From an uncultured Verrucomicrobiota bacterium (lineage in GTDB: Bacteria; Verrucomicrobiota; Kiritimatiellia; RFP12; UBA1067), in the NCBI GenBank assembly GCA_945834475.1, contig CAMAHK010000008.1, forward strand, positions 1 to 51,724: DNA of 51,724 nucleotides, written 5' to 3'. A program made the position numbers and the translations under genes. The notes beneath the pieces were generated by a model that searched no databases, had not been told where the DNA came from, and saw nothing but the letters and a program-made list of their open reading frames with translations. Shown piece after piece: positions 1 through 51,724 of the stretch (position 1 is its first letter; each line of letters starts with the position of its first letter).

Positions 1-82
1 TTCAACACCTATGGCCCTACTCGCGCACGACCGGAGTCGTTGCGTTTTCAGACGGGTGAAAGTATATCAAATTCGCGGCCAC

Positions 83-107
83 TTATCCACCGCGACACTT
101 ATCCACG
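83..107 (+). repeat. Two DnaA-box-like 9-mers in tandem
   Basis: TTATCCACC (83-91) and TTATCCACG (99-107) form a 16-bp direct repeat. Each differs at one position from the classical DnaA box TTATCCACA. They lie just upstream of the promoter of the next gene. They could be a DnaA-responsive control site. With only two boxes and no AT-rich unwinding region or dnaA/dnaN neighbour, an origin is not supported. Confidence 0.35.
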
Positions 108-142
108 GCGACTTAACACCGACCCGCAGTGGCAATATTTGC

Positions 143-148
143 TATAAT
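143..148 (+). promoter_or_regulatory. -10 element for the secreted-protein gene
   Basis: TATAAT at 143-148 is a perfect -10 hexamer ending 8 nt before the ATG at 157. Transcription would start at or within a base or two of the start codon, so the mRNA would be leaderless or almost so. No convincing -35 is seen, and there is no Shine-Dalgarno before the ATG. Confidence 0.5.
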
Positions 149-156
149 TCACATCA

Positions 157-633
157 ATGAAACCTACCACTCTCCTTTCACTCTGTCTCCTCACCGCGCT
201 GGGGTCCCTCAGCGGCTCAGCCTTTGCCCAATCCAAGGAACAGCGCGAAACCGCCAAACAGCATCCGTTCACGCTCCGCGTCAACGCCGAGCAGGACGAT
301 TCGAAGATGACCAAGGGAAAAGGCAAAGGCGGCCGAAGCAGTCGAACTCAGGTCAAGACCACCGAGAAGACCAAACACTGGACGGCCCAGATCAGCAGTC
401 CCTCGACCAACGTCACCGCCAAGGTCGAACTCAAGGCCTTTTACATCGGCACGAGCGACAACGAATTCGCCATCATCGGATCGGACAAGTTCCCCGTCGA
501 GTTCAACGGAAAAGGCCGCGCCACGATCGAAATCACGTCGCCGACCGCCAAACTCGTCAAGACGACCAAACAAAAAGCCGGCCGTCGCAACCCCCTCAGC
601 GAAGATGATCTCGAACCGAACGCAAAGAAATGA
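157..633 (+). CDS. Small secreted protein of unknown function
   Basis: 158 aa. Residues 1-24 form a clear Sec signal peptide: K at position 2, hydrophobic core LLSLCLLTALG, and an AFA-Q cleavage site. The mature part is rich in Lys, Thr and Ser, with a KGKGKGG stretch near residue 50, then a predicted beta-rich segment and a charged C-terminus. No family is recognised. The stop overlaps the ATG of the flavoprotein gene (ATGA), so the two are probably co-translated. No transmembrane segment is seen beyond the signal peptide, so an exported soluble protein (periplasmic, if the cell is Gram-negative) is likely. Confidence 0.75.
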   Translation: MKPTTLLSLCLLTALGSLSGSAFAQSKEQRETAKQHPFTLRVNAEQDDSKMTKGKGKGGRSSRTQVKTTEKTKHWTAQISSPSTNVTAKVELKAFYIGTSDNEFAIIGSDKFPVEFNGKGRATIEITSPTAKLVKTTKQKAGRRNPLSEDDLEPNAKK

Positions 634-1805
634 GCGAAAAAACCGTTAAGCTTGCCATTATCGGAGGAGGTGCCGCCGGTATGTTCGCCGCCTCCGTCGC
701 CGCCGACTTCGGCATTCCCTGTGTTCTCATCGAGCGCAAGGCCCGTCTCGGTTCCAAAGTCCTGATGACGGCGAATGGCCGTTGCAACTTCACGAAAGAC
801 ATCTCGCCCGAGCAGCTCTTGAAGGATTTAGACCCTCTGAACACGCGACAAGACTATTGCGTCTCCTCTTTTGTCGCGGAAGCGATCAGGGACTGTCCCC
901 CGCGCAAGATCATTGCCGGCTTCAAGTCGCTGAACGTCCCCCTGCGCCGCATGCCCGACGGACGCATGTTCCCCGCCGACGGCAAGGCCGCGACGATCGT
1001 CCACGCCTTCGGCGACCTCCTCCGCGACGCCGAGGTCCCGATTCTCACGAACTGTCCCGTCCGCGGCGTCTCCAAGCTCAACGGGGACGCGACATTCCTG
1101 TCGCGTCAGCAAACAAACACAACCTCCGCTCCCCACCCCCGCTTCGTCATCCACACCAAGAACTTCGACCTTCGCGCCGAGAATGTCCTTCTCGCGACGG
1201 GCGGCGTCAGCTATCCGAAGACGGGGTCGGTCGGCGACGGACAGAACTTCGCCAAAGCGCTTGGACACAAACTCGTTCCCTACCGTCCGGGACTGATCGG
1301 ACTCGAGACCGACGATCCGCGCGTCACGCGCTACGCGGGACAGCGCTTCGAGGACGACGGGAGATGCAAGGTTCTCGACGGCGAGGGGCGTGTCCTCTAC
1401 GACTATCGCGGCGAAGTCGACTGCGAGCGCTTCGGACTCTCGGGCGCGGCGATCTACAACGCCCAGCGCTTCATCGAGCACTATAAGCGGCAATGCGAAA
1501 GGCCCTCCTTCGCGGCTTCGCCGTCTACGGAGGGCAAACCTCGATCGAAAGGACTTTCGATCGAGGTTTGGTTCGGACGCAATCGCCTGACCTTCCCGCC
1601 CTTGAATCCGCGTCCCGTCAAGGAGGCGATCGTCACCCTCGGCGGCGTTGACACGCGCGAAATCAATCCGCACACGATGGAATCGAAGCTCTGCCCCGGA
1701 CTCTACTTCGCCGGCGAGGTGATGGATATCGACGGCCCCACGGGCGGCTACAACCTGACTCTCGCCTTCGCCACTGCCCGCAAGGCCGTCGCCTCGATTC
1801 GCTAA
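630..1805 (+). CDS. HI0933/YhiN-family FAD-dependent oxidoreductase
   Basis: 391 aa. An N-terminal Rossmann FAD motif (IGGGAAGMFAA, residues about 9-19) is followed by the family's NGRCNFT signature near residue 49. The C-terminus has the second FAD contact, GLYFAGEVMDIDGPTGGYN. This is the BaiN/HI0933 flavoprotein family; the physiological substrate is generally unknown. The start ATG overlaps the previous stop. Two stretches look foreign to the fold. Residues about 151-160 (GDATFLSRQ) are encoded by a palindrome that also occurs in glgB. Residues about 291-313 are encoded by two strong hairpins. Both keep the frame open. Family and length agree well; the reaction is not assignable. Confidence 0.88.
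   Translation: MSEKTVKLAIIGGGAAGMFAASVAADFGIPCVLIERKARLGSKVLMTANGRCNFTKDISPEQLLKDLDPLNTRQDYCVSSFVAEAIRDCPPRKIIAGFKSLNVPLRRMPDGRMFPADGKAATIVHAFGDLLRDAEVPILTNCPVRGVSKLNGDATFLSRQQTNTTSAPHPRFVIHTKNFDLRAENVLLATGGVSYPKTGSVGDGQNFAKALGHKLVPYRPGLIGLETDDPRVTRYAGQRFEDDGRCKVLDGEGRVLYDYRGEVDCERFGLSGAAIYNAQRFIEHYKRQCERPSFAASPSTEGKPRSKGLSIEVWFGRNRLTFPPLNPRPVKEAIVTLGGVDTREINPHTMESKLCPGLYFAGEVMDIDGPTGGYNLTLAFATARKAVASIR
1083..1109. repeat. Intragenic palindrome, family C, copy 1
   Basis: A 27-bp unit with a perfect 9-bp stem (gacgcgaca / tgtcgcgtc) and a 4-nt loop lies in frame inside the flavoprotein gene. A copy differing by one loop base is at 10207-10233 inside glgB. Confidence 0.8.
1502..1569. repeat. 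Double hairpin inside the flavoprotein gene
   Basis: The first hairpin has a 7-bp stem, gccctcc (1502-1508) with ggagggc (1529-1535). It is followed immediately by a second hairpin with a perfect 15-bp stem (1536-1550 with 1555-1569) and a 4-nt loop. The encoded residues about 291-313 are Ser/Arg/Lys-rich and look like an insertion before the conserved C-terminal part. No second copy is seen in the window. Confidence 0.65.
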
Positions 1806-1811
1806 ACGCGA

Positions 1812-3032
1812 TTATTCGTTCTCGACGAGTTCATGGAAGAACTGCACGTAGTCCGTGCGCTTGTCCTTCGTGAACTTGATCGCCGATGACGGATGCGAGT
1901 TCATCACGCCCGTGAGAAGATACGGAATGTCATACCCCCAGACCACACCCTCGGCCTTGAGCTTGAGCATGTGCTTCTCAATGAACTGAAGAATCGGCAT
2001 CGTCGAGTACTTCGGGTTCTTGAGGAACGAGAGGAGCTGCTCCGAGAAGCAGTTGCCCGCGCCGCGGCCCATACCATTCACCGTGACATCAAGGTAGTTG
2101 ACGCCCCAACGGCAGGCCTCGATCGTGTTCGCGAACGCGAGCTGCTGGTTGTTGTGACCATGGAAGCCCGCCTGCTTCCCGTTCATCGCCGTCACGTACT
2201 TCTGCGCCAGGTTCGCGATCTGTTCGGGATAGAAGTTGCCGAACGAGTCAACGAGATAAAGGCAGTCGACCGACGACTTGGCAATCATGTCCATGCCCTT
2301 CGCAAGGTCGTCACCCGCCACCTTCGAGACCGCCATCAGGTTGCAGGTCACTTCGTAGCCCTTCGCCTTCGCGTCCTCGATCATGTCAATCGCGAGCGGA
2401 ATCTGATGGATGTAGCACGCGACACGGATCATGTCCACGACCGAATCCTTCTTCGGAAGGATGTCCGTCTTGTAGTCACAACGCCCCGCATCAGCCATGA
2501 TCGCGATCTTCATCGGCGTTTCGTTCGTTCCAACAATCGCTCGAAGATCCTCTTCGTTTGTAAATTTCCACTTGCCGAAATCCGCCGGATTGAACATCGT
2601 CTTCGACGCGCGATAGCCGAATTCCATATAATCGACGCCCGCGGCGACATTCGCCTTATAAAGATCCGAGACAAACTCGTCCGTGAACATGAAGTTGTTC
2701 ACAAGACCCCCATCCCGCAAGGTCGCGTCAACGACCTTGATTTCGGGACAGTAATTCATCATATTGCGCTTATCGCTCATTTCTTTTTCCTCTTCGTTAG
2801 AAATCGACTCCGTACAAATCACACGGGGACAGTCTCCTTTTCCCAGGGGACTGTCCCCTTTTTTCACCCGTCCGTCGGCCGGCTTGACCGCATCGGCTGG
2901 AATCAGCCAGCTACGTCCTTCCGCTTTCGCGCCTGGTATCCTTCCGCAAGCGCAGAAATCACGGACGCGCCGTGTTGACACACCCCATCCTTCCGCAACC
3001 TCCTGAACCGACTTATATCCTTCCGCACTCAT
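1812..3032 (-). CDS. HMGL-like aldolase-domain protein with N-terminal HTH
   Basis: 406 aa as an open frame. Residues about 85-406 are a pyruvate-carboxyltransferase/HMG-CoA-lyase-like TIM barrel. Visible are VVDATLRDGGL (metal and base), a GYRAS segment, FHGHNNQQLA and VNGMGRGAGN, as in 4-hydroxy-2-oxovalerate aldolase-like enzymes. The substrate is unknown. Residues 1-55 are a MerR/excisionase-like HTH (SVQEVAEGWGVSTRRVRDFC) ending in a typical PADGR tail. A 10-bp-arm palindrome encodes the linker (about residues 58-70). An alternative start for the aldolase alone is the ATG at 2780, preceded by GAAGAGGAAAAAG. A promoter lies at 3042-3071, so the long form would be nearly leaderless. The gene is convergent with the flavoprotein gene, with a 6-bp gap. 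Confidence 0.75.
   Translation of the reverse strand: MSAEGYKSVQEVAEGWGVSTRRVRDFCACGRIPGAKAEGRSWLIPADAVKPADGRVKKGDSPLGKGDCPRVICTESISNEEEKEMSDKRNMMNYCPEIKVVDATLRDGGLVNNFMFTDEFVSDLYKANVAAGVDYMEFGYRASKTMFNPADFGKWKFTNEEDLRAIVGTNETPMKIAIMADAGRCDYKTDILPKKDSVVDMIRVACYIHQIPLAIDMIEDAKAKGYEVTCNLMAVSKVAGDDLAKGMDMIAKSSVDCLYLVDSFGNFYPEQIANLAQKYVTAMNGKQAGFHGHNNQQLAFANTIEACRWGVNYLDVTVNGMGRGAGNCFSEQLLSFLKNPKYSTMPILQFIEKHMLKLKAEGVVWGYDIPYLLTGVMNSHPSSAIKFTKDKRTDYVQFFHELVENE
2825..2858. repeat. Intragenic palindrome ggggacagtc/gactgtcccc
   Basis: Perfect 10-bp arms at 2825-2834 and 2849-2858 with a 14-nt loop. It lies in frame between the HTH and aldolase parts of the 1812-3032 frame and encodes a KKGDSPLGKGDCPR linker. 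It could be a mobile palindrome that fused the two frames or simply lengthened the linker. Confidence 0.65.
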
Positions 3033-3079
3033 TGATGCGGAAGTATATCACAACATCCTTCCGCAATGCAAGCGGAAAG
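2914..3079 (-). promoter_or_regulatory. Iterated TTCCGCA sites and promoter of the HTH-aldolase gene
   Basis: The motif ATCCTTCCGCA or a close variant recurs at about 2914, 2938, 2987, 3017 and 3055. Inverted copies (tgcggaa, gcggaa) are at 3036 and 3072. Those at 3017 and 3036 form a TTCCGCA-N8-TGCGGAA palindrome. A minus-strand promoter, TTGCAT (3066-3071) - 18 bp - TATACT (3042-3047), is embedded in them. The arrangement suggests autoregulation by the HTH domain encoded directly downstream. Several copies also lie within the HTH coding part. Confidence 0.5.
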
Positions 3080-3105
3080 ATTGCTCCTTCTTGCCAGAAG
3101 AATCT

Positions 3106-4419
3106 TCACGCTAACGCTGTTCTACTGACGAACAAACGATCCTTCTCACAGGAAAATCCCATGAGATGAGACTCGACGCTGGCATCGAGGGACGACGAAA
3201 GCTTTGTAAAATCGCGCGTATCGACGGCTTCGAGAAAATCGCGGATAAGCGCGAGGTCGCCGCCCGCATGGCCGCTTTCCTTGTAGTTCTCGCCCTGCGG
3301 CGGCACGAACGCCCAGGTGTGGGCCTTGCCCGTGTCGAAGCGGTGAAGCGTAAAGGTCTTGCCGTCCCCTTCGATGAAGCCCATCGTGCCCATCACGCGC
3401 GTCCGGCGTCCGCCCCACGGCGTGAACGCATCCATCGTAAAGCTCGCCGTCACGCCGCCCTCGAAGCGCAGCGCCGCGACGATGTGGTCGGGCTGGTCGT
3501 TGTCGCAATGGTAGACGCAGCGACCGTAATCGGACGTCTTGAGGATCTCTCGGAGCTGCTCGCTCGGACAGTCCTTCGGCACATCGAAAACATACATGAA
3601 CCAGCGCTTGCGGTCGTAGATCTCGAGCGCCGAATATGGACACGTCGCCTCGTAGGGACAGCCGTCCGTACAGCGGTGCGGCGCCCCTTCCGGCGCCTTC
3701 TCGGGCCTGAAGAGAAAGAGATTGCCCTCGGCCTTCACCGACGTGCAGGGCTTGCCGACAATCCAGCGGAGAAGATCCATGTCGTGACAGCACTTCGCGA
3801 CGATCATCGGCGTCGTCATCTTCGAGTTCCGCCAGTTGCCGCGCACAAACGAATGAGCCATGTGCGCGTAGAGGACGGGCTCCATGTGCTGGATGCTCAC
3901 GAGTTCGCCGACGAGACCCGAATCGATCGCGTTCTTGAGCGCCCGGAAGTACGGCGAGTAGCGGAGGACGTGTCCGACCGCGACCATCACGCCCGTCTCA
4001 TGTTGACGCTTGAGAAGCGCCTCGCATTCCTCGGACGTCTGGGCCATCGGTTTTTCGAGGAGAATGTCGTACCCCTGCGACATCGCCTCCATAGCCGGCT
4101 CGAAATGGAGGTCGTCGGGGAGCGCGATAAGAAGAATGTCCGCAAGCTTGCCGTTCTTCCCGGCCTCGAGCATCTCGTGGTAGTCGCCAAAGACGCGGTC
4201 CGCGGGGATGCTCCACTTCTCGGCCATCTTGTTGCGGCGGTATTCGTTGATGTCCGACACCGCAACGACACGGCAGGAGTCCGGAAAGAGCTTGCCGTAT
4301 TCGGGATACTCATTGCCGCGCGATCCCGCGCCCATCACGGCAATCGTGAGTTCGCGGGAAAGCGCGGTCTTGAGCGGCTTGACGTCGCTCAACTTCGCAA
4401 AGGACTCTTCGACGTTCAT
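3106..4419 (-). CDS. Gfo/Idh/MocA-family oxidoreductase
   Basis: 437 aa. The N-terminal Rossmann NAD(P) motif is VMGAGSRG (about residue 29). LLEKPMAQTSEE holds the family's EKP lysine, near residue 121. The catalytic-domain segment has KCCHDMDLLRW, in place of the usual HxxD(H) pattern. A Cys-rich stretch (CTDGCPYEATCPYS) around residues 255-270 is unusual for the family and may bind a metal or cluster. The substrate, likely a sugar or polyol, cannot be named. The start overlaps the hisD stop (TAATG), so it is read from the fab-hisD transcript. It ends before the separately promoted HTH-aldolase gene. Confidence 0.85.
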   Translation of the reverse strand: MNVEESFAKLSDVKPLKTALSRELTIAVMGAGSRGNEYPEYGKLFPDSCRVVAVSDINEYRRNKMAEKWSIPADRVFGDYHEMLEAGKNGKLADILLIALPDDLHFEPAMEAMSQGYDILLEKPMAQTSEECEALLKRQHETGVMVAVGHVLRYSPYFRALKNAIDSGLVGELVSIQHMEPVLYAHMAHSFVRGNWRNSKMTTPMIVAKCCHDMDLLRWIVGKPCTSVKAEGNLFLFRPEKAPEGAPHRCTDGCPYEATCPYSALEIYDRKRWFMYVFDVPKDCPSEQLREILKTSDYGRCVYHCDNDQPDHIVAALRFEGGVTASFTMDAFTPWGGRRTRVMGTMGFIEGDGKTFTLHRFDTGKAHTWAFVPPQGENYKESGHAGGDLALIRDFLEAVDTRDFTKLSSSLDASVESHLMGFSCEKDRLFVSRTALA

Positions 4420-5693
4420 TATTCGAAGCGGATCGTCGCCGCGCGACCGTGACCGTCGAGCCCTTCAACCGCGGCAAACGCCTCGATCGTCGGCTTTGTC
4501 TCTCGGAGGTCCTTCTCAGTGAACGCGACAAAGCTGTGCCGCCGACGGAAGTCGTCGGGGGTGAGCCCGTTGAACATGTTCGCCGCGCCGCCGGTCGGCA
4601 GCACGTGAGACGGACCCGCGACAAAGTCGCCGGCCGACTCGGGCGTCCAGGGTCCCGCGAAGACTGCGCCCGCCGAGCGGACGCCTTTCATGACCTTGAG
4701 CGCGTCCTTCGTCATGATCTCGAAGTGCTCGGGGGCGAAACGGTTCACGACCTCGAGTCCCTCGGCGACCGACTTCGCGACGACGATGAGGATGCCGTCC
4801 CGGTCGATCACGCGCTGGACAAGCGCCTTGCGCGAGAGCGTCTCGGTCTGCTTGAGGACTTCCGTGCGGATCGCCTCGGCGAGCTTCTGCGACGTGCAGA
4901 CGCAAAGGGACTTCTCCCAGCCGCTGCCGTGCTCGGCCTGCGAGAGGAGGTCGGCCGCGATCCAGCGGACGTCGACCGAGCCGTCGGTCAGAACCGCGAT
5001 CTCGCTCGGGCCCGCGACCTGGTCGATCGCGACATAGCCGTAAACCTGACGCTTCGCCGCCGTCACGAACGCATTGCCGGGCCCCGCGATCTTCTGCACC
5101 TTCTTGCACGACTTCGTGCCGAAGGCCATCATGCCGATCGCCTGGATGCCGCCGACGCGGTAGATTTCCGTCGCCCCCGCGAGCTTGAGCGCATAGAGGA
5201 GCACGGGATTCACCTCTCCCGTCTTGCCGGCGGGCGTGCACGCGACGATTTCCTTGACACCTGCGGCCTTCGCGAGCGTCACCGTCATCACGGACGTCGA
5301 GGCGAGCGGCGCGGTGCCACCTGGAATGTAGACGCCCACGCGGTCCATCGGCGAATAGAACTCGCCGGCCGAACCGCCGCGCGGCGTCTTCATCGTCCAC
5401 GGCTTCTTAAGCGCCGCCTTCGAGAACTTGAGGACGCGCTTGTGCGCATCCTTCACGGCCTTCACAAGCTTGGGATCGATGGACTTCTCGAGTTCCTCAA
5501 CCTCAACCTCCAGCCTCAACCTCTTTCCCTCATAGCCCTCGAACTTGGCGACGTACGCACGCACGGCGGTGTCGCCGTCCTTCCTGATCGCCGCGAGAAC
5601 CTCGGCCGCGGCCTTTTCCGCCTCTTCCGGAAAAGCAGGACGCGCATTGAATTTCTCAATGCGCGCGCTGCCGGCGTTAACAATTTGAATCAT
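4419..5693 (-). CDS. hisD: Histidinol dehydrogenase
   Basis: 424 aa, full length for the family. It performs the last two steps of histidine synthesis: NAD-dependent oxidation of L-histidinol to histidine via histidinal, with zinc. Visible signatures are GGTAPLASTSVMTVTLAKAAG, IAGPGNAFVTAAKRQVYG, DQVAGPSEIAVL, AEHGS and GPSHVLPTGGAA. No other his gene is in the window, so it is detached from a his operon and follows fabZ. Around residues 57-66 the DNA (5495-5523) is a low-complexity run of cctcaa units encoding RLRLEVEVEELE. The same repeat words occur between genes nearby. Confidence 0.95.
   Translation of the reverse strand: MIQIVNAGSARIEKFNARPAFPEEAEKAAAEVLAAIRKDGDTAVRAYVAKFEGYEGKRLRLEVEVEELEKSIDPKLVKAVKDAHKRVLKFSKAALKKPWTMKTPRGGSAGEFYSPMDRVGVYIPGGTAPLASTSVMTVTLAKAAGVKEIVACTPAGKTGEVNPVLLYALKLAGATEIYRVGGIQAIGMMAFGTKSCKKVQKIAGPGNAFVTAAKRQVYGYVAIDQVAGPSEIAVLTDGSVDVRWIAADLLSQAEHGSGWEKSLCVCTSQKLAEAIRTEVLKQTETLSRKALVQRVIDRDGILIVVAKSVAEGLEVVNRFAPEHFEIMTKDALKVMKGVRSAGAVFAGPWTPESAGDFVAGPSHVLPTGGAANMFNGLTPDDFRRRHSFVAFTEKDLRETKPTIEAFAAVEGLDGHGRAATIRFE
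5495..5523. repeat. cctcaac tandem-word repeat inside hisD
   Basis: Units cctcaa-cctcaa-cctccag-cctcaa lie in frame in hisD. Near-identical words occur in the fabH 3' end/fabF-fabH junction at 7529-7556, and related ctacac words occur at 5702-5718. The local purity is unusual for coding sequence. Confidence 0.5.
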
Positions 5694-5736
5694 CAGTCCA
5701 AACCTCTACACCTACACCTTGAACCAACACCTAGGT

Positions 5737-6198
5737 TCAGTCCTTGTTCTCGCCGAGCATGCACATGATCTTCGCTTCAGCCGCAAGTTCGCCGTTCACG
5801 TAGCCCTTCACATCGAAGGTGCCAGCAATCGAGCGCAAACGCTCCGTGATCGCGACCGTGACAAACTTGTCACCGGGACGCACCGGGCGCTTGAATTTCG
5901 CCTCATTGACCTTGGCGAAGAGGAAGCCCGGCTTCTTGTCACCGAAGAATCCGCGCGCCACGAGACCGGCACCGGCACCCTGCGCCATCGTCTCGACGAG
6001 AACAACGCCGGGAACGATCGGAAAGCCCGGGAAATGCCCCTTGAAGAACTCGTTCTTCTCGGTCGTGAACGTATATTCCGCCACAGCGCCCTTCTCGTCC
6101 GCCGACAGAAGTGTGTCGACGAAAAGGAACGGGGCGCGATGCGGCAGGAGCTCGATGCCCGGCTTGTTATAGACCGTACCGAAAACAGGAATGTCCAT
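5737..6198 (-). CDS. fabZ: 3-hydroxyacyl-[ACP] dehydratase FabZ
   Basis: 153 aa hot-dog fold enzyme of type II fatty-acid elongation, removing water from 3-hydroxyacyl-ACP. The N-terminal LLPHRAPFLFVD and the catalytic HFPGFPIVPGVVLVE (His55, Glu69) are plain. It lies 4 bp downstream of fabF in a fabH-fabF-fabZ run. hisD follows after 43 bp of low-complexity ctacacc-type sequence. Length is normal. Confidence 0.93.
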   Translation of the reverse strand: MDIPVFGTVYNKPGIELLPHRAPFLFVDTLLSADEKGAVAEYTFTTEKNEFFKGHFPGFPIVPGVVLVETMAQGAGAGLVARGFFGDKKPGFLFAKVNEAKFKRPVRPGDKFVTVAITERLRSIAGTFDVKGYVNGELAAEAKIMCMLGENKD

Positions 6199-6202
6199 GA
6201 TC

Positions 6203-7480
6203 TTACGCCTTCTTGAAAACGAGGATGCCGTTGTGACCGCCGAAGCCGAGCGACGAGCTCATCGCAACGCGGATGTCGCGCTTGACGCCCACGTTCGGCG
6301 TGTAGTTGAGGTCGAGTTCCGGATCGGGATTCTCGTAGTTGATCGTCGCCGGGCAGTAGCCCTCCTTGATCGCGAGTGCCGTGAGGGCGGCCTCGATCGC
6401 GCCGGTCGCGCCGAGGCAGTGGCCGTGGAACGGCTTCGTCGACGAGATGTTGATCTTCTTCGCCTGCTCGTCGCCGAAGACGCGCTTGAACGCCGTCGTC
6501 TCCATCGCGTCGTTGAGGTGCGTCGAGGTGCCGTGGGCATTGATGTAGTCGACCGTCGTGAGATCGGAGACTTCGGCGTCCTTAAGGGCGATGTTGATCG
6601 CCTTCACCGCGCCGTCGGCGGACGGATCGGGAGCCGTGATGTGGTACGCGTCGCACGTCGCACCGTAGCCCGCGAGCTCGGCGTAGACCTGCGCACCGCG
6701 CGCCTTCGCGTGCTCTTCCGACTCAAGGATGAGAACCGCCGCGCCTTCGCCCATGACGAAGCCGTCACGGTCGACGTTGAACGGACGGCAGGCCTTCTCG
6801 GGCGTGTCGTTGAACTTCGTCGCGAGGGCTTTCTCCTTCATGAAGCCGCCGACGCAGAATTCCATTAGCGTGCCTTCCGCACCGCCCGCAATCATGACAT
6901 CCGCACGGCCCGCGCGGATCATGTCGAGCGCGAAGCCGAGCGCGTCCGTCGAGGAGGCGCACGCCGTGACGACAACCTGGCAGGGGCCCTTCGCGCCGAG
7001 CGCGATGGCGATGTTGCCGGCGCCCTCGTTCGCAATCATCTCGGGAATCGCGAGCGGGGAAAGACGGTCCGGACCACGGTCAAACAGCGTCTTGAAGCTC
7101 TCTTCGGTGACGTCCAGGCCGCCGATGCCGTTGCCGAGCATCGTGCCGACGCGATCCATGTCGGGCTGGAAGCCCGTGTCGCCCTCGACGCCCTTGCGCG
7201 CGAAGCCGGCGTCTTTCCACGCCTCGACGGCCGCCGCGACGGCGTACTTCGTGAAGGTCGCCATCTTGCGCGCGTCCTTCTTGTCAATGAGGCCGCCCGC
7301 GATGGCCCACTGGTCGAAATCCTTGATTTCCGCGGCCACCTGGCACGTGCAGCGCGACGGATCGAACTTGGTGATACGCGTGATGCCGGGCTTACCGGCT
7401 TTGACGGACTCCCAGGTGGCAGCCTTGCCGTTGCCAACGGCGGTCAGCATTCCAATGCCTGTGATCATGACTTTCTTCAT
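6203..7480 (-). CDS. fabF: Beta-ketoacyl-ACP synthase II (FabF/KAS II)
   Basis: 425 aa thiolase-fold condensing enzyme that extends acyl-ACP with malonyl-ACP. The Cys-His-His triad is visible as TACASSTDALG (Cys174), NAHGTSTHLND and KPFHGHCLGATGAIEA, with the glycine-rich SSLGFGGHN near the end. A purine-rich leader (AAAAAGGAAAGA, in minus sense) precedes the ATG. It follows fabH with a 73-bp gap that holds cctcaacc repeats. Assigning KAS II rather than KAS I is by overall resemblance. Confidence 0.93.
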   Translation of the reverse strand: MKKVMITGIGMLTAVGNGKAATWESVKAGKPGITRITKFDPSRCTCQVAAEIKDFDQWAIAGGLIDKKDARKMATFTKYAVAAAVEAWKDAGFARKGVEGDTGFQPDMDRVGTMLGNGIGGLDVTEESFKTLFDRGPDRLSPLAIPEMIANEGAGNIAIALGAKGPCQVVVTACASSTDALGFALDMIRAGRADVMIAGGAEGTLMEFCVGGFMKEKALATKFNDTPEKACRPFNVDRDGFVMGEGAAVLILESEEHAKARGAQVYAELAGYGATCDAYHITAPDPSADGAVKAINIALKDAEVSDLTTVDYINAHGTSTHLNDAMETTAFKRVFGDEQAKKINISSTKPFHGHCLGATGAIEAALTALAIKEGYCPATINYENPDPELDLNYTPNVGVKRDIRVAMSSSLGFGGHNGILVFKKA

Positions 7481-7528
7481 CGTATTCTTTCCTTTTTCTT
7501 TTTGGAATTAAACCTTCAAATTCAATTG

Positions 7529-7556
7529 TCAACCTCAACCTTCAACCTCAACCTCA
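7529..7556. repeat. tcaacc tandem-word repeat at the fabF-fabH junction
   Basis: A run of tcaacctcaacc-ttcaacctcaacctca units sits just past the fabH stop. Similar words lie within hisD. Function unknown; it may be a slippage-prone spacer. Confidence 0.5.
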
Positions 7557-8576
7557 GAGATTCGGCCACGTGCAGTATGTTCCCGCATAGGTGAGGCCTG
7601 CGCCGAAGCCGACCATGACGATCTTCAGGCCTTCCGTGAGTTCGCCACTGCGGACAGCCTGGTCGAGCGAAATCGGAATCGACGCCGCGCTCGTGTTCGC
7701 CGTCGTCTCCAGATTGAGGAAGAACTTCTCGAGCGGCAACTTCATGCGCCGCGCGGTCGCTTCGATGATACGCGCGTTTGCCTGATGTGCGAAGACGCGG
7801 TCGAGCTCTTCCGGCGTCGTCTGAAGCTTCGCGCAGAGATCGCGGCAGACTTTCGAGAGCGTCCTGACCGCAAACGCGAAGACGTCGTGGCCCTGGAGTG
7901 TCAGCGAATGGAGCTTCGGGATCGGACGCCACGGAATGCCCGTCACGGGATCGAGCGGCAACGGCTCGCGGCACCCACCCTCGCGCGTGATGAAACCTGC
8001 GCCCTTGCCGTCCGCCCCGAGGAGCGTATGGGCCTTCGTCTTGAGCGAGGCGACACCCGGCGGCTCGTCGTTCGCGAGAACGACCGCACCCGCGCCGTCA
8101 CCAAAGAGAATGCAGCTGCCGCGGTCGGTCCAGTCGAGAATACGTGTCAGTGTTTCGGCACCGATCACGATTGCCTTCTTGTCGGGATAGAAATTGACAA
8201 ACCCGCGCGCCTGCTCCAGCGCATAGATGAAACCCGAGCACGCGGCCTGCAAGTCGAACGCGCCCGCGTTCGCGCAGCCAAGCGCACCCTGAATGAGACA
8301 CGCGGTGGACGGGAACGGATTGTAGTCGGGCGTCGAGGTCGCGACCACGATGAGACCGATTTCCTCGGGCTTCACGCCCGCCGCGTCCATCGCGGCCTGC
8401 GCGGCCTTCGCGCCCATCGTCGCCGTCGACTCATCGGCTCCGGCCACGTGGCGGGAGTGGATGCCGGTATGGGAATAAATCCACTCGTCGGACGTCTCGA
8501 GCGACTTCGCAATGTCCTCGTTCGTGACGACCTTCGGCGGCAGATAACTCCCCGTGCCTATGATTCGAATACCCAT
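7554..8576 (-). CDS. fabH: Beta-ketoacyl-ACP synthase III (FabH)
   Basis: 340 aa. It starts fatty-acid synthesis by condensing acetyl-CoA (or another primer) with malonyl-ACP. The active-site Cys113 is in LQAACSGFIYALEQA, His in VFAHQANARIIEA and Asn in ETTANTSAASIP, giving a complete Cys-His-Asn triad. It is the first gene of the minus-strand fab-hisD-oxidoreductase transcript, with a -10 box TATAAT at 8607-8612. Length is slightly above the usual 320 aa. Confidence 0.94.
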   Translation of the reverse strand: MGIRIIGTGSYLPPKVVTNEDIAKSLETSDEWIYSHTGIHSRHVAGADESTATMGAKAAQAAMDAAGVKPEEIGLIVVATSTPDYNPFPSTACLIQGALGCANAGAFDLQAACSGFIYALEQARGFVNFYPDKKAIVIGAETLTRILDWTDRGSCILFGDGAGAVVLANDEPPGVASLKTKAHTLLGADGKGAGFITREGGCREPLPLDPVTGIPWRPIPKLHSLTLQGHDVFAFAVRTLSKVCRDLCAKLQTTPEELDRVFAHQANARIIEATARRMKLPLEKFFLNLETTANTSAASIPISLDQAVRSGELTEGLKIVMVGFGAGLTYAGTYCTWPNL

Positions 8577-8606
8577 TCGCTTTCTAATCCAAATAAATTG
8601 GGTAAT

Positions 8607-8625
8607 ATTATATCAAAATCTGATA
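8607..8625 (-). promoter_or_regulatory. Promoter region of fabH with small inverted repeat
   Basis: TATAAT in minus sense is at 8607-8612, about 30 nt before the fabH start. It abuts the inverted repeat TATCA-N5-TGATA (8611-8625). This may be the operator of a fatty-acid regulator, but no regulator gene is nearby. Confidence 0.45.
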
Positions 8626-8650
8626 CGGATGTGCTAAATCAGTATTTCTG

Positions 8651-10723
8651 TCAGACCCGGGAAAGGACAATCGCCGTACGTGCCGGCAAATACAAACGAA
8701 TCTGTTGCACAAGCTCCCCGTGCTGGCCGTCCATCACAAGTTGCGGCGCATACGTCTGTCCGGGCACGATCAACCCCTGTCCGCCGAAACGCGGCTCGTC
8801 GGTGTCAAAGAGATGCTTCCAGTCCGACGCGGGCGGGACGAGAATGCCGTAGTCCGTATAGCTTTGCGTCGCATGGAAGTTGAAGACGAAGAGGAGGTTG
8901 CCGCGCATAAACGCCAGCACCTTGTCCGGCTCGTTGCAGACCAGTCGCGTCGGAATCGCATTCAGTGCCAAACCGCCGAGGAGTGCCGTTCCCTTCGAGA
9001 GTTCCTTCTGCATGACCTCGTCGAAGTCGCCGAGGCACTTGAATCGAAGGTCGGGATTGTCTCGGAGCGACCACTGCCGCCGCGCATGGCTGTAGTTCCA
9101 GCCGTTCTCCGCACGCGGGAAGTCGATCCACTCGGGATGTCCGAACTCGTTGCCCATGAAGTTGAGATATGCGCCGCCGTTCAGGGCCAACGTCGCGAGA
9201 CGCGCCATCTTGTGAAGGGCGACCGCACGGTCGATCTCGAGACTGTGCTGATCCTTTCCCATGCCGTAGTAGATCGCCGCGTCCGCCATCGTGAAGAAGA
9301 ACGTCTTGCCGCCGACGAGCGCCTGGTCGTGGCTCTCGACGTAGCTGACGACCTTCTCCTCTGCGCGCTTGTTCGTGAGTTCCCAGTAGATCGAACCCAT
9401 CTGCCAGTCCTCATCACGCGTCTTCTCGACCATCTTGAACCAGAAGTCGGGTACGCCCATTGCCATGCGGTAGTCGAAGCCGATGCCATAGTCGTCAATC
9501 GGCGCGGCAACCCCCGGCATGCCCGAGACGTCCTCGGCAATCGTAATCGCACCCGGCTTCACCTCATGGATCACGCGGTTCGCGAGATTGAGATAGACCC
9601 ACGCGTCGTCGTCAACGGACCCGTTGAAGTACATGCCGTAGTTCGTGAACGTGTCTCCGAGCCCGTGGTTCCAGAAGAGCATCGAGGTGACACCATCGAA
9701 TCTGTAGCCGTCGAAATCATACTCTTCGAGCCAGTACTTGCAGTTCGAGAGCAGGAAGTGGAGAACCTGCGTCTTGCCGTAGTCAAAGCAACGGCTTCCC
9801 CACGCCGAATGCCAGCCCTTGTTACCCGAATGGAAGTACTGGTAGTCCGTGCCGTCGAAAAGCGAAAGGCCGTCGCGCTCGTTCGGGACCGCGTGCGAAT
9901 GGACGAGATCCATGATGACACGAAGACCCATCCCGTGCGCCGTATCAATGAGCGACTTGAGCTCGTCAGGTGTGCCGAAGCGCGAACTCGCCGCGAAGAA
10001 AGTCGAAACATGGTAGCCGAACGAGCCGTAGTACGGATGCTCCATGATCGCCATCAGTTGAACCGTATCATACCCGGCCTTCTTGATGCGCGGCAGGACG
10101 TTGTCGCGAAACTCCACGTAAGAGCCGACTTTCTCCTCCTCCGTTCCCATCCCGACGTGAGCCTCGTAGATGCGAGGAGGTTGAGAGGCTGTGGCTGCGG
10201 CACAACGGGGACGCGACACTCCTGTCGCGTCAGAATAAGAACGTCGATTCTTCCACTTGTACTGCGACTCCGTCACGCACGCCGAAAAAAGCTTCGTCTC
10301 GGGATCCTGCGTCACGTACTGGACAAAAGCCGGGATGCGTTCGCCGCGTCCCCCTTCCCAGCGCATTTCAAGATGGTACTTGTCACCGACTTTGATCCTG
10401 TCGACAGGAATCTCGCACTCCCAAACATCTGTACCCGGCAAACGAAGGACTTCAAAAGTAGGATCAATCTTCCAACCGTTGAAGTCGCCGACCAACCACA
10501 TCGACGTCGCATGCGGCGCCCATTCGCGGAACACCCAATGTGCCGGTTTGCGTCCGCAACCTTTCACGCGATGAAGGCCGAAATAGATGTGCGCGTTCGC
10601 CCAATCGGCAAGCGTTCCCTCGCCCCCTGTCAATTCGGATGCGCGCCGCGCCGCATTCGCCGCGCGACCGCGAATAGCCTCTTCAAACGGTTTCAAGTAC
10701 GTATCGTCAAGCAAGTGTGCCAT
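8651..10723 (-). CDS. glgB: 1,4-alpha-glucan branching enzyme
   Basis: 690 aa from the ATG at 10723, chosen because AAAGGGGA lies just before it; an in-frame ATG further upstream (10774) has no such site. The enzyme makes alpha-1,6 branches in glycogen. An N-terminal CBM48-like region precedes the GH13 barrel. Visible are DLVHSHAVPNERDG, GYRFDGVTSMLFWNHG (nucleophile Asp), TIAEDVSGMPG (acid/base Glu) and YVESHDQALVGGK. The all-beta C-terminus (LLFVFNFH) is present. The pattern resembles the eukaryote-like GBE1 subgroup. Residues about 163-172 (YSDATGVSRPR) are encoded by a palindrome shared with the flavoprotein gene, just before PPRIYEAHVGM. Confidence 0.9.
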   Translation of the reverse strand: MAHLLDDTYLKPFEEAIRGRAANAARRASELTGGEGTLADWANAHIYFGLHRVKGCGRKPAHWVFREWAPHATSMWLVGDFNGWKIDPTFEVLRLPGTDVWECEIPVDRIKVGDKYHLEMRWEGGRGERIPAFVQYVTQDPETKLFSACVTESQYKWKNRRSYSDATGVSRPRCAAATASQPPRIYEAHVGMGTEEEKVGSYVEFRDNVLPRIKKAGYDTVQLMAIMEHPYYGSFGYHVSTFFAASSRFGTPDELKSLIDTAHGMGLRVIMDLVHSHAVPNERDGLSLFDGTDYQYFHSGNKGWHSAWGSRCFDYGKTQVLHFLLSNCKYWLEEYDFDGYRFDGVTSMLFWNHGLGDTFTNYGMYFNGSVDDDAWVYLNLANRVIHEVKPGAITIAEDVSGMPGVAAPIDDYGIGFDYRMAMGVPDFWFKMVEKTRDEDWQMGSIYWELTNKRAEEKVVSYVESHDQALVGGKTFFFTMADAAIYYGMGKDQHSLEIDRAVALHKMARLATLALNGGAYLNFMGNEFGHPEWIDFPRAENGWNYSHARRQWSLRDNPDLRFKCLGDFDEVMQKELSKGTALLGGLALNAIPTRLVCNEPDKVLAFMRGNLLFVFNFHATQSYTDYGILVPPASDWKHLFDTDEPRFGGQGLIVPGQTYAPQLVMDGQHGELVQQIRLYLPARTAIVLSRV
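10207..10233. repeat. Intragenic palindrome, family C, copy 2
   Basis: Same 27-bp unit as 1083-1109, with the same orientation on the + strand although glgB is on the minus strand. Stem gacgcgaca/tgtcgcgtc, loop ctcc. It lies in frame in glgB in a surface-linker position. Confidence 0.8.
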
Positions 10724-10745
10724 AAAATCCCCTTTAGTCTGCACC

Positions 10746-10751
10746 ATTATA
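10746..10751 (-). promoter_or_regulatory. -10 element for glgB
   Basis: TATAAT in minus sense, about 22 nt before the chosen glgB ATG at 10723. The leader contains AAAGGGGA. No clear -35. Confidence 0.5.
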
Positions 10752-10907
10752 TCATTCAATCTCGGAAGATGCAATTGTTGGCCGACTGCTGGCGCTGATT
10801 TTTCCGCGTAAACCGGCTTTTTTTACCGAATTTTAACCGGGGCTTCACAATGCGCTAATTTCGAAAGCGCATAATATCGGCGTCATCAACAAGTAAGGTA
10901 AAAGAAA

Positions 10908-11885
10908 ATGAAACGCACGATATTGGCCCTGACGGCAGCCGGCGCAATGGGCGCCGCGATGGGCGCGACAAACATCCAATTCAAGGCCGGCGGCGACGGC
11001 TCGCGTTCGAAATACTTCGACGGCGCACGCTTCGCCTGGCATGTCGACGAAGGCCGCACGCTCGACTTCTTCGCCGTCTATTGCGCCGCCGAGGACTACC
11101 TGCCGACGCTCGGCCGCGAACGCCAGAACGGCAAGAGGCCCGCCCATTACGACCAGAACGGCTACCTGCAGGACTAATACGGCGCCGGCATCTACTATCA
11201 GGACCGCGCCAACCGCGATTTCGGCTACGACCTCTACTTCGTCTCGAAGGGCGAGCGGCGCGGATGTCGCTCGAAATTCCGCAGCGAGGGGGCGGACGCC
11301 TTCAGCCACACTTTCGGCACGCGGCTGCTGCCGCGCTGGAGCGACCGCTGGTCGAGCGAGTTCGAGCTGGCTGGACAGGCCGGCACTGACAGTCTGCTCG
11401 CGGCGAACATCTACGGCGATCTGACGTATGCGTTCAAGGCCGACTGCAAACCGAAATTGACCGGCGCGCTGTGGCTGTTGACCGGCGACGCCGAAGGCGA
11501 CCGCGGCGGACACGCCTGGCACGCCGTCTTCAACCGCGAGACGGGCACCGGCGAAGCGGTGGTGCCGATGTACAACAAGTACGATTACACCAACCTCGTC
11601 TATCCGCACCTCAAGTTCGGCGTAGACTGCGGCGATTTCTCGACGCTCAAGCTGCAGGCCGGACCGATGTTCACGGCGGTGCGCGAGAAAGACGCCGGCA
11701 ACTATCGTGGACTGTTCGGGCAGCTTCGCTACGAGATGAAACTCGACAAGTTATTCGGCTGCGACACGCTCAAGGGCGGAACCTTCGCCTTCCAAGGCGA
11801 ATGGTTCGACAAGGGCGGCTACTTCCAGGACGGCAACGATTCGTCGGCCTTCTTCGCGCGGGCGGAGATCGGCTGGAAATTCTGA
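10908..11885 (+). pseudogene. Outer-membrane beta-barrel protein with in-frame TAA
   Basis: One frame runs 10908-11885 (325 codons), broken only by TAA at 11175-11177 (codon 90). Upstream: a signal peptide (MKRTILALTAAGAMGAAMGA), then FDGARFAWHVDEGRTLDFFAV, like alginate-export/porin-type barrels. Downstream, without further stops, it continues YGAGIYYQD...FGYDLYFVSKGERR and ends in AEIGWKF, the terminal aromatic typical of OM barrels. The gene has a good leader (AAGGT). The break sits inside the phrase GYLQD-stop-YGAGIYY. It is probably a recent nonsense mutation; sequencing error or read-through are alternatives. The neighbouring pst relic suggests a former phosphate-uptake locus, but specificity is unproven. 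Confidence 0.75.
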
Positions 11886-11914
11886 AACCTTAACTCATTC
11901 AAGGAGCAACAAAC

Positions 11915-12184
11915 ATGAACATCAAGCAAATGGCAGTAGCCGCTCTGGCGGCAAAGCCGTCACCTGGTCCGGCGCCTTCCTCGGTGTCGCGATCGGGGCG
12001 GCGATTCTCGTGCAGATGGCGGGCGAGAGCCTGCCCGTCTGGCAGCACGAGGGCTGGCGCTTTTTCGTGTCGTCCGAGTGGAATCCGGCGGCGGAATCCT
12101 TCGGCACGGCTGGGCGATCTGGCGACTAACATCGCCGAAGACATCATCTACCTCGAAACGGCCGAAATCGTCCGTCACCGGTAG
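11915..12184 (+). pseudogene. Collapsed pst-phoU operon relic
   Basis: An 89-codon frame, but a chimera. It starts after AAGGAG with MNIKQMAVAALAA, like the signal-peptide start of a PstS. From about 11950 to 12111 a different frame reads VAIGAAILVQMAGESLP, then WRFFVSSEWNPAAESFG, the recognisable N-terminal periplasmic part of PstC. From about 12113 the original frame reads GDLATNIAEDIIYL-ETAEIVRHR, the PhoU C-terminus. Order start-pstC-phoU is that of a pst operon, so several kilobases appear to have been deleted. Nothing functional is expected. Confidence 0.7.
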
Positions 12185-12328
12185 GGATGTGTAATGGGTT
12201 GCTCGTTTGCACGGCTGTACTTTTGTCCGTACTCGCACAGAGGAACACCACCTTGCACGAATGAAGACGAAAAACGGGTGACATTTCGGGTTTGAGACGA
12301 AAAGCGGCGAGAACATTCTAAAAAATCA

Positions 12329-12353
12329 AAAGACCGCTCAAACGGCGGTCTTT
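12329..12353 (-). terminator. Original terminator of the tRNA-Val transcript
   Basis: 9-bp stem aaagaccgc/gcggtcttt with a 7-nt loop. In minus sense it is followed by a T-rich run (ttttgatttttt). It lies just outside the left attachment repeat, where the tRNA-Val transcript would have ended before the element inserted. Confidence 0.65.
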
Positions 12354-12367
12354 GGAATCTTCAAAAT

Positions 12368-12416
12368 TGGTGGGCTATAGTGGATTCGAACCACTGACCT
12401 CTTCCATGTCAAGGAA
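12368..12416 (-). repeat. Left attachment site (tRNA-Val 3' fragment)
   Basis: 49 bp identical to 33755-33803. It holds the anticodon stem-loop, variable loop, T-arm, acceptor 3' strand and CCA of tRNA-Val but no 5' half, so it is an attachment scar and not a tRNA gene. Confidence 0.92.
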
Positions 12417-12464
12417 TGATTAGGCCCGCGTAAATACAGGATAAAACTTGAATTTATGCTGTTT

Positions 12465-12538
12465 CGTTCCCTACTTTGTTCTATTTTCTGATATAATTCA
12501 CCCTATCAAGACGCGCACTCTCTTTCACCTCATTTCAC
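12465..12538. promoter_or_regulatory. Left-end repeats and -10 box before the integrase
   Basis: A 19-bp word beginning cgttccctacttt (12465-12483) and ttcacctcatttcac (12524-12538) recur near the right end at 33628-33646 and 33649-33663. They flank a TATAAT (12492-12497) ahead of the integrase. This is the layout expected of integrase arm-type sites or terminal recognition sites overlapping the int promoter. The rest of 12185-12553 holds the terminator and att repeat; nothing else is seen. Confidence 0.5.
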
Positions 12539-12553
12539 GCCCAAACATCTGCC

Positions 12554-14179
12554 ATGGGACTCAAGCTGATCAAAGACAACGGAGTCGTCCGCAAGATCTG
12601 GTACGGACAATACAAGGAAGCCGGGAAATGGAAAGTCGTCAAATTGACGACTCCCATGCACGGTGAGAAGATCCCAGACTCGCTTTCGGAAGAAGGCGAT
12701 GCCGCCTTTGAACGCAGCCGGGCCCGCGCCCAACTCGAGTTCGAACAGTTTGAGTCCACACGGATGGTCAAAGGGAGCGCCGAGCATCTGACGCGAACGC
12801 TCATCGAGAGCAAGACCGGACAGAAAATCGACGACACACGCCTCGACGAGCTCCCGTTCAAGTGGCGCACCCTTCCGCGCTCCTATACGCCGACTGAAGC
12901 CCGAATGCAAAATGCGGACCGTGCATTCCGTGAGTTTGCCGACTTCGCAAAATGCACCTACCTCTACGAGGTGACGCAAGACATCGCCACAGCCTATTTC
13001 AACAAGGTCCGCTCGGAATATGCCTGGTCCTCAGCCCAGGGCATCATGTCGCTTCTCAAAAGCGCCTTCGCCCGATTCCTGCCCATCGGTGCCGTCAACC
13101 CTTTCGCCGCCGCAATCACTCGCAATCGGGAGATTAACGCGGCGAGGATCAACCGAAAACCCTTGAACGAAGACGAGCTGTTCAAACTCATCGAGGAGTC
13201 CAAGAATGATCCGATGCTTCACGCCCTTACCGTGACCGCCGCGTGCACCGGCATGCGCATTGGCGACGTGTGTAAGTTGACCTGGGACGCCATCGATCTA
13301 CCCAGCGGATTCATTTCGGTCCTGACCGCCAAATCCGGCAAACGCGTCGAGATCCCCATCCTCGAACCATTGCGGATCGTCCTTGAGACAGCGAACACAA
13401 CAAGGTCCTCCGCGACGCCCTTCGTCTTCCCGACAGCCGCGCAGATGTATTCCGCCAATCCGTCCGGCATCATCCATCGCGGCAAGATCCTCTTCGCCCG
13501 CGCCCTGTTCGCCCAAACGTCCCATACCACGCCCAGCGCCGTCAAAGTCGAGCAAGAAGCGAAGAGTCCCGAAGAAATCTTCGCCTGTATTCGTGCGGCA
13601 CGTTTCACCACACAGAAGACCGAACGCTGCATTAAGGTCTATTCGCTCTACATCAGCGGCCTATCCTATCGGCAGATCGAAGCCGAAACGGGCTTGAGCC
13701 GCGGACAAATCGGGGGGTACCTCCACACGATCGAGGAAATCACGCAGACGGCGATCGTCAAATGGCAAAGCGATTGCGCCAACTCCAATACGCGCCTGAT
13801 CAAGATGACGCGCAAAGAAAGGAAGGTCGGAACACAGAAATACGGCAAATGCGCCGCCTCACTTTACGGTTGGCACTCCCTTCGGGCGACCTTTGTCGTC
13901 ACCGCACTCACGAACGGCATTCCCATTGAAGTCGTCCGCAGGATCGTCGGACACTCCACCGTTCGCATGACGGAGGAATACTTCAACCCAACGAAACAGA
14001 TTATGGCCGAAGCCGTCCGAAACAAGATGAGCCGGAGTATCCTCGGCGGCAGTCTGGCACGTCCCGCACTCGCCGAACCCAAGCAATCAGAAGATGCCGA
14101 TGATCTCGCCGCCCTCGCCAAGAAGCTCGCCGCCCTCTCGCCCGCTCAACGCGAACAACTCAAAGCCCTTATCGGCTAA
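12554..14179 (+). CDS. int: Tyrosine recombinase/integrase with internal HTH insert
   Basis: 541 aa, longer than usual. It would integrate and excise the element at tRNA-Val. Catalytic residues: Arg near 234 (CTGMRIGDVCKLTW), His-x-x-Arg near 440-443 (GWHSLRATF), the GHS histidine near 466 and Tyr near 476 (EEYFNP). Between the first Arg and the HxxR box lies a roughly 130-residue insert with a helix-turn-helix (YISGLSYRQIEAETGLSRGQ, about residues 364-385). The second integrase at 49094-50824 has the same insert, N-terminal layout and C-terminal helix, so both belong to one distinctive family. No strong Shine-Dalgarno is seen. Confidence 0.92.
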   Translation: MGLKLIKDNGVVRKIWYGQYKEAGKWKVVKLTTPMHGEKIPDSLSEEGDAAFERSRARAQLEFEQFESTRMVKGSAEHLTRTLIESKTGQKIDDTRLDELPFKWRTLPRSYTPTEARMQNADRAFREFADFAKCTYLYEVTQDIATAYFNKVRSEYAWSSAQGIMSLLKSAFARFLPIGAVNPFAAAITRNREINAARINRKPLNEDELFKLIEESKNDPMLHALTVTAACTGMRIGDVCKLTWDAIDLPSGFISVLTAKSGKRVEIPILEPLRIVLETANTTRSSATPFVFPTAAQMYSANPSGIIHRGKILFARALFAQTSHTTPSAVKVEQEAKSPEEIFACIRAARFTTQKTERCIKVYSLYISGLSYRQIEAETGLSRGQIGGYLHTIEEITQTAIVKWQSDCANSNTRLIKMTRKERKVGTQKYGKCAASLYGWHSLRATFVVTALTNGIPIEVVRRIVGHSTVRMTEEYFNPTKQIMAEAVRNKMSRSILGGSLARPALAEPKQSEDADDLAALAKKLAALSPAQREQLKALIG

Positions 14180-14192
14180 GGAGAAGCCTGTC

Positions 14193-15242
14193 ATGCCCGC
14201 CAATCCGAACAGAAAAGCACTGATCGACTACGTCCAACAAGTCGCAGCCGCCCGAGTTCGCGCTTGCGACGCGAAGTTGAGGCAAGAAGGCTACGAGTAC
14301 GTTGTCTGCGTCCCCAGCCACCAGCAGATCGAAGACATCAACCGACTTGAACGGGCAACGAATCTTTGCATTGATGCCTGCATTCGCCTGAGAGAGAACG
14401 CACGCGCCAAACTTGTCCCCGAACGCGACATAGACATCATTGCAAAAGCGCTTTCGTACCGGATTAGGCTCACCAAGAAAGAATATTCCGATTTTGAAAT
14501 CTACGCCTCGGGTGTCTATTCAGCACTCTTCAACATTATGATTGGGCTTCTCAAGGACGGCGAGCATCGTTCGGAAATCGACGGCACGCCCTTCCAGTCC
14601 GAATGGCAGGAGTTACGAGCCAGCTTGCGTGAATGCGATGGGATCGACGACTGCCTCAATGTCTCGACCGCCAGCACACTTCTGGTTTCAATCAATCGTC
14701 TGCATGCGAAAGAGAGTGTCTGGCACGGAAGGGTTGCCTCTAATGGCGGCGTACCCCCGCCAACTCTTGAATCGGTCGATCAAAAGGCAGACGTCCTCAG
14801 CGCACGGATAAACAAGGTCGAAACGGATGCCGCGAAGGCCAGACAACGGACCGCAGAGAAGTTTTCGCGCCTTACCGCAAAAGTAGCGAACGACTCCAAC
14901 GCTGGCGCTGACGACGCTTTTGAATTCCTTCACCGTGCAATTGCCTACGAGCACATTGCTGCGGCGCTTTCCAAGCCTCGTACGACCCGAATTGGAGTTC
15001 GAGCCCTTATCGAAAATCTCATGAGACACGATTCAACAGGAATGTTCAAGCTTTATTCGATTAAGGGTGCGAGAACGGAGTTACGTCCTGAAGGTGTATT
15101 CTCCGATTTCAAGAACTGGCAACAGAAGAAAGGCGTCTGGAAGAAGTGGCCGAAGGAAAGCAGAAACAAGCGATATGATCCCGTGAGAAAGCCTACGTTG
15201 TGGGTTAACGGTGCAATTCCCCACGAAATCGGCTCGACCTAA
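14193..15242 (+). CDS. Element protein of unknown function
   Basis: 349 aa from the ATG at 14193, preceded by GGAG; 13 bp downstream of the integrase stop, so likely co-transcribed. The sequence is mostly helical. Residues about 210-260 (DQKADVLSARINKVETDAAK and onward) look like a short coiled coil. The C-terminus is basic and Trp-rich (WQQKKGVWKKWPKESRNKRY), which may bind nucleic acid. A hairpin whose left arm covers the last codons may terminate the transcript. No family is recognised; a replication or recombination accessory role is only a guess from position. Confidence 0.7.
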   Translation: MPANPNRKALIDYVQQVAAARVRACDAKLRQEGYEYVVCVPSHQQIEDINRLERATNLCIDACIRLRENARAKLVPERDIDIIAKALSYRIRLTKKEYSDFEIYASGVYSALFNIMIGLLKDGEHRSEIDGTPFQSEWQELRASLRECDGIDDCLNVSTASTLLVSINRLHAKESVWHGRVASNGGVPPPTLESVDQKADVLSARINKVETDAAKARQRTAEKFSRLTAKVANDSNAGADDAFEFLHRAIAYEHIAAALSKPRTTRIGVRALIENLMRHDSTGMFKLYSIKGARTELRPEGVFSDFKNWQQKKGVWKKWPKESRNKRYDPVRKPTLWVNGAIPHEIGST

Positions 15243-15290
15243 CACAGGAAACACAGAGGTCTTCTCGCACCTCGTGGGGAATAGGCCTTT
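15216..15290 (+). terminator. Inverted repeat followed by T-run
   Basis: Perfect 11-bp arms attccccacga (15216-15226) and tcgtggggaat (15272-15282), followed by aggcctttttta. The 45-nt loop is long for an intrinsic terminator, so it may instead be a palindromic repeat or a regulatory structure ahead of the HTH gene. Confidence 0.45.
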
Positions 15291-15389
15291 TTTAGCTCTT
15301 TTCACTGATATTCTGGCGGCATAAGGAGCAATGTCCTGCACATGTGTGCACTTGGGCGGCGCTCCAAGACATCGCACAGAACACCAGAA

Positions 15390-15680
15390 ATGAGCAAAGA
15401 CGAAATCATTACGGCGGTAGCCGTAACCACCGACAAGGCGCTCCTCGCACGTGTTGCCGACGTTCTCTCGCACCGGGAAGACACCAGCCCGAGCAAGGGC
15501 GAGCGCGAGACGCGCCTCATCACGCAAGCGGAGGCCGCAAAGCGGCTGGGCGTCAGCACGACGACCGTCTGGCGACTGATCAAGGAAGGCTCGCTGAGCG
15601 TCATTTCCGTTCGCGGCAAACAGCGTGTCCGGCTCGCTTCACTGACCCAGTACGCGCTCGGGGAGGCCGATCATGTCTGA
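15390..15680 (+). CDS. Excisionase-like HTH protein
   Basis: 96 aa from the ATG at 15390 (an upstream in-frame ATG at 15342 lacks support). Residues about 43-85 form a MerR/Xis-type winged helix-turn-helix: LITQAEAAKRLGVSTTTVWR, then a basic wing. Such proteins direct excision or regulate the element. The stop overlaps the start of the RecA-fold ATPase by 8 bp, so the two are translationally coupled. Confidence 0.78.
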   Translation: MSKDEIITAVAVTTDKALLARVADVLSHREDTSPSKGERETRLITQAEAAKRLGVSTTTVWRLIKEGSLSVISVRGKQRVRLASLTQYALGEADHV

Positions 15681-16896
15681 GGCCTTCGAACAAGCGCTCG
15701 CACAGGAGGAAGCGGCCGCAAGGTCGGACACCTTGACCCAGGTCACAGCGTCCCACCCCAAGCCCGTTTACACGACATTCGCCGATCTCGGCGAATTGAT
15801 CCCCGAAGAACAGGACAAGAGCGTCTTCTTCCGCAACAACTGGCTCGGGCAAGGCGGCGGACTTATCCTCACTGCCCCGTCCGGCGTCGGCAAGTCCTCG
15901 CTCGTCATTCAGGCGCTGCTGCATTGGCAGCTCGGACAAGAGTTCCTCGCCCAGCCGTTGCAGACGCTGAAATGCGCGCTCGTCCAAAGCGAAGACTCCC
16001 GTCGCGACATGCAGGAGATCAAGTCTGGAATGGCCAAGGGGCTTCTCAAGAACGGATGGACGCAATCCGAGATTGATCAGGCTTTCGCCAGAATCCACAT
16101 CTGGACGTGCGTCGGCAAGATGGGCACGGATTTCACGGACTGGCTGCACCGCCAGCAGTCCGAGGATCCGTGCGATGTCATCGCCATCAATCCGATCCAA
16201 GGATTTTTCGGCGGCGACATCTCGAAGCAGGAGGACGCCTCGCGGTTTCTACGCGAAGGTCTTGACCCGATTCTCAAGGGAGAAGGCGGCACGAAGCCGT
16301 GCATGACCGTCCTCGTTCAGCACACCACCAAAATGTCGGGACGGCAGAAGGAAGGCAATTCGACGCTGACCGACTACGGCGAGTATCTCGGCGCCGGTTC
16401 GCACGAGTTCACCGACTGGGCCCGCGCTTGCATCGGGTTCATCAAGCACAAGAGCGCCCCGGGCACCTTCGTCTTTAAGGCCACCAAACGCGGCTCGCGC
16501 CTCAAATGGAAAGACGCGAACGGCCAGAACACAACCGAGCGGATCATGACGCATGCCAAAGACTACATCTTCTGGCTCGAGGTCAAGGATTCCGACGAGC
16601 TCAAGAAGCTCAACGGCACCTCACAGGAGTCCGCCCCGTCGCCCCGGTCACTCAAATCGCAAGAACGTACGGACAACGTCCACGGTACTGAAGAGAACGC
16701 AATCTATCTCGTCAAAGCCGTCCGGAACTCCGTCAATGCCGGCGTCATCGTCAACAACCAGCTTATCCGCGAATGGGCAAGCGATCGTTGGAAGAAGATT
16801 CCCGGCCGTACGGCCGTGGCACGATTCGAGGAAATTCGCGGGCAGCACGGCATTGGCAAAGACGAACAGGGCAACTACACAATCACCACCTCCTGA
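15673..16896 (+). CDS. RecA-fold ATPase, RepA-like helicase
   Basis: 407 aa. Walker A LTAPSGVGKSSL (residues 67-78), a QSEDSRRDMQEI segment, a Walker B-like CDVIAINPIQGFFGGD and a VLVQHTTK sensor place it in the AAA_25/RepA-type hexameric helicase group found in plasmids and integrated elements. The C-terminus resembles a winged helix. It likely unwinds DNA for replication of the excised element, with the primase-like gene downstream. It overlaps the HTH gene upstream by 8 bp. Confidence 0.8.
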   Translation: MSEAFEQALAQEEAAARSDTLTQVTASHPKPVYTTFADLGELIPEEQDKSVFFRNNWLGQGGGLILTAPSGVGKSSLVIQALLHWQLGQEFLAQPLQTLKCALVQSEDSRRDMQEIKSGMAKGLLKNGWTQSEIDQAFARIHIWTCVGKMGTDFTDWLHRQQSEDPCDVIAINPIQGFFGGDISKQEDASRFLREGLDPILKGEGGTKPCMTVLVQHTTKMSGRQKEGNSTLTDYGEYLGAGSHEFTDWARACIGFIKHKSAPGTFVFKATKRGSRLKWKDANGQNTTERIMTHAKDYIFWLEVKDSDELKKLNGTSQESAPSPRSLKSQERTDNVHGTEENAIYLVKAVRNSVNAGVIVNNQLIREWASDRWKKIPGRTAVARFEEIRGQHGIGKDEQGNYTITTS

Positions 16897-16902
16897 TTGC
16901 CT

Positions 16903-16964
16903 TTTGCCCGTTTGCCCGACAGGTATATCTAAAGATATACCCTGTCTGAGGGCAAACGGGCAAA
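16903..16964. repeat. Large near-perfect palindrome between helicase and primase-like genes
   Basis: Arms 16903-16929 and 16934-16964 around a 4-nt loop. The inner part gacaggtatatc pairs with gatatacc-c-tgtc; the outer tttgcccgtttgccc pairs with gggcaaacgggcaaa, with small bulges. The gggcaaaacgggc words continue outward. Placed between two replication genes, it could be an origin, a primase recognition structure or a terminator. It is one of the strongest hairpins in the window. Confidence 0.65.
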
Positions 16965-17001
16965 ACGGGCAATCCGCCGCGAACCAAACGACTCAAATCC
17001 C

Positions 17002-18050
17002 ATGATCAACGCCAACCTTCGCTACAACCAGGCCCTTGCCGTCTTTGCCGTTCCCGGCAACCGTTGGCAGGGCGTCCTCGCCCTCACCTATTGGGCTGTC
17101 GCTTCCGGACGTTGCACGGAAGACGTCTTAGACGCCGTCCACGCCCTCGGCATCCACGATAGGGATGGCGACATCCGATGGGGCATGGAGAGTGCCACGG
17201 CCAAGATTGCCGCCTATACGGCCAATCAGAGACCGCACAAGGCCTTTCTCTCACGTCAGGCGCAGCAGCCTACGACCAACCAACGGCCCTCTCAGCGCGT
17301 CCGGCAACTGATCGACGCGGGCAAGGACTACGGTTCTCCGCACGCCCTGAGACAACTTTCGCCCAAAGAAATCTGCCCCGACACCGACTGGCTCGCCCGG
17401 CGCGTCCACTGCGAGATGCAGCTTCTCGCCTACTTCGGTGAGAAAGAGATTCTGCACGTCTTTCGGACGGATTCCCCGATGCGCGGACAGCCGGACGTCA
17501 ATCTGCGCCCGCTCGGAGAGTGGCTCGGCGAACAGAATGAACAACACCCCGACCATCTGGGCGAAATCGTCCGACCGAATCCGTTTGCCGGAGAACAGGG
17601 CCAGACCAACGAAGGAAAGCCGAGTTACATCGCACAAAACTGCCTCTCCGCCTTTCGCCACATGGTCTTTGAGTTCGATCACCTTGCCCTTGAAGACCAG
17701 TGCCGCTTCTGGGCGGGTTTCATCAAAGCCAATGCGCTTCCGCTTGTCTCGCTCGTCTCTATTCCGGCAATAAGTCCATCCACGGCGTCATTCGCGTCGA
17801 TGCACCCGATCTCCCGACCTGGAATCGCTACCGCACCAAGATTCTTTCCCTCTACGGCACCGATCCCGATCCGCGCTATCGCCTCGATTCGCAAGCCCTT
17901 CACCCGCTCACCGGAACCCGTCTCGCCGGAGTCATCCGCAAATCGACAGGCAAAGTCCAGGAATTGCTCTGGATACGACAACCTCAAGAATTGAACCATC
18001 CTGAACCCTATTCCAGGAACATCCTTTTTGACAAGCTTCGAAAGGTATAA
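17002..18050 (+). pseudogene. Primase-like gene split by a frameshift
   Basis: The first frame runs from ATG 17002 through CRFWAGFIKANALPLVSLV (about 17760). The conserved continuation is one frame over: YSGNKSIHGVIRVDAPDL, then WNRYRTKILSLYGTDPD and TGTRLAGVIRKSTGKVQELLWI, to 18050. The SGNKSIHGVIRVDA motif is like the SGGKS-H block of archaeo-eukaryotic-type primases in mobile elements. If joined, the protein would be about 350 aa. There is no clear slippery heptamer at the junction (about 17745-17762), so a mutation or sequencing error is more likely than programmed shifting. It pairs functionally with the RepA-like helicase. Confidence 0.65.
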
Positions 18051-18101
18051 TTTTGAAACGATAAACCACACCCCTTTACCGTTGCAAAACCGGAAAATCT
18101 C

Positions 18102-18833
18102 CTAACCTTTCAGAAAGACTTTCGCACGGTGATATTTCAAATAGCGTTCCTGTTCAAGTGTCGGCTTGTGACGAAGCCGCAGACCACTGTCCAACCCATA
18201 CAGACGGACCACTTCATTCGCAAGGCGCGACGAGATCAACATGACACCATCTTCATCAAACGAGATCCACCCGGCATCGAAGAGTGCATCAAAATGTACA
18301 ACGAGCGGAAGGCCATTGGCAGGATCAAGGCGCTCGACATCGGTAATCGTCGGGTCGCTCCAGGGCTTGGCGTGAGAGGCGCGAAGTAGGGATTGCTCCG
18401 TAATGCCAGTTACCGCACACGCGCCGTCCCAAAGATCGAGCTGCTCGACTTTGTACTTGTGCTGGCCAAGGCGCGTACGAACAATGCTCTGGCGCTCCGT
18501 TCGCTCGGGCAATACTGCGCCTGGGTCCGGCGGTAAAGTTGCCGCAGTCCTGAAGACTTCGCCCAGCAACACCATATGATCCGTCAGGTCGTTCTTACGG
18601 TGACGAATCACGAGACCATCAGATGCCGCATACTTCGGAAACTTCAGCTTCAACCCTTCGGTGTTCAACAGCGAGACCACGAACAAGGCTTCGCCATCAT
18701 CCCAGACTCCGACTTGATTGGCATGCGCCATTGAGGAGAACAACGCATCCGAAATCTTCGCCTCTGCCGTCGAACACTCGAAGAGATTCCCATACGCGGC
18801 AGACTGAATCGAACTGAAAACAAGTGCGTTCAT
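18102..18833 (-). CDS. HNH endonuclease (HNH_2 type)
   Basis: 243 aa. The C-terminal half is a clear HNH_2 domain: CAVTGITEQSLLRASHAKPW (Cys139, His154), LDPANGLPLVVHFDALFD (Asn174, His180) and WISFDEDG, ending YLKYHRAKVF. The N-terminal 120 residues would be a specificity or adaptor region. Such nucleases are common restriction effectors. It is the last gene of the element's minus-strand operon, 44 bp after the HUH protein. That gap is a 12-bp x4 tandem repeat containing repeated GGTGATAAATG units. Initiation is set at the last ATG because TGA and TAA precede it in frame. Confidence 0.88.
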   Translation of the reverse strand: MNALVFSSIQSAAYGNLFECSTAEAKISDALFSSMAHANQVGVWDDGEALFVVSLLNTEGLKLKFPKYAASDGLVIRHRKNDLTDHMVLLGEVFRTAATLPPDPGAVLPERTERQSIVRTRLGQHKYKVEQLDLWDGACAVTGITEQSLLRASHAKPWSDPTITDVERLDPANGLPLVVHFDALFDAGWISFDEDGVMLISSRLANEVVRLYGLDSGLRLRHKPTLEQERYLKYHRAKVFLKG

Positions 18834-18878
18834 TTATCACCTCATTTATCACATCATATATCGCCTCATTTATCGCCT
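18831..18878 (-). repeat. 12-bp x4 tandem repeat spanning the HNH start
   Basis: Four imperfect 12-bp units: catttatcacct, catttatcacat, catatatcgcct, catttatcgcct. In minus sense each carries a Shine-Dalgarno-like GAGGTG or GAGGCG and an ATG. The first two units give ATG-AGG-stop or similar mini-frames, and the last gives the HNH start. Copy-number change would alter spacing and the number of start sites. Confidence 0.7.
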
Positions 18879-20056
18879 CACGATAGGGCAACAGCCTCAC
18901 GGGCAAGATCATCTACTTGACGCGGTTCGATACCCTTGTAGATGATTTCCACCGCCCCCGGTCCGGAGATCATCTGCGCGAGGCGATTGAGGATGCAGGC
19001 GTCGACCCGCGTCATCATCTTCTCGCCCGGGAGATACGGCCAGCCAATCGGTGCGAGCATCAGCAGATTTCCCGCTGCACATTGATCGAAGAGCGTGCCA
19101 CCCGGCTTATAGAGCGGCGAAAAGCCCTTGTTGGCGAGCGTGATGACCTTGTGGCCCGCAACAAAAGCCCGCCGTGCGATCTCGCGCTCACCCTCGCTGA
19201 TGCAGGGCGAGATCAGCACCGCGCCATGGGCGGCTTCCTCAAGCAGCGCCTCGCAGCTCTCGCGAAACGCCGCGGTCTCGAGTCGCGGCGGCCTGTCTTT
19301 TAGAATGCGCCCCTGCGCATCGCGAGCGTAGGCGAAGAAGCTGCGCGAGCATTGCACCTGAAGAATCGAAGACGCCTTGAGCAGATGGTGGTTGCCGATC
19401 GCCGCGAAATGGCCGACGAGGCCCTGGCCCAATTCGACCGGCAGATCGCGCAAGACCGCGAAAAGCTCGGGATGCGCCCGCTTCTCCCACAGCCGCCGCG
19501 GGTTGTCGGCCAAATAGGCGAGCTCGCTCGCAACCGCCGCCTCGTCGAAGAGAATCGTATCGACGTAGCCTTCCGACCACAACTTCGGCGCACGCGCCGA
19601 AGCGCAACTCTCGCCAGTTGCGCTGGGCCGCGTGCGGCCCAGGCGGTCAAGCCAGCGCGAAGTCGCCTTAGACTTGAAACTGCCGACAATCGCCCCCAAA
19701 GGCTTACGCTGACGAGACCTCACCGCCAAAACCACATGGAGATGATCGGGCATGATCTGCACCCCCAAGACTTCAACACCAGCCCATTGTCGCGGTAACT
19801 CGTCAAACACGCCCTCCACCAGCCGCCCCAGCTCGCTCAACTCGACAAACGCCCCTCGCCCTTCCGCGTAATCGAGCCGCCCGAGCGCGCGGCTTCTGCG
19901 ATCGGCGAGCGTGATCGTAATCTGATAGGCGCCCTTCCCGCAGTAATCCCAATTTCGGCAACGACGCCCCATGCGATGAATGACATCGCGCATCCACGCG
20001 CCCGTCTCTTCATCGACATGCCACCCCGGCGGTGGAATCTGTGAATTACCGCTCAT
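18878..20056 (-). CDS. RAYT-like HUH protein fused to a Rossmann-like domain
   Basis: 392 aa from the ATG at 20056, which overlaps the methylase stop by 11 bp. Residues about 40-195 are a Y1/REP-associated-transposase (TnpA_REP) domain: AYQITITLADRRSRALGRLD, then MPDHLHVVLAV with the HUH pair His105/His107, SFKSKATSRWL, WSEGYVDTI and ELAYLADNPRR (Tyr181 is the candidate nucleophile; Tyr164 is another). Residues about 230-392 are an added domain: GAVLISPCISEGEREIARRA, KVITLANKGFSPLYKPGG and CAAGNLLMLAP. It looks like a SLOG/DprA-type nucleotide-binding fold. No flanking transposon ends are seen, so it is probably a domesticated nickase or recruiter within the operon, not a free transposon. Confidence 0.75.
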   Translation of the reverse strand: MSGNSQIPPPGWHVDEETGAWMRDVIHRMGRRCRNWDYCGKGAYQITITLADRRSRALGRLDYAEGRGAFVELSELGRLVEGVFDELPRQWAGVEVLGVQIMPDHLHVVLAVRSRQRKPLGAIVGSFKSKATSRWLDRLGRTRPSATGESCASARAPKLWSEGYVDTILFDEAAVASELAYLADNPRRLWEKRAHPELFAVLRDLPVELGQGLVGHFAAIGNHHLLKASSILQVQCSRSFFAYARDAQGRILKDRPPRLETAAFRESCEALLEEAAHGAVLISPCISEGEREIARRAFVAGHKVITLANKGFSPLYKPGGTLFDQCAAGNLLMLAPIGWPYLPGEKMMTRVDACILNRLAQMISGPGAVEIIYKGIEPRQVDDLAREAVALS

Positions 20057-23000
20057 CCTTTCTGAACGCCTCAAGCACCATGCGCATGGTGCGGTATTCT
20101 CCGAATTCGGCGATTTCCTTTTCCTTGAGGACGCGGAAGGATTCGGAGGGATAGTCGGGGCCGTAGACGGCGGAGGGATCGAGGATGTAGGTGAGCTCCT
20201 GCTCGTTGAGACCGTAGAGCTTCGCATACCGCGCATCCAGCTCCGCTCGCAGAACCGCCCGGCGTTCTGGATCGAAAACAAACGGCTCGCCCTCGTACCC
20301 CAGCGCCTCCGCCCAGCCCTTCAGCGAATACGACGTGTACGTCAATTCAAGTACACGCGGAACGATGAAGTCGATGTCGGCCTGTGTGTAAGCCGTGGGA
20401 GCGAGGGTGGGGAACTGATATGCATACGAATATGATATATTGGTTCCACCAAGCTTTTGCCTAACACCCCAATCATGCACAATCGCATTAAAATCAGCCA
20501 ACAAGCAAGCCTGAAGTCTAGTCTCGGTCTCCGTTGAAAAAGTAATTATCGAATCGCCAGCCGCAGAATAAGGGAATACAGAAGCAATCATCGTTCGATT
20601 ATCAACAGCACGGGCAATCTTGCGCCATCCGAACAGATATCTAGGGATGGCGCTTTCAAAGCGCGCGTCGATGTCTTTCCGGTGCAGCCAATATCGCGGC
20701 CTTATCTCAACATTAGGACTCTGTTTCTCTTCGACCGATAAATCACAAGTTTCAGATGCATTAGAGTAAGTAGCCCATCTGTGGTCATAGTGATGAAAGA
20801 GCTTCGCTTCATACAAAGGTAAACAATCGTCACTACATTCCAATTCAAACAAGTCACTATCTAGTGACATGTCAAACAACCTACGGAGGACAACACCCCA
20901 AGGATTTCCTCCCGCAGCTTCCGTCTTTAACATTACGCCGACTTGTTTGTAAATGTGCTTCGCCAGCTCGGCATCGGCCTTCGAGCGAAAGATCGGAGCC
21001 GTTTTCGTATTGGGATTAATCAACGCAAAGTCGTCTGCCGTCAGCGAGAAATGGCGCCGTTCATCGGCCAGATCCGAAGGATGGCCCATGAAAAACGCGA
21101 AGTCCGTCTGCTCGGCAGGACCCAATGTCAAAAGCGAAATCTTAAACTGCGGATGAACTGCCTCAAACAATCGTCTGCCACTTGCCGCATTCTCGAAATC
21201 ATAGAGAGAAACAAGAGAGCGACATGTCACCATGGCCGCGAAAAGCGCCTTGTTGGAATCATCGGTGCAGATACCGGTCGGAACGATGAACCCGGCTCGA
21301 CCTTGCGGATTGCGAACATGCAGGATTGTCTCGCAGAGAGTCGAGTAAAGATTGACGTCACCGACGTTGGAAAGCGTAAACCGTCCAGATTCGTGAATGA
21401 ACGTACTGACAACATCAGCACGCCGCAAAGCCGTCTGGAAGGCCGCGTAGAGCGCGGGGTTGGTCTGCGGCAACGCGTCGATCAGTTTCTTGCGTTGCGC
21501 GGCATTCTGCGCATTGGCGATCGATTCATCGTGCGCAGCGAAGAATTCTTTTTCCTGGAGCTTCACGCGATCCCACGGCGGGTTCGTCAGGATGCAATCG
21601 AAGCCGCCCTTGGCGAAGACCGACGGGAAGACGAGCGGCCAGTGGAGGACACGGGCATCCTTGCAGGCCTTCGCACAGTTCGCCAGCATTTCTTCCGTTG
21701 GCTTTTGATAGAGTGTCGATGAGGGATTCAGCAATGCGAGAAGATTGACAGTCGTCGGAAGAGATGGATCGGCATGCTGCTCGACACCCCATGCGCCGCC
21801 AAGCATATCGGAAACCGGCACATCGACACATTTTTTCGGAAGCAGGAACGCCGCCGTAAACAGATCGGCCGCTTGAGACAGCCCATTGAATGCCGCGCTC
21901 TCGCAGTAGTCGGCATATGCCACCTTCTTCGCCTCGACATCTTCCAATGTCACTTCGGGCATTGCGTCAATCGTCTGATAGGCATCCAGCAGAGATGTTT
22001 CCGTCGAGGCAAACAATGTCTCGACATAGCGGCTATCCGTCTTGATGTTTTTGAGCGCCTGTCGATTGATCTTGGCGAGTTCCTGACACGCCGCCTTGTC
22101 GTCACCCGGCAACGGCTTGTAGGCCGCAGCGGGGATTCCCCCTTCCAGGAGCTTGAGATTGTCGAGACCCAATGTCGCATCGCCGCAGACGAAGTGCGCA
22201 TCGAGGAAGGAAAGCGGCTGTCCGGGGACGACCGATTCGATCCAGAGCGTAATCTTCGCAAGCTCGACGGCGAGCGGGTTGATGTCGACACCGTAGATGC
22301 AATGCGAGATGACATCGCGAAGCGCATGCTGATAGACTTCGGGCGACGAATCATTCCCGCGCATCTGCACGAGCGCCGTGGCCATCCGTCGCGCGGCGGC
22401 TACGGTGAAGTGTCCGGAACCGCAGGACGTATCGATTACATTCAGCTCCAACAGCGCCTTCTCGGGATCGGGTGCCGTGCCGCAGCGTTCGATCAACGGA
22501 TCAAGCGCCGACTCCACCTGCTTGTCGACGAGCGAGGACGGCGTGTAGTAGCTACCGGTCGTCTTGCGGTTATTGCCCGCCGCACCGACAAGCGTCAGGG
22601 TCTGCGTCGCAGCCGTGTAGTTCGGCACGAGCTCAAGAATACCCTCGTAGACCGAGCCGAACTCTTCCGCACCCATGTCGCGGTAGTTCACCGGGAAGAG
22701 CTTCTTGCCCGCATCGATATACCGAAGCGCCCGCATCGCGGCGATGAGGTCCGCATTGGCAAGCTTCGCGTCGTTCAAATGCGCGCACGCAGAGGGCTCG
22801 AAAATGCCGCCCAGGGCCGTCAGGCCGAGACGCGGCTCACCATGCGCCAGACCAGCAAAGACGCGACTGACGCCCGCGTAGAGGTCCGTGTGGCGATCCG
22901 AGGAACCGGCCGCGTAACGTGCCGCAATCCGCCTGAGGCGCGCCATCGAATAGCCTTCACGGTAAACCTTCTTCACCGCCTCGGAGGTGCCGGGCGTGTG

Positions 23001-23978
23001 CAGAAGACGGCGTTCCTCGGCGACGAACAGGAACAGGAAACGATACGCAAGCCGGAGGAGTTCCTGCTCATAATCCTGAACCGTCAGCGTTCCCTCCTGA
23101 AGCGCGTCGCGGATTTCCGGATTAAGCCGAAGAAAGCCCGTACCCAGAGATTCAATCGCCGCCACAACGCCCGAGCGGAGTCCTGTCAATGCGCGCACGC
23201 CGGTTTCGGTCGAGCGAGCATGGAGAGATTCCCACAAGGAGCGCTGCGCGCTCAGGTCGAGGTCAGAGGTGGAGACGGTGACGTCAATGCGAGAAGCATG
23301 GAGCAGTCGCCACATGAAGGCGAATGCCGCGAAGTCGCCTGCGCCGCCGAGAATGGCCCCAAGATCGAAAGACAGGAAGCACGGACGGGTCAGTGACGGA
23401 TTGTCACGGACGAGACGCAGTTCCTTGCCATTGGTGACAAGCGCCCAGAGATACTCATCGCGGCTGTTCAGAAACTCCTGCGCAAACCGCGTCGCCGAAC
23501 GTGAGGCCGTCGAAAGTCCCCATCCATGGAAACGGGTATTGGCCTCATCAAGGGTGCAGAGGTGCGGACAGAAAATCACCGGGAAGTTGATTTTCTCGAG
23601 CATCTCGGACGCAGGCGTCTCCCCTTCGAGAGACTCCTGGTTGAGCGGCGGCAGCAAGAACGGCCTGTCCGTGTAGTTGAGCGCTGCCGTCTTGTCGAAG
23701 TTCCAGCCGAGCGCAGTATCGAGCAGATTCACAACGAACTTGCGCGTCACGACCTTGTAGTTCGCCTGCGTCAGCGACTCAGAAAACGTCTTGTACAGGC
23801 GACGCGCCACATCGAACGCGTAAGTCCGTGCCGACGCCGGATCTTCACCCTCATCCAGACGAACAGGAAACTCGCGGTCGAGCTTGCCACGCATCAGGTC
23901 CTCAAGGACCTGCGGAACGAAGAGCATGCCTTCGTTACGAATCGACTCAGGGAGGATCGTTTCGAGAATACGTGCCAT
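20046..23978 (-). CDS. Eco57I-type adenine-specific DNA methylase (DrmMI-like)
   Basis: 1310 aa. The long N-terminal region (1-480) resembles those of DISARM DrmMI and BREX PglX-size enzymes. The methylase core starts with KTTGSYYTPSSLVDKQ, then motif I DTSCGSGHFTVAAARRM (about residue 517), GVDINPLAVELAKITLW and motif IV LTNPPWDRV (about 796). A target-recognition-like region follows (about 1000-1200, including FGWRKIARAVDNRTMIASVF). It would methylate N6-adenine at a defined site, marking host DNA. Start ATG 23978 is 2 bp after the SNF2 stop. No PD-(D/E)XK nuclease motif was found within it by eye, so cutting would rely on partners such as HNH. Confidence 0.88.
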   Translation of the reverse strand: MARILETILPESIRNEGMLFVPQVLEDLMRGKLDREFPVRLDEGEDPASARTYAFDVARRLYKTFSESLTQANYKVVTRKFVVNLLDTALGWNFDKTAALNYTDRPFLLPPLNQESLEGETPASEMLEKINFPVIFCPHLCTLDEANTRFHGWGLSTASRSATRFAQEFLNSRDEYLWALVTNGKELRLVRDNPSLTRPCFLSFDLGAILGGAGDFAAFAFMWRLLHASRIDVTVSTSDLDLSAQRSLWESLHARSTETGVRALTGLRSGVVAAIESLGTGFLRLNPEIRDALQEGTLTVQDYEQELLRLAYRFLFLFVAEERRLLHTPGTSEAVKKVYREGYSMARLRRIAARYAAGSSDRHTDLYAGVSRVFAGLAHGEPRLGLTALGGIFEPSACAHLNDAKLANADLIAAMRALRYIDAGKKLFPVNYRDMGAEEFGSVYEGILELVPNYTAATQTLTLVGAAGNNRKTTGSYYTPSSLVDKQVESALDPLIERCGTAPDPEKALLELNVIDTSCGSGHFTVAAARRMATALVQMRGNDSSPEVYQHALRDVISHCIYGVDINPLAVELAKITLWIESVVPGQPLSFLDAHFVCGDATLGLDNLKLLEGGIPAAAYKPLPGDDKAACQELAKINRQALKNIKTDSRYVETLFASTETSLLDAYQTIDAMPEVTLEDVEAKKVAYADYCESAAFNGLSQAADLFTAAFLLPKKCVDVPVSDMLGGAWGVEQHADPSLPTTVNLLALLNPSSTLYQKPTEEMLANCAKACKDARVLHWPLVFPSVFAKGGFDCILTNPPWDRVKLQEKEFFAAHDESIANAQNAAQRKKLIDALPQTNPALYAAFQTALRRADVVSTFIHESGRFTLSNVGDVNLYSTLCETILHVRNPQGRAGFIVPTGICTDDSNKALFAAMVTCRSLVSLYDFENAASGRRLFEAVHPQFKISLLTLGPAEQTDFAFFMGHPSDLADERRHFSLTADDFALINPNTKTAPIFRSKADAELAKHIYKQVGVMLKTEAAGGNPWGVVLRRLFDMSLDSDLFELECSDDCLPLYEAKLFHHYDHRWATYSNASETCDLSVEEKQSPNVEIRPRYWLHRKDIDARFESAIPRYLFGWRKIARAVDNRTMIASVFPYSAAGDSIITFSTETETRLQACLLADFNAIVHDWGVRQKLGGTNISYSYAYQFPTLAPTAYTQADIDFIVPRVLELTYTSYSLKGWAEALGYEGEPFVFDPERRAVLRAELDARYAKLYGLNEQELTYILDPSAVYGPDYPSESFRVLKEKEIAEFGEYRTMRMVLEAFRKDER

Positions 23979-23980
23979 AA

Positions 23981-26722
23981 TTAGTCCTCCGGAAGCAAAA
24001 CAAACACGCCCATCACATCAACGGGCAGAATAGGCGCGACCGCAAACTTGCCTCGATCGCCCGACGCGTCACGCACGCGGCGATGATCGGACAGAAGCTC
24101 TTCTGCGCGCTTCGACGCAAAATCATTGAACCAATTCGTCTGTGCCGCCGCGAATTCCGTCGCACGCCGGACGGCATTCTGCACGGCAGTCGCCGTCAGG
24201 TTGGAACTCGGAATGAAGTGAAGAAGCTTCTCGACTTCGGCGGGCTCCGTGATCCATTGGGCCGATTCGCCCGCGCCAATCGCCGCCACGGCCTGCGTCT
24301 CCTCGACGACCAGTGCTCGCTTGCGCACGTCAAGGCGGTGACGTAGGCGCAACAGATAGATACGCGTCACTTTCGCAACCTCACGAGAAACCGACGCACC
24401 ACTCCGGGACGCAATCGGCTGATCGCCGACCGGATCAAGCGCCGACTCAAGGACATATCCCGCCAAGTTGGCGACGAGCGGGTGCGCACGCGTCAGGTCC
24501 TCGTAGGAGAGATCAGGCGGCAGCTCGACGCCGTTTTCCGCCAACCGCTGAAGGATCGGCACTGGCAGATGATCCAGCGTACGGCAGCCGAGTTCGGCCA
24601 GGGCACCCTTCGTGAACAGGCGCACGTCCTCGGGCGAACCAAACGCCGTTTCGACCTTCTGCCATTCCGGCAGGACGTCCTCCGGCTTAAGCGCCCGCTG
24701 GGCGAACTTCGTACGGTTCGCCTTTTCCTTTTCGGCCGCATCCTCCCAGGTCGCCTCCAGCGACTCAATGTCCTTGATCGCCGCCGCATAAGCAGGATTT
24801 GCATCGGAGAACAGATCTTGCTGGGTTGCCGTTTGCGAACGCGAAAACAGCGACGCCTGCATGATGGCCATCGAGACACGGCGATCGTCGACGGGGACCG
24901 TCACCGAGACGCCCAGCGAATCGCTGATCTGCTTGGCCTTCTTGGAAATCACGCGCAAGACAAGTCCGTCCACCGGATTGTCCTGGCCATACAACAGCGC
25001 GCACTTCACCTCGGGGGAGGTCTGTCCGAACCGGTCGACACGCCCTTCCCGCTGCTGATGCTTGGTCGGATTCCAGAGAAGATCGTAGTGAATGACCGCG
25101 TCATAATCACGTTGCAGGTTGATGCCTTCGGCCAAGCAGTCGGTTGCCACCAGGATGTGCAACGGGTTCTGTGCGAGATCCTCGATGGCCGCCTGTCGCG
25201 CATCCGCATCGTCCGTTCCGGACACAGCGGTAACCGTGTAGTTCTTGAACTTAGCCCGCAGACGATCAGCCACATACTTGGCCGTCTCGATGTAACGGCA
25301 GAAGACAATCGGACGAAACGGCTTGTCGCCCTTGAGCATGTCACCGGAGAGAAGCTTGATCAGGCAGTCGAGCTTGGGATCGTCCGAACGCCCGGCGAGC
25401 GCCGCAGCCTCTTCCTTGATCAGCTCCAATGCCGCCGCCTGCTCTTCCAGAACGACCGCCGGCGTGATGTCGCTCGCCTCCGTCTCATCAAAGTCGGCCA
25501 CTCGCGACTCGTCAGGACCGTTCGCGGTCTCCTCTTGAGACAGCTTGTCCAGCCGATTCTGAAGCGCCTGTACGGCCGCTGCAGGCGACGACGATGCACA
25601 ACGCAAGAGACCGAGTGTCGCATACCAGTAGATGTAGTCCTGGTACGACTCAAGGGAATGCCCCGCCAGCATGCCACGGCAGTAGTCGAGCACATGGTCG
25701 AAGAACTGCTTCCAGGGTCCGTTCAGCTTGTAGGTGACTTCCGAAACCTTCCGAGACGGGAAGTTACGATCCGCACGCCATTCCGCCAGATCGGCACGAC
25801 GGCGCTGAACGAAGAAATTCACGAGCTCCGCACGCAGTTCGGGATGCTGTCCTTCGGCAAACGCGGCGAATTCAGGCTTCAAGAGCGAGAGCAAATTGGC
25901 AAAGCCCAGCTGGTTTCCCGAGTGCGGAGTCGCCGTCGCCAGCACCATATGCCGATTTGTATCCTCAGAGAGCGCCTTGACGAGCTGCCAGCGGCGCTGT
26001 TTGCCGCTCCCCATCTGCGTGCAGGTATGTGCCTCGTCGACAATCACGAACTCCGGGGCTGTCTGACGGAACATGGCCGCATGCGCATCGGACTTGATGT
26101 AGTCCAGCGAAACGACGGTGAACGGATAGTACTGAAAGATTGTCAGGGACTGATCTGGGATGCCGCGCTCAAGCGATGCCGCCGAAGAAGCCGTCACCGC
26201 CTTGGCCACGATGTGGAAGTGCCGGTAGAGTTCCGCCACCCACTGGTCGACGAGCGGAGGCGGACACAGCACGCAAGCACGCTCGATCTCACCACGGTCA
26301 AGGAGCTCGCGCAGAATGAGCCCCGATTCAATCGTCTTGCCGACACCGACGTCATCGGCGATCAGGAGACGGGTCACGGGCTGCTTCAGCGCCATCATCA
26401 GCGGCACAAGCTGATAGGCACGCGGCGCAAACGTCAGGTTCCCGAACGACCGGAAAGGACCCGCTCCTGCACGAAGTGAGAGGCGAAGCGCATCACGCAG
26501 GAGCAAAGCCTGCGAAAAAGTACCGGCCTTATCCGCATCCGGCGGCGGGAAGGACGCCGGAGCGACATCCGACTCCAGCTCGCAATCAAGCAGGAACTCG
26601 TCCTCGCTCGTACCCGTCAGCGGACGGAGACGCAACACAGATTCAGGAAGATCGTCTTCCTTCGGCTGAACAATCCACTCGCGATCGCGAGCGGAGACAA
26701 TCGTTCCGGGCGTATAGGTCAT
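23981..26722 (-). CDS. SNF2/HepA-like helicase (DrmD-like)
   Basis: 913 aa superfamily 2 ATPase. Walker [17 protein letters not shown] (about 125-140), VIVDEAHTC (DEAH, about 227), [34 protein letters not shown] and [13 protein letters not shown] (motif VI, about 563). A C-terminal region of about 300 aa is unassigned. RapA/HepA-type translocases with this N-terminus are the DrmD class in class 1 DISARM. Its ATG overlaps the stop of the large helicase by 4 bp, and the methylase begins 2 bp after its stop, so stoichiometric expression is likely. Confidence 0.88.
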
Positions 26723-29700
26723 TGAATCACCACCTCATATCCACGATCTTCACAGGCACGCCGAACTTCTGCGGAAGGTTCAGCCGCAAAGGTGACCGTG
26801 CGGTTCACCTTGTCATACGCGACGGCACCGACGGCCCAGGCGGGAATGTTCGACGGCAACGCAAGGTTCAACGTGGCGGACGCGCTCAAATCGGTATAAT
26901 CGGTCGACACGATCTTGCACAGGTTCTTCAGATACGCAAGCACCTTCGTGTTCCGACGATCGATCTTCTCGTGCTGCGGCTGGTTGTAGTACGACAGGAG
27001 GCACTTGTAGCAACCGGCGACGCACTTGACATCCGCCTTCTGCTTCCACTCCTGCGTCACGGGATCGCGCTCGTAGTGCATCACCTTGAGCGCCGTCTCC
27101 GCCACGGCGGCAAGAATCTGGGCCCGGCACGGATCGAGTGCCAGACGGCACAACGCGCCAGCGCCGCCTTCGGATGCCTCGTAGACAAGGATCTTCCGCG
27201 GATTCACCGTTGGGACGGGTTCGGCCGCGACTTCGCCCGACTCTATCTGAAAGACCTGCTCGAGTCCACGCTGAAGTGCGGCGACAAGCGTCGCAATCGC
27301 CTCCGAGTCCTCGACAATTTCGTCCGGGGGCGTAATGATCAGCGCATTGCGATGATCGTTGACGAACGGCACGATCTTCTGTGGCTTGGCGCGGACCTTG
27401 ACAGTACCCGCCCCGTCGGTCTGTTCCGACTGCGACGGATCGTCCTCTCCCGTCCATTGCCCAGTCGTCGGGTCCATCCAGAACCCGTACTTGTCCTTAT
27501 CCGCACGACGACGCCAGCCGAGATTGATTCGCGAGATCTTCGCGGCAGGCGCATAGGCGAACGTCGCCAGCTTAACGCCTGCATGGGAGATCTCGATCAA
27601 CGAGGGATCATGTCCCGGCTCAAAGCCGTAGACCGTGCACAAATCGTATCCGCGACGCTGACGTTCCTCATCCATCAGCGAAATGCGGTCCTGGATACGC
27701 GCTTCGACGGCGTTGACCTGATAAAGCTCGGGTATCGTGTGCTCGCTCTTCAACACCGCACCGCAATGCTGACAGTTGGAGATGCCAATTGAGCCCTCGG
27801 ACGCAAAATGCGCGCAGCCGCAATTCGGGCAGACACGCACACTCGTGGTGACAACGGCTGTCGTGCCGCCATCCCCGTTCGTATAGTCCGCGGCACGCAG
27901 TTTCACGCGACGCACGCAGAACGTATGCCCCTCGTGGTAAATGAGCGAAAGCGGACCGAATTCGGAGAGCGCCAGGAAGCGCGGACGCGAAATCACCGTA
28001 CCTCCGCTCACCTCGGACGACTTGGTCTTGCCCCCCGTCGAACGGACGCGAGGGACCCAGGCCGTTACGGGGAGTCGCGGGAACGAATAGCCCGGCAGCA
28101 CCCCTTCCGAAGCAAGATAGCGATAAAGATAGAAGTCCTGATTCTTGGCGGCCGAATGACCGTCCGTTTTTGCCAGGAGAACATTGATCTGGTTCGTTGC
28201 GTCAATGACGATTATCTTGGCGCGTTCGCGCTCCTGGGCCGTGACCGCAGGATTCTTGATTCGCTTGTTCGCCTCCTCAAGCTGGTTGATCGTCGAGAGG
28301 TAAAGCGAACGCCAGCGTTCCAGGGACTCCGTAAAGACACCTGTCGCCTCGTCAATGACCGTCGCCTCATAATCGGCATGATACCACGGAGCGCGACCAT
28401 CCGTATATTCCGACTCCGCCAGACGTATCATGATGCGGTGCGCGATCTCCTTGGCAGCGTTTAGCGCCACAGGATCTGTAAACGCCGCGGCGATGTCCGG
28501 CTTGAGCGGCATTGTCGGAACATTCTCCATCTGAAGGAGCTCGCTGATGTTCACTGGGAGATCCTTCTTCACCTGCGACATCCAAACCGCACGAAGATGA
28601 CTGTCAACAAGATCCTTGTTGGTCAGGTCCAACGCGGGCACGCACACCTCGCCATGAACCATATCGGCAATCCGCTGGAAGAACCACTGGTCATGCGGCG
28701 AAAGAGACGTGCAATACGTCACGACGAGGGCCGCCTGGCCGCTTCGTCCGGCGCGTCCGGAGCGCTGGGCGTAATTGGCAGGAGTCGGCGGAACGTTGCG
28801 CATGTAGACCATGTCCAGGGTCGAGATATCAACGCCAAGCTCCATCGTCGGCGAGCAGTACATCACCGGCAGAGGCTTGAAGCGCTGCTCCGGATATTTT
28901 TCGGCGAAGTCCTTCTGGTCCTTGTCTTTGTTGCGGAAGCGCATCTCCAGCATTTCGCGCAATTCGGGTTCGACCTGTGCCGTGTGCTCGTGCGATTCGT
29001 AAAGATAGATGCGCTTGCCGTAATTACCAAGGGATTGGGCCGTCCGCTGATAAAGATCAATGAAGAAGCGGTTGCGAATCGACCCGTCAGCACGAACCTT
29101 GCCCGAGTCCTCGAGTTCGGTCTCATCGGCCAACGTCCAGACAATCGCCGCGGAATCGAGGCGGCATTTGATGACCGGATGTTCGGCCGAACCGATGTTC
29201 GCCGCCTCCACAATACCGGCGTCACGGGCCGTCATCAGGAGAACCTGCACGGCTTCAAACAAAAGCGCACGGTTTTCCGCCGTATTGGCAAAGCTTGTCC
29301 CTGCAGAATCTGCAGTCCACTGAGTCTCCCGCCAGAGGCTCTTGCCCGAACCTCCGTGCCCTTTGACGAGAATCTTGAAAAGGCGCGAAGAGAACGACCC
29401 GCTGACCGCATCATGCTTGGTCAGCTGACGATCGGCGATCCGCGTCGCCTCGTTCTGCTGAAGGTCTTCTTTGCGCTGCTTGAAGAGATAGAGGTCCTTC
29501 GCACGATCCAGGTGGTCCTTGTCGGACGGCATGCGCCAGGTCTCGAGCAGATAACCGTTGCCGCCCTTCCGCATCTGATCCTGCTCCTCAGGATCGAAAT
29601 AGTCGCTGCGGATGCAGAGCGACTTACGAAGGTGGTCGAACACGAGCTCCGCGAACTGCTGCCTTTTCTTCACCGAGAGCGTGCTCAATATCTCATTGGT

Positions 29701-32007
29701 CAGGAGCTTCTCCGAATTGATCAGCTCATGCACCCAGCTGTACTTGACCTTCAACAGGCGCAGCTGCTCAAGATTCGGATTGTTAAAGCGCCATTCACGG
29801 CCCAGATCGGCATGAAGGCGATAACCCAGCATAAAACAGAGCACCTTCTGCGCCGCCCGAAGAGCACCGCCAATCAGTTCCGGGTTCTCAAGGTATTCCG
29901 CGAGAACCTCCCGGTCCATCGTCTTGAAGCCAAGGGCCTCAAAGACACGGTTCGCAATCTCACCCGACTCGATCCGCTGTTCAGGCGCATGCTCCAGGGC
30001 GGCAAGAAGAGCCGAGCGGAGCGTCACCGTGAAGATGAACTCATTGAAGTGTCCGGACTGAAGAGCCGCATCCTGACGATTGTCGGTAAAGCCGAGAAGC
30101 TTGTTCGATCCGCCTTCCTGGGCATACATCAGATTCAACGCGGAGAGCGTCAGAATGGTTGTTGCGGACGAACGACCCTCTCCCGAGAGGCCGACAAGAC
30201 GGTTGTTGTCACGGCCTGCGGCACTGTGCGTCTGACCGCAGTTCAGGCACCAGGTATGCGCGCCGGGCAGATACCAGAACGGCGTGCCGTCCGTCGCGGA
30301 GAGCTGCCCGTTGGGCAATACGCGGATGGCAACCGGCATCCGGTCCTTGTACGTATCGCCCAGCACGCGTTCGCCTTTTTTGTTGATCGTGAACCATTCG
30401 TCAGGAAGAAATTCCTTCATCGCCTCGGTGGCGGTATCGAACGGGCACGGGAAGACACTCTCTGTGTCCAAGGTGTCGATCGGACAGAGGAATCCGGGGT
30501 GCGTATTCGCATCATCGCCATTCTGCTTCGAGTTGTCGCTCAGTTCTCGCGGCATGACGAGGGTCCCCGAACCGGAATCGCCTGTCGTAAACCAAACGGG
30601 AATATACTCCTGTCCGCAGAATCGGCAGAAGTACGTCGAATAGAGTCTCTTCTCGGCATTCTGAGTGCCGGGCGCAAAGCGTTGCATGTCAAGTTCAACC
30701 ATGCGCTCGCCCGGCTTCTCAAGCGTCGTCATCACCTGACCGGGGCCACTGATGAACTGATGCAGCTTAAAGGCGAACGGCGCACGACCGCCCGGCCAGT
30801 CCGACTTGGTGTACAAACCCGTAAGGAAACCCCGGAGCGCCGTATCAGCCTCCTCACATGAACACGAGGCCGCGGCAGCCAACTTCTCGGACGCCTCACG
30901 GAGCGTCAGGGGCTTCGCACGTTCCAGCTTACCGTCCGCATCATTACGCGCAATGCCCAAATTATGTTCGATCCAGACAGCAAGCGGATCATTTTGGAAT
31001 GCCTCGAGGGTCGTCCACGACGAGGCCGCCTGCACACGGGACGGCAGCGCCGCCTGCACCTGCACGTCAGGAATCGCGGCCGTGGCATACTCAAGCTCTT
31101 CGAGAATAACCTGTTGAGCCGGAATTGCCGCATCGAATATCTTTGCCGCGACGTTGGCCACAGCCTGCTGGCGATCTTCCGTTGAGCCAACGGAGGCCAT
31201 CGTGGCCGAAGTGCCAATGCACAGGAGGTTCTTGGCGTTGAGCTGCGCCCGAATGCGGCGCACTAGCATGGCGACATCCGCGCCCTGTCGTCCACGATAG
31301 GTATGCAACTCGTCCAATACCAGGAACTCGAGATTCTGGGCGGCCTCGACGACTTCATGATCCTCATGGTAGCGCGTGAGAATCAAATCGAGCATCACAT
31401 AGTTCGTGAGCAGGATGTCCGGCGGATCGGCCTTGATTGCGGCACGCTCGGACGAGCTTTCCTGTCCCGTATAGCGCTTGACCGTCACCAGGGACGAACC
31501 ATCAAGAAACTTGCCGATTTCCTCAAACTGGCTGTTCGCCAACGCGTTCATCGGATAGACGATGACGGCGCGAATGCGCTTTGAATGATCGGTCTTCTTT
31601 TCCTGGATGATCCGGTTGACGATCGGAATGAAGAATGTCAGCGACTTGCCCGAACCCGTACCGGTCGTCACGACATAGCTTTTCTGCCCCGCCACCATGT
31701 TGAGGGCTTCCATCTGGTGACGATAGAGCGTAATCGGCGTCGGATGCGGAGGATCGTCCTGCTTGCCGACTTGGAAAATCTGCGCCGTCTCGGGCTCAAC
31801 CACCCCCGCTGCCGCGAGGTCGGCAATATTTCCGCCCTTGCGATAGTTCGGGTTAATCTGAATGAGCGGATCCGGCCAGAACTTGCCATCGTCATAGGCA
31901 GCCCTTACCGCTTTCGCAATATCGTTAGAACGGGGCGAAGCAAAGCTCGTCGAGAACTTTTTGTAGTTCTCAACAAGCTGTTTGCGAAAGGCAAAGATAT
32001 CGTTCAT
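26719..32007 (-). CDS. Large DEAD/DEAH helicase with DUF1998 (DrmA-DrmB/DruE-like)
   Basis: 1762 aa. RecA1: [17 protein letters not shown] (about 113-129), [16 protein letters not shown] (about 230), GTSATMAS. RecA2: [39 protein letters not shown] and [18 protein letters not shown] (about 1082). The C-terminal part (about 1350-1720) has two CxxC pairs (CPNCGC, CQHCGA) and the DUF1998 core [16 protein letters not shown] with [12 protein letters not shown], typical of MrfA-type helicases. In DISARM these halves are two proteins (DrmA, DrmB); in Druantia DruE and MrfA they are one. The Zn-Cys sets appear intact. It is the first gene of the helicase-methylase block, 31 bp after the AbiEii-like stop. 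Confidence 0.9.
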
Positions 32008-32038
32008 CGATTATTTCCCGCTAACTCTGCTACCGCGC

Positions 32039-32866
32039 TCAAGATACAGCGATTCGCGACACCAAATCATTCACCCACACAACCGCCTCATCTACAGTCG
32101 GGCCGATCGATGACTTGTCGACGATGGTTTTGAGGGCTGCCTCGTAGACTCCATCCCAACCATCACGTTTGGTGATCTTCGGAGGCCAGGACTGCTTGCG
32201 GCGGTAATCAAACAGGCGGACGCACTTGGAGCGCACGTCTGAGAGGTCAAGCTGCGAATGCAGGACGATCAGCTGGAGATCGATCAGGTCATGAGCCCGT
32301 GCACTTCCTTCCTCGCTAACAGCATGAAGCTTTTGTGCAATCTGATAAGACAGCTTCATCAGGGGCACAGGCTTCGGTCGCGGAAAAGACAGTTGCTCGA
32401 ACAGCTCCGCCATCTCTTCCAGCAAATACGCGTCACAATCGTCAGCATCGCCAATCTCATTGTGACCAATCTCGATGCGGACCGTCTGCCAAGGACGCCC
32501 CATGTACTTGAGCTTGATATCATACGGCATCATGACATAGACCGACGGCACACCTTCCGGCTTCGGCGGAGGAACTTCGATAAGCTCACCAGTAAAGCCA
32601 TTCCACCCCTTTGCCAGCGCATCACTCAGAAGCTCTTTATACTGCTCCTGATCCATGACACGCGCCGTGTCAACGTCGCGCGTGTAGCGCGTAACGCGTT
32701 CGCCGAACCTAAACATCAAAGAACTTCCGCCCTTGACGACACCATCAGGCAAAATCTGTCCGACAATGACATTTGCCATCGCCCGGGAAACGCGGACGGG
32801 ATCTTTCCCCCTACACAGCGAATTGATCGCCTTAATCAGATTCACATAGGTATTCGGACGTTTCAC
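32039..32866 (-). CDS. AbiEii-like nucleotidyltransferase toxin
   Basis: 275 aa DNA polymerase-beta-like nucleotidyltransferase. The signature GGSSLMFRFGERVTRYTRDVD (about 41-61) carries the G[GS] motif and the DVD metal ligands. KLSYQIAQKLHAVSEEGSAR and AHDLIDLQLI match the conserved C-terminal helices of AbiEii/MenT-type toxins, which modify tRNA or NTP substrates. Its start overlaps the AbiEi-like stop by 4 bp (ATGA), the usual antitoxin-first order. It may act as an abortive arm of the defence locus or stabilise the element. Confidence 0.82.
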   Translation of the reverse strand: MKRPNTYVNLIKAINSLCRGKDPVRVSRAMANVIVGQILPDGVVKGGSSLMFRFGERVTRYTRDVDTARVMDQEQYKELLSDALAKGWNGFTGELIEVPPPKPEGVPSVYVMMPYDIKLKYMGRPWQTVRIEIGHNEIGDADDCDAYLLEEMAELFEQLSFPRPKPVPLMKLSYQIAQKLHAVSEEGSARAHDLIDLQLIVLHSQLDLSDVRSKCVRLFDYRRKQSWPPKITKRDGWDGVYEAALKTIVDKSSIGPTVDEAVVWVNDLVSRIAVS

Positions 32867-33393
32867 AGAGAAAACTCCTTCCTCAGCCGATCCATATCTG
32901 ACACATTCAGCAATCCGCGATTGGAAGCCTCCGTAATCGCCTGCAGAAGACGATCCCGCATCAAAGTATCCTTGTAATCAATGAAGACAGAGGCAAGGTT
33001 CTGACAAGGGATGCCGTTGAATTCATCAACATCCGCCTCATTAAATCGATGCGTGATTTCAATCCAATCAGGCAAAGACTTCCGGACATTGCGCTTTGTG
33101 GCCACCTTGTAACGCGCAGGATTCACCAAGGCGAGGTTATGCATCGCCAGCACCGCATCGCCCCACAACCAAGCGTCACCACCAACAAGCGCAACGGCCA
33201 TGGCATAATGATCGTATTCCGTCGGAAGATAATGCGCGATCCGATACAGCCCGCGTCCGCATTTCTCCATTCGTCCCAACCGAACCCAATCATACAGTTC
33301 CTTACGGTGCACACCCAACTCAGCGGCCCGCTCCGTTGAGATCAGTCCGTAATTGCAAATCGCTTCGTCGCAAATAGAATCGTATTGTGTCAT
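32863..33393 (-). CDS. AbiEi-like antitoxin/transcription regulator
   Basis: 176 aa. N-terminal winged helix: CNYGLISTERAAELGVHRKE-LYDWVRLGRMEKCGRGLYRI (about 13-53) is the typical AbiEi_4 start. The rest matches the antitoxin C-terminal fold (AVALVGGDAWLWGDAVLAMH). AbiEi proteins repress their own promoter by binding inverted repeats. Here two GATAC/GTATC inverted repeats flank a strong promoter upstream (33402-33507). It is first in the seven-gene operon, so it may control the entire defence unit. Confidence 0.85.
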   Translation of the reverse strand: MTQYDSICDEAICNYGLISTERAAELGVHRKELYDWVRLGRMEKCGRGLYRIAHYLPTEYDHYAMAVALVGGDAWLWGDAVLAMHNLALVNPARYKVATKRNVRKSLPDWIEITHRFNEADVDEFNGIPCQNLASVFIDYKDTLMRDRLLQAITEASNRGLLNVSDMDRLRKEFSL

Positions 33394-33401
33394 CTCAGTT
33401 T

Positions 33402-33419
33402 GATACCCCTCCAGGTATC
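33402..33419. promoter_or_regulatory. Putative operator A (GATACC-N6-GGTATC)
   Basis: A 6-bp-arm inverted repeat between the transcription start and the AbiEi start. It shares the GATAC/GTATC half-site with operator B at 33482-33507. Confidence 0.5.
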
Positions 33420-33439
33420 TTCTCGAAAACTTTAAATAT

Positions 33440-33468
33440 AGTATATCGCTTTCTCAAACCGCAGTCAA
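33440..33468 (-). promoter_or_regulatory. Strong sigma70-type promoter of the defence operon
   Basis: -35 TTGACT (33463-33468), 17-bp spacer, -10 TATACT (33440-33445), in minus sense. Each box matches five of six consensus bases. The start would be near 33433, about 40 nt before the AbiEi ATG. Confidence 0.7.
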
Positions 33469-33481
33469 GGCCATCATTACG

Positions 33482-33507
33482 AATTGATACGGCATAAGGT
33501 ATCAATT
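33482..33507. promoter_or_regulatory. Putative operator B (AATTGATAC-N8-GTATCAATT)
   Basis: Perfect 9-bp arms, just upstream of the -35 box of the operon promoter. With operator A it brackets the promoter, as expected for cooperative AbiEi binding and DNA bending. Confidence 0.6.
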
Positions 33508-33606
33508 TGAAAACCCTCCCCAAATGGCAGCCACCCATCAAGAGGCAACAATTTCTCGCGAACGGGTCTCAAATGCGGCGCACGGAAAATCTTTTGAAAA
33601 AAATCT

Positions 33607-33663
33607 TTCGTTCCCTACCCGATTTTCCGTTCCCTACTTTGTTCTAAATTCACCTCGTTTCAC
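33607..33663. repeat. Right-end copies of the integrase-side repeats
   Basis: A cgttccctac word (33609-33618), then the 19-bp word starting cgttccctacttt (33628-33646) and ttcacctcgtttcac (33649-33663). They match 12465-12483 and 12524-12538 near the left end, in the same order and similar spacing. The remaining sequence in 33508-33754 shows no gene. Confidence 0.55.
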
Positions 33664-33700
33664 CCCCTTGCAAATTGCCCAGGAGGCGGATGGTTCGGAT

Positions 33701-33745
33701 AAACAAAAAATGCGTTCAACCCTTGATTTTATTGGGTGAAACGCA
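33701..33745 (-). terminator. Element-supplied terminator for tRNA-Val
   Basis: Stem tgcgttcaaccc/gggtgaaacgca (33711-33745, two imperfect positions). In minus sense it is followed by TTTTTTGTTT. It sits about 10 bp past the tRNA 3' end inside the element, replacing the host terminator now 21 kb away at 12329-12353. Confidence 0.6.
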
Positions 33746-33754
33746 CTTCTGAGG

Positions 33755-33803
33755 TGGTGGGCTATAGTGGATTCGAACCACTGACCTCTTCCATGTCAAG
33801 GAA
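33755..33803 (-). repeat. Right attachment site within tRNA-Val
   Basis: 49 bp identical to 12368-12416; the crossover must lie within this interval, which runs from the anticodon stem to CCA. Confidence 0.92.
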
Positions 33804-33831
33804 GCGCTCTAACCAACTGAGCTAATAGCCC
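33755..33831 (-). tRNA. tRNA-Val (GAC anticodon)
   Basis: 77 nt. Acceptor GGGCUAU pairs with AUAGCCC, discriminator A, encoded CCA. The D-arm AGCUCAGUUGGUUAGAGCGC is canonical, the anticodon stem CUUCC/GGAAG encloses UUGACAU (anticodon GAC), and the T-arm GUGGUUCGAAUCCAC is perfect. The 3' half is regenerated by the element's attachment site. Its promoter is at 33847-33876. Confidence 0.96.
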
Positions 33832-33846
33832 TCGCAAGTGGTATGT

Positions 33847-33876
33847 AGTATATCATTTTCGGCTGAGGAGCGTCAA
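33847..33876 (-). promoter_or_regulatory. Promoter of tRNA-Val
   Basis: -35 TTGACG (33871-33876), 18-bp spacer, -10 TATACT (33847-33852) in minus sense, about 15 nt before the mature tRNA 5' end. Confidence 0.65.
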
Positions 33877-33920
33877 GGGGGAATTTTAGATTTTTCCGCG
33901 CAAAGTTTTTAAAAGTTCCT

Positions 33921-35186
33921 TTAGACCTCAGCCAGCGCCTGATCGAGGTCGGCGAGAATATCGTCGATATGCTCGATACCGATTGAGAGACGGATCAATT
34001 CCGGCGGAAGTCCCGCGGCACGCTGCTCCTCTTCGGTAAGCTGCGAGTGCGTCGACGAGGCCGGATGAATGACGAGCGAGCGGGCATCGCCGACGTTTGC
34101 GAGCTGCGTAAAGAGCTTAAGTCCGTCCGCGAACTTGATGCCTTCTGCAACCCCGCCCTTCACGCCGAAGACGACCATGCCGCCCGCGCCGTTCGGGAGA
34201 TACTTCTTCGCGAGCTCCGGATCGGAGAGCGTCGGATACTTCACCCACGCGACCTTCGGATGCTGCGCGAGGAACTCCGCGACCTTCTGCGCGTTCTCCG
34301 CGTGACGCGCGATGCGCAGCGGCAGCGACTCGACGCCCTGGAGGAAGATCCAGTTTGCGTCCGGCGAGAGCGTCGGACCCTGATTGCGGAGCCCGACCGT
34401 CCTGAGGCGCGTGATGAACGCCGCCGCGCCGATCGCCTCGCCCCACTTGATGCCGTGATAACCCGTGTCCGGCTCGGTGTAGAGCGGGAAGCGCGGATTG
34501 TCCCAGTTGAAGGTTCCCGCGTCAATCACCACACCGCCGATGCCGGCGCCGTGTCCCCCGATCCACTTCGAGAGCGAGTGGATGACGACATCCGCGCCCC
34601 AGGTGATTGGCTGCTCGAGGATCGGCGTCGAGAACGTCGCGTCCACGACAAGCGGGAGCCCGTGCCTGTGCGCGACTTCGGCGTACTTCTCGAGATCGGC
34701 GACGCCCAAGGTTGGATTGCCGATCGTCTCGACGTAGACGAAGCGCGTCTTCTCGTTGATCGCCGCCTCGACGGCCGCGAAGTCGTTGAGATGCGTCCAA
34801 CGAACGGTGATGTTGTTGGACTGCTTCAGGATCGTGTTGAATTGCACGAACGTGCCGCCGTAGACATTGTCGACCGAGACGAACTCGCTGCCCGCCTCCG
34901 CGATGTTCGTGACCGTGAAGTAGATCGCCGCCGTGCCTGACGCGAGCGTCAGCGCCGCGATACCGCCTTCGAGTTTCGCAAAACGCTTCTCGAGGACGTC
35001 CTCCGTCGGGTTCATCAGTCGCGCGTAGATGTTGCCCGCACGCTTGAGCGCGAAGAGGTCCGCGCCATGCTGCGCGTTGTCGAAGTTGTAAGCCGTCGTG
35101 CGATACACGGGGACCGCGCACGCATGCGTCACAGGATCGCCGTTCCAGCCCTCGTGCAGGGCGATAGTTTCAGGATGAAGAGCCAT
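33921..35186 (-). CDS. metY: O-acetylhomoserine sulfhydrylase (MetY-like)
   Basis: 421 aa PLP enzyme of the Cys/Met metabolism family. It makes homocysteine from O-acetylhomoserine and sulfide. Visible are YARLMNPTEDVLEKRFAKLE, ASGTAAIYFTV, VDNVYGGTFVQF, the SLSKWIGGHGAGIGG lysine (PLP Schiff base) and SSTHSQLTEEEQRAAGL. The 420-aa length and insert pattern fit MetY, not the shorter MetB/MetC. It lies downstream of cysK on the same strand, separated by 7-bp tandem repeats, and likely shares the Rrf2-controlled promoter. Confidence 0.93.
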   Translation of the reverse strand: MALHPETIALHEGWNGDPVTHACAVPVYRTTAYNFDNAQHGADLFALKRAGNIYARLMNPTEDVLEKRFAKLEGGIAALTLASGTAAIYFTVTNIAEAGSEFVSVDNVYGGTFVQFNTILKQSNNITVRWTHLNDFAAVEAAINEKTRFVYVETIGNPTLGVADLEKYAEVAHRHGLPLVVDATFSTPILEQPITWGADVVIHSLSKWIGGHGAGIGGVVIDAGTFNWDNPRFPLYTEPDTGYHGIKWGEAIGAAAFITRLRTVGLRNQGPTLSPDANWIFLQGVESLPLRIARHAENAQKVAEFLAQHPKVAWVKYPTLSDPELAKKYLPNGAGGMVVFGVKGGVAEGIKFADGLKLFTQLANVGDARSLVIHPASSTHSQLTEEEQRAAGLPPELIRLSIGIEHIDDILADLDQALAEV

Positions 35187-35190
35187 AATA

Positions 35191-35227
35191 GTGATAAGTG
35201 TTAAGTGTTAAGTGATAAGTGATGGAT
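35191..35227. repeat. 7-bp tandem repeat between cysK and metY
   Basis: Five near-identical 7-bp units (gataagt/gttaagt) directly before metY. In minus sense the run is CACTTA-rich and sits where the metY ribosome-binding site should be, so unit number could affect metY translation. Confidence 0.6.
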
Positions 35228-35239
35228 GATTTCTTTTTA

Positions 35240-36163
35240 TTACGAGAAGAGCCAGGTTGAGAGGTAGCGCTCACCGGTATCGGGAAGGAGGGCGACAATC
35301 GTCTTACCCGCCCATTCCGGCTTCTTCGCGAGTTCAAGCGCCGCGTAAGCCGCCGCACCGGACGAGATACCGACCAAGAGTCCTTCTTTCGCCGCCAGCG
35401 CGCGCGCCGTCTCGCCCGCGTTCTCTGCCGCAACCGGGATCACCCCGTCGTAGACCGTCGTGTCAAGCGTCTTCGGCACAAAGCCCGCGCCAATACCCTG
35501 GATCTTATGGGGACCCGCCTTGCCCTGCGAGAGAACGGGACTCGTATCGGGCTCGACCGCAAAGACCTTCACGTTCGGATTCTGCGCCTTCAGGTACTTG
35601 CCAACACCCGTCAGCGTACCGCCCGTCCCGACGCCCGCGACAAACGCATCGACCTTGCCGTCGGTATCCGCCCAGATTTCGGGACCCGTCGTCACGTTGT
35701 GCCGCGCCGGATTCGCCGGATTCTCGAACTGCTGGAGGATGACCGCGCCCGGCGTCGAATCGCGAAGCTCTTCAGCCTTCGCAATCGCGCCCTTCATGCC
35801 CTCCGAACCCGGCGTCAGCACGATCTCAGCGCCATAGGCCGCCGCGAGCTTGCGACGCTCAATGGACATCGTCTCGGGCATCGTGAGAATGAGGTGATAC
35901 CCCTTCACGGCGCTCACGAGCGCGAGACCAACACCCGTATTGCCGCTCGTCGGCTCGATGATCGTCGCGCCCGGCTTGAGCGTGCCGTCCTTCTCCGCCG
36001 CCTCGACCATCGCCGCCGCAACGCGATCCTTCACACTGCCGCCCGGATTGAAAAACTCAACCTTCACGAGGACCTTCGCCTCGGACGTGTTCATTCGGGA
36101 CGAAAGTTCCACCAAGGGCGTGCCGCCAACCTTTTCCAGAATGCTCTTCGCGATCTTGCTCAT
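35240..36163 (-). CDS. cysK: Cysteine synthase A
   Basis: 307 aa from the ATG at 36163, chosen because GAAGGT lies 6 nt before it; the 36193 ATG adds ten unlikely residues. It forms cysteine from O-acetylserine and sulfide. Visible are [16 protein letters not shown] (PLP lysine), [16 protein letters not shown] (substrate loop), the [13 protein letters not shown] phosphate-binding loop and [11 protein letters not shown]. It is first in the minus-strand cysK-metY unit, divergent from the Rrf2 regulator. Confidence 0.95.
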
Positions 36164-36196
36164 TGTCGTACCTTCTTTCGTGTTGTCTTTCATTTG

Positions 36197-36266
36197 TCTA
36201 CCCGTTCGGTAGAGAACTATGCGTAGTATAGCACAACCCGCACTCGTTGTCTACTAGGAGAGTAGA
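36197..36266. promoter_or_regulatory. Paired Rrf2-type operators and divergent promoters
   Basis: Two inverted repeats with the same half-site and spacing: TCTACC-N5-GGTAGA (36197-36213) and TCTACT-N5-AGTAGA (36250-36266), centres 53 bp apart (about five helical turns). The cysK -10 TATACT (minus, 36225-36230) lies between them. The regulator's -10 TATACT (36278-36283) lies just beyond the second. This fits a dimeric Rrf2/CymR-type repressor acting on both directions. Confidence 0.7.
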
Positions 36267-36290
36267 GAAATTTTTGATATACTTTCCGCC

Positions 36291-36743
36291 ATGAAGATTT
36301 CGGCTAAAGCACGATACGGTTTGCGCATCCTCATGGATATCGCGCAACACGAAACGGCCGACCGGCCGCGGCTCATGAAGGAGATCTGCGAGACTCAGGG
36401 TATCTCGGAAAAGTTCACGAGCCGTCTCGTCATTCCCTTGCGCGAAGCGGGCATGATCCATTCGATCCGCGGCAAGCAGGGCGGCTTCCGTCTGGCGAAG
36501 TCCCCGGCCGACATCACGCTGCTCGCCGTCATCGAGACCCTGCAGGGGCCGGTCGCCCTCCTCGATTGCCTCGCCGAGCCGAAGTCCTGTGAGCGACTCA
36601 AGACGTGTCCGACGCGCCTCGTCTGGTCGGACGTCAACGCGGCCGTCAAGAACACCCTCCAAGCGATCACGCTCGACTCCATCTTGAGCCGTCTCTCCGG
36701 CAAGAAGTCGATTCCGCTGTCGCTCGCCGAATACGTCATCTAA
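36291..36743 (+). CDS. Rrf2-family transcriptional regulator
   Basis: 150 aa. N-terminal winged helix (MKISAKARYGLRILMDIAQH; ISEKFTSRLVIPLREAG; GKQGGFRLAKSPADITL). After residue 90 come three cysteines (DCLAEPKSCERLKTCPTR) in the position used by IscR/NsrR/RsrR to bind an Fe-S cluster. CymR-type cysteine regulators usually lack them. Divergent from cysK-metY and facing two matched operators, so it probably senses sulfur or redox state and controls those genes and itself. The -10 ends 7 nt before ATG, so the message would be leaderless. Confidence 0.88.
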   Translation: MKISAKARYGLRILMDIAQHETADRPRLMKEICETQGISEKFTSRLVIPLREAGMIHSIRGKQGGFRLAKSPADITLLAVIETLQGPVALLDCLAEPKSCERLKTCPTRLVWSDVNAAVKNTLQAITLDSILSRLSGKKSIPLSLAEYVI

Positions 36744-36752
36744 CCCTTTTGC

Positions 36753-36758
36753 TATAAT
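36753..36758 (+). promoter_or_regulatory. -10 element before metF
   Basis: TATAAT ending 10 nt before the metF ATG at 36769; a very short or absent leader is implied. No good -35 and no Shine-Dalgarno. Confidence 0.5.
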
Positions 36759-36768
36759 ACCACATCCT

Positions 36769-37632
36769 ATGAAGATTCCTGACATTCTGTTCTCTGCCAA
36801 GCCCTCGGTCTCGTTCGAGGTCTTTCCTCCGAAGCAGAACGCCGCGTTCGAGCCGATCGTCGCGGCCGTGGACCGTCTCTGCGCCCTGAAGCCCGCCTTC
36901 ATTTCCGTCACCTACGGGGCGGGCGGGGGCGCGAACACGAACACGCGCACCATTGCCGAGCACATCGTCCGCCAGGGCGTGACGCCCCTCGCGCATCTCA
37001 CCTGCCTCACCTCGACGCGCGAGAAGATCCAGGAGGAACTCGCCGCGCTCCGCAGCGCCGGCGTCGCCAACATTCTTGCCCTCCGCGGGGACAGGCCCGT
37101 CGGCGAGACCGAGCTGCCGGGACACTACGCCCACGCGAGCGACCTCGCCGCGGTCATCCGCGACGTCGGCGGCTTTTCGATCGGCGGCGCGTGCTATCCC
37201 GAATGCCATCCCGAATGCGAGCATCTCGCCGATGACATCGAGAACCTCAAGAAGAAGGTCGACGCGGGCGTCCAGTTCCTGACGACGCAGATGTTCTTCG
37301 AGAACAACATCCTTTACCGCTATCTCGCGAAGGTCCGCGAACACGGCATCACCGTGCCGGTCGTCGCAGGCGTGATGCCCGTCACCAACGGCAAGCAGAT
37401 CAAGCGCATCTGCCAGCTCTCGGGCACATATCTGCCCTCGCGCTTCAAGATGATCGTCGACAAGTTCGGCGAGAAGCCGGACCAGATGTTCTCTGCCGGC
37501 ATCGCCTACGCGACCGAGCAGATCATCGACCTTTTCGCGAACGGCGTCAACCACGTGCACGTCTACACGATGAACAAGCCGGAGATCGGCGAGGCGATTC
37601 TCCGCAACCTGAGGTCGATCGTTGAAGCTTGA
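36769..37632 (+). CDS. metF: 5,10-methylenetetrahydrofolate reductase
   Basis: 287 aa TIM-barrel flavoprotein that reduces methylene-THF to methyl-THF, the methyl donor for MetH. SFEVFPPK (catalytic Glu), FISVTYGAGG, HLTCLTSTR, LALRGD, TQMFFEN, and the GVMPVTN motif are all present. It starts a + strand unit metF - MetH reactivation domain - metH with overlapping ends (11 bp, then 4 bp). Confidence 0.94.
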   Translation: MKIPDILFSAKPSVSFEVFPPKQNAAFEPIVAAVDRLCALKPAFISVTYGAGGGANTNTRTIAEHIVRQGVTPLAHLTCLTSTREKIQEELAALRSAGVANILALRGDRPVGETELPGHYAHASDLAAVIRDVGGFSIGGACYPECHPECEHLADDIENLKKKVDAGVQFLTTQMFFENNILYRYLAKVREHGITVPVVAGVMPVTNGKQIKRICQLSGTYLPSRFKMIVDKFGEKPDQMFSAGIAYATEQIIDLFANGVNHVHVYTMNKPEIGEAILRNLRSIVEA

Positions 37633-38215
37633 CCGCAGCGAGATTCTGCGCTACATGAAGATGGGCCGCGCCGAACCGGACGCGGTCCTGACGGTGCGCA
37701 TCGACCGCCTCGAACACGAGGTCCTGGCCGCGGCGCGGCCGGTCTCGCAATACCTCCGTACCGCGGTGCGTCTCGCCCGCGGCGCTGGCCAGCCGCTTGG
37801 AGACGCTGCGGGCGAGGACGCACCGCGGTACGAAATCGGCCCCCTCACCCTCGCAAGTCGCGACCTCTGGCGGTGTCTGCGGGGGGCTCGCGAGGCGTAT
37901 CTCTTTGCGGCGACGCTCGGACATGACGTCGACCGGCTCATTCGCAAGTACGCGGCGTTGAGCGCGGCCGACCTTCTGATCGTGCAGGCGATTGCGGCGA
38001 CGGCCATCGAACAGTACATCGACGACGAGACCGCGAGCTGGGGCGAGAAACTCCTGCCGCGCTACTCGCCCGGCTACGGCGACCTTCCTCTTTCGGTTCA
38101 ACCTGACTTTCTCGCGGCGCTGGACGCTCGGAAGACGCTCGGCATCACGCTGACCGAGACCTTTCTCATGATTCCCTCCAAAAGCGTGACGGCCATCATC
38201 GGAATTCAGCCATGA
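37622..38215 (+). CDS. Stand-alone MetH reactivation (AdoMet-binding) domain
   Basis: 197 aa with a TTG start overlapping the metF end by 11 bp (alternative ATG at 37655). The C-terminal RYSPGYGDLP, then TLGITLTETFLMIPSKSVTAIIG, is the activation-domain signature that in E. coli forms the MetH C-terminus. Here it is a separate gene directly before a MetH that lacks it, so the split protein presumably reactivates cob(II)alamin in trans. Residues about 45-70 (LRTAVRLARGAGQPLGDAAG) are encoded by a family A palindrome, an in-frame insert in the N-terminal part. Confidence 0.85.
   Translation: MKLDRSEILRYMKMGRAEPDAVLTVRIDRLEHEVLAAARPVSQYLRTAVRLARGAGQPLGDAAGEDAPRYEIGPLTLASRDLWRCLRGAREAYLFAATLGHDVDRLIRKYAALSAADLLIVQAIAATAIEQYIDDETASWGEKLLPRYSPGYGDLPLSVQPDFLAALDARKTLGITLTETFLMIPSKSVTAIIGIQP
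37756..37832. repeat. Family A palindrome, copy 1
   Basis: Perfect 16-bp outer arms cgtaccgcggtgcgtc / gacgcaccgcggtacg enclose ctcgcccgcggcg and its partial complement with a variable centre including cttggagacg. In frame within the MetH activation gene. Confidence 0.88.
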
Positions 38216-40701
38216 TCATTCAGCTCGACGGTGCGATGGGCACCCAACTTCAACAGCGCGGACTTCAGCCCGGAGAGATTCCCGAGCTCTGGAACCTGAC
38301 CCGCCCCGGCGACATCGTCGCGATTCACCGCGCCTATGTCGAGGCCGGCGCGAACATCATCTCGACGAACACCTTCGGGGCGAACCCCGCGAAATACCAC
38401 GGCGACGCGCCGCTCAAGAACGTCATCGCGGCGGCCGTTGCCAATGCCCGCGCGGCGGGTGCCGAGAGGGTCGCGCTGGACGTCGGACCGACCGGCAGAC
38501 TCTTAAAGCCCTCGGGCGACTTCGAGTTCGACGCCGCCTACGACGCCTTCGCCGAACAGATCCGCCTCGGCGCGGAAGCGGACGCCGATCTCATCTTCCT
38601 CGAGACCTTCGCCGACACGTACGAGCTCAAGGCCGCGCTTCTCGCCGCGAAGGAAAACGCGAATCTGCCGATTCTCGCGTCCGTCTCGCTGTCCGAGGAC
38701 GGCAAGCTCCTGACGGGCGCCGATGTCGATACGATCGCCGCGCTCTTCAACGCGCTCAAGCCCGACGCCTGCGGCTTTAATTGCGGACTCGGTCCCGACA
38801 AGCTTCTCCCCTTCGTCCAGCGTCTCGCGACGCGCACGCACATCCCAATCATCGTCAAGGCGAATGCGGGACTCCCCAAGGTCGTGGACGGGCAGACGGT
38901 CTTCACGGTCGATCCCGAGGCATTCGCAAAGGACATCGCCGCCTGCATTGCCGCCGGCGCCACCTACGTCGGCGGCTGCTGCGGAACGACACCGCAGCAC
39001 ATTGCCGCGGTGAGGAACATCGTTCCGCGGTGCGTCTCGCCCGCGGCGGGTAACAGCAACTTGGAGATTCATCCGTCGGACGATGGCTGCTTGGTGACGC
39101 CGCGGGCGAGGACGCACCGCGGTACGACACTTCCCACAGTCGTCTCCTCCTACTCGCGCACCGTCGAACTCCCCCTGAACGACTCCCTCGTCATCGGCGA
39201 GCGGATCAATCCGACGGGGAAGAAGAAGCTTCGCGAGGCGTACAAGGCGGGCGACATGGGGTACATTCTGCGCGAGGCGATTGCTCAGGTTGAGGCGGGG
39301 GCGCCTATTCTTGACGTCAATGCCGGCGTCCCCGGGATCGACGAGCCGAAGGTCTTGCGCGAGACGGTCGAGGCGATCCAGTCGATCACCGACACGCCGC
39401 TCCAGATCGACACGTCCGATCCCGTCGCGCTCGAGAACGCGCTCCGGCACTACAACGGCAAGGCGATGATCAACTCGGTGAACGCAAAGGAAGAGGTGAT
39501 GAACGCCGTCTTCCCGATCGTCGCGAAATACGGCGGCGTCCTCGTCGCGCTCACGCTGGACGAGAACGGCATTCCGCCGACGGTCGAGGGACGCCTCGCG
39601 CTCGCGAAGAAGATGATCGCGCGCGGCGCCGAGTACGGACTCACCAAGGACGACTTCGTCATCGACGTCCTCTGTCTCGCGATGAGCGCCGATCCGACGA
39701 GCGTCCCCGTGATCCTCGAGTCGCTCCGCCGCATCCGCGCCGAACTCGGCGTGAGGACGGTCCTGGGCGTTTCCAACATCTCCTTCGGGCTCCCCGCGCG
39801 TCCGCTCCTCAACGCGACGTTCTATTCCCTCGCCCTCGAGGCGGGACTCACCAGCGCGATCATCAATCCGCTCTCAGTCGAGATGATGACCGCCTACAAG
39901 AGCTGGCGCGCCCTGACGGGACGCGACCCGGCGTGTGGGGAGTGGATCAAGGCCGTGGAGACGGGAAGTGTCGGAGGAAGCGCTTCACCCGTACCGCGGT
40001 GCGTCTCGCCCGCGGCACTCACCCAGCCGACAACGGCCAGCAACTTGGAGACGCCGCAGGCGGGGACGCACTGCGGTACGGGGCTGACCTCCGCCATCAT
40101 CCACGGACTCCGCGCCGACGCAGCGCAACTCTCGCGCGACGCGCTCGCCGCGGGCACGACACCGATCGCGCTCATTGACGGCGAGATCGTGCCGGCACTG
40201 GAGATCGTCGGCAAGGGATTTGAATCGGGCAAGCTCTTCTTGCCGCAGCTGCTGATGGCGGCCGAAGCGGCTTCGGCGGCGTTCGAGGTCATTCGCGCGG
40301 CACTCGAACAGTCAGGCAGTGCCGCCGAGCCGAAGGGACCGATCCTCATCGCGACCGTCAAGGGCGATATCCACGACATCGGCAAGAACATCGTCAGGGC
40401 GCTGCTTGAGAACTACGGCTTCAGGGTCATTGACATGGGCAAGGACGTCGAGCCCGAGGCGATTGTCGCCAAGGTGCTCGAGACGAAGTGCAAGCTCGTC
40501 GGACTTTCGGCGCTCATGACGACGACCGTCGTCTACATGAAGGAGACGATCGAAAAATTGAACGCCGCCGATCCGTCCATCAAGACGTTTGTCGGCGGTG
40601 CGGTGATGACGCCCGAGTACGCCAGCGAAATCCACGCGACCTACTACGCGAAAGACGCGATGGCGTCGGTGCGGCTCGCGGAGGAGTTCTTCAAAAGCTA
40701 G
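38212..40701 (+). CDS. metH: Cobalamin-dependent methionine synthase lacking the activation domain
   Basis: 829 aa. The homocysteine domain (1-270) has DGAMGTQLQQRGL, GFNCGLGP and GGCCGTTPQH (zinc cysteines). The pterin domain (about 315-585) has IGERINPTGKKKL, LDVNAGVPGIDE and DPTSVPVILES. The Cap and cobalamin-binding modules (about 625-829) have DIHDIGKNIV (His ligand to cobalt) and a GLSALMTTT stretch. The fourth module is supplied by the preceding gene, whose stop overlaps this start (ATGA). Two family A palindromes fall exactly in interdomain linkers (residues about 270-305 and 593-623), consistent with tolerated insertions. Confidence 0.94.
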   Translation: MIIQLDGAMGTQLQQRGLQPGEIPELWNLTRPGDIVAIHRAYVEAGANIISTNTFGANPAKYHGDAPLKNVIAAAVANARAAGAERVALDVGPTGRLLKPSGDFEFDAAYDAFAEQIRLGAEADADLIFLETFADTYELKAALLAAKENANLPILASVSLSEDGKLLTGADVDTIAALFNALKPDACGFNCGLGPDKLLPFVQRLATRTHIPIIVKANAGLPKVVDGQTVFTVDPEAFAKDIAACIAAGATYVGGCCGTTPQHIAAVRNIVPRCVSPAAGNSNLEIHPSDDGCLVTPRARTHRGTTLPTVVSSYSRTVELPLNDSLVIGERINPTGKKKLREAYKAGDMGYILREAIAQVEAGAPILDVNAGVPGIDEPKVLRETVEAIQSITDTPLQIDTSDPVALENALRHYNGKAMINSVNAKEEVMNAVFPIVAKYGGVLVALTLDENGIPPTVEGRLALAKKMIARGAEYGLTKDDFVIDVLCLAMSADPTSVPVILESLRRIRAELGVRTVLGVSNISFGLPARPLLNATFYSLALEAGLTSAIINPLSVEMMTAYKSWRALTGRDPACGEWIKAVETGSVGGSASPVPRCVSPAALTQPTTASNLETPQAGTHCGTGLTSAIIHGLRADAAQLSRDALAAGTTPIALIDGEIVPALEIVGKGFESGKLFLPQLLMAAEAASAAFEVIRAALEQSGSAAEPKGPILIATVKGDIHDIGKNIVRALLENYGFRVIDMGKDVEPEAIVAKVLETKCKLVGLSALMTTTVVYMKETIEKLNAADPSIKTFVGGAVMTPEYASEIHATYYAKDAMASVRLAEEFFKS
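39021..39126. repeat. Family A palindrome, copy 2
   Basis: Left arm starts cgttccgcggtgcgtctcgc, right arm ends gacgcaccgcggtacg, with centre taacagcaacttggag. Encodes PRCVSPAAGN to RARTHRGT in the Hcy-pterin linker of MetH. Confidence 0.88.
39990..40080. repeat. Family A palindrome, copy 3
   Basis: cgtaccgcggtgcgtctcgc to gacgcactgcggtacg with centre agcaacttggagacgccgc. Encodes VPRCVSPAAL to AGTHCGT in the linker between the pterin and Cap modules of MetH. The right arm has drifted slightly. Confidence 0.87.
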
Positions 40702-40906
40702 GGCTTCATTCAGTGAGTGAATCTGTGGCCATATAGCAATGTCATCTCCGTTTCCGACATTACTCAGTTGCGGCGCCCCTGGGGCGAAAGCCCCCAGATA
40801 CTTGAATGCAGGAAAATATTGCGCGTATTCCACGTTTGTGCCTGACACAATCGTGGAAAGCGCAAACTCGGCCCCTCCTGGTGACAAGTATTAAACTGAT
40901 GGCAGT
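40702..40906. other. Non-coding gap between convergent metH and cdd
   Basis: 205 bp. It holds small inverted repeats (attca-gtgag-tgaat near 40710; ctggggc-gaaa-gcccccag at 40779-40797). No T-run follows the stem, so terminator status is unclear. A minus-strand open stretch is present but shows no start context or family. Confidence 0.3.
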
Positions 40907-41365
40907 TTAGATGTAAAGTGCCGAGGGTTTCTCGATTTCTGCTGCCGCGCGGAGCTCGAGCGATTCGGGGCCGAAGCTTTCGGGGAGAAGCTGCTCGAGC
41001 GTGTATTCGCGGTAGTCTGTCGGCGACTTGGCGATGTAGACCTTCATCGTCTTCGGGTCACCGAATTCGCGCATCACCTGACGGCAGAGTCCGCAGGGTG
41101 CGCAGTAGTCCGTCACGACGCCCTTCGGGCCGCCCGCCACGGCGACGGCCAGGATTCGGCGCTCGCCGGCGTTGACGGCCTGGAAGATTGCGCTGCGTTC
41201 GGCGCACATCGTGCCGCCGTAGGAGGCGTTCTCGACGTTCGCGCCGCCGTAGATCTTGCCGGACGCGGCGAGCACCGCCGCGCCGACGTGAAAGTTCGAG
41301 TACGGCGCATAAGACTTCTGCGTCATCTGAAGCGCCGTCTCGATGAGGGTCGAGGTGTCGTCCAC
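40907..41365 (-). CDS. cdd: Cytidine deaminase
   Basis: 152 aa homotetrameric-type enzyme of pyrimidine salvage. NVENASYGGTMCAERSAIFQ carries the zinc Cys and the catalytic Glu, and APCGLCRQVMREF the other two zinc cysteines. The start is GTG at 41365, immediately after the ilvE stop (TAAGTG), so it is read from the ilvE transcript. Length is slightly above the usual 130 aa because of a C-terminal extension. Confidence 0.93.
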   Translation of the reverse strand: MDDTSTLIETALQMTQKSYAPYSNFHVGAAVLAASGKIYGGANVENASYGGTMCAERSAIFQAVNAGERRILAVAVAGGPKGVVTDYCAPCGLCRQVMREFGDPKTMKVYIAKSPTDYREYTLEQLLPESFGPESLELRAAAEIEKPSALYI

Positions 41366-42394
41366 TTACTTCACCTCAACGCACCAGCCGTGCGTATCCT
41401 TGACCGTGCCGTACTGGATGCCCTGGACCTGGTCGTAAAGCTTCTGGAGGACGGGATGGACCGTGTCCTTGTCGGAAATCTTGACGACCTGCTTGCCGCG
41501 GGTGATCTCCCAGACGGGCGTGATCACAACGGCCGTGCCGAGCGCGGCGACCGCGTCGAACTTCTTGATCTCCGTGAACGGGATCGGACGGCACTCGACG
41601 GTGATGCCGAGGTCTTCCGCGCACTGCTTGAGGGACATGTTCGTCACCGACGGGAGCACCGAGCAGCTGTCGGGCGTGACGTACTTGCCGTCCTTCGTGA
41701 TGCCCGCGAAGTTCGAGGTCGCGAACTCCTCGATGTACTTGTGCGACTTCGCGTCGAGGTAGAGCTCGACCGGCCAGCCGTCGTGCTTCGCCTTCTCGTG
41801 CGCGAAGATGCCCGCGGCGTAGTTGCCGCCGACCTTGACATCACCCATGCCGTGCGGTGCCGCGCGGTCCCAGTCGTCGAAGATCACCGCACGGACGGGC
41901 TTGATGCCGCCCTTGTAGTACGCGCCGACCGGCATGACCATGATCATGAACGTGTATTCCTTCGACGGTGCGACGCCGATCTGCGGACCCGTGCCGATAA
42001 GCAGCGGACGGATATAGAGCGAACCGCCCGTCCCGTACGGCGGCACATACTCGGCGTTCTTCTTCACGATCGCCTTGCAGCACTCGACGAACGTCTCGAC
42101 GGGGACCGGCGCCATGCAGGTGCGAAGGGCCGTGCGGTACATGCGCTTCGCGTTCTCCTCGGGACGGAAGATGACGATCTTGCCGTCCTTCTGACGGAAC
42201 GCCTTGATACCCTCGAAGCACTCCTGGCCATAGTGGAGGCACGCCGCGCCGATGTGCATCGTGATCTCGGGATCCTTCACGAACTTCGGCTTGGACCACT
42301 TGCCATCCTTCCACGTCATGCGCAGATGGCAGTTCACGTCCGAGAACCCGAAGCCGAGTTCTTCCCACTTGATACCCTTCTTAGGAGCTTTCAT
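41366..42394 (-). CDS. ilvE: Branched-chain amino-acid aminotransferase
   Basis: 342 aa fold-type IV PLP enzyme that interconverts Leu/Ile/Val and their keto acids with glutamate. Start ATG at 42394 has AAAGGAAA in front; the upstream TTG at 42400 is less likely. Visible are the FEGIKAFRQKDGKIVIFRPE N-part, GTGGSLYIRPLLIGTG, KVGGNYAAGIFAHEKAK (PLP Lys region) and SVTNMSLKQCAEDLG. This is the longer eukaryote-like BCAT2 layout, not the 300-aa E. coli IlvE type. Confidence 0.93.
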   Translation of the reverse strand: MKAPKKGIKWEELGFGFSDVNCHLRMTWKDGKWSKPKFVKDPEITMHIGAACLHYGQECFEGIKAFRQKDGKIVIFRPEENAKRMYRTALRTCMAPVPVETFVECCKAIVKKNAEYVPPYGTGGSLYIRPLLIGTGPQIGVAPSKEYTFMIMVMPVGAYYKGGIKPVRAVIFDDWDRAAPHGMGDVKVGGNYAAGIFAHEKAKHDGWPVELYLDAKSHKYIEEFATSNFAGITKDGKYVTPDSCSVLPSVTNMSLKQCAEDLGITVECRPIPFTEIKKFDAVAALGTAVVITPVWEITRGKQVVKISDKDTVHPVLQKLYDQVQGIQYGTVKDTHGWCVEVK

Positions 42395-42427
42395 GTTCAA
42401 TTTTTCCTTTCGAGTTAAAGAAGTCGG

Positions 42428-45400
42428 TCAGCGCTGTCGGAAGAGCGGCGCGGCGATGTCGTAGAGATCCTGTTCCTTCTGCAGCCGCGAGAAGATCGTG
42501 TTCTTGTCGAGGCGGTAGGCCTGGATGAAGCTCTCCTGTGCGGCTTTTCGCTTGTTCTGGCGCTGCTGCACCTTTGCGAGATCCGCCCACGCGTTCGCGT
42601 CCGTCGCACGGAGCCGCAGGTACTTCGAGAGCGCCTTCTCGGCCTCCGCGTCGATGTGCGCCTCGGCGAGCATCTGTGCGGCGAGCTGCAACGTCTGCGC
42701 GTCGGCGAGCTTGTCGACGAGCGCACGCACGAGCTGCCCGGCGTCGCCGATCCGGCCCATTTCGTAATAGCACGTCGCGAGCGCGAAGATCTCCTGGTCC
42801 GTGAGACGCGTCTTCGGATCGCTCCGCTTCGCCTCCAGCCGCTCGAGCTCGGCTGTGAGCGTGCGGATGCGCGTGACATAGCTCCGAAGCGAGGCTGTGC
42901 GGCGGTTGTTCGGGTCGATCTTGTCCGTGTATTCCATCATCTCGAGCGCGACGTCGTACTTGCGGAACGGCAGGAGGCACTCCTGCGCGTAGCGGAACGA
43001 CGCCTCGGGCGAGGCCGGATAGAGGAGCACCGCCTCGCGGAACGCCTGCGCGCCCTCGCGGTAGCGACCCTGCTTGTTGTAGAGTCCGGCAAGCGCGGCC
43101 CGGAGCTTCGAGAAGCTCTTCTGTCCCGCGAAGTCGCGGCGGTACATCGGATCGTCGAGAAGCCGGCGCGTGTACCAGTCCCAGAAGTCGCGGTCCTGCG
43201 CCGCGCGCTTCGCGTCATACGGTGTCGGCTTCGCGTTGATCTTCATGATGAGACCATGCGGCGAAAGGTACGGATACATCCACGGAATCACATACGACTC
43301 CTCGATGTAGAACGCGTGGCGGTTCTTGTCGTGGTCGTGCATCATCTTCGTGAGGATGCCGTTGATCTCCATCACGCCGAGCGCACCCGTCACCTGCACG
43401 CGGCCGTTCTCGATCTTGAGGTCGCCGTTCGCGGGACGCTTCCCGCTCTGCACCTCGTCGACGTAGATGTTGAACGCCTCGGCCGAGTCCTCCTTCGCCG
43501 GGATCCAGATCTCATCGCCGTAGAGGTCGCGCTGCACCGACATGTACGTGTCATCCGCCAGCGCGTTCTGCGTGATGAGGTAGACGTCGGGACGGAACAG
43601 CGCCGAGTAGATCATGTACGTCGGCACGAAACGCCCCGGATCGGTGCCGCCGAAGAAGATCGAGAACTTGTCCATCGGCGGCGGATACGTCGGATCGGGC
43701 AAGGGTTCCTCGTCCGCGACGATCTGCTCCTTGATCGCGTTCGCACCCTCAAGCTGATACGCGCCGAACTGCCACCCGAAGGTGTGTCCGTTCTGCTCAC
43801 ACCCGCCGAGCTTGAACGCGACCTCATTGACGCCGAGCTGATACGTGCCGCAGTAGTTGTCGACGAGCGGATAGACGAACGCGATGAGGACCATCGCAGC
43901 CGAAAGAAGAAGAGGGAGGTGCGTTTGCCAGCGCCACGGCGTGAGGTCACGCCGGGTACTTGGTAGCTCGGCGGACGACGATTCCGAGAGTACCCGGCGT
44001 GACCCCACGCCGAGGCGCTCTCCCAGCATCTTAAGTGCCCAGACGGCGGCGAAGACGAGTCCGTAGCCGATCCAGAGCGCGAGCATTGCGTGCGAGGCGA
44101 TGAACTTCACCTTCTGGATGAAGCCATCCTGCAGGTCGCCCTTGACGTTCGCGAGGCCGATCAGGAGGAAGCTCATTAACAGGAAGCAGACGAGCGCCGG
44201 CACCATCCACTGCCAGAACGCCTTGCGGTTCTCCTTCCTGACGATCCAGTGCCCCGCCGCAAACGGCACGAGCGCGAACGGAATGAGGAGGTCCGTAAAC
44301 TGGACGCGCACGTCCTCGAAGTAATTGAGGATCTGTCCAAGGTTCGGTAGCTGGAAGCCGATCGCCTCGTACTGTCCGCGCATGAGCGCATGCTTAAAGC
44401 CCTCCCACGTGCGCGGATAGCCCCAGTTCATCGGCGGATTGCGCAGGTCGGAGACGATCGGCATGTACGCGTAGAACGAAATGCCGAGCTGCGCGAAGAA
44501 CGCCGCGCCGGCAACCGCGCGTCCGTTCGGGAGCGTCGCCCAGATGAGCGCGAGCAAAACGAAATTCCACGCGATCGGCCAGCCGAAGTACCACGAGCAC
44601 GGATGCGTGAGCCCGTTGAGCGCGCCGTGCGCGAGGAGCGTGAACGCCGCGATGTGGAGACCCGCGACCGGAATCGCGTAGCAGAGACCCTTCTTAACCG
44701 TGCAGGAGAGTCCGATCAGGAGCGCGATCACCACCCAGAAGATGAGCGTCGACTTTCCCCACGGATAGGCCTCGCCCATGTACCCGCCGTCCCCGGCCGA
44801 CGGCACCAAAGCCGCCGCGACAACCGCGACCAACGCGAAGCCGGCGGAGATCATCAATTCCCTCGTACCGCGGTGCGTCTCGCCCGCGGCGTCTCCAAGC
44901 CCATCCCCCTTCATCGCGGCCAAAACCGCCGCGACGACCGACCCCGCGATCATCGCCGCAATGAACGCATAGCGCGTCGGCGCGATGAGCGGCGCGACCT
45001 CGGCCGTCACGCCCGTCCACGTATTCGTCGACGTGAAGAGGAACGACGAGAGGAAGATGAGCGCGGCACCGGCCCCGCCGCCGTAGAGGATGATTGAGGT
45101 GTAGAGATGAGGTGTAGAGCGGAAGACCGGCAAACGATTCTGCTTGGCGTAGATCGCGAGGACGATTGCACCGATGAGGAGGACGAGACCGAGGACGATT
45201 GCCGTCGTGGAGGGCGTCGAAATCGCCTGGTTGACGAGCGGCAGGTGCTTGTTGATCGCATCGGCCGACATGTAGCGGTCAGCGCGGACGAGCTGGCCGA
45301 CCTGCAAGATCTGCCAGGTGAGCGCGACCGGGATCAGGTAGAGCATGAAGTCGCGGAACATCGCGAGGTTCTTGAGCGCGATGATGAGTGCGAGGGGCAC

Positions 45401-46075
45401 GATCGCAAAGAGGAGTACCTGGTAGTTCGTGAGCCCAAGGCCGAAGATGAACGCCGTCGCCCAGAGCATCTTGTCGGACGGTTTGCGCATCCACCGGTAC
45501 GACAGGAGGAAGACTCCCATTAGGAAGAGCGCGTTGAGCGAGTAGATCTCGACAATCGTCGACTGCGACCATTCGACCGGCGAGAGCGCGAACGTCAGCG
45601 CGCCGGCGACACCGCCACCAAAGGCGAGAATCCCCGTACCGCGGTGCGTCTCGCCCGCGGCGGGTAACAGCAAGCTTGGAGACGCCGCGCCCGAGACGGG
45701 CGGCGGTACGGGGGCGCTTGCGCACCGCGGTACGGAGCCCACGAAATCGTGCGCACTGCGGCAAATGAGCATCGCCGTGCAACCGGCCGCGAACGCGCCG
45801 AAGACGGCCGAGCAGAGCGAGACGCACCACGCCGGCGTCGGATGGCCCATGTACGTCACCCAGCCGAACGCCTTGCAGAAGAGCCACGAGCAGAACGTCC
45901 AGAACGGATAGCCCGGCGGATGCGGCACGCCCAGATTCGCGGCCGCCGTCGCGAGTTCGCCCGAGTCTTCAAGGCCCACACTCGGCCCGAGCGTGAACGC
46001 GTAAACGAGAAAAGTCAGCACTGTGGCCGTCCAGAACGACGCCCAGTCGAGTTTGGTAAAAAAACGATCCCTCAT
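42428..46075 (-). CDS. DUF2723 membrane protein with C-terminal TPR-like region
   Basis: 1215 aa. The N-terminal half is a polytopic membrane protein of the DUF2723/PMT-like glycosyltransferase group: TLGPSVGLEDSGELATAAAN-LGVPHPPGYPFW near residues 28-60 is the family signature, followed by many hydrophobic helices to about residue 740. A periplasmic part follows, and from about 1010 helical repeats (LRAALAGLYNKQGRYREGAQ; LATCYYEMGRIGDAGQLVRA) like TPRs. It probably transfers sugars to exported proteins. Three inserts from palindromic repeats lie in loops: residues about 114-147, 392-404 and 688-713. A -10 TATAAT at 46087-46092 gives a very short leader. Confidence 0.85.
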   Translation of the reverse strand: MRDRFFTKLDWASFWTATVLTFLVYAFTLGPSVGLEDSGELATAAANLGVPHPPGYPFWTFCSWLFCKAFGWVTYMGHPTPAWCVSLCSAVFGAFAAGCTAMLICRSAHDFVGSVPRCASAPVPPPVSGAASPSLLLPAAGETHRGTGILAFGGGVAGALTFALSPVEWSQSTIVEIYSLNALFLMGVFLLSYRWMRKPSDKMLWATAFIFGLGLTNYQVLLFAIVPLALIIALKNLAMFRDFMLYLIPVALTWQILQVGQLVRADRYMSADAINKHLPLVNQAISTPSTTAIVLGLVLLIGAIVLAIYAKQNRLPVFRSTPHLYTSIILYGGGAGAALIFLSSFLFTSTNTWTGVTAEVAPLIAPTRYAFIAAMIAGSVVAAVLAAMKGDGLGDAAGETHRGTRELMISAGFALVAVVAAALVPSAGDGGYMGEAYPWGKSTLIFWVVIALLIGLSCTVKKGLCYAIPVAGLHIAAFTLLAHGALNGLTHPCSWYFGWPIAWNFVLLALIWATLPNGRAVAGAAFFAQLGISFYAYMPIVSDLRNPPMNWGYPRTWEGFKHALMRGQYEAIGFQLPNLGQILNYFEDVRVQFTDLLIPFALVPFAAGHWIVRKENRKAFWQWMVPALVCFLLMSFLLIGLANVKGDLQDGFIQKVKFIASHAMLALWIGYGLVFAAVWALKMLGERLGVGSRRVLSESSSAELPSTRRDLTPWRWQTHLPLLLSAAMVLIAFVYPLVDNYCGTYQLGVNEVAFKLGGCEQNGHTFGWQFGAYQLEGANAIKEQIVADEEPLPDPTYPPPMDKFSIFFGGTDPGRFVPTYMIYSALFRPDVYLITQNALADDTYMSVQRDLYGDEIWIPAKEDSAEAFNIYVDEVQSGKRPANGDLKIENGRVQVTGALGVMEINGILTKMMHDHDKNRHAFYIEESYVIPWMYPYLSPHGLIMKINAKPTPYDAKRAAQDRDFWDWYTRRLLDDPMYRRDFAGQKSFSKLRAALAGLYNKQGRYREGAQAFREAVLLYPASPEASFRYAQECLLPFRKYDVALEMMEYTDKIDPNNRRTASLRSYVTRIRTLTAELERLEAKRSDPKTRLTDQEIFALATCYYEMGRIGDAGQLVRALVDKLADAQTLQLAAQMLAEAHIDAEAEKALSKYLRLRATDANAWADLAKVQQRQNKRKAAQESFIQAYRLDKNTIFSRLQKEQDLYDIAAPLFRQR
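43937..44012. repeat. Family B palindrome in the DUF2723 gene
   Basis: 24-bp arms at 43937-43960 and 43989-44012, matching at 23 of 24 positions when inverted (core ggcgtgaggtcacgccgggt). In frame; encodes the Ser/Arg-rich insert near residues 688-713 between membrane segments. Confidence 0.8.
44864..44899. repeat. Family A half-element
   Basis: Only one arm: cgtaccgcggtgcgtctcgc continuing cgcggcgtctccaag. In minus sense it encodes LGDAAGETHRGT in the DUF2723 protein. A partner arm is missing, so it is a decayed or partial copy. Confidence 0.8.
45095..45120. repeat. gaggtgtaga tandem words in the DUF2723 gene
   Basis: Two units tgaggtgtagaga/tgaggtgtagagc in frame. The complementary ctacacct words also occur at 5702-5718 between fabZ and hisD. 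Confidence 0.45.
45635..45734. repeat. Family A palindrome, composite copy 4
   Basis: Left arm cgtaccgcggtgcgtctcgc with gggtaacagcaa and cttggagacgccgc, then a rearranged right side with a second cgcaccgcggtacg end. Encodes PRCASAPVPPP to GETHRGT in the DUF2723 protein, residues about 114-147. It looks like two partial elements joined. Confidence 0.82.
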
Positions 46076-46334
46076 AATTAGGGGATATTATACCACAGAC
46101 GCACGTCACTGTGGGAATCGGGCCAGCGCTGGCCAGGCGTGGCTCATTTAAAAACCGCCGCATGGTAGCCCATGCCGCGAGCTGTTCAAGCCGCAGCTGG
46201 GGTCGCCCGCCGTTGGTCAGCCATTGGCCTCATGGTTGACTGTAATTGCGGGCGATATCCCCCGAGCGTCAGCGAGCTTGCGAAGCAAGTGGCTACAGGG
46301 GTGCGAATTGTTCAGCATCGTCCGCCGGTGTCCA
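46076..46334. other. Region without clear gene
   Basis: Carries the DUF2723 promoter (TATAAT minus, 46087-46092), a gccagcgctggc palindrome near 46122, and two copies of a cagcatcgtccg word at 46313-46355 that run into the 3' end of the four-helix-bundle gene. No gene recognised. Confidence 0.35.
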
Positions 46335-46754
46335 TCATTGTCCAGCATCGTCCGTTGCTGACGCATCCTCCTCGACAATTCCTTTGCGCGTCGTCGACAC
46401 GCCTTTCCCCAGAATGCGGATGATCGCATTGACCTCATCTAAGATCGGTTGCATCCGCTCTTCGGCGAAGAACCCTCGCTTTGAGATGAGAAATAGCCAG
46501 AGACGACTCTCCTTCGCTTCCTTGAGTGCCTTCGACATCTTACTTGCGAAATCGCGTCGCGACTCCGGAGCCGTCGTCTCGGCATAGTTTGCGGCAATCG
46601 CCGTCGAGCTCCGTGTCAGCTGATCTCGGAAATTCGCAACGCCGATCCGATTCCGGGGGAGTGCCTGAAGAAGCGTCATACATCGGTCTGCGAACGACAC
46701 GAGACGCTCCAGGAGCTCGTCAGACTTTTCCGTGGCCGTCTTTTCCCTCGGCAT
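46335..46754 (-). CDS. Four-helix-bundle protein (S23/IVP-like)
   Basis: 139 aa. FRDQLTRSSTAIAANYAETT and FASKMSKALKEAKESRLWLF are the hallmarks of the four-helix-bundle family first seen in 23S rRNA intervening sequences and related to the Avd accessory proteins of retroelements. Role unknown. No rRNA or reverse transcriptase is nearby. The last ten residues are encoded by degenerate repeat words. Overlaps the upstream small gene by 35 bp. Confidence 0.8.
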   Translation of the reverse strand: MPREKTATEKSDELLERLVSFADRCMTLLQALPRNRIGVANFRDQLTRSSTAIAANYAETTAPESRRDFASKMSKALKEAKESRLWLFLISKRGFFAEERMQPILDEVNAIIRILGKGVSTTRKGIVEEDASATDDAGQ

Positions 46755-46962
46755 CACGCTCCTCCTTTTCGATTTCCTTCGCGGCTCTCTCGCTCATCAT
46801 GTCGATGTATTCGTCGACAAGGTCCATGAACCGCCTGTAGTTCTCGGTCGCCTCCTTGTACGCCGCGAGCTGGGAAGCCGGAATGTACTTCACGAAATGA
46901 TTCCTGTTCTTTGTATACTGGAGATTGTGGAACGTCGTGCCCGACTTCGTCTTCTGGCTCAT
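46720..46962 (-). CDS. Small basic protein, DUF6788-like
   Basis: 80 aa from ATG 46962; an upstream ATG at 47028 would add 22 residues partly encoded by a palindromic repeat arm, so the shorter form is preferred. KSGTTFHNLQYTKNRNHFVK, IPASQLAAYKEATENYRRF then a helical charged tail. The YxP(x)...NYRRF pattern recalls small transposon-linked proteins (DUF6788-like), a weak resemblance. It is followed by the four-helix-bundle gene with overlap. Confidence 0.5.
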   Translation of the reverse strand: MSQKTKSGTTFHNLQYTKNRNHFVKYIPASQLAAYKEATENYRRFMDLVDEYIDMMSERAAKEIEKEERDAEGKDGHGKV

Positions 46963-47004
46963 GACACCGATCCGGCCTCGCGCTAGACGAGGAATCGACA
47001 ACAT

Positions 47005-47073
47005 GGGTGCGATTTTCTCAGGTGACATCCCTTTGACGGATCATTGACATCCGAGTGCGAGAAAATCGCACCC
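47005..47073. repeat. Inverted repeat gggtgcgattttctc
   Basis: Perfect 15-bp arms at 47005-47019 and 47059-47073 with a 39-nt spacer. Followed at 47073-47106 by ggggtta and caatagg tandem words. It may mark the left limit of the accessory segment that contains the ATPase/TOPRIM pair and integrase 2. Confidence 0.65.
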
Positions 47074-47215
47074 AGGGGTTAGGGGTTAGGCAATAGGCAA
47101 TAGGGGCGGAATTGTTCCTTTTATACAACGCCCAGAGACCGGAACACGCAATCACAAGGATTCAACCAACAAACTGCTTAGTGTTTGGAGTACAGCGCAA
47201 ACTGACGCCCCACTA

Positions 47216-47905
47216 TCAGTCGTCACCATCTACAAGAGATTCTAGTCGCTTTAGCCAGGCGTCAAAGTTAGGACATTCCTGCCGCATCTTGTCGACACCG
47301 ATCTTTCCAGCAATAACAATGCCGCGTTGAGCCTTTGAATAGTGACCGTTCGTCCAGGCCATAAGTCGATTTGATGGCGACGTATCTGGATGCGTGTTGA
47401 CTTGTTCTGGCGAACCACATTCATGTAGCGCACTACGAATAAGAGCAATGTCAATACCTAGTTCACTAGAAAGTATCTCTGCATCACTGAACAATAAGGC
47501 TTCAAACTCATGGACCGCCGTAAAGGGAATGTAGCGACGATTGACCTGGACGTTTTTCAACTTCTCCTGTATGTCTTCAACTGCGGCATCATTCATGATT
47601 CGTGCAATGTCTGCAGGAGTGGGTTCGCTCAACCCCCTGACTTCTTCAAGTCCAGGCCACTCCTTGACGCCATAATAATCGACGAATGTCGCTACCACAA
47701 GATCTTCGCGCTGCTTCAGGAAATTGAGCACATCCCGTTGCGCCCGAGAGAACTTGACATCACCGCCCTTCTCCCCCTTCTTCGAAATCTGTGTCGCCTG
47801 AAGATAAATCCCTTTGACTGCAAGGTAAGGCGCAAGCACCTGAACAACAAAGTTCTGTTCGCTCGCGCCCTCACCCACGACCATCACGTTGACCATCTTA
47901 CTCAT
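47216..47905 (-). CDS. TOPRIM-like protein (DUF4276-like)
   Basis: 229 aa from ATG 47905, which overlaps the ATPase stop by 8 bp; the longer frame to 48031 lies inside the ATPase gene. NVMVVGEGASEQNFVVQVLA gives the conserved Glu of a TOPRIM-type fold, ATFVDYYGVKEW the D-x-Y/D motif, and VHEFEALLFSDAEIL the last conserved acidic block. DUF4276 proteins pair with ABC-type ATPases. The two-gene logic matches PARIS (AriA/AriB), where the TOPRIM nuclease is held by the ATPase until infection. Candidate effector. Confidence 0.78.
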   Translation of the reverse strand: MSKMVNVMVVGEGASEQNFVVQVLAPYLAVKGIYLQATQISKKGEKGGDVKFSRAQRDVLNFLKQREDLVVATFVDYYGVKEWPGLEEVRGLSEPTPADIARIMNDAAVEDIQEKLKNVQVNRRYIPFTAVHEFEALLFSDAEILSSELGIDIALIRSALHECGSPEQVNTHPDTSPSNRLMAWTNGHYSKAQRGIVIAGKIGVDKMRQECPNFDAWLKRLESLVDGDD

Positions 47906-49013
47906 GCGCAGGGCCTCCGTTGATGATATTCTTCTGCCACAGTTCGCCGAGCGAATAATCCTCCAACCAATCCTTAAGTTCTGTCGGATCAAGGCGTTCA
48001 AACACAGATGCACCCTCCGACCGACGGGCAACGATCAAGTCTTCAACTCCAAAATGATCAATGAGCTGCGGGCACTGCGTAGCAACAACAACCTGCGTAT
48101 GCCGCGCAGCCGTACTAATCATATCCGCTAGCAGCGAAATCGCCATCGGATGCATTCCCAATTCCGGCTCGTCAATAATGATCGTGGACGGGGGACTCGG
48201 CTGAAGCAACGCTGCGGCAAGACAGATGAAACGAATCGTGCCGTCAGAAAAGTGATAGGGCTGAAACGGATAGTCACTACCCTTTTGCCGCCAGGAAAGT
48301 TTCACCTTATCTGCAACACCAACCTTAACAACATCAAGTTTGAAATCATCAAAAAAAGGCGTCACTTGTCGAACCGTTTCAACAATGCGCTTGTAACTCT
48401 CTCGCTGTCGTGCATCACCATTTCTCATGGCGAGCAGGAACGGAGCAATATTGCCACCATCGTTACGTAACTTCTCGCAATCCTCGACAATTTCCGAACG
48501 TCGCATTGGAGCCGTAGCACTCGTATCGTGAAAATGGTAAACCGTCCACCTTGAGATAGCACCATAGACATAATGGCCGATGCCAGGAGATCCGGGGTAG
48601 CGCGCAGACCGTTCATCCCTTATGTCCTGCAATCGGCTCTCAAGCAGCCCCATTCCATAACAAGACCAGGAATAGTCAAGATACCGTCCATATTCTGCTA
48701 TTGAGAACTTCTCGTCAGCCGTCGGAGTAAGCTTAAAACGATACGCGTTCTGACCAAACGAGAAGTCAACTTCTATCTCCGGCGTCTCTTTGAGTCCATT
48801 AAACGGGAATGCGTCGGCACCTCCTGCATTGACAATGAACTGCTGGAAACCTTTCAACGCCATCTCATGAACCATTCTAAAAATCTGAATGAAATTACTC
48901 TTGCCGGCGCCATTGGCACCGACAATAACATTCAGATCATGAAGCTCAAAATCCACCAATTCGCGGATGGATTTGAACCCCTTAATGCTGATTCTATCAA
49001 TCTTCCCTGCCAT
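47898..49013 (-). CDS. AAA_21/ABC-type ATPase partner
   Basis: 371 aa. SIKGFKSIRELVDFELHDLN, Walker A GANGAGKSNFIQIF (about 33-46), signature-like FSDGTIRFICLAAALLQP, Walker B STIIIDEPELGMHPMAI, D-loop and switch VVVATQCPQLIDHF: an SMC/Rad50-like OLD-family ATPase core. With the TOPRIM-like gene it forms a two-gene unit typical of anti-phage modules. -10 TATAAT at 49026-49031 leaves a leader of about 6 nt. Codon and base use look more AT-rich than the neighbouring core genes, consistent with acquisition. Confidence 0.85.
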   Translation of the reverse strand: MAGKIDRISIKGFKSIRELVDFELHDLNVIVGANGAGKSNFIQIFRMVHEMALKGFQQFIVNAGGADAFPFNGLKETPEIEVDFSFGQNAYRFKLTPTADEKFSIAEYGRYLDYSWSCYGMGLLESRLQDIRDERSARYPGSPGIGHYVYGAISRWTVYHFHDTSATAPMRRSEIVEDCEKLRNDGGNIAPFLLAMRNGDARQRESYKRIVETVRQVTPFFDDFKLDVVKVGVADKVKLSWRQKGSDYPFQPYHFSDGTIRFICLAAALLQPSPPSTIIIDEPELGMHPMAISLLADMISTAARHTQVVVATQCPQLIDHFGVEDLIVARRSEGASVFERLDPTELKDWLEDYSLGELWQKNIINGGPAHE

Positions 49014-49025
49014 AGAATTATTCGT

Positions 49026-49031
49026 ATTATA
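49026..49031 (-). promoter_or_regulatory. -10 element for the ATPase/TOPRIM pair
   Basis: TATAAT in minus sense, 12 nt before the ATPase ATG. Confidence 0.5.
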
Positions 49032-49093
49032 TCAAATGAGTCCCAACATTGACTAATGATTTGATGACGTATTGCAATTCCCGCAATTCGTCA

Positions 49094-50824
49094 TCACTCT
49101 TGCAACAACAGCGTGACGAGATCTCGCTTCTGCTGCACCGTCAGATCGCTCAGGGCGGCGCGGAGGGTTGTCAGGGCGTCGTTGCGCTTGGTGAGAATGC
49201 GACGGGCGGACTCTGCGGCCTGGCGCTGCGTCGGATTGTAATACTCGAGTGTCATGTCCGTTGTCGTATGACCGACGAGAAGACGCACCATATCAAGAGG
49301 TACGCCGTTGTCGAGCATCAGCACGACGAAAGAGCCACGCAGGGAATGCCAGGAATAGAGCGATGCCTTGCGCTGCCCGACGTTGCGGCTCTGCTGCGTC
49401 TGCTTGAGCATTTCTCGAACGGATGACTTCTTTGCCGCCTTCGGCTTCACCGTGATGCCCGACAAAGATTCGACGGCCGCAAGATCGGTTGAGATCGTCG
49501 ACTTCGCGAGGCCCGTTGATGCTGCGATACTCCGGTATGATTCACCGCTCGAATAGTGCGAGTAGACGAGCGAGACGCGGGCCTTGCGTTCCTCCGTCCA
49601 ATTCGAGTCGGCGATCTCAGACAAGACCTCGGCAGGCGTCTTCTTGACGACCTCGGACTCGTCCTCGCCAACAAGCTCTCCCTCGTCCGCAAAAAGCGCA
49701 CGGGCGAACAGCACCTTGCCCTTTGAATAGATCTGCTCCCGCCCAGGATAGTAGACGCGCTCGATCTCGCGATCCCCCACCTTTACCGTCTTGCGCTCGA
49801 TCTGCAAATAGAGACGTGCCGCTTCCGGGAAGACGAATCGTGCGCCATTGGTCTTTTCCGCCAGAGCGGACTCGAGGATGCGCCGAAATTCCCCAAGATC
49901 CACTTCGTAGTTCGCAGAATCCTTACGGTAGTCGAAGATTGGCACCGCAATTTTTGCGCCGGTCTTCCCCGTCGTCTCGACCATGACAATCGGATTCGCT
50001 TCCGTCAACTTGACATCAGCCCACTTGAGCGTACAGGCGTCCCCGATGCGCAATCCTGTTGAGGCGGCTGTCACGGCAAGATTGTAGAGAAGCGGATCAG
50101 ACTTCGCTTCCGCATAGAGACGGCGCAGCTGCATTCGATCCAGCGGCTTGTGGTGCACCACCGTCTCCACCTTGACCTTCTCGCCATTCTCATCCATCTC
50201 TGTCGCCGCGCGCCCGACAGCCGTGAGCCGCGCACCCTTGAACGGATTCTTCATTCCATCCGGCGCAAAACGGGCAAAGGCACCCGTGAGCAGATTCGAC
50301 CACCGCTTGACGGTCGAGAACGAATACGTCGCACCAACGCGACGGAAGAACGCCGTAGCCAGTTCGGGCGTCACGGTGATCAGCGTCCGAGCCGACTTCA
50401 AGCCCTCGCCTGGCGCTGCCGCAAACGCGCAAAACTTTGAGAACGCACTTCTAATCATTGCCACATGCGACGGCGACGCTTTCTTCCCGGTAAGAAAAAT
50501 CTCCGCCAGTCTATCCAACGCGGGATCCTTGAACCGCTGACCGATCTTCGCCTCGATGTAATGCCGCGTCTCCCGCACGGCATCTCCCTTTTCCTTTGAC
50601 TTCTCCATCAGGGCATCCAGCTTGGCTTGTGCCTTCTGACGAGACAGCTCAAACTTCGCATCCCCCGCATCGGCAAGATCGCCGGAAGCCGGCGGACGGC
50701 CGCGCAACGCAACGCCAAGAGCAACGGTCTTCACCTTTCCGCCGTCGCGATACGACCCGTACCACTTGGGAATGAACCCGCCAATTGCGTTCGCACGATC
50801 CGATCTCACCAACTTAAGCGCCAT
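49094..50824 (-). CDS. int: Second tyrosine recombinase with internal HTH insert
   Basis: 576 aa, homologous in layout to the 12554-14179 integrase: N-terminal WYGSYRDGGK, ASTGLRIGDACTLKW (Arg near 256), HTH insert YSSGESYRSIAASTGLAKST (about 420-445), WHSLRGSF (His/Arg near 491-494), VGHTTTDM and LEYYNPTQ (Tyr near 528). All catalytic residues are present. It is transcribed away from a tRNA-Pro 3' fragment 166 bp upstream, its probable attachment scar. The upstream region (50825-50985) has repeated gtagta words that could be arm sites. No excisionase is seen near it. Confidence 0.92.
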   Translation of the reverse strand: MALKLVRSDRANAIGGFIPKWYGSYRDGGKVKTVALGVALRGRPPASGDLADAGDAKFELSRQKAQAKLDALMEKSKEKGDAVRETRHYIEAKIGQRFKDPALDRLAEIFLTGKKASPSHVAMIRSAFSKFCAFAAAPGEGLKSARTLITVTPELATAFFRRVGATYSFSTVKRWSNLLTGAFARFAPDGMKNPFKGARLTAVGRAATEMDENGEKVKVETVVHHKPLDRMQLRRLYAEAKSDPLLYNLAVTAASTGLRIGDACTLKWADVKLTEANPIVMVETTGKTGAKIAVPIFDYRKDSANYEVDLGEFRRILESALAEKTNGARFVFPEAARLYLQIERKTVKVGDREIERVYYPGREQIYSKGKVLFARALFADEGELVGEDESEVVKKTPAEVLSEIADSNWTEERKARVSLVYSHYSSGESYRSIAASTGLAKSTISTDLAAVESLSGITVKPKAAKKSSVREMLKQTQQSRNVGQRKASLYSWHSLRGSFVVLMLDNGVPLDMVRLLVGHTTTDMTLEYYNPTQRQAAESARRILTKRNDALTTLRAALSDLTVQQKRDLVTLLLQE

Positions 50825-50990
50825 GTGTCTTTATCCTTTGACTGTGAAACAGCATGCAGTAGTATGTACTATTTTACGACACAACGCAAGCACAAATGTA
50901 GTAAAATCGTAGTAAACAGCAGGTCAGACACAATCCAGTATCTGAATTATGCCTTTATTTTGTTGGCATTTCATCTGTTCAACAGTCTCA

Positions 50991-51035
50991 TTTGGGAGCA
51001 AAAGGCCGAGGGTTCAAATCCCTCCGCTCCGACCA
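50991..51035 (+). repeat. tRNA-Pro(UGG) 3' fragment, attachment scar
   Basis: Loop TTTGGGA, stem 3' strand GCAAA, variable loop, perfect T-arm GAGGG-TTCAAAT-CCCTC, acceptor 3' strand CGCTCCG, A and CCA. The anticodon-stem partner TTTGC and everything 5' are absent, so this is not a working tRNA. It marks one end of an integration event at tRNA-Pro. No intact tRNA-Pro is in the window. Confidence 0.85.
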
Positions 51036-51050
51036 ATTCATTCAAGGAAA

Positions 51051-51073
51051 CCTCGCGAAAGCGAGGCTTTTTT
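51051..51073 (+). terminator. Intrinsic terminator after the tRNA-Pro scar
   Basis: CCTCGC-GAAA-GCGAGG followed by C and TTTTTT. It is the host terminator of the former tRNA-Pro gene, consistent with the sequence right of 51035 being chromosomal. Confidence 0.85.
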
Positions 51074-51163
51074 GTTTTCTGGCGCAAAAGACGGAAGCGA
51101 TCCGTGACGAGCGCCCACACTTCTCAAGATCGAGCTGCAGATCCGCGAGGACGGCGTACCGCG

Positions 51164-51637
51164 TCAGACCGTGCGGCCGACGAGCTTGCGGGCAAGCGCG
51201 GAGAGAAAAGCCGTATCGCCCGGCAGTTCCGCCAGGGCCGCGACGGCAGCTGCGGTCGTTTCAGCGACGAGGCGCTCGGTCTCTTCCTTCGGATACGGCG
51301 AGTCGCCGTCGAGGAGGTCGTCTTCGTACTGGAACGCAAGTCCGAGATTGAGGGCGAAGCGACGGAGCGCGTCGTTGTCCATCGCCGGGAGGTCGTCATG
51401 GACGAGCGTGTAGTTGTGAAGCATCTCGATCGCCGCAGCCGGATAGGCGGCGTCCACGGCCGAGCCGCCGACGGCCTCAGCAGCGGCCAGGCAGATGAGC
51501 GGACGGATCCGCTTGCCCCCCGTACCGACGGCATAGCGCATCGCCTCAGACAAGACGGCAGGTCGCTCCGTCTCCTTCGGCAAGGTCTCGTCCAACGTCC
51601 GTTCAACAATCGCCAGATACTCTTCTTTCGTCTTCAT
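51164..51637 (-). pseudogene. ispA: Polyprenyl (farnesyl) diphosphate synthase with internal deletions
   Basis: 157 codons against about 295 in IspA. Start ATG 51637 with GGAG in front and TATAAT at 51654-51659. The N-terminus is normal: GTGGKRIRPLICLAAAEA, then LHNYTLVHDDLPAMDND (first Asp-rich motif). After DNDALRR it jumps to FALNLGLAFQYEDDLLDGD (second Asp-rich motif), skipping about 105 residues including the helices that carry KT and the product-length determinants. The usual GK...K.TYP segment after the second motif is also missing, then the tail continues to RKLVGRTV. Frame is kept. An inactive relic is most likely. Confidence 0.8.
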
Positions 51638-51653
51638 GTCGTACTCCGAAGAC

Positions 51654-51659
51654 ATTATA
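51654..51659 (-). promoter_or_regulatory. -10 element for the ispA-like gene
   Basis: TATAAT in minus sense, 16 nt before the ATG, with GGAG in between. Confidence 0.5.
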
Positions 51660-51724
51660 CCAAAATAAAGGGCTCTTCTGCAAATTGTAGAAAACCGTTT
51701 TGCCCCGCGGCGACCCACCCTAAT

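Follow-up and report, generated by a model that had tools for sequence, protein, structure and literature searches.

A REP-like palindrome family lying in frame within genes of a gut Kiritimatiellia species

The window analysed here is a stretch of 51,724 nucleotides, contig C8 of the 2.57 Mb genome (134 contigs) of an uncultured gut bacterium of the Kiritimatiellia. Three of its genes, coding for a MetH activation domain, for MetH and for a DUF2723/TMEM260-like protein, carry copies of one palindromic element, called family A below (Table 1). With up to three mismatches the arm CGTACCGCGGTGCGTC matches the window 12 times against 1.3 expected, a number that none of 100 shuffled sequences reaches, and 11 of the 12 matches fall in 37757-45734. 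Four full copies and one half copy lie in these genes. The sequence CTTGGAGACG is exact in three full copies and takes the form CTTGGTGACG in the fourth, and it is present as its reverse complement in the half copy; read on the gene strand, this half copy gives the peptide GLGDAAGETHRGT, within a part of the protein that varies in length. All three host reading frames remain open across their copies. The original prediction, which had placed these five copies in the same three genes, with their frames kept open and with the peptides PRCVSPAA, GETHRGT and RTAVRLARG among the products, agrees with the sequence in each of these points. The MetH of the window is closest to that of other gut Kiritimatiellia (76% identity over the best segment, in a horse-faeces genome), and an Rfam scan of the window returned a tRNA only.

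Table 1. Positions of the host genes, the palindromes and the RAYT genes (window coordinates unless a contig is given)
Feature	Location	Strand	Context
Host gene, MetH activation domain (Met_synt_B12)	37622..38215	+	
Host gene, metH, 829 aa	38212..40701	+	
Host gene, DUF2723/TMEM260-like with TPR repeats, 1215 aa	42428..46075	-	
Family A full copy (REPIN), 78 nt	37756..37833		in MetH activation gene; peptide RTAVRLARGAGQPLGDAAGEDAPRYE, lacking in relatives
Family A full copy (REPIN), 108 nt	39020..39127		metH linker between homocysteine methyltransferase and pterin-binding domains; residues 270-306
Family A full copy (REPIN), 93 nt	39989..40081		metH linker ahead of B12-binding_2 domain; residues 593-624
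Family A single REP (half copy)	44863..44902	+	in DUF2723/TMEM260-like gene
Family A composite REPIN	45634..45735		in DUF2723 gene; family A arms with variant REP at 45683-45711(-)
Family B copies	1076-1117 and 10200-10241		
RAYT, 222 aa	C1:14092-14760	-	between full copies of family A at 13884-14055 and 14789-14867
RAYT2	C17:31622-32185		flanked by family B

The family A unit begins with CGTA and continues with CCGCGG-T-GCG, a loop TC(C)T, CGC-CCGCGG and a short tail ending in (C/A)AG. It forms a bulged hairpin of 9 bp, and every half of a full copy folds into a hairpin of its own; the complementary arms of full copies reach about 38 nt, well past 16 nt. The head CGTA is invariant in the A1 and A2 types, whose collection required CGTACCG, and arms collected with two mismatches agree on it. 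Several sub-families differ on both sides of the lower stem (CCGCAG/CTGCGG, CCGTGG/CCACGG, CCGCCG/CGGCGG and CCGTCG/CGACGG), and the upper stem has compensating variants (GCCG/CGGC or GCCCG/CGGGC). In a set of 25 distinct sequences, 16 cells have both sides changed against 4.4 when shuffled, with slid controls falling to 0-4, and another hairpin type, whose bulge lies on the opposite side, gives 11 against 3.5; none of 500 shuffles is as high in either case. The unit of counting is the sequence rather than the event, and the use of a head motif and of pairing itself in gathering the sets makes the share of paired bases higher. The bulge itself is conserved. Family A is thus a REP in the broad sense, an imperfect hairpin of 20-50 nt with a paired, covarying stem and a conserved unpaired tetranucleotide at its 5' foot. 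Family A lies outside the GTAG superfamily (GTAG or GTRG/GYAG), its head being CGTA followed by the first C of the stem.

In the full copies two REPs are arranged head-out around a spacer, which is the REPIN form. There are 24 such copies, 74-183 nt long, in 483 kb. Taken as single strands, those of the window fold far above shuffled sequences (z -4.2 to -8.1, DNA parameters), the copy in the MetH activation gene having a fold of -41.7 kcal/mol and the lowest z. Such full copies, with inverted arms and a variable middle, could also be MITEs of a classical DDE insertion sequence, the terminal inverted repeats of which are cut and pasted by the IS transposase. This origin is quite improbable: the target duplications anticipated at the insertion borders do not rise above chance in the 24 full copies (for lengths of 2-8, observed and expected numbers are about equal), single hairpins or tandem 39-nt units form the majority of clusters, folding and covariation are seen in each half separately, and the transposase found next to the repeat is a RAYT. 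Y1 enzymes, such as those of IS200/IS605, are not expected to make target duplications, and family A behaves as expected for them.

The copy numbers given here were obtained from searches of the whole genome, and the statistics on context from about 480 kb read around the copies, a sample chosen for containing them. With up to two mismatches the arm CGTACCGCGGTGCGTC is found at 261 places in the genome, against 2 for the reversed control. The identical pattern search applied to 58 relatives, 34 of them from the same genus, gave nothing above background, and an exact 22-base pattern has no match in the GTDB species collection or in IMG/VR when the genome itself is left out. A covariance model, which takes account of the structure and tolerates changes in the stem, detects at least 148 copies in the genome (a lower bound, 150 candidates having been scored) and none in 39 relatives. 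Family A is a REP bloom in one of the 35 species compared within the genus.

There are ten Y1 matches in this genome. One of them, on contig C1, is a probable RAYT gene with a full copy of family A about 35 nt past its stop and another 28 nt ahead of its start, and with further copies outside these. The protein matches the NCBIfam model of REP-associated tyrosine transposases (REP_Tyr_transpos, E 2.6e-16) under the equivalog cut-off, and it is divergent, its scores lying below the curated limits (59.8 of 80 bits in NCBIfam, 20.7 of 23 in Pfam). It contains MPNHLHV, with an HxH motif, and NPDAAGL, with no certain assignment of the catalytic Tyr, and a sequence search of the PDB gave no match to it. 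Among the same-genus genomes searched, only G007 and G008 hold distant relatives (28-38% identity, 49% over one short piece). At the level of the order, nearly all relatives of the C1 RAYT are flanked on both sides by different repeated palindromes of their own; that of G007 is a GTAG hairpin. The RAYT-linked palindromes of G007 and G038 were considered as further blooms and rejected, with 12 copies each.

The second RAYT, RAYT2, is paired with palindrome family B, GACGCGACA[CT]TC[CT]TGTCGCGTC, which is unrelated to family A and has 104 copies in the genome. Each RAYT is flanked by copies of its own REP family, the arrangement of a REP-RAYT pair, or REPtron. That a single genome holds two such pairs, each with a RAYT and a palindrome of its own, is the strongest evidence for the REP-RAYT reading. 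From the position of the C1 RAYT we infer that it is the mobiliser of family A, with single-stranded DNA as the probable intermediate. In the original prediction the element was seen as a mobile-looking palindrome inserted in frame, which stands, while its REP hairpin, its REPIN form and its association with a RAYT were missed; with these three, the REP/REPIN-RAYT class is the better comparison. The RAYT2 reading frame (L114:6085-7230) has an N-terminal extension with GASAT/GVSAT minisatellite repeats.

The position of the copies relative to genes was judged by a codon-usage classifier on both flanks, which misses some true intragenic cases such as the copy in the MetH activation gene. Of the 72 family A clusters that could be judged in this way, 44 have flanks that continue one coding frame, in 3 the frame is shifted, 8 have genes on different strands and 17 lack clear coding sequence on at least one side. 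The intragenic share (61%, 44/72) is similar to that of random 78-nt spans in the same stretches (53.7%), and genes are therefore not avoided; the predominantly extragenic distribution of classical REPs is not seen. Among clusters with coding flanks on one strand, 44 of 47 are in frame. Setting this number against one third (p 5e-18) was rejected as a measure that overstates frame keeping: the classifier gives about 93% for sequence that is undisturbed, and the proper statement is therefore that no frame disruption is detectable. The sample of family B comprises 27 clusters, of which 16 lie within genes in frame and two are shifted. The lack of stop codons from all six frames of the 38-nt REP was considered as a special design and discarded, because six-frame openness is frequent in Markov shuffles (35%) and in window segments (17%).

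The choice among the reading frames is strongly uneven. Counting arms, which are not independent within tandem arrays, the 5' arm is read as VPRCV 21 times, as RTAV twice and never in the third frame, and the 3' arm as THRGT 33 times, as DAPRY 9 times and once in the third frame. Intragenic single REPs have their head downstream in 21 of 29 cases (p 0.024). On their outer flank the copies have a weak motif, C-A-N-C-H-C, which is present too at copies outside genes and which in coding DNA prefers phases 0 and 2. This preference may account for much of the bias of the 3' arm; the bias of the 5' arm (21/23) exceeds the expectation derived from it (p 2e-7). The explanation favoured here is that arginine-rich frames are selected against, the codon phase of the target contributing as well. 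The copies are probably translated, and their frame would be set by selection and not by the chemistry of insertion.

The strong frame bias, with the 5' arm beyond what the flank motif predicts, and the 21:8 orientation bias would also be consistent with intragenic copies being retained for useful peptides, such as flexible linkers or interaction tags, as a selected protein module. This is unlikely, as about 40% of the clusters are not within one gene by the classifier, the frequency within genes is near random, the hosts are unrelated and their homologues manage without the insert; moreover, purging of arginine-rich frames such as RTAVRLARG accounts for the bias equally well. Another possibility is raised by the strong hairpins of the full copies (z -4 to -8, DNA parameters), which might act in the RNA and be spliced out or bypassed by ribosomes to give a protein lacking the insert; translational bypass elements are known elsewhere. 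An open frame would not be required for splicing or bypass. It is nevertheless kept in 44 of 47 clusters, and the reading frames are biased, which makes such removal highly unlikely.

The host proteins are diverse. All of 30 further host reading frames that were scanned have Pfam domains, and they include Dxr, IspH-UppS, MurE, ArgS, MutS, UvrD, HrpB, TsaD, QueA (two inserts), QueC, HydF, an M50 protease and Psd. Homologues of known structure lack the inserts of ArgS, MurE and QueA (two sites), both QueA inserts lying at gaps in the solved homologue, and the insert of Dxr is situated in a stretch of variable sequence. The larger insert of the DUF2723 protein is absent from congeners, whose 78-89% identity breaks off at the site and is restored within a few residues, and none of the MetH homologues has the insert peptide. 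In the AlphaFold model of MetH, the pLDDT falls below 50 only at residues 276-304 and 588-622, which coincide with the two inserts, as would be expected from the linker or loop positions originally proposed; the low values may in part reflect the variability of homologues there. In the fused IspH-UppS reading frame, the LytB/IspH part contains four tandem 39-nt REP units with GLGDAAGETHRGT repeated (L043:7211-7372). The same two MetH linkers in congeners carry other repetitive peptides, for example GGSPGGSGV repeats and LSDPKPTLTDPKP (L076, L093, L100, L106, L108), which suggests that repeat families of other kinds inserted at these places in those species.

Since the inserts fall at sites of variable length in homologues, they might be taken for ancient protein segments or products of recombination hot spots and not for mobile DNA. 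The same DNA, however, occurs between genes as well as in over 30 unrelated proteins, and in either orientation, and family A is absent from 34 congeners; relatives lack the peptides while the repeat is spread over the whole genome, and this reading is thus extremely improbable.

By contrast, family A is very probably a REP/REPIN family with a bloom in a single gut Kiritimatiellia species, mobilised by a RAYT and tolerated as insertions in loops. The process might be described as follows. TnpAREP proteins recognise the single-stranded form of REP hairpins and cleave alongside it, the tetranucleotide helping to choose the site (PMC8266576), and by analogy the C1 RAYT, a Y1 HUH protein, most likely recognises CGTA and the bulged hairpin as single-stranded DNA. 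It would then copy or move single REPs and head-out pairs to new sites, leaving no target duplication and not avoiding genes. Copies that break a gene or lie out of frame would be purged; those in frame in surface loops or domain linkers would persist, being tolerated because they are short. On translation each surviving copy would add about 13 to 37 residues to its host protein. A more far-reaching and rather doubtful proposal is that this is a coding-compatible REP system, in which at least two unrelated RAYT/REP pairs spread as freely in genes as between them. The flank motif C-A-N-C-H-C, with its C residues tending to wobble positions, would favour certain codon phases, and translatable loops would thereby be seeded systematically across the proteome, essential enzymes included.

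Family A shares with the REP/REPIN-RAYT systems of Pseudomonas, E. coli and Stenotrophomonas (PMC3116915, PMC8266576) a short hairpin with a conserved 5' tetranucleotide, the occurrence as singlets and inverted doublets, hundreds of copies and a RAYT flanked by them. It differs in its head, CGTA/GTAC instead of GTAG, in the divergence of its RAYT and in not avoiding genes; the most frequent REP 16-mers of P. fluorescens SBW25 are found 1,067 times, and in only 14 of these places do they overlap a gene (PMC3116915). Intragenic REPs are already known. Those of the GTAG/CGTC type are richest in Opitutus terrae, a verrucomicrobial relative, and in Rickettsia conorii, where REPs and their dimers lie in reading frames as they do here; they encode 20-30 residues, for which flexible linkers or loops were proposed, and most REPs are nevertheless intergenic (PMC3733652). 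In the present genome, by comparison, the intragenic frequency is near random, there are two unrelated families and the tag is different. The palindromic elements of Rickettsia (Ogata 2000, 2002, as cited in PMC10969869) likewise insert in frame in unrelated proteins with a preferred peptide, and family A resembles them in this respect, as had been suggested at first. The likeness is one of behaviour and not of descent. The phylum is different, and the sources consulted mention no RAYT partner. The intragenic MITEs of Coxiella (QMITE), in the accounts of PMC10969869 and PMC5896051, are also small non-autonomous repeats capable of in-frame fusions; unlike them, family A has no target duplication and each of its halves has its own hairpin. 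A literature search for Kiritimatiellota palindromes found none. The new points here are the tag, which is not GTAG, the bloom in a single species, the presence in one genome of two families that do not avoid genes, the host genes, which number in the dozens and have empty sites where this was checked, and the quantified bias in reading frame.

REPs were named for being extragenic, and intragenic ones have so far been treated as curiosities. This one genome provides dozens of intragenic examples, several of them in usually essential, single-copy enzymes. With empty sites in the relatives checked, the cost of short mobile DNA in proteins and its role in the evolution of loops therefore become measurable. 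Two REP families and two RAYTs in one cell are well suited to a test of RAYT specificity.

A different kind of element occupies another part of the window. The region 12359-33831 has the look of an integrative island of 21 kb inserted in a tRNA gene: a 58-nt fragment of such a gene is present both at 12359-12416 and at 33746-33803 (93%), and the gene of a phage-type integrase lies at 12554-14179. Inside it, with no palindrome of family A or B beside it, lies the gene of a 467-aa protein (18878-20281) that has a Y1 domain of the REP type (REP_Tyr_transpos, E 4.6e-10) followed by a long C-terminal part, and that may be a domesticated RAYT fusion; a similarly built protein is encoded on contig C66 (L118:6175-7581). 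The island also carries an Eco57I-type methylase, an SNF2 helicase and a DEAD/MZB helicase, a gene order that we take to be reminiscent of the DISARM defence system.
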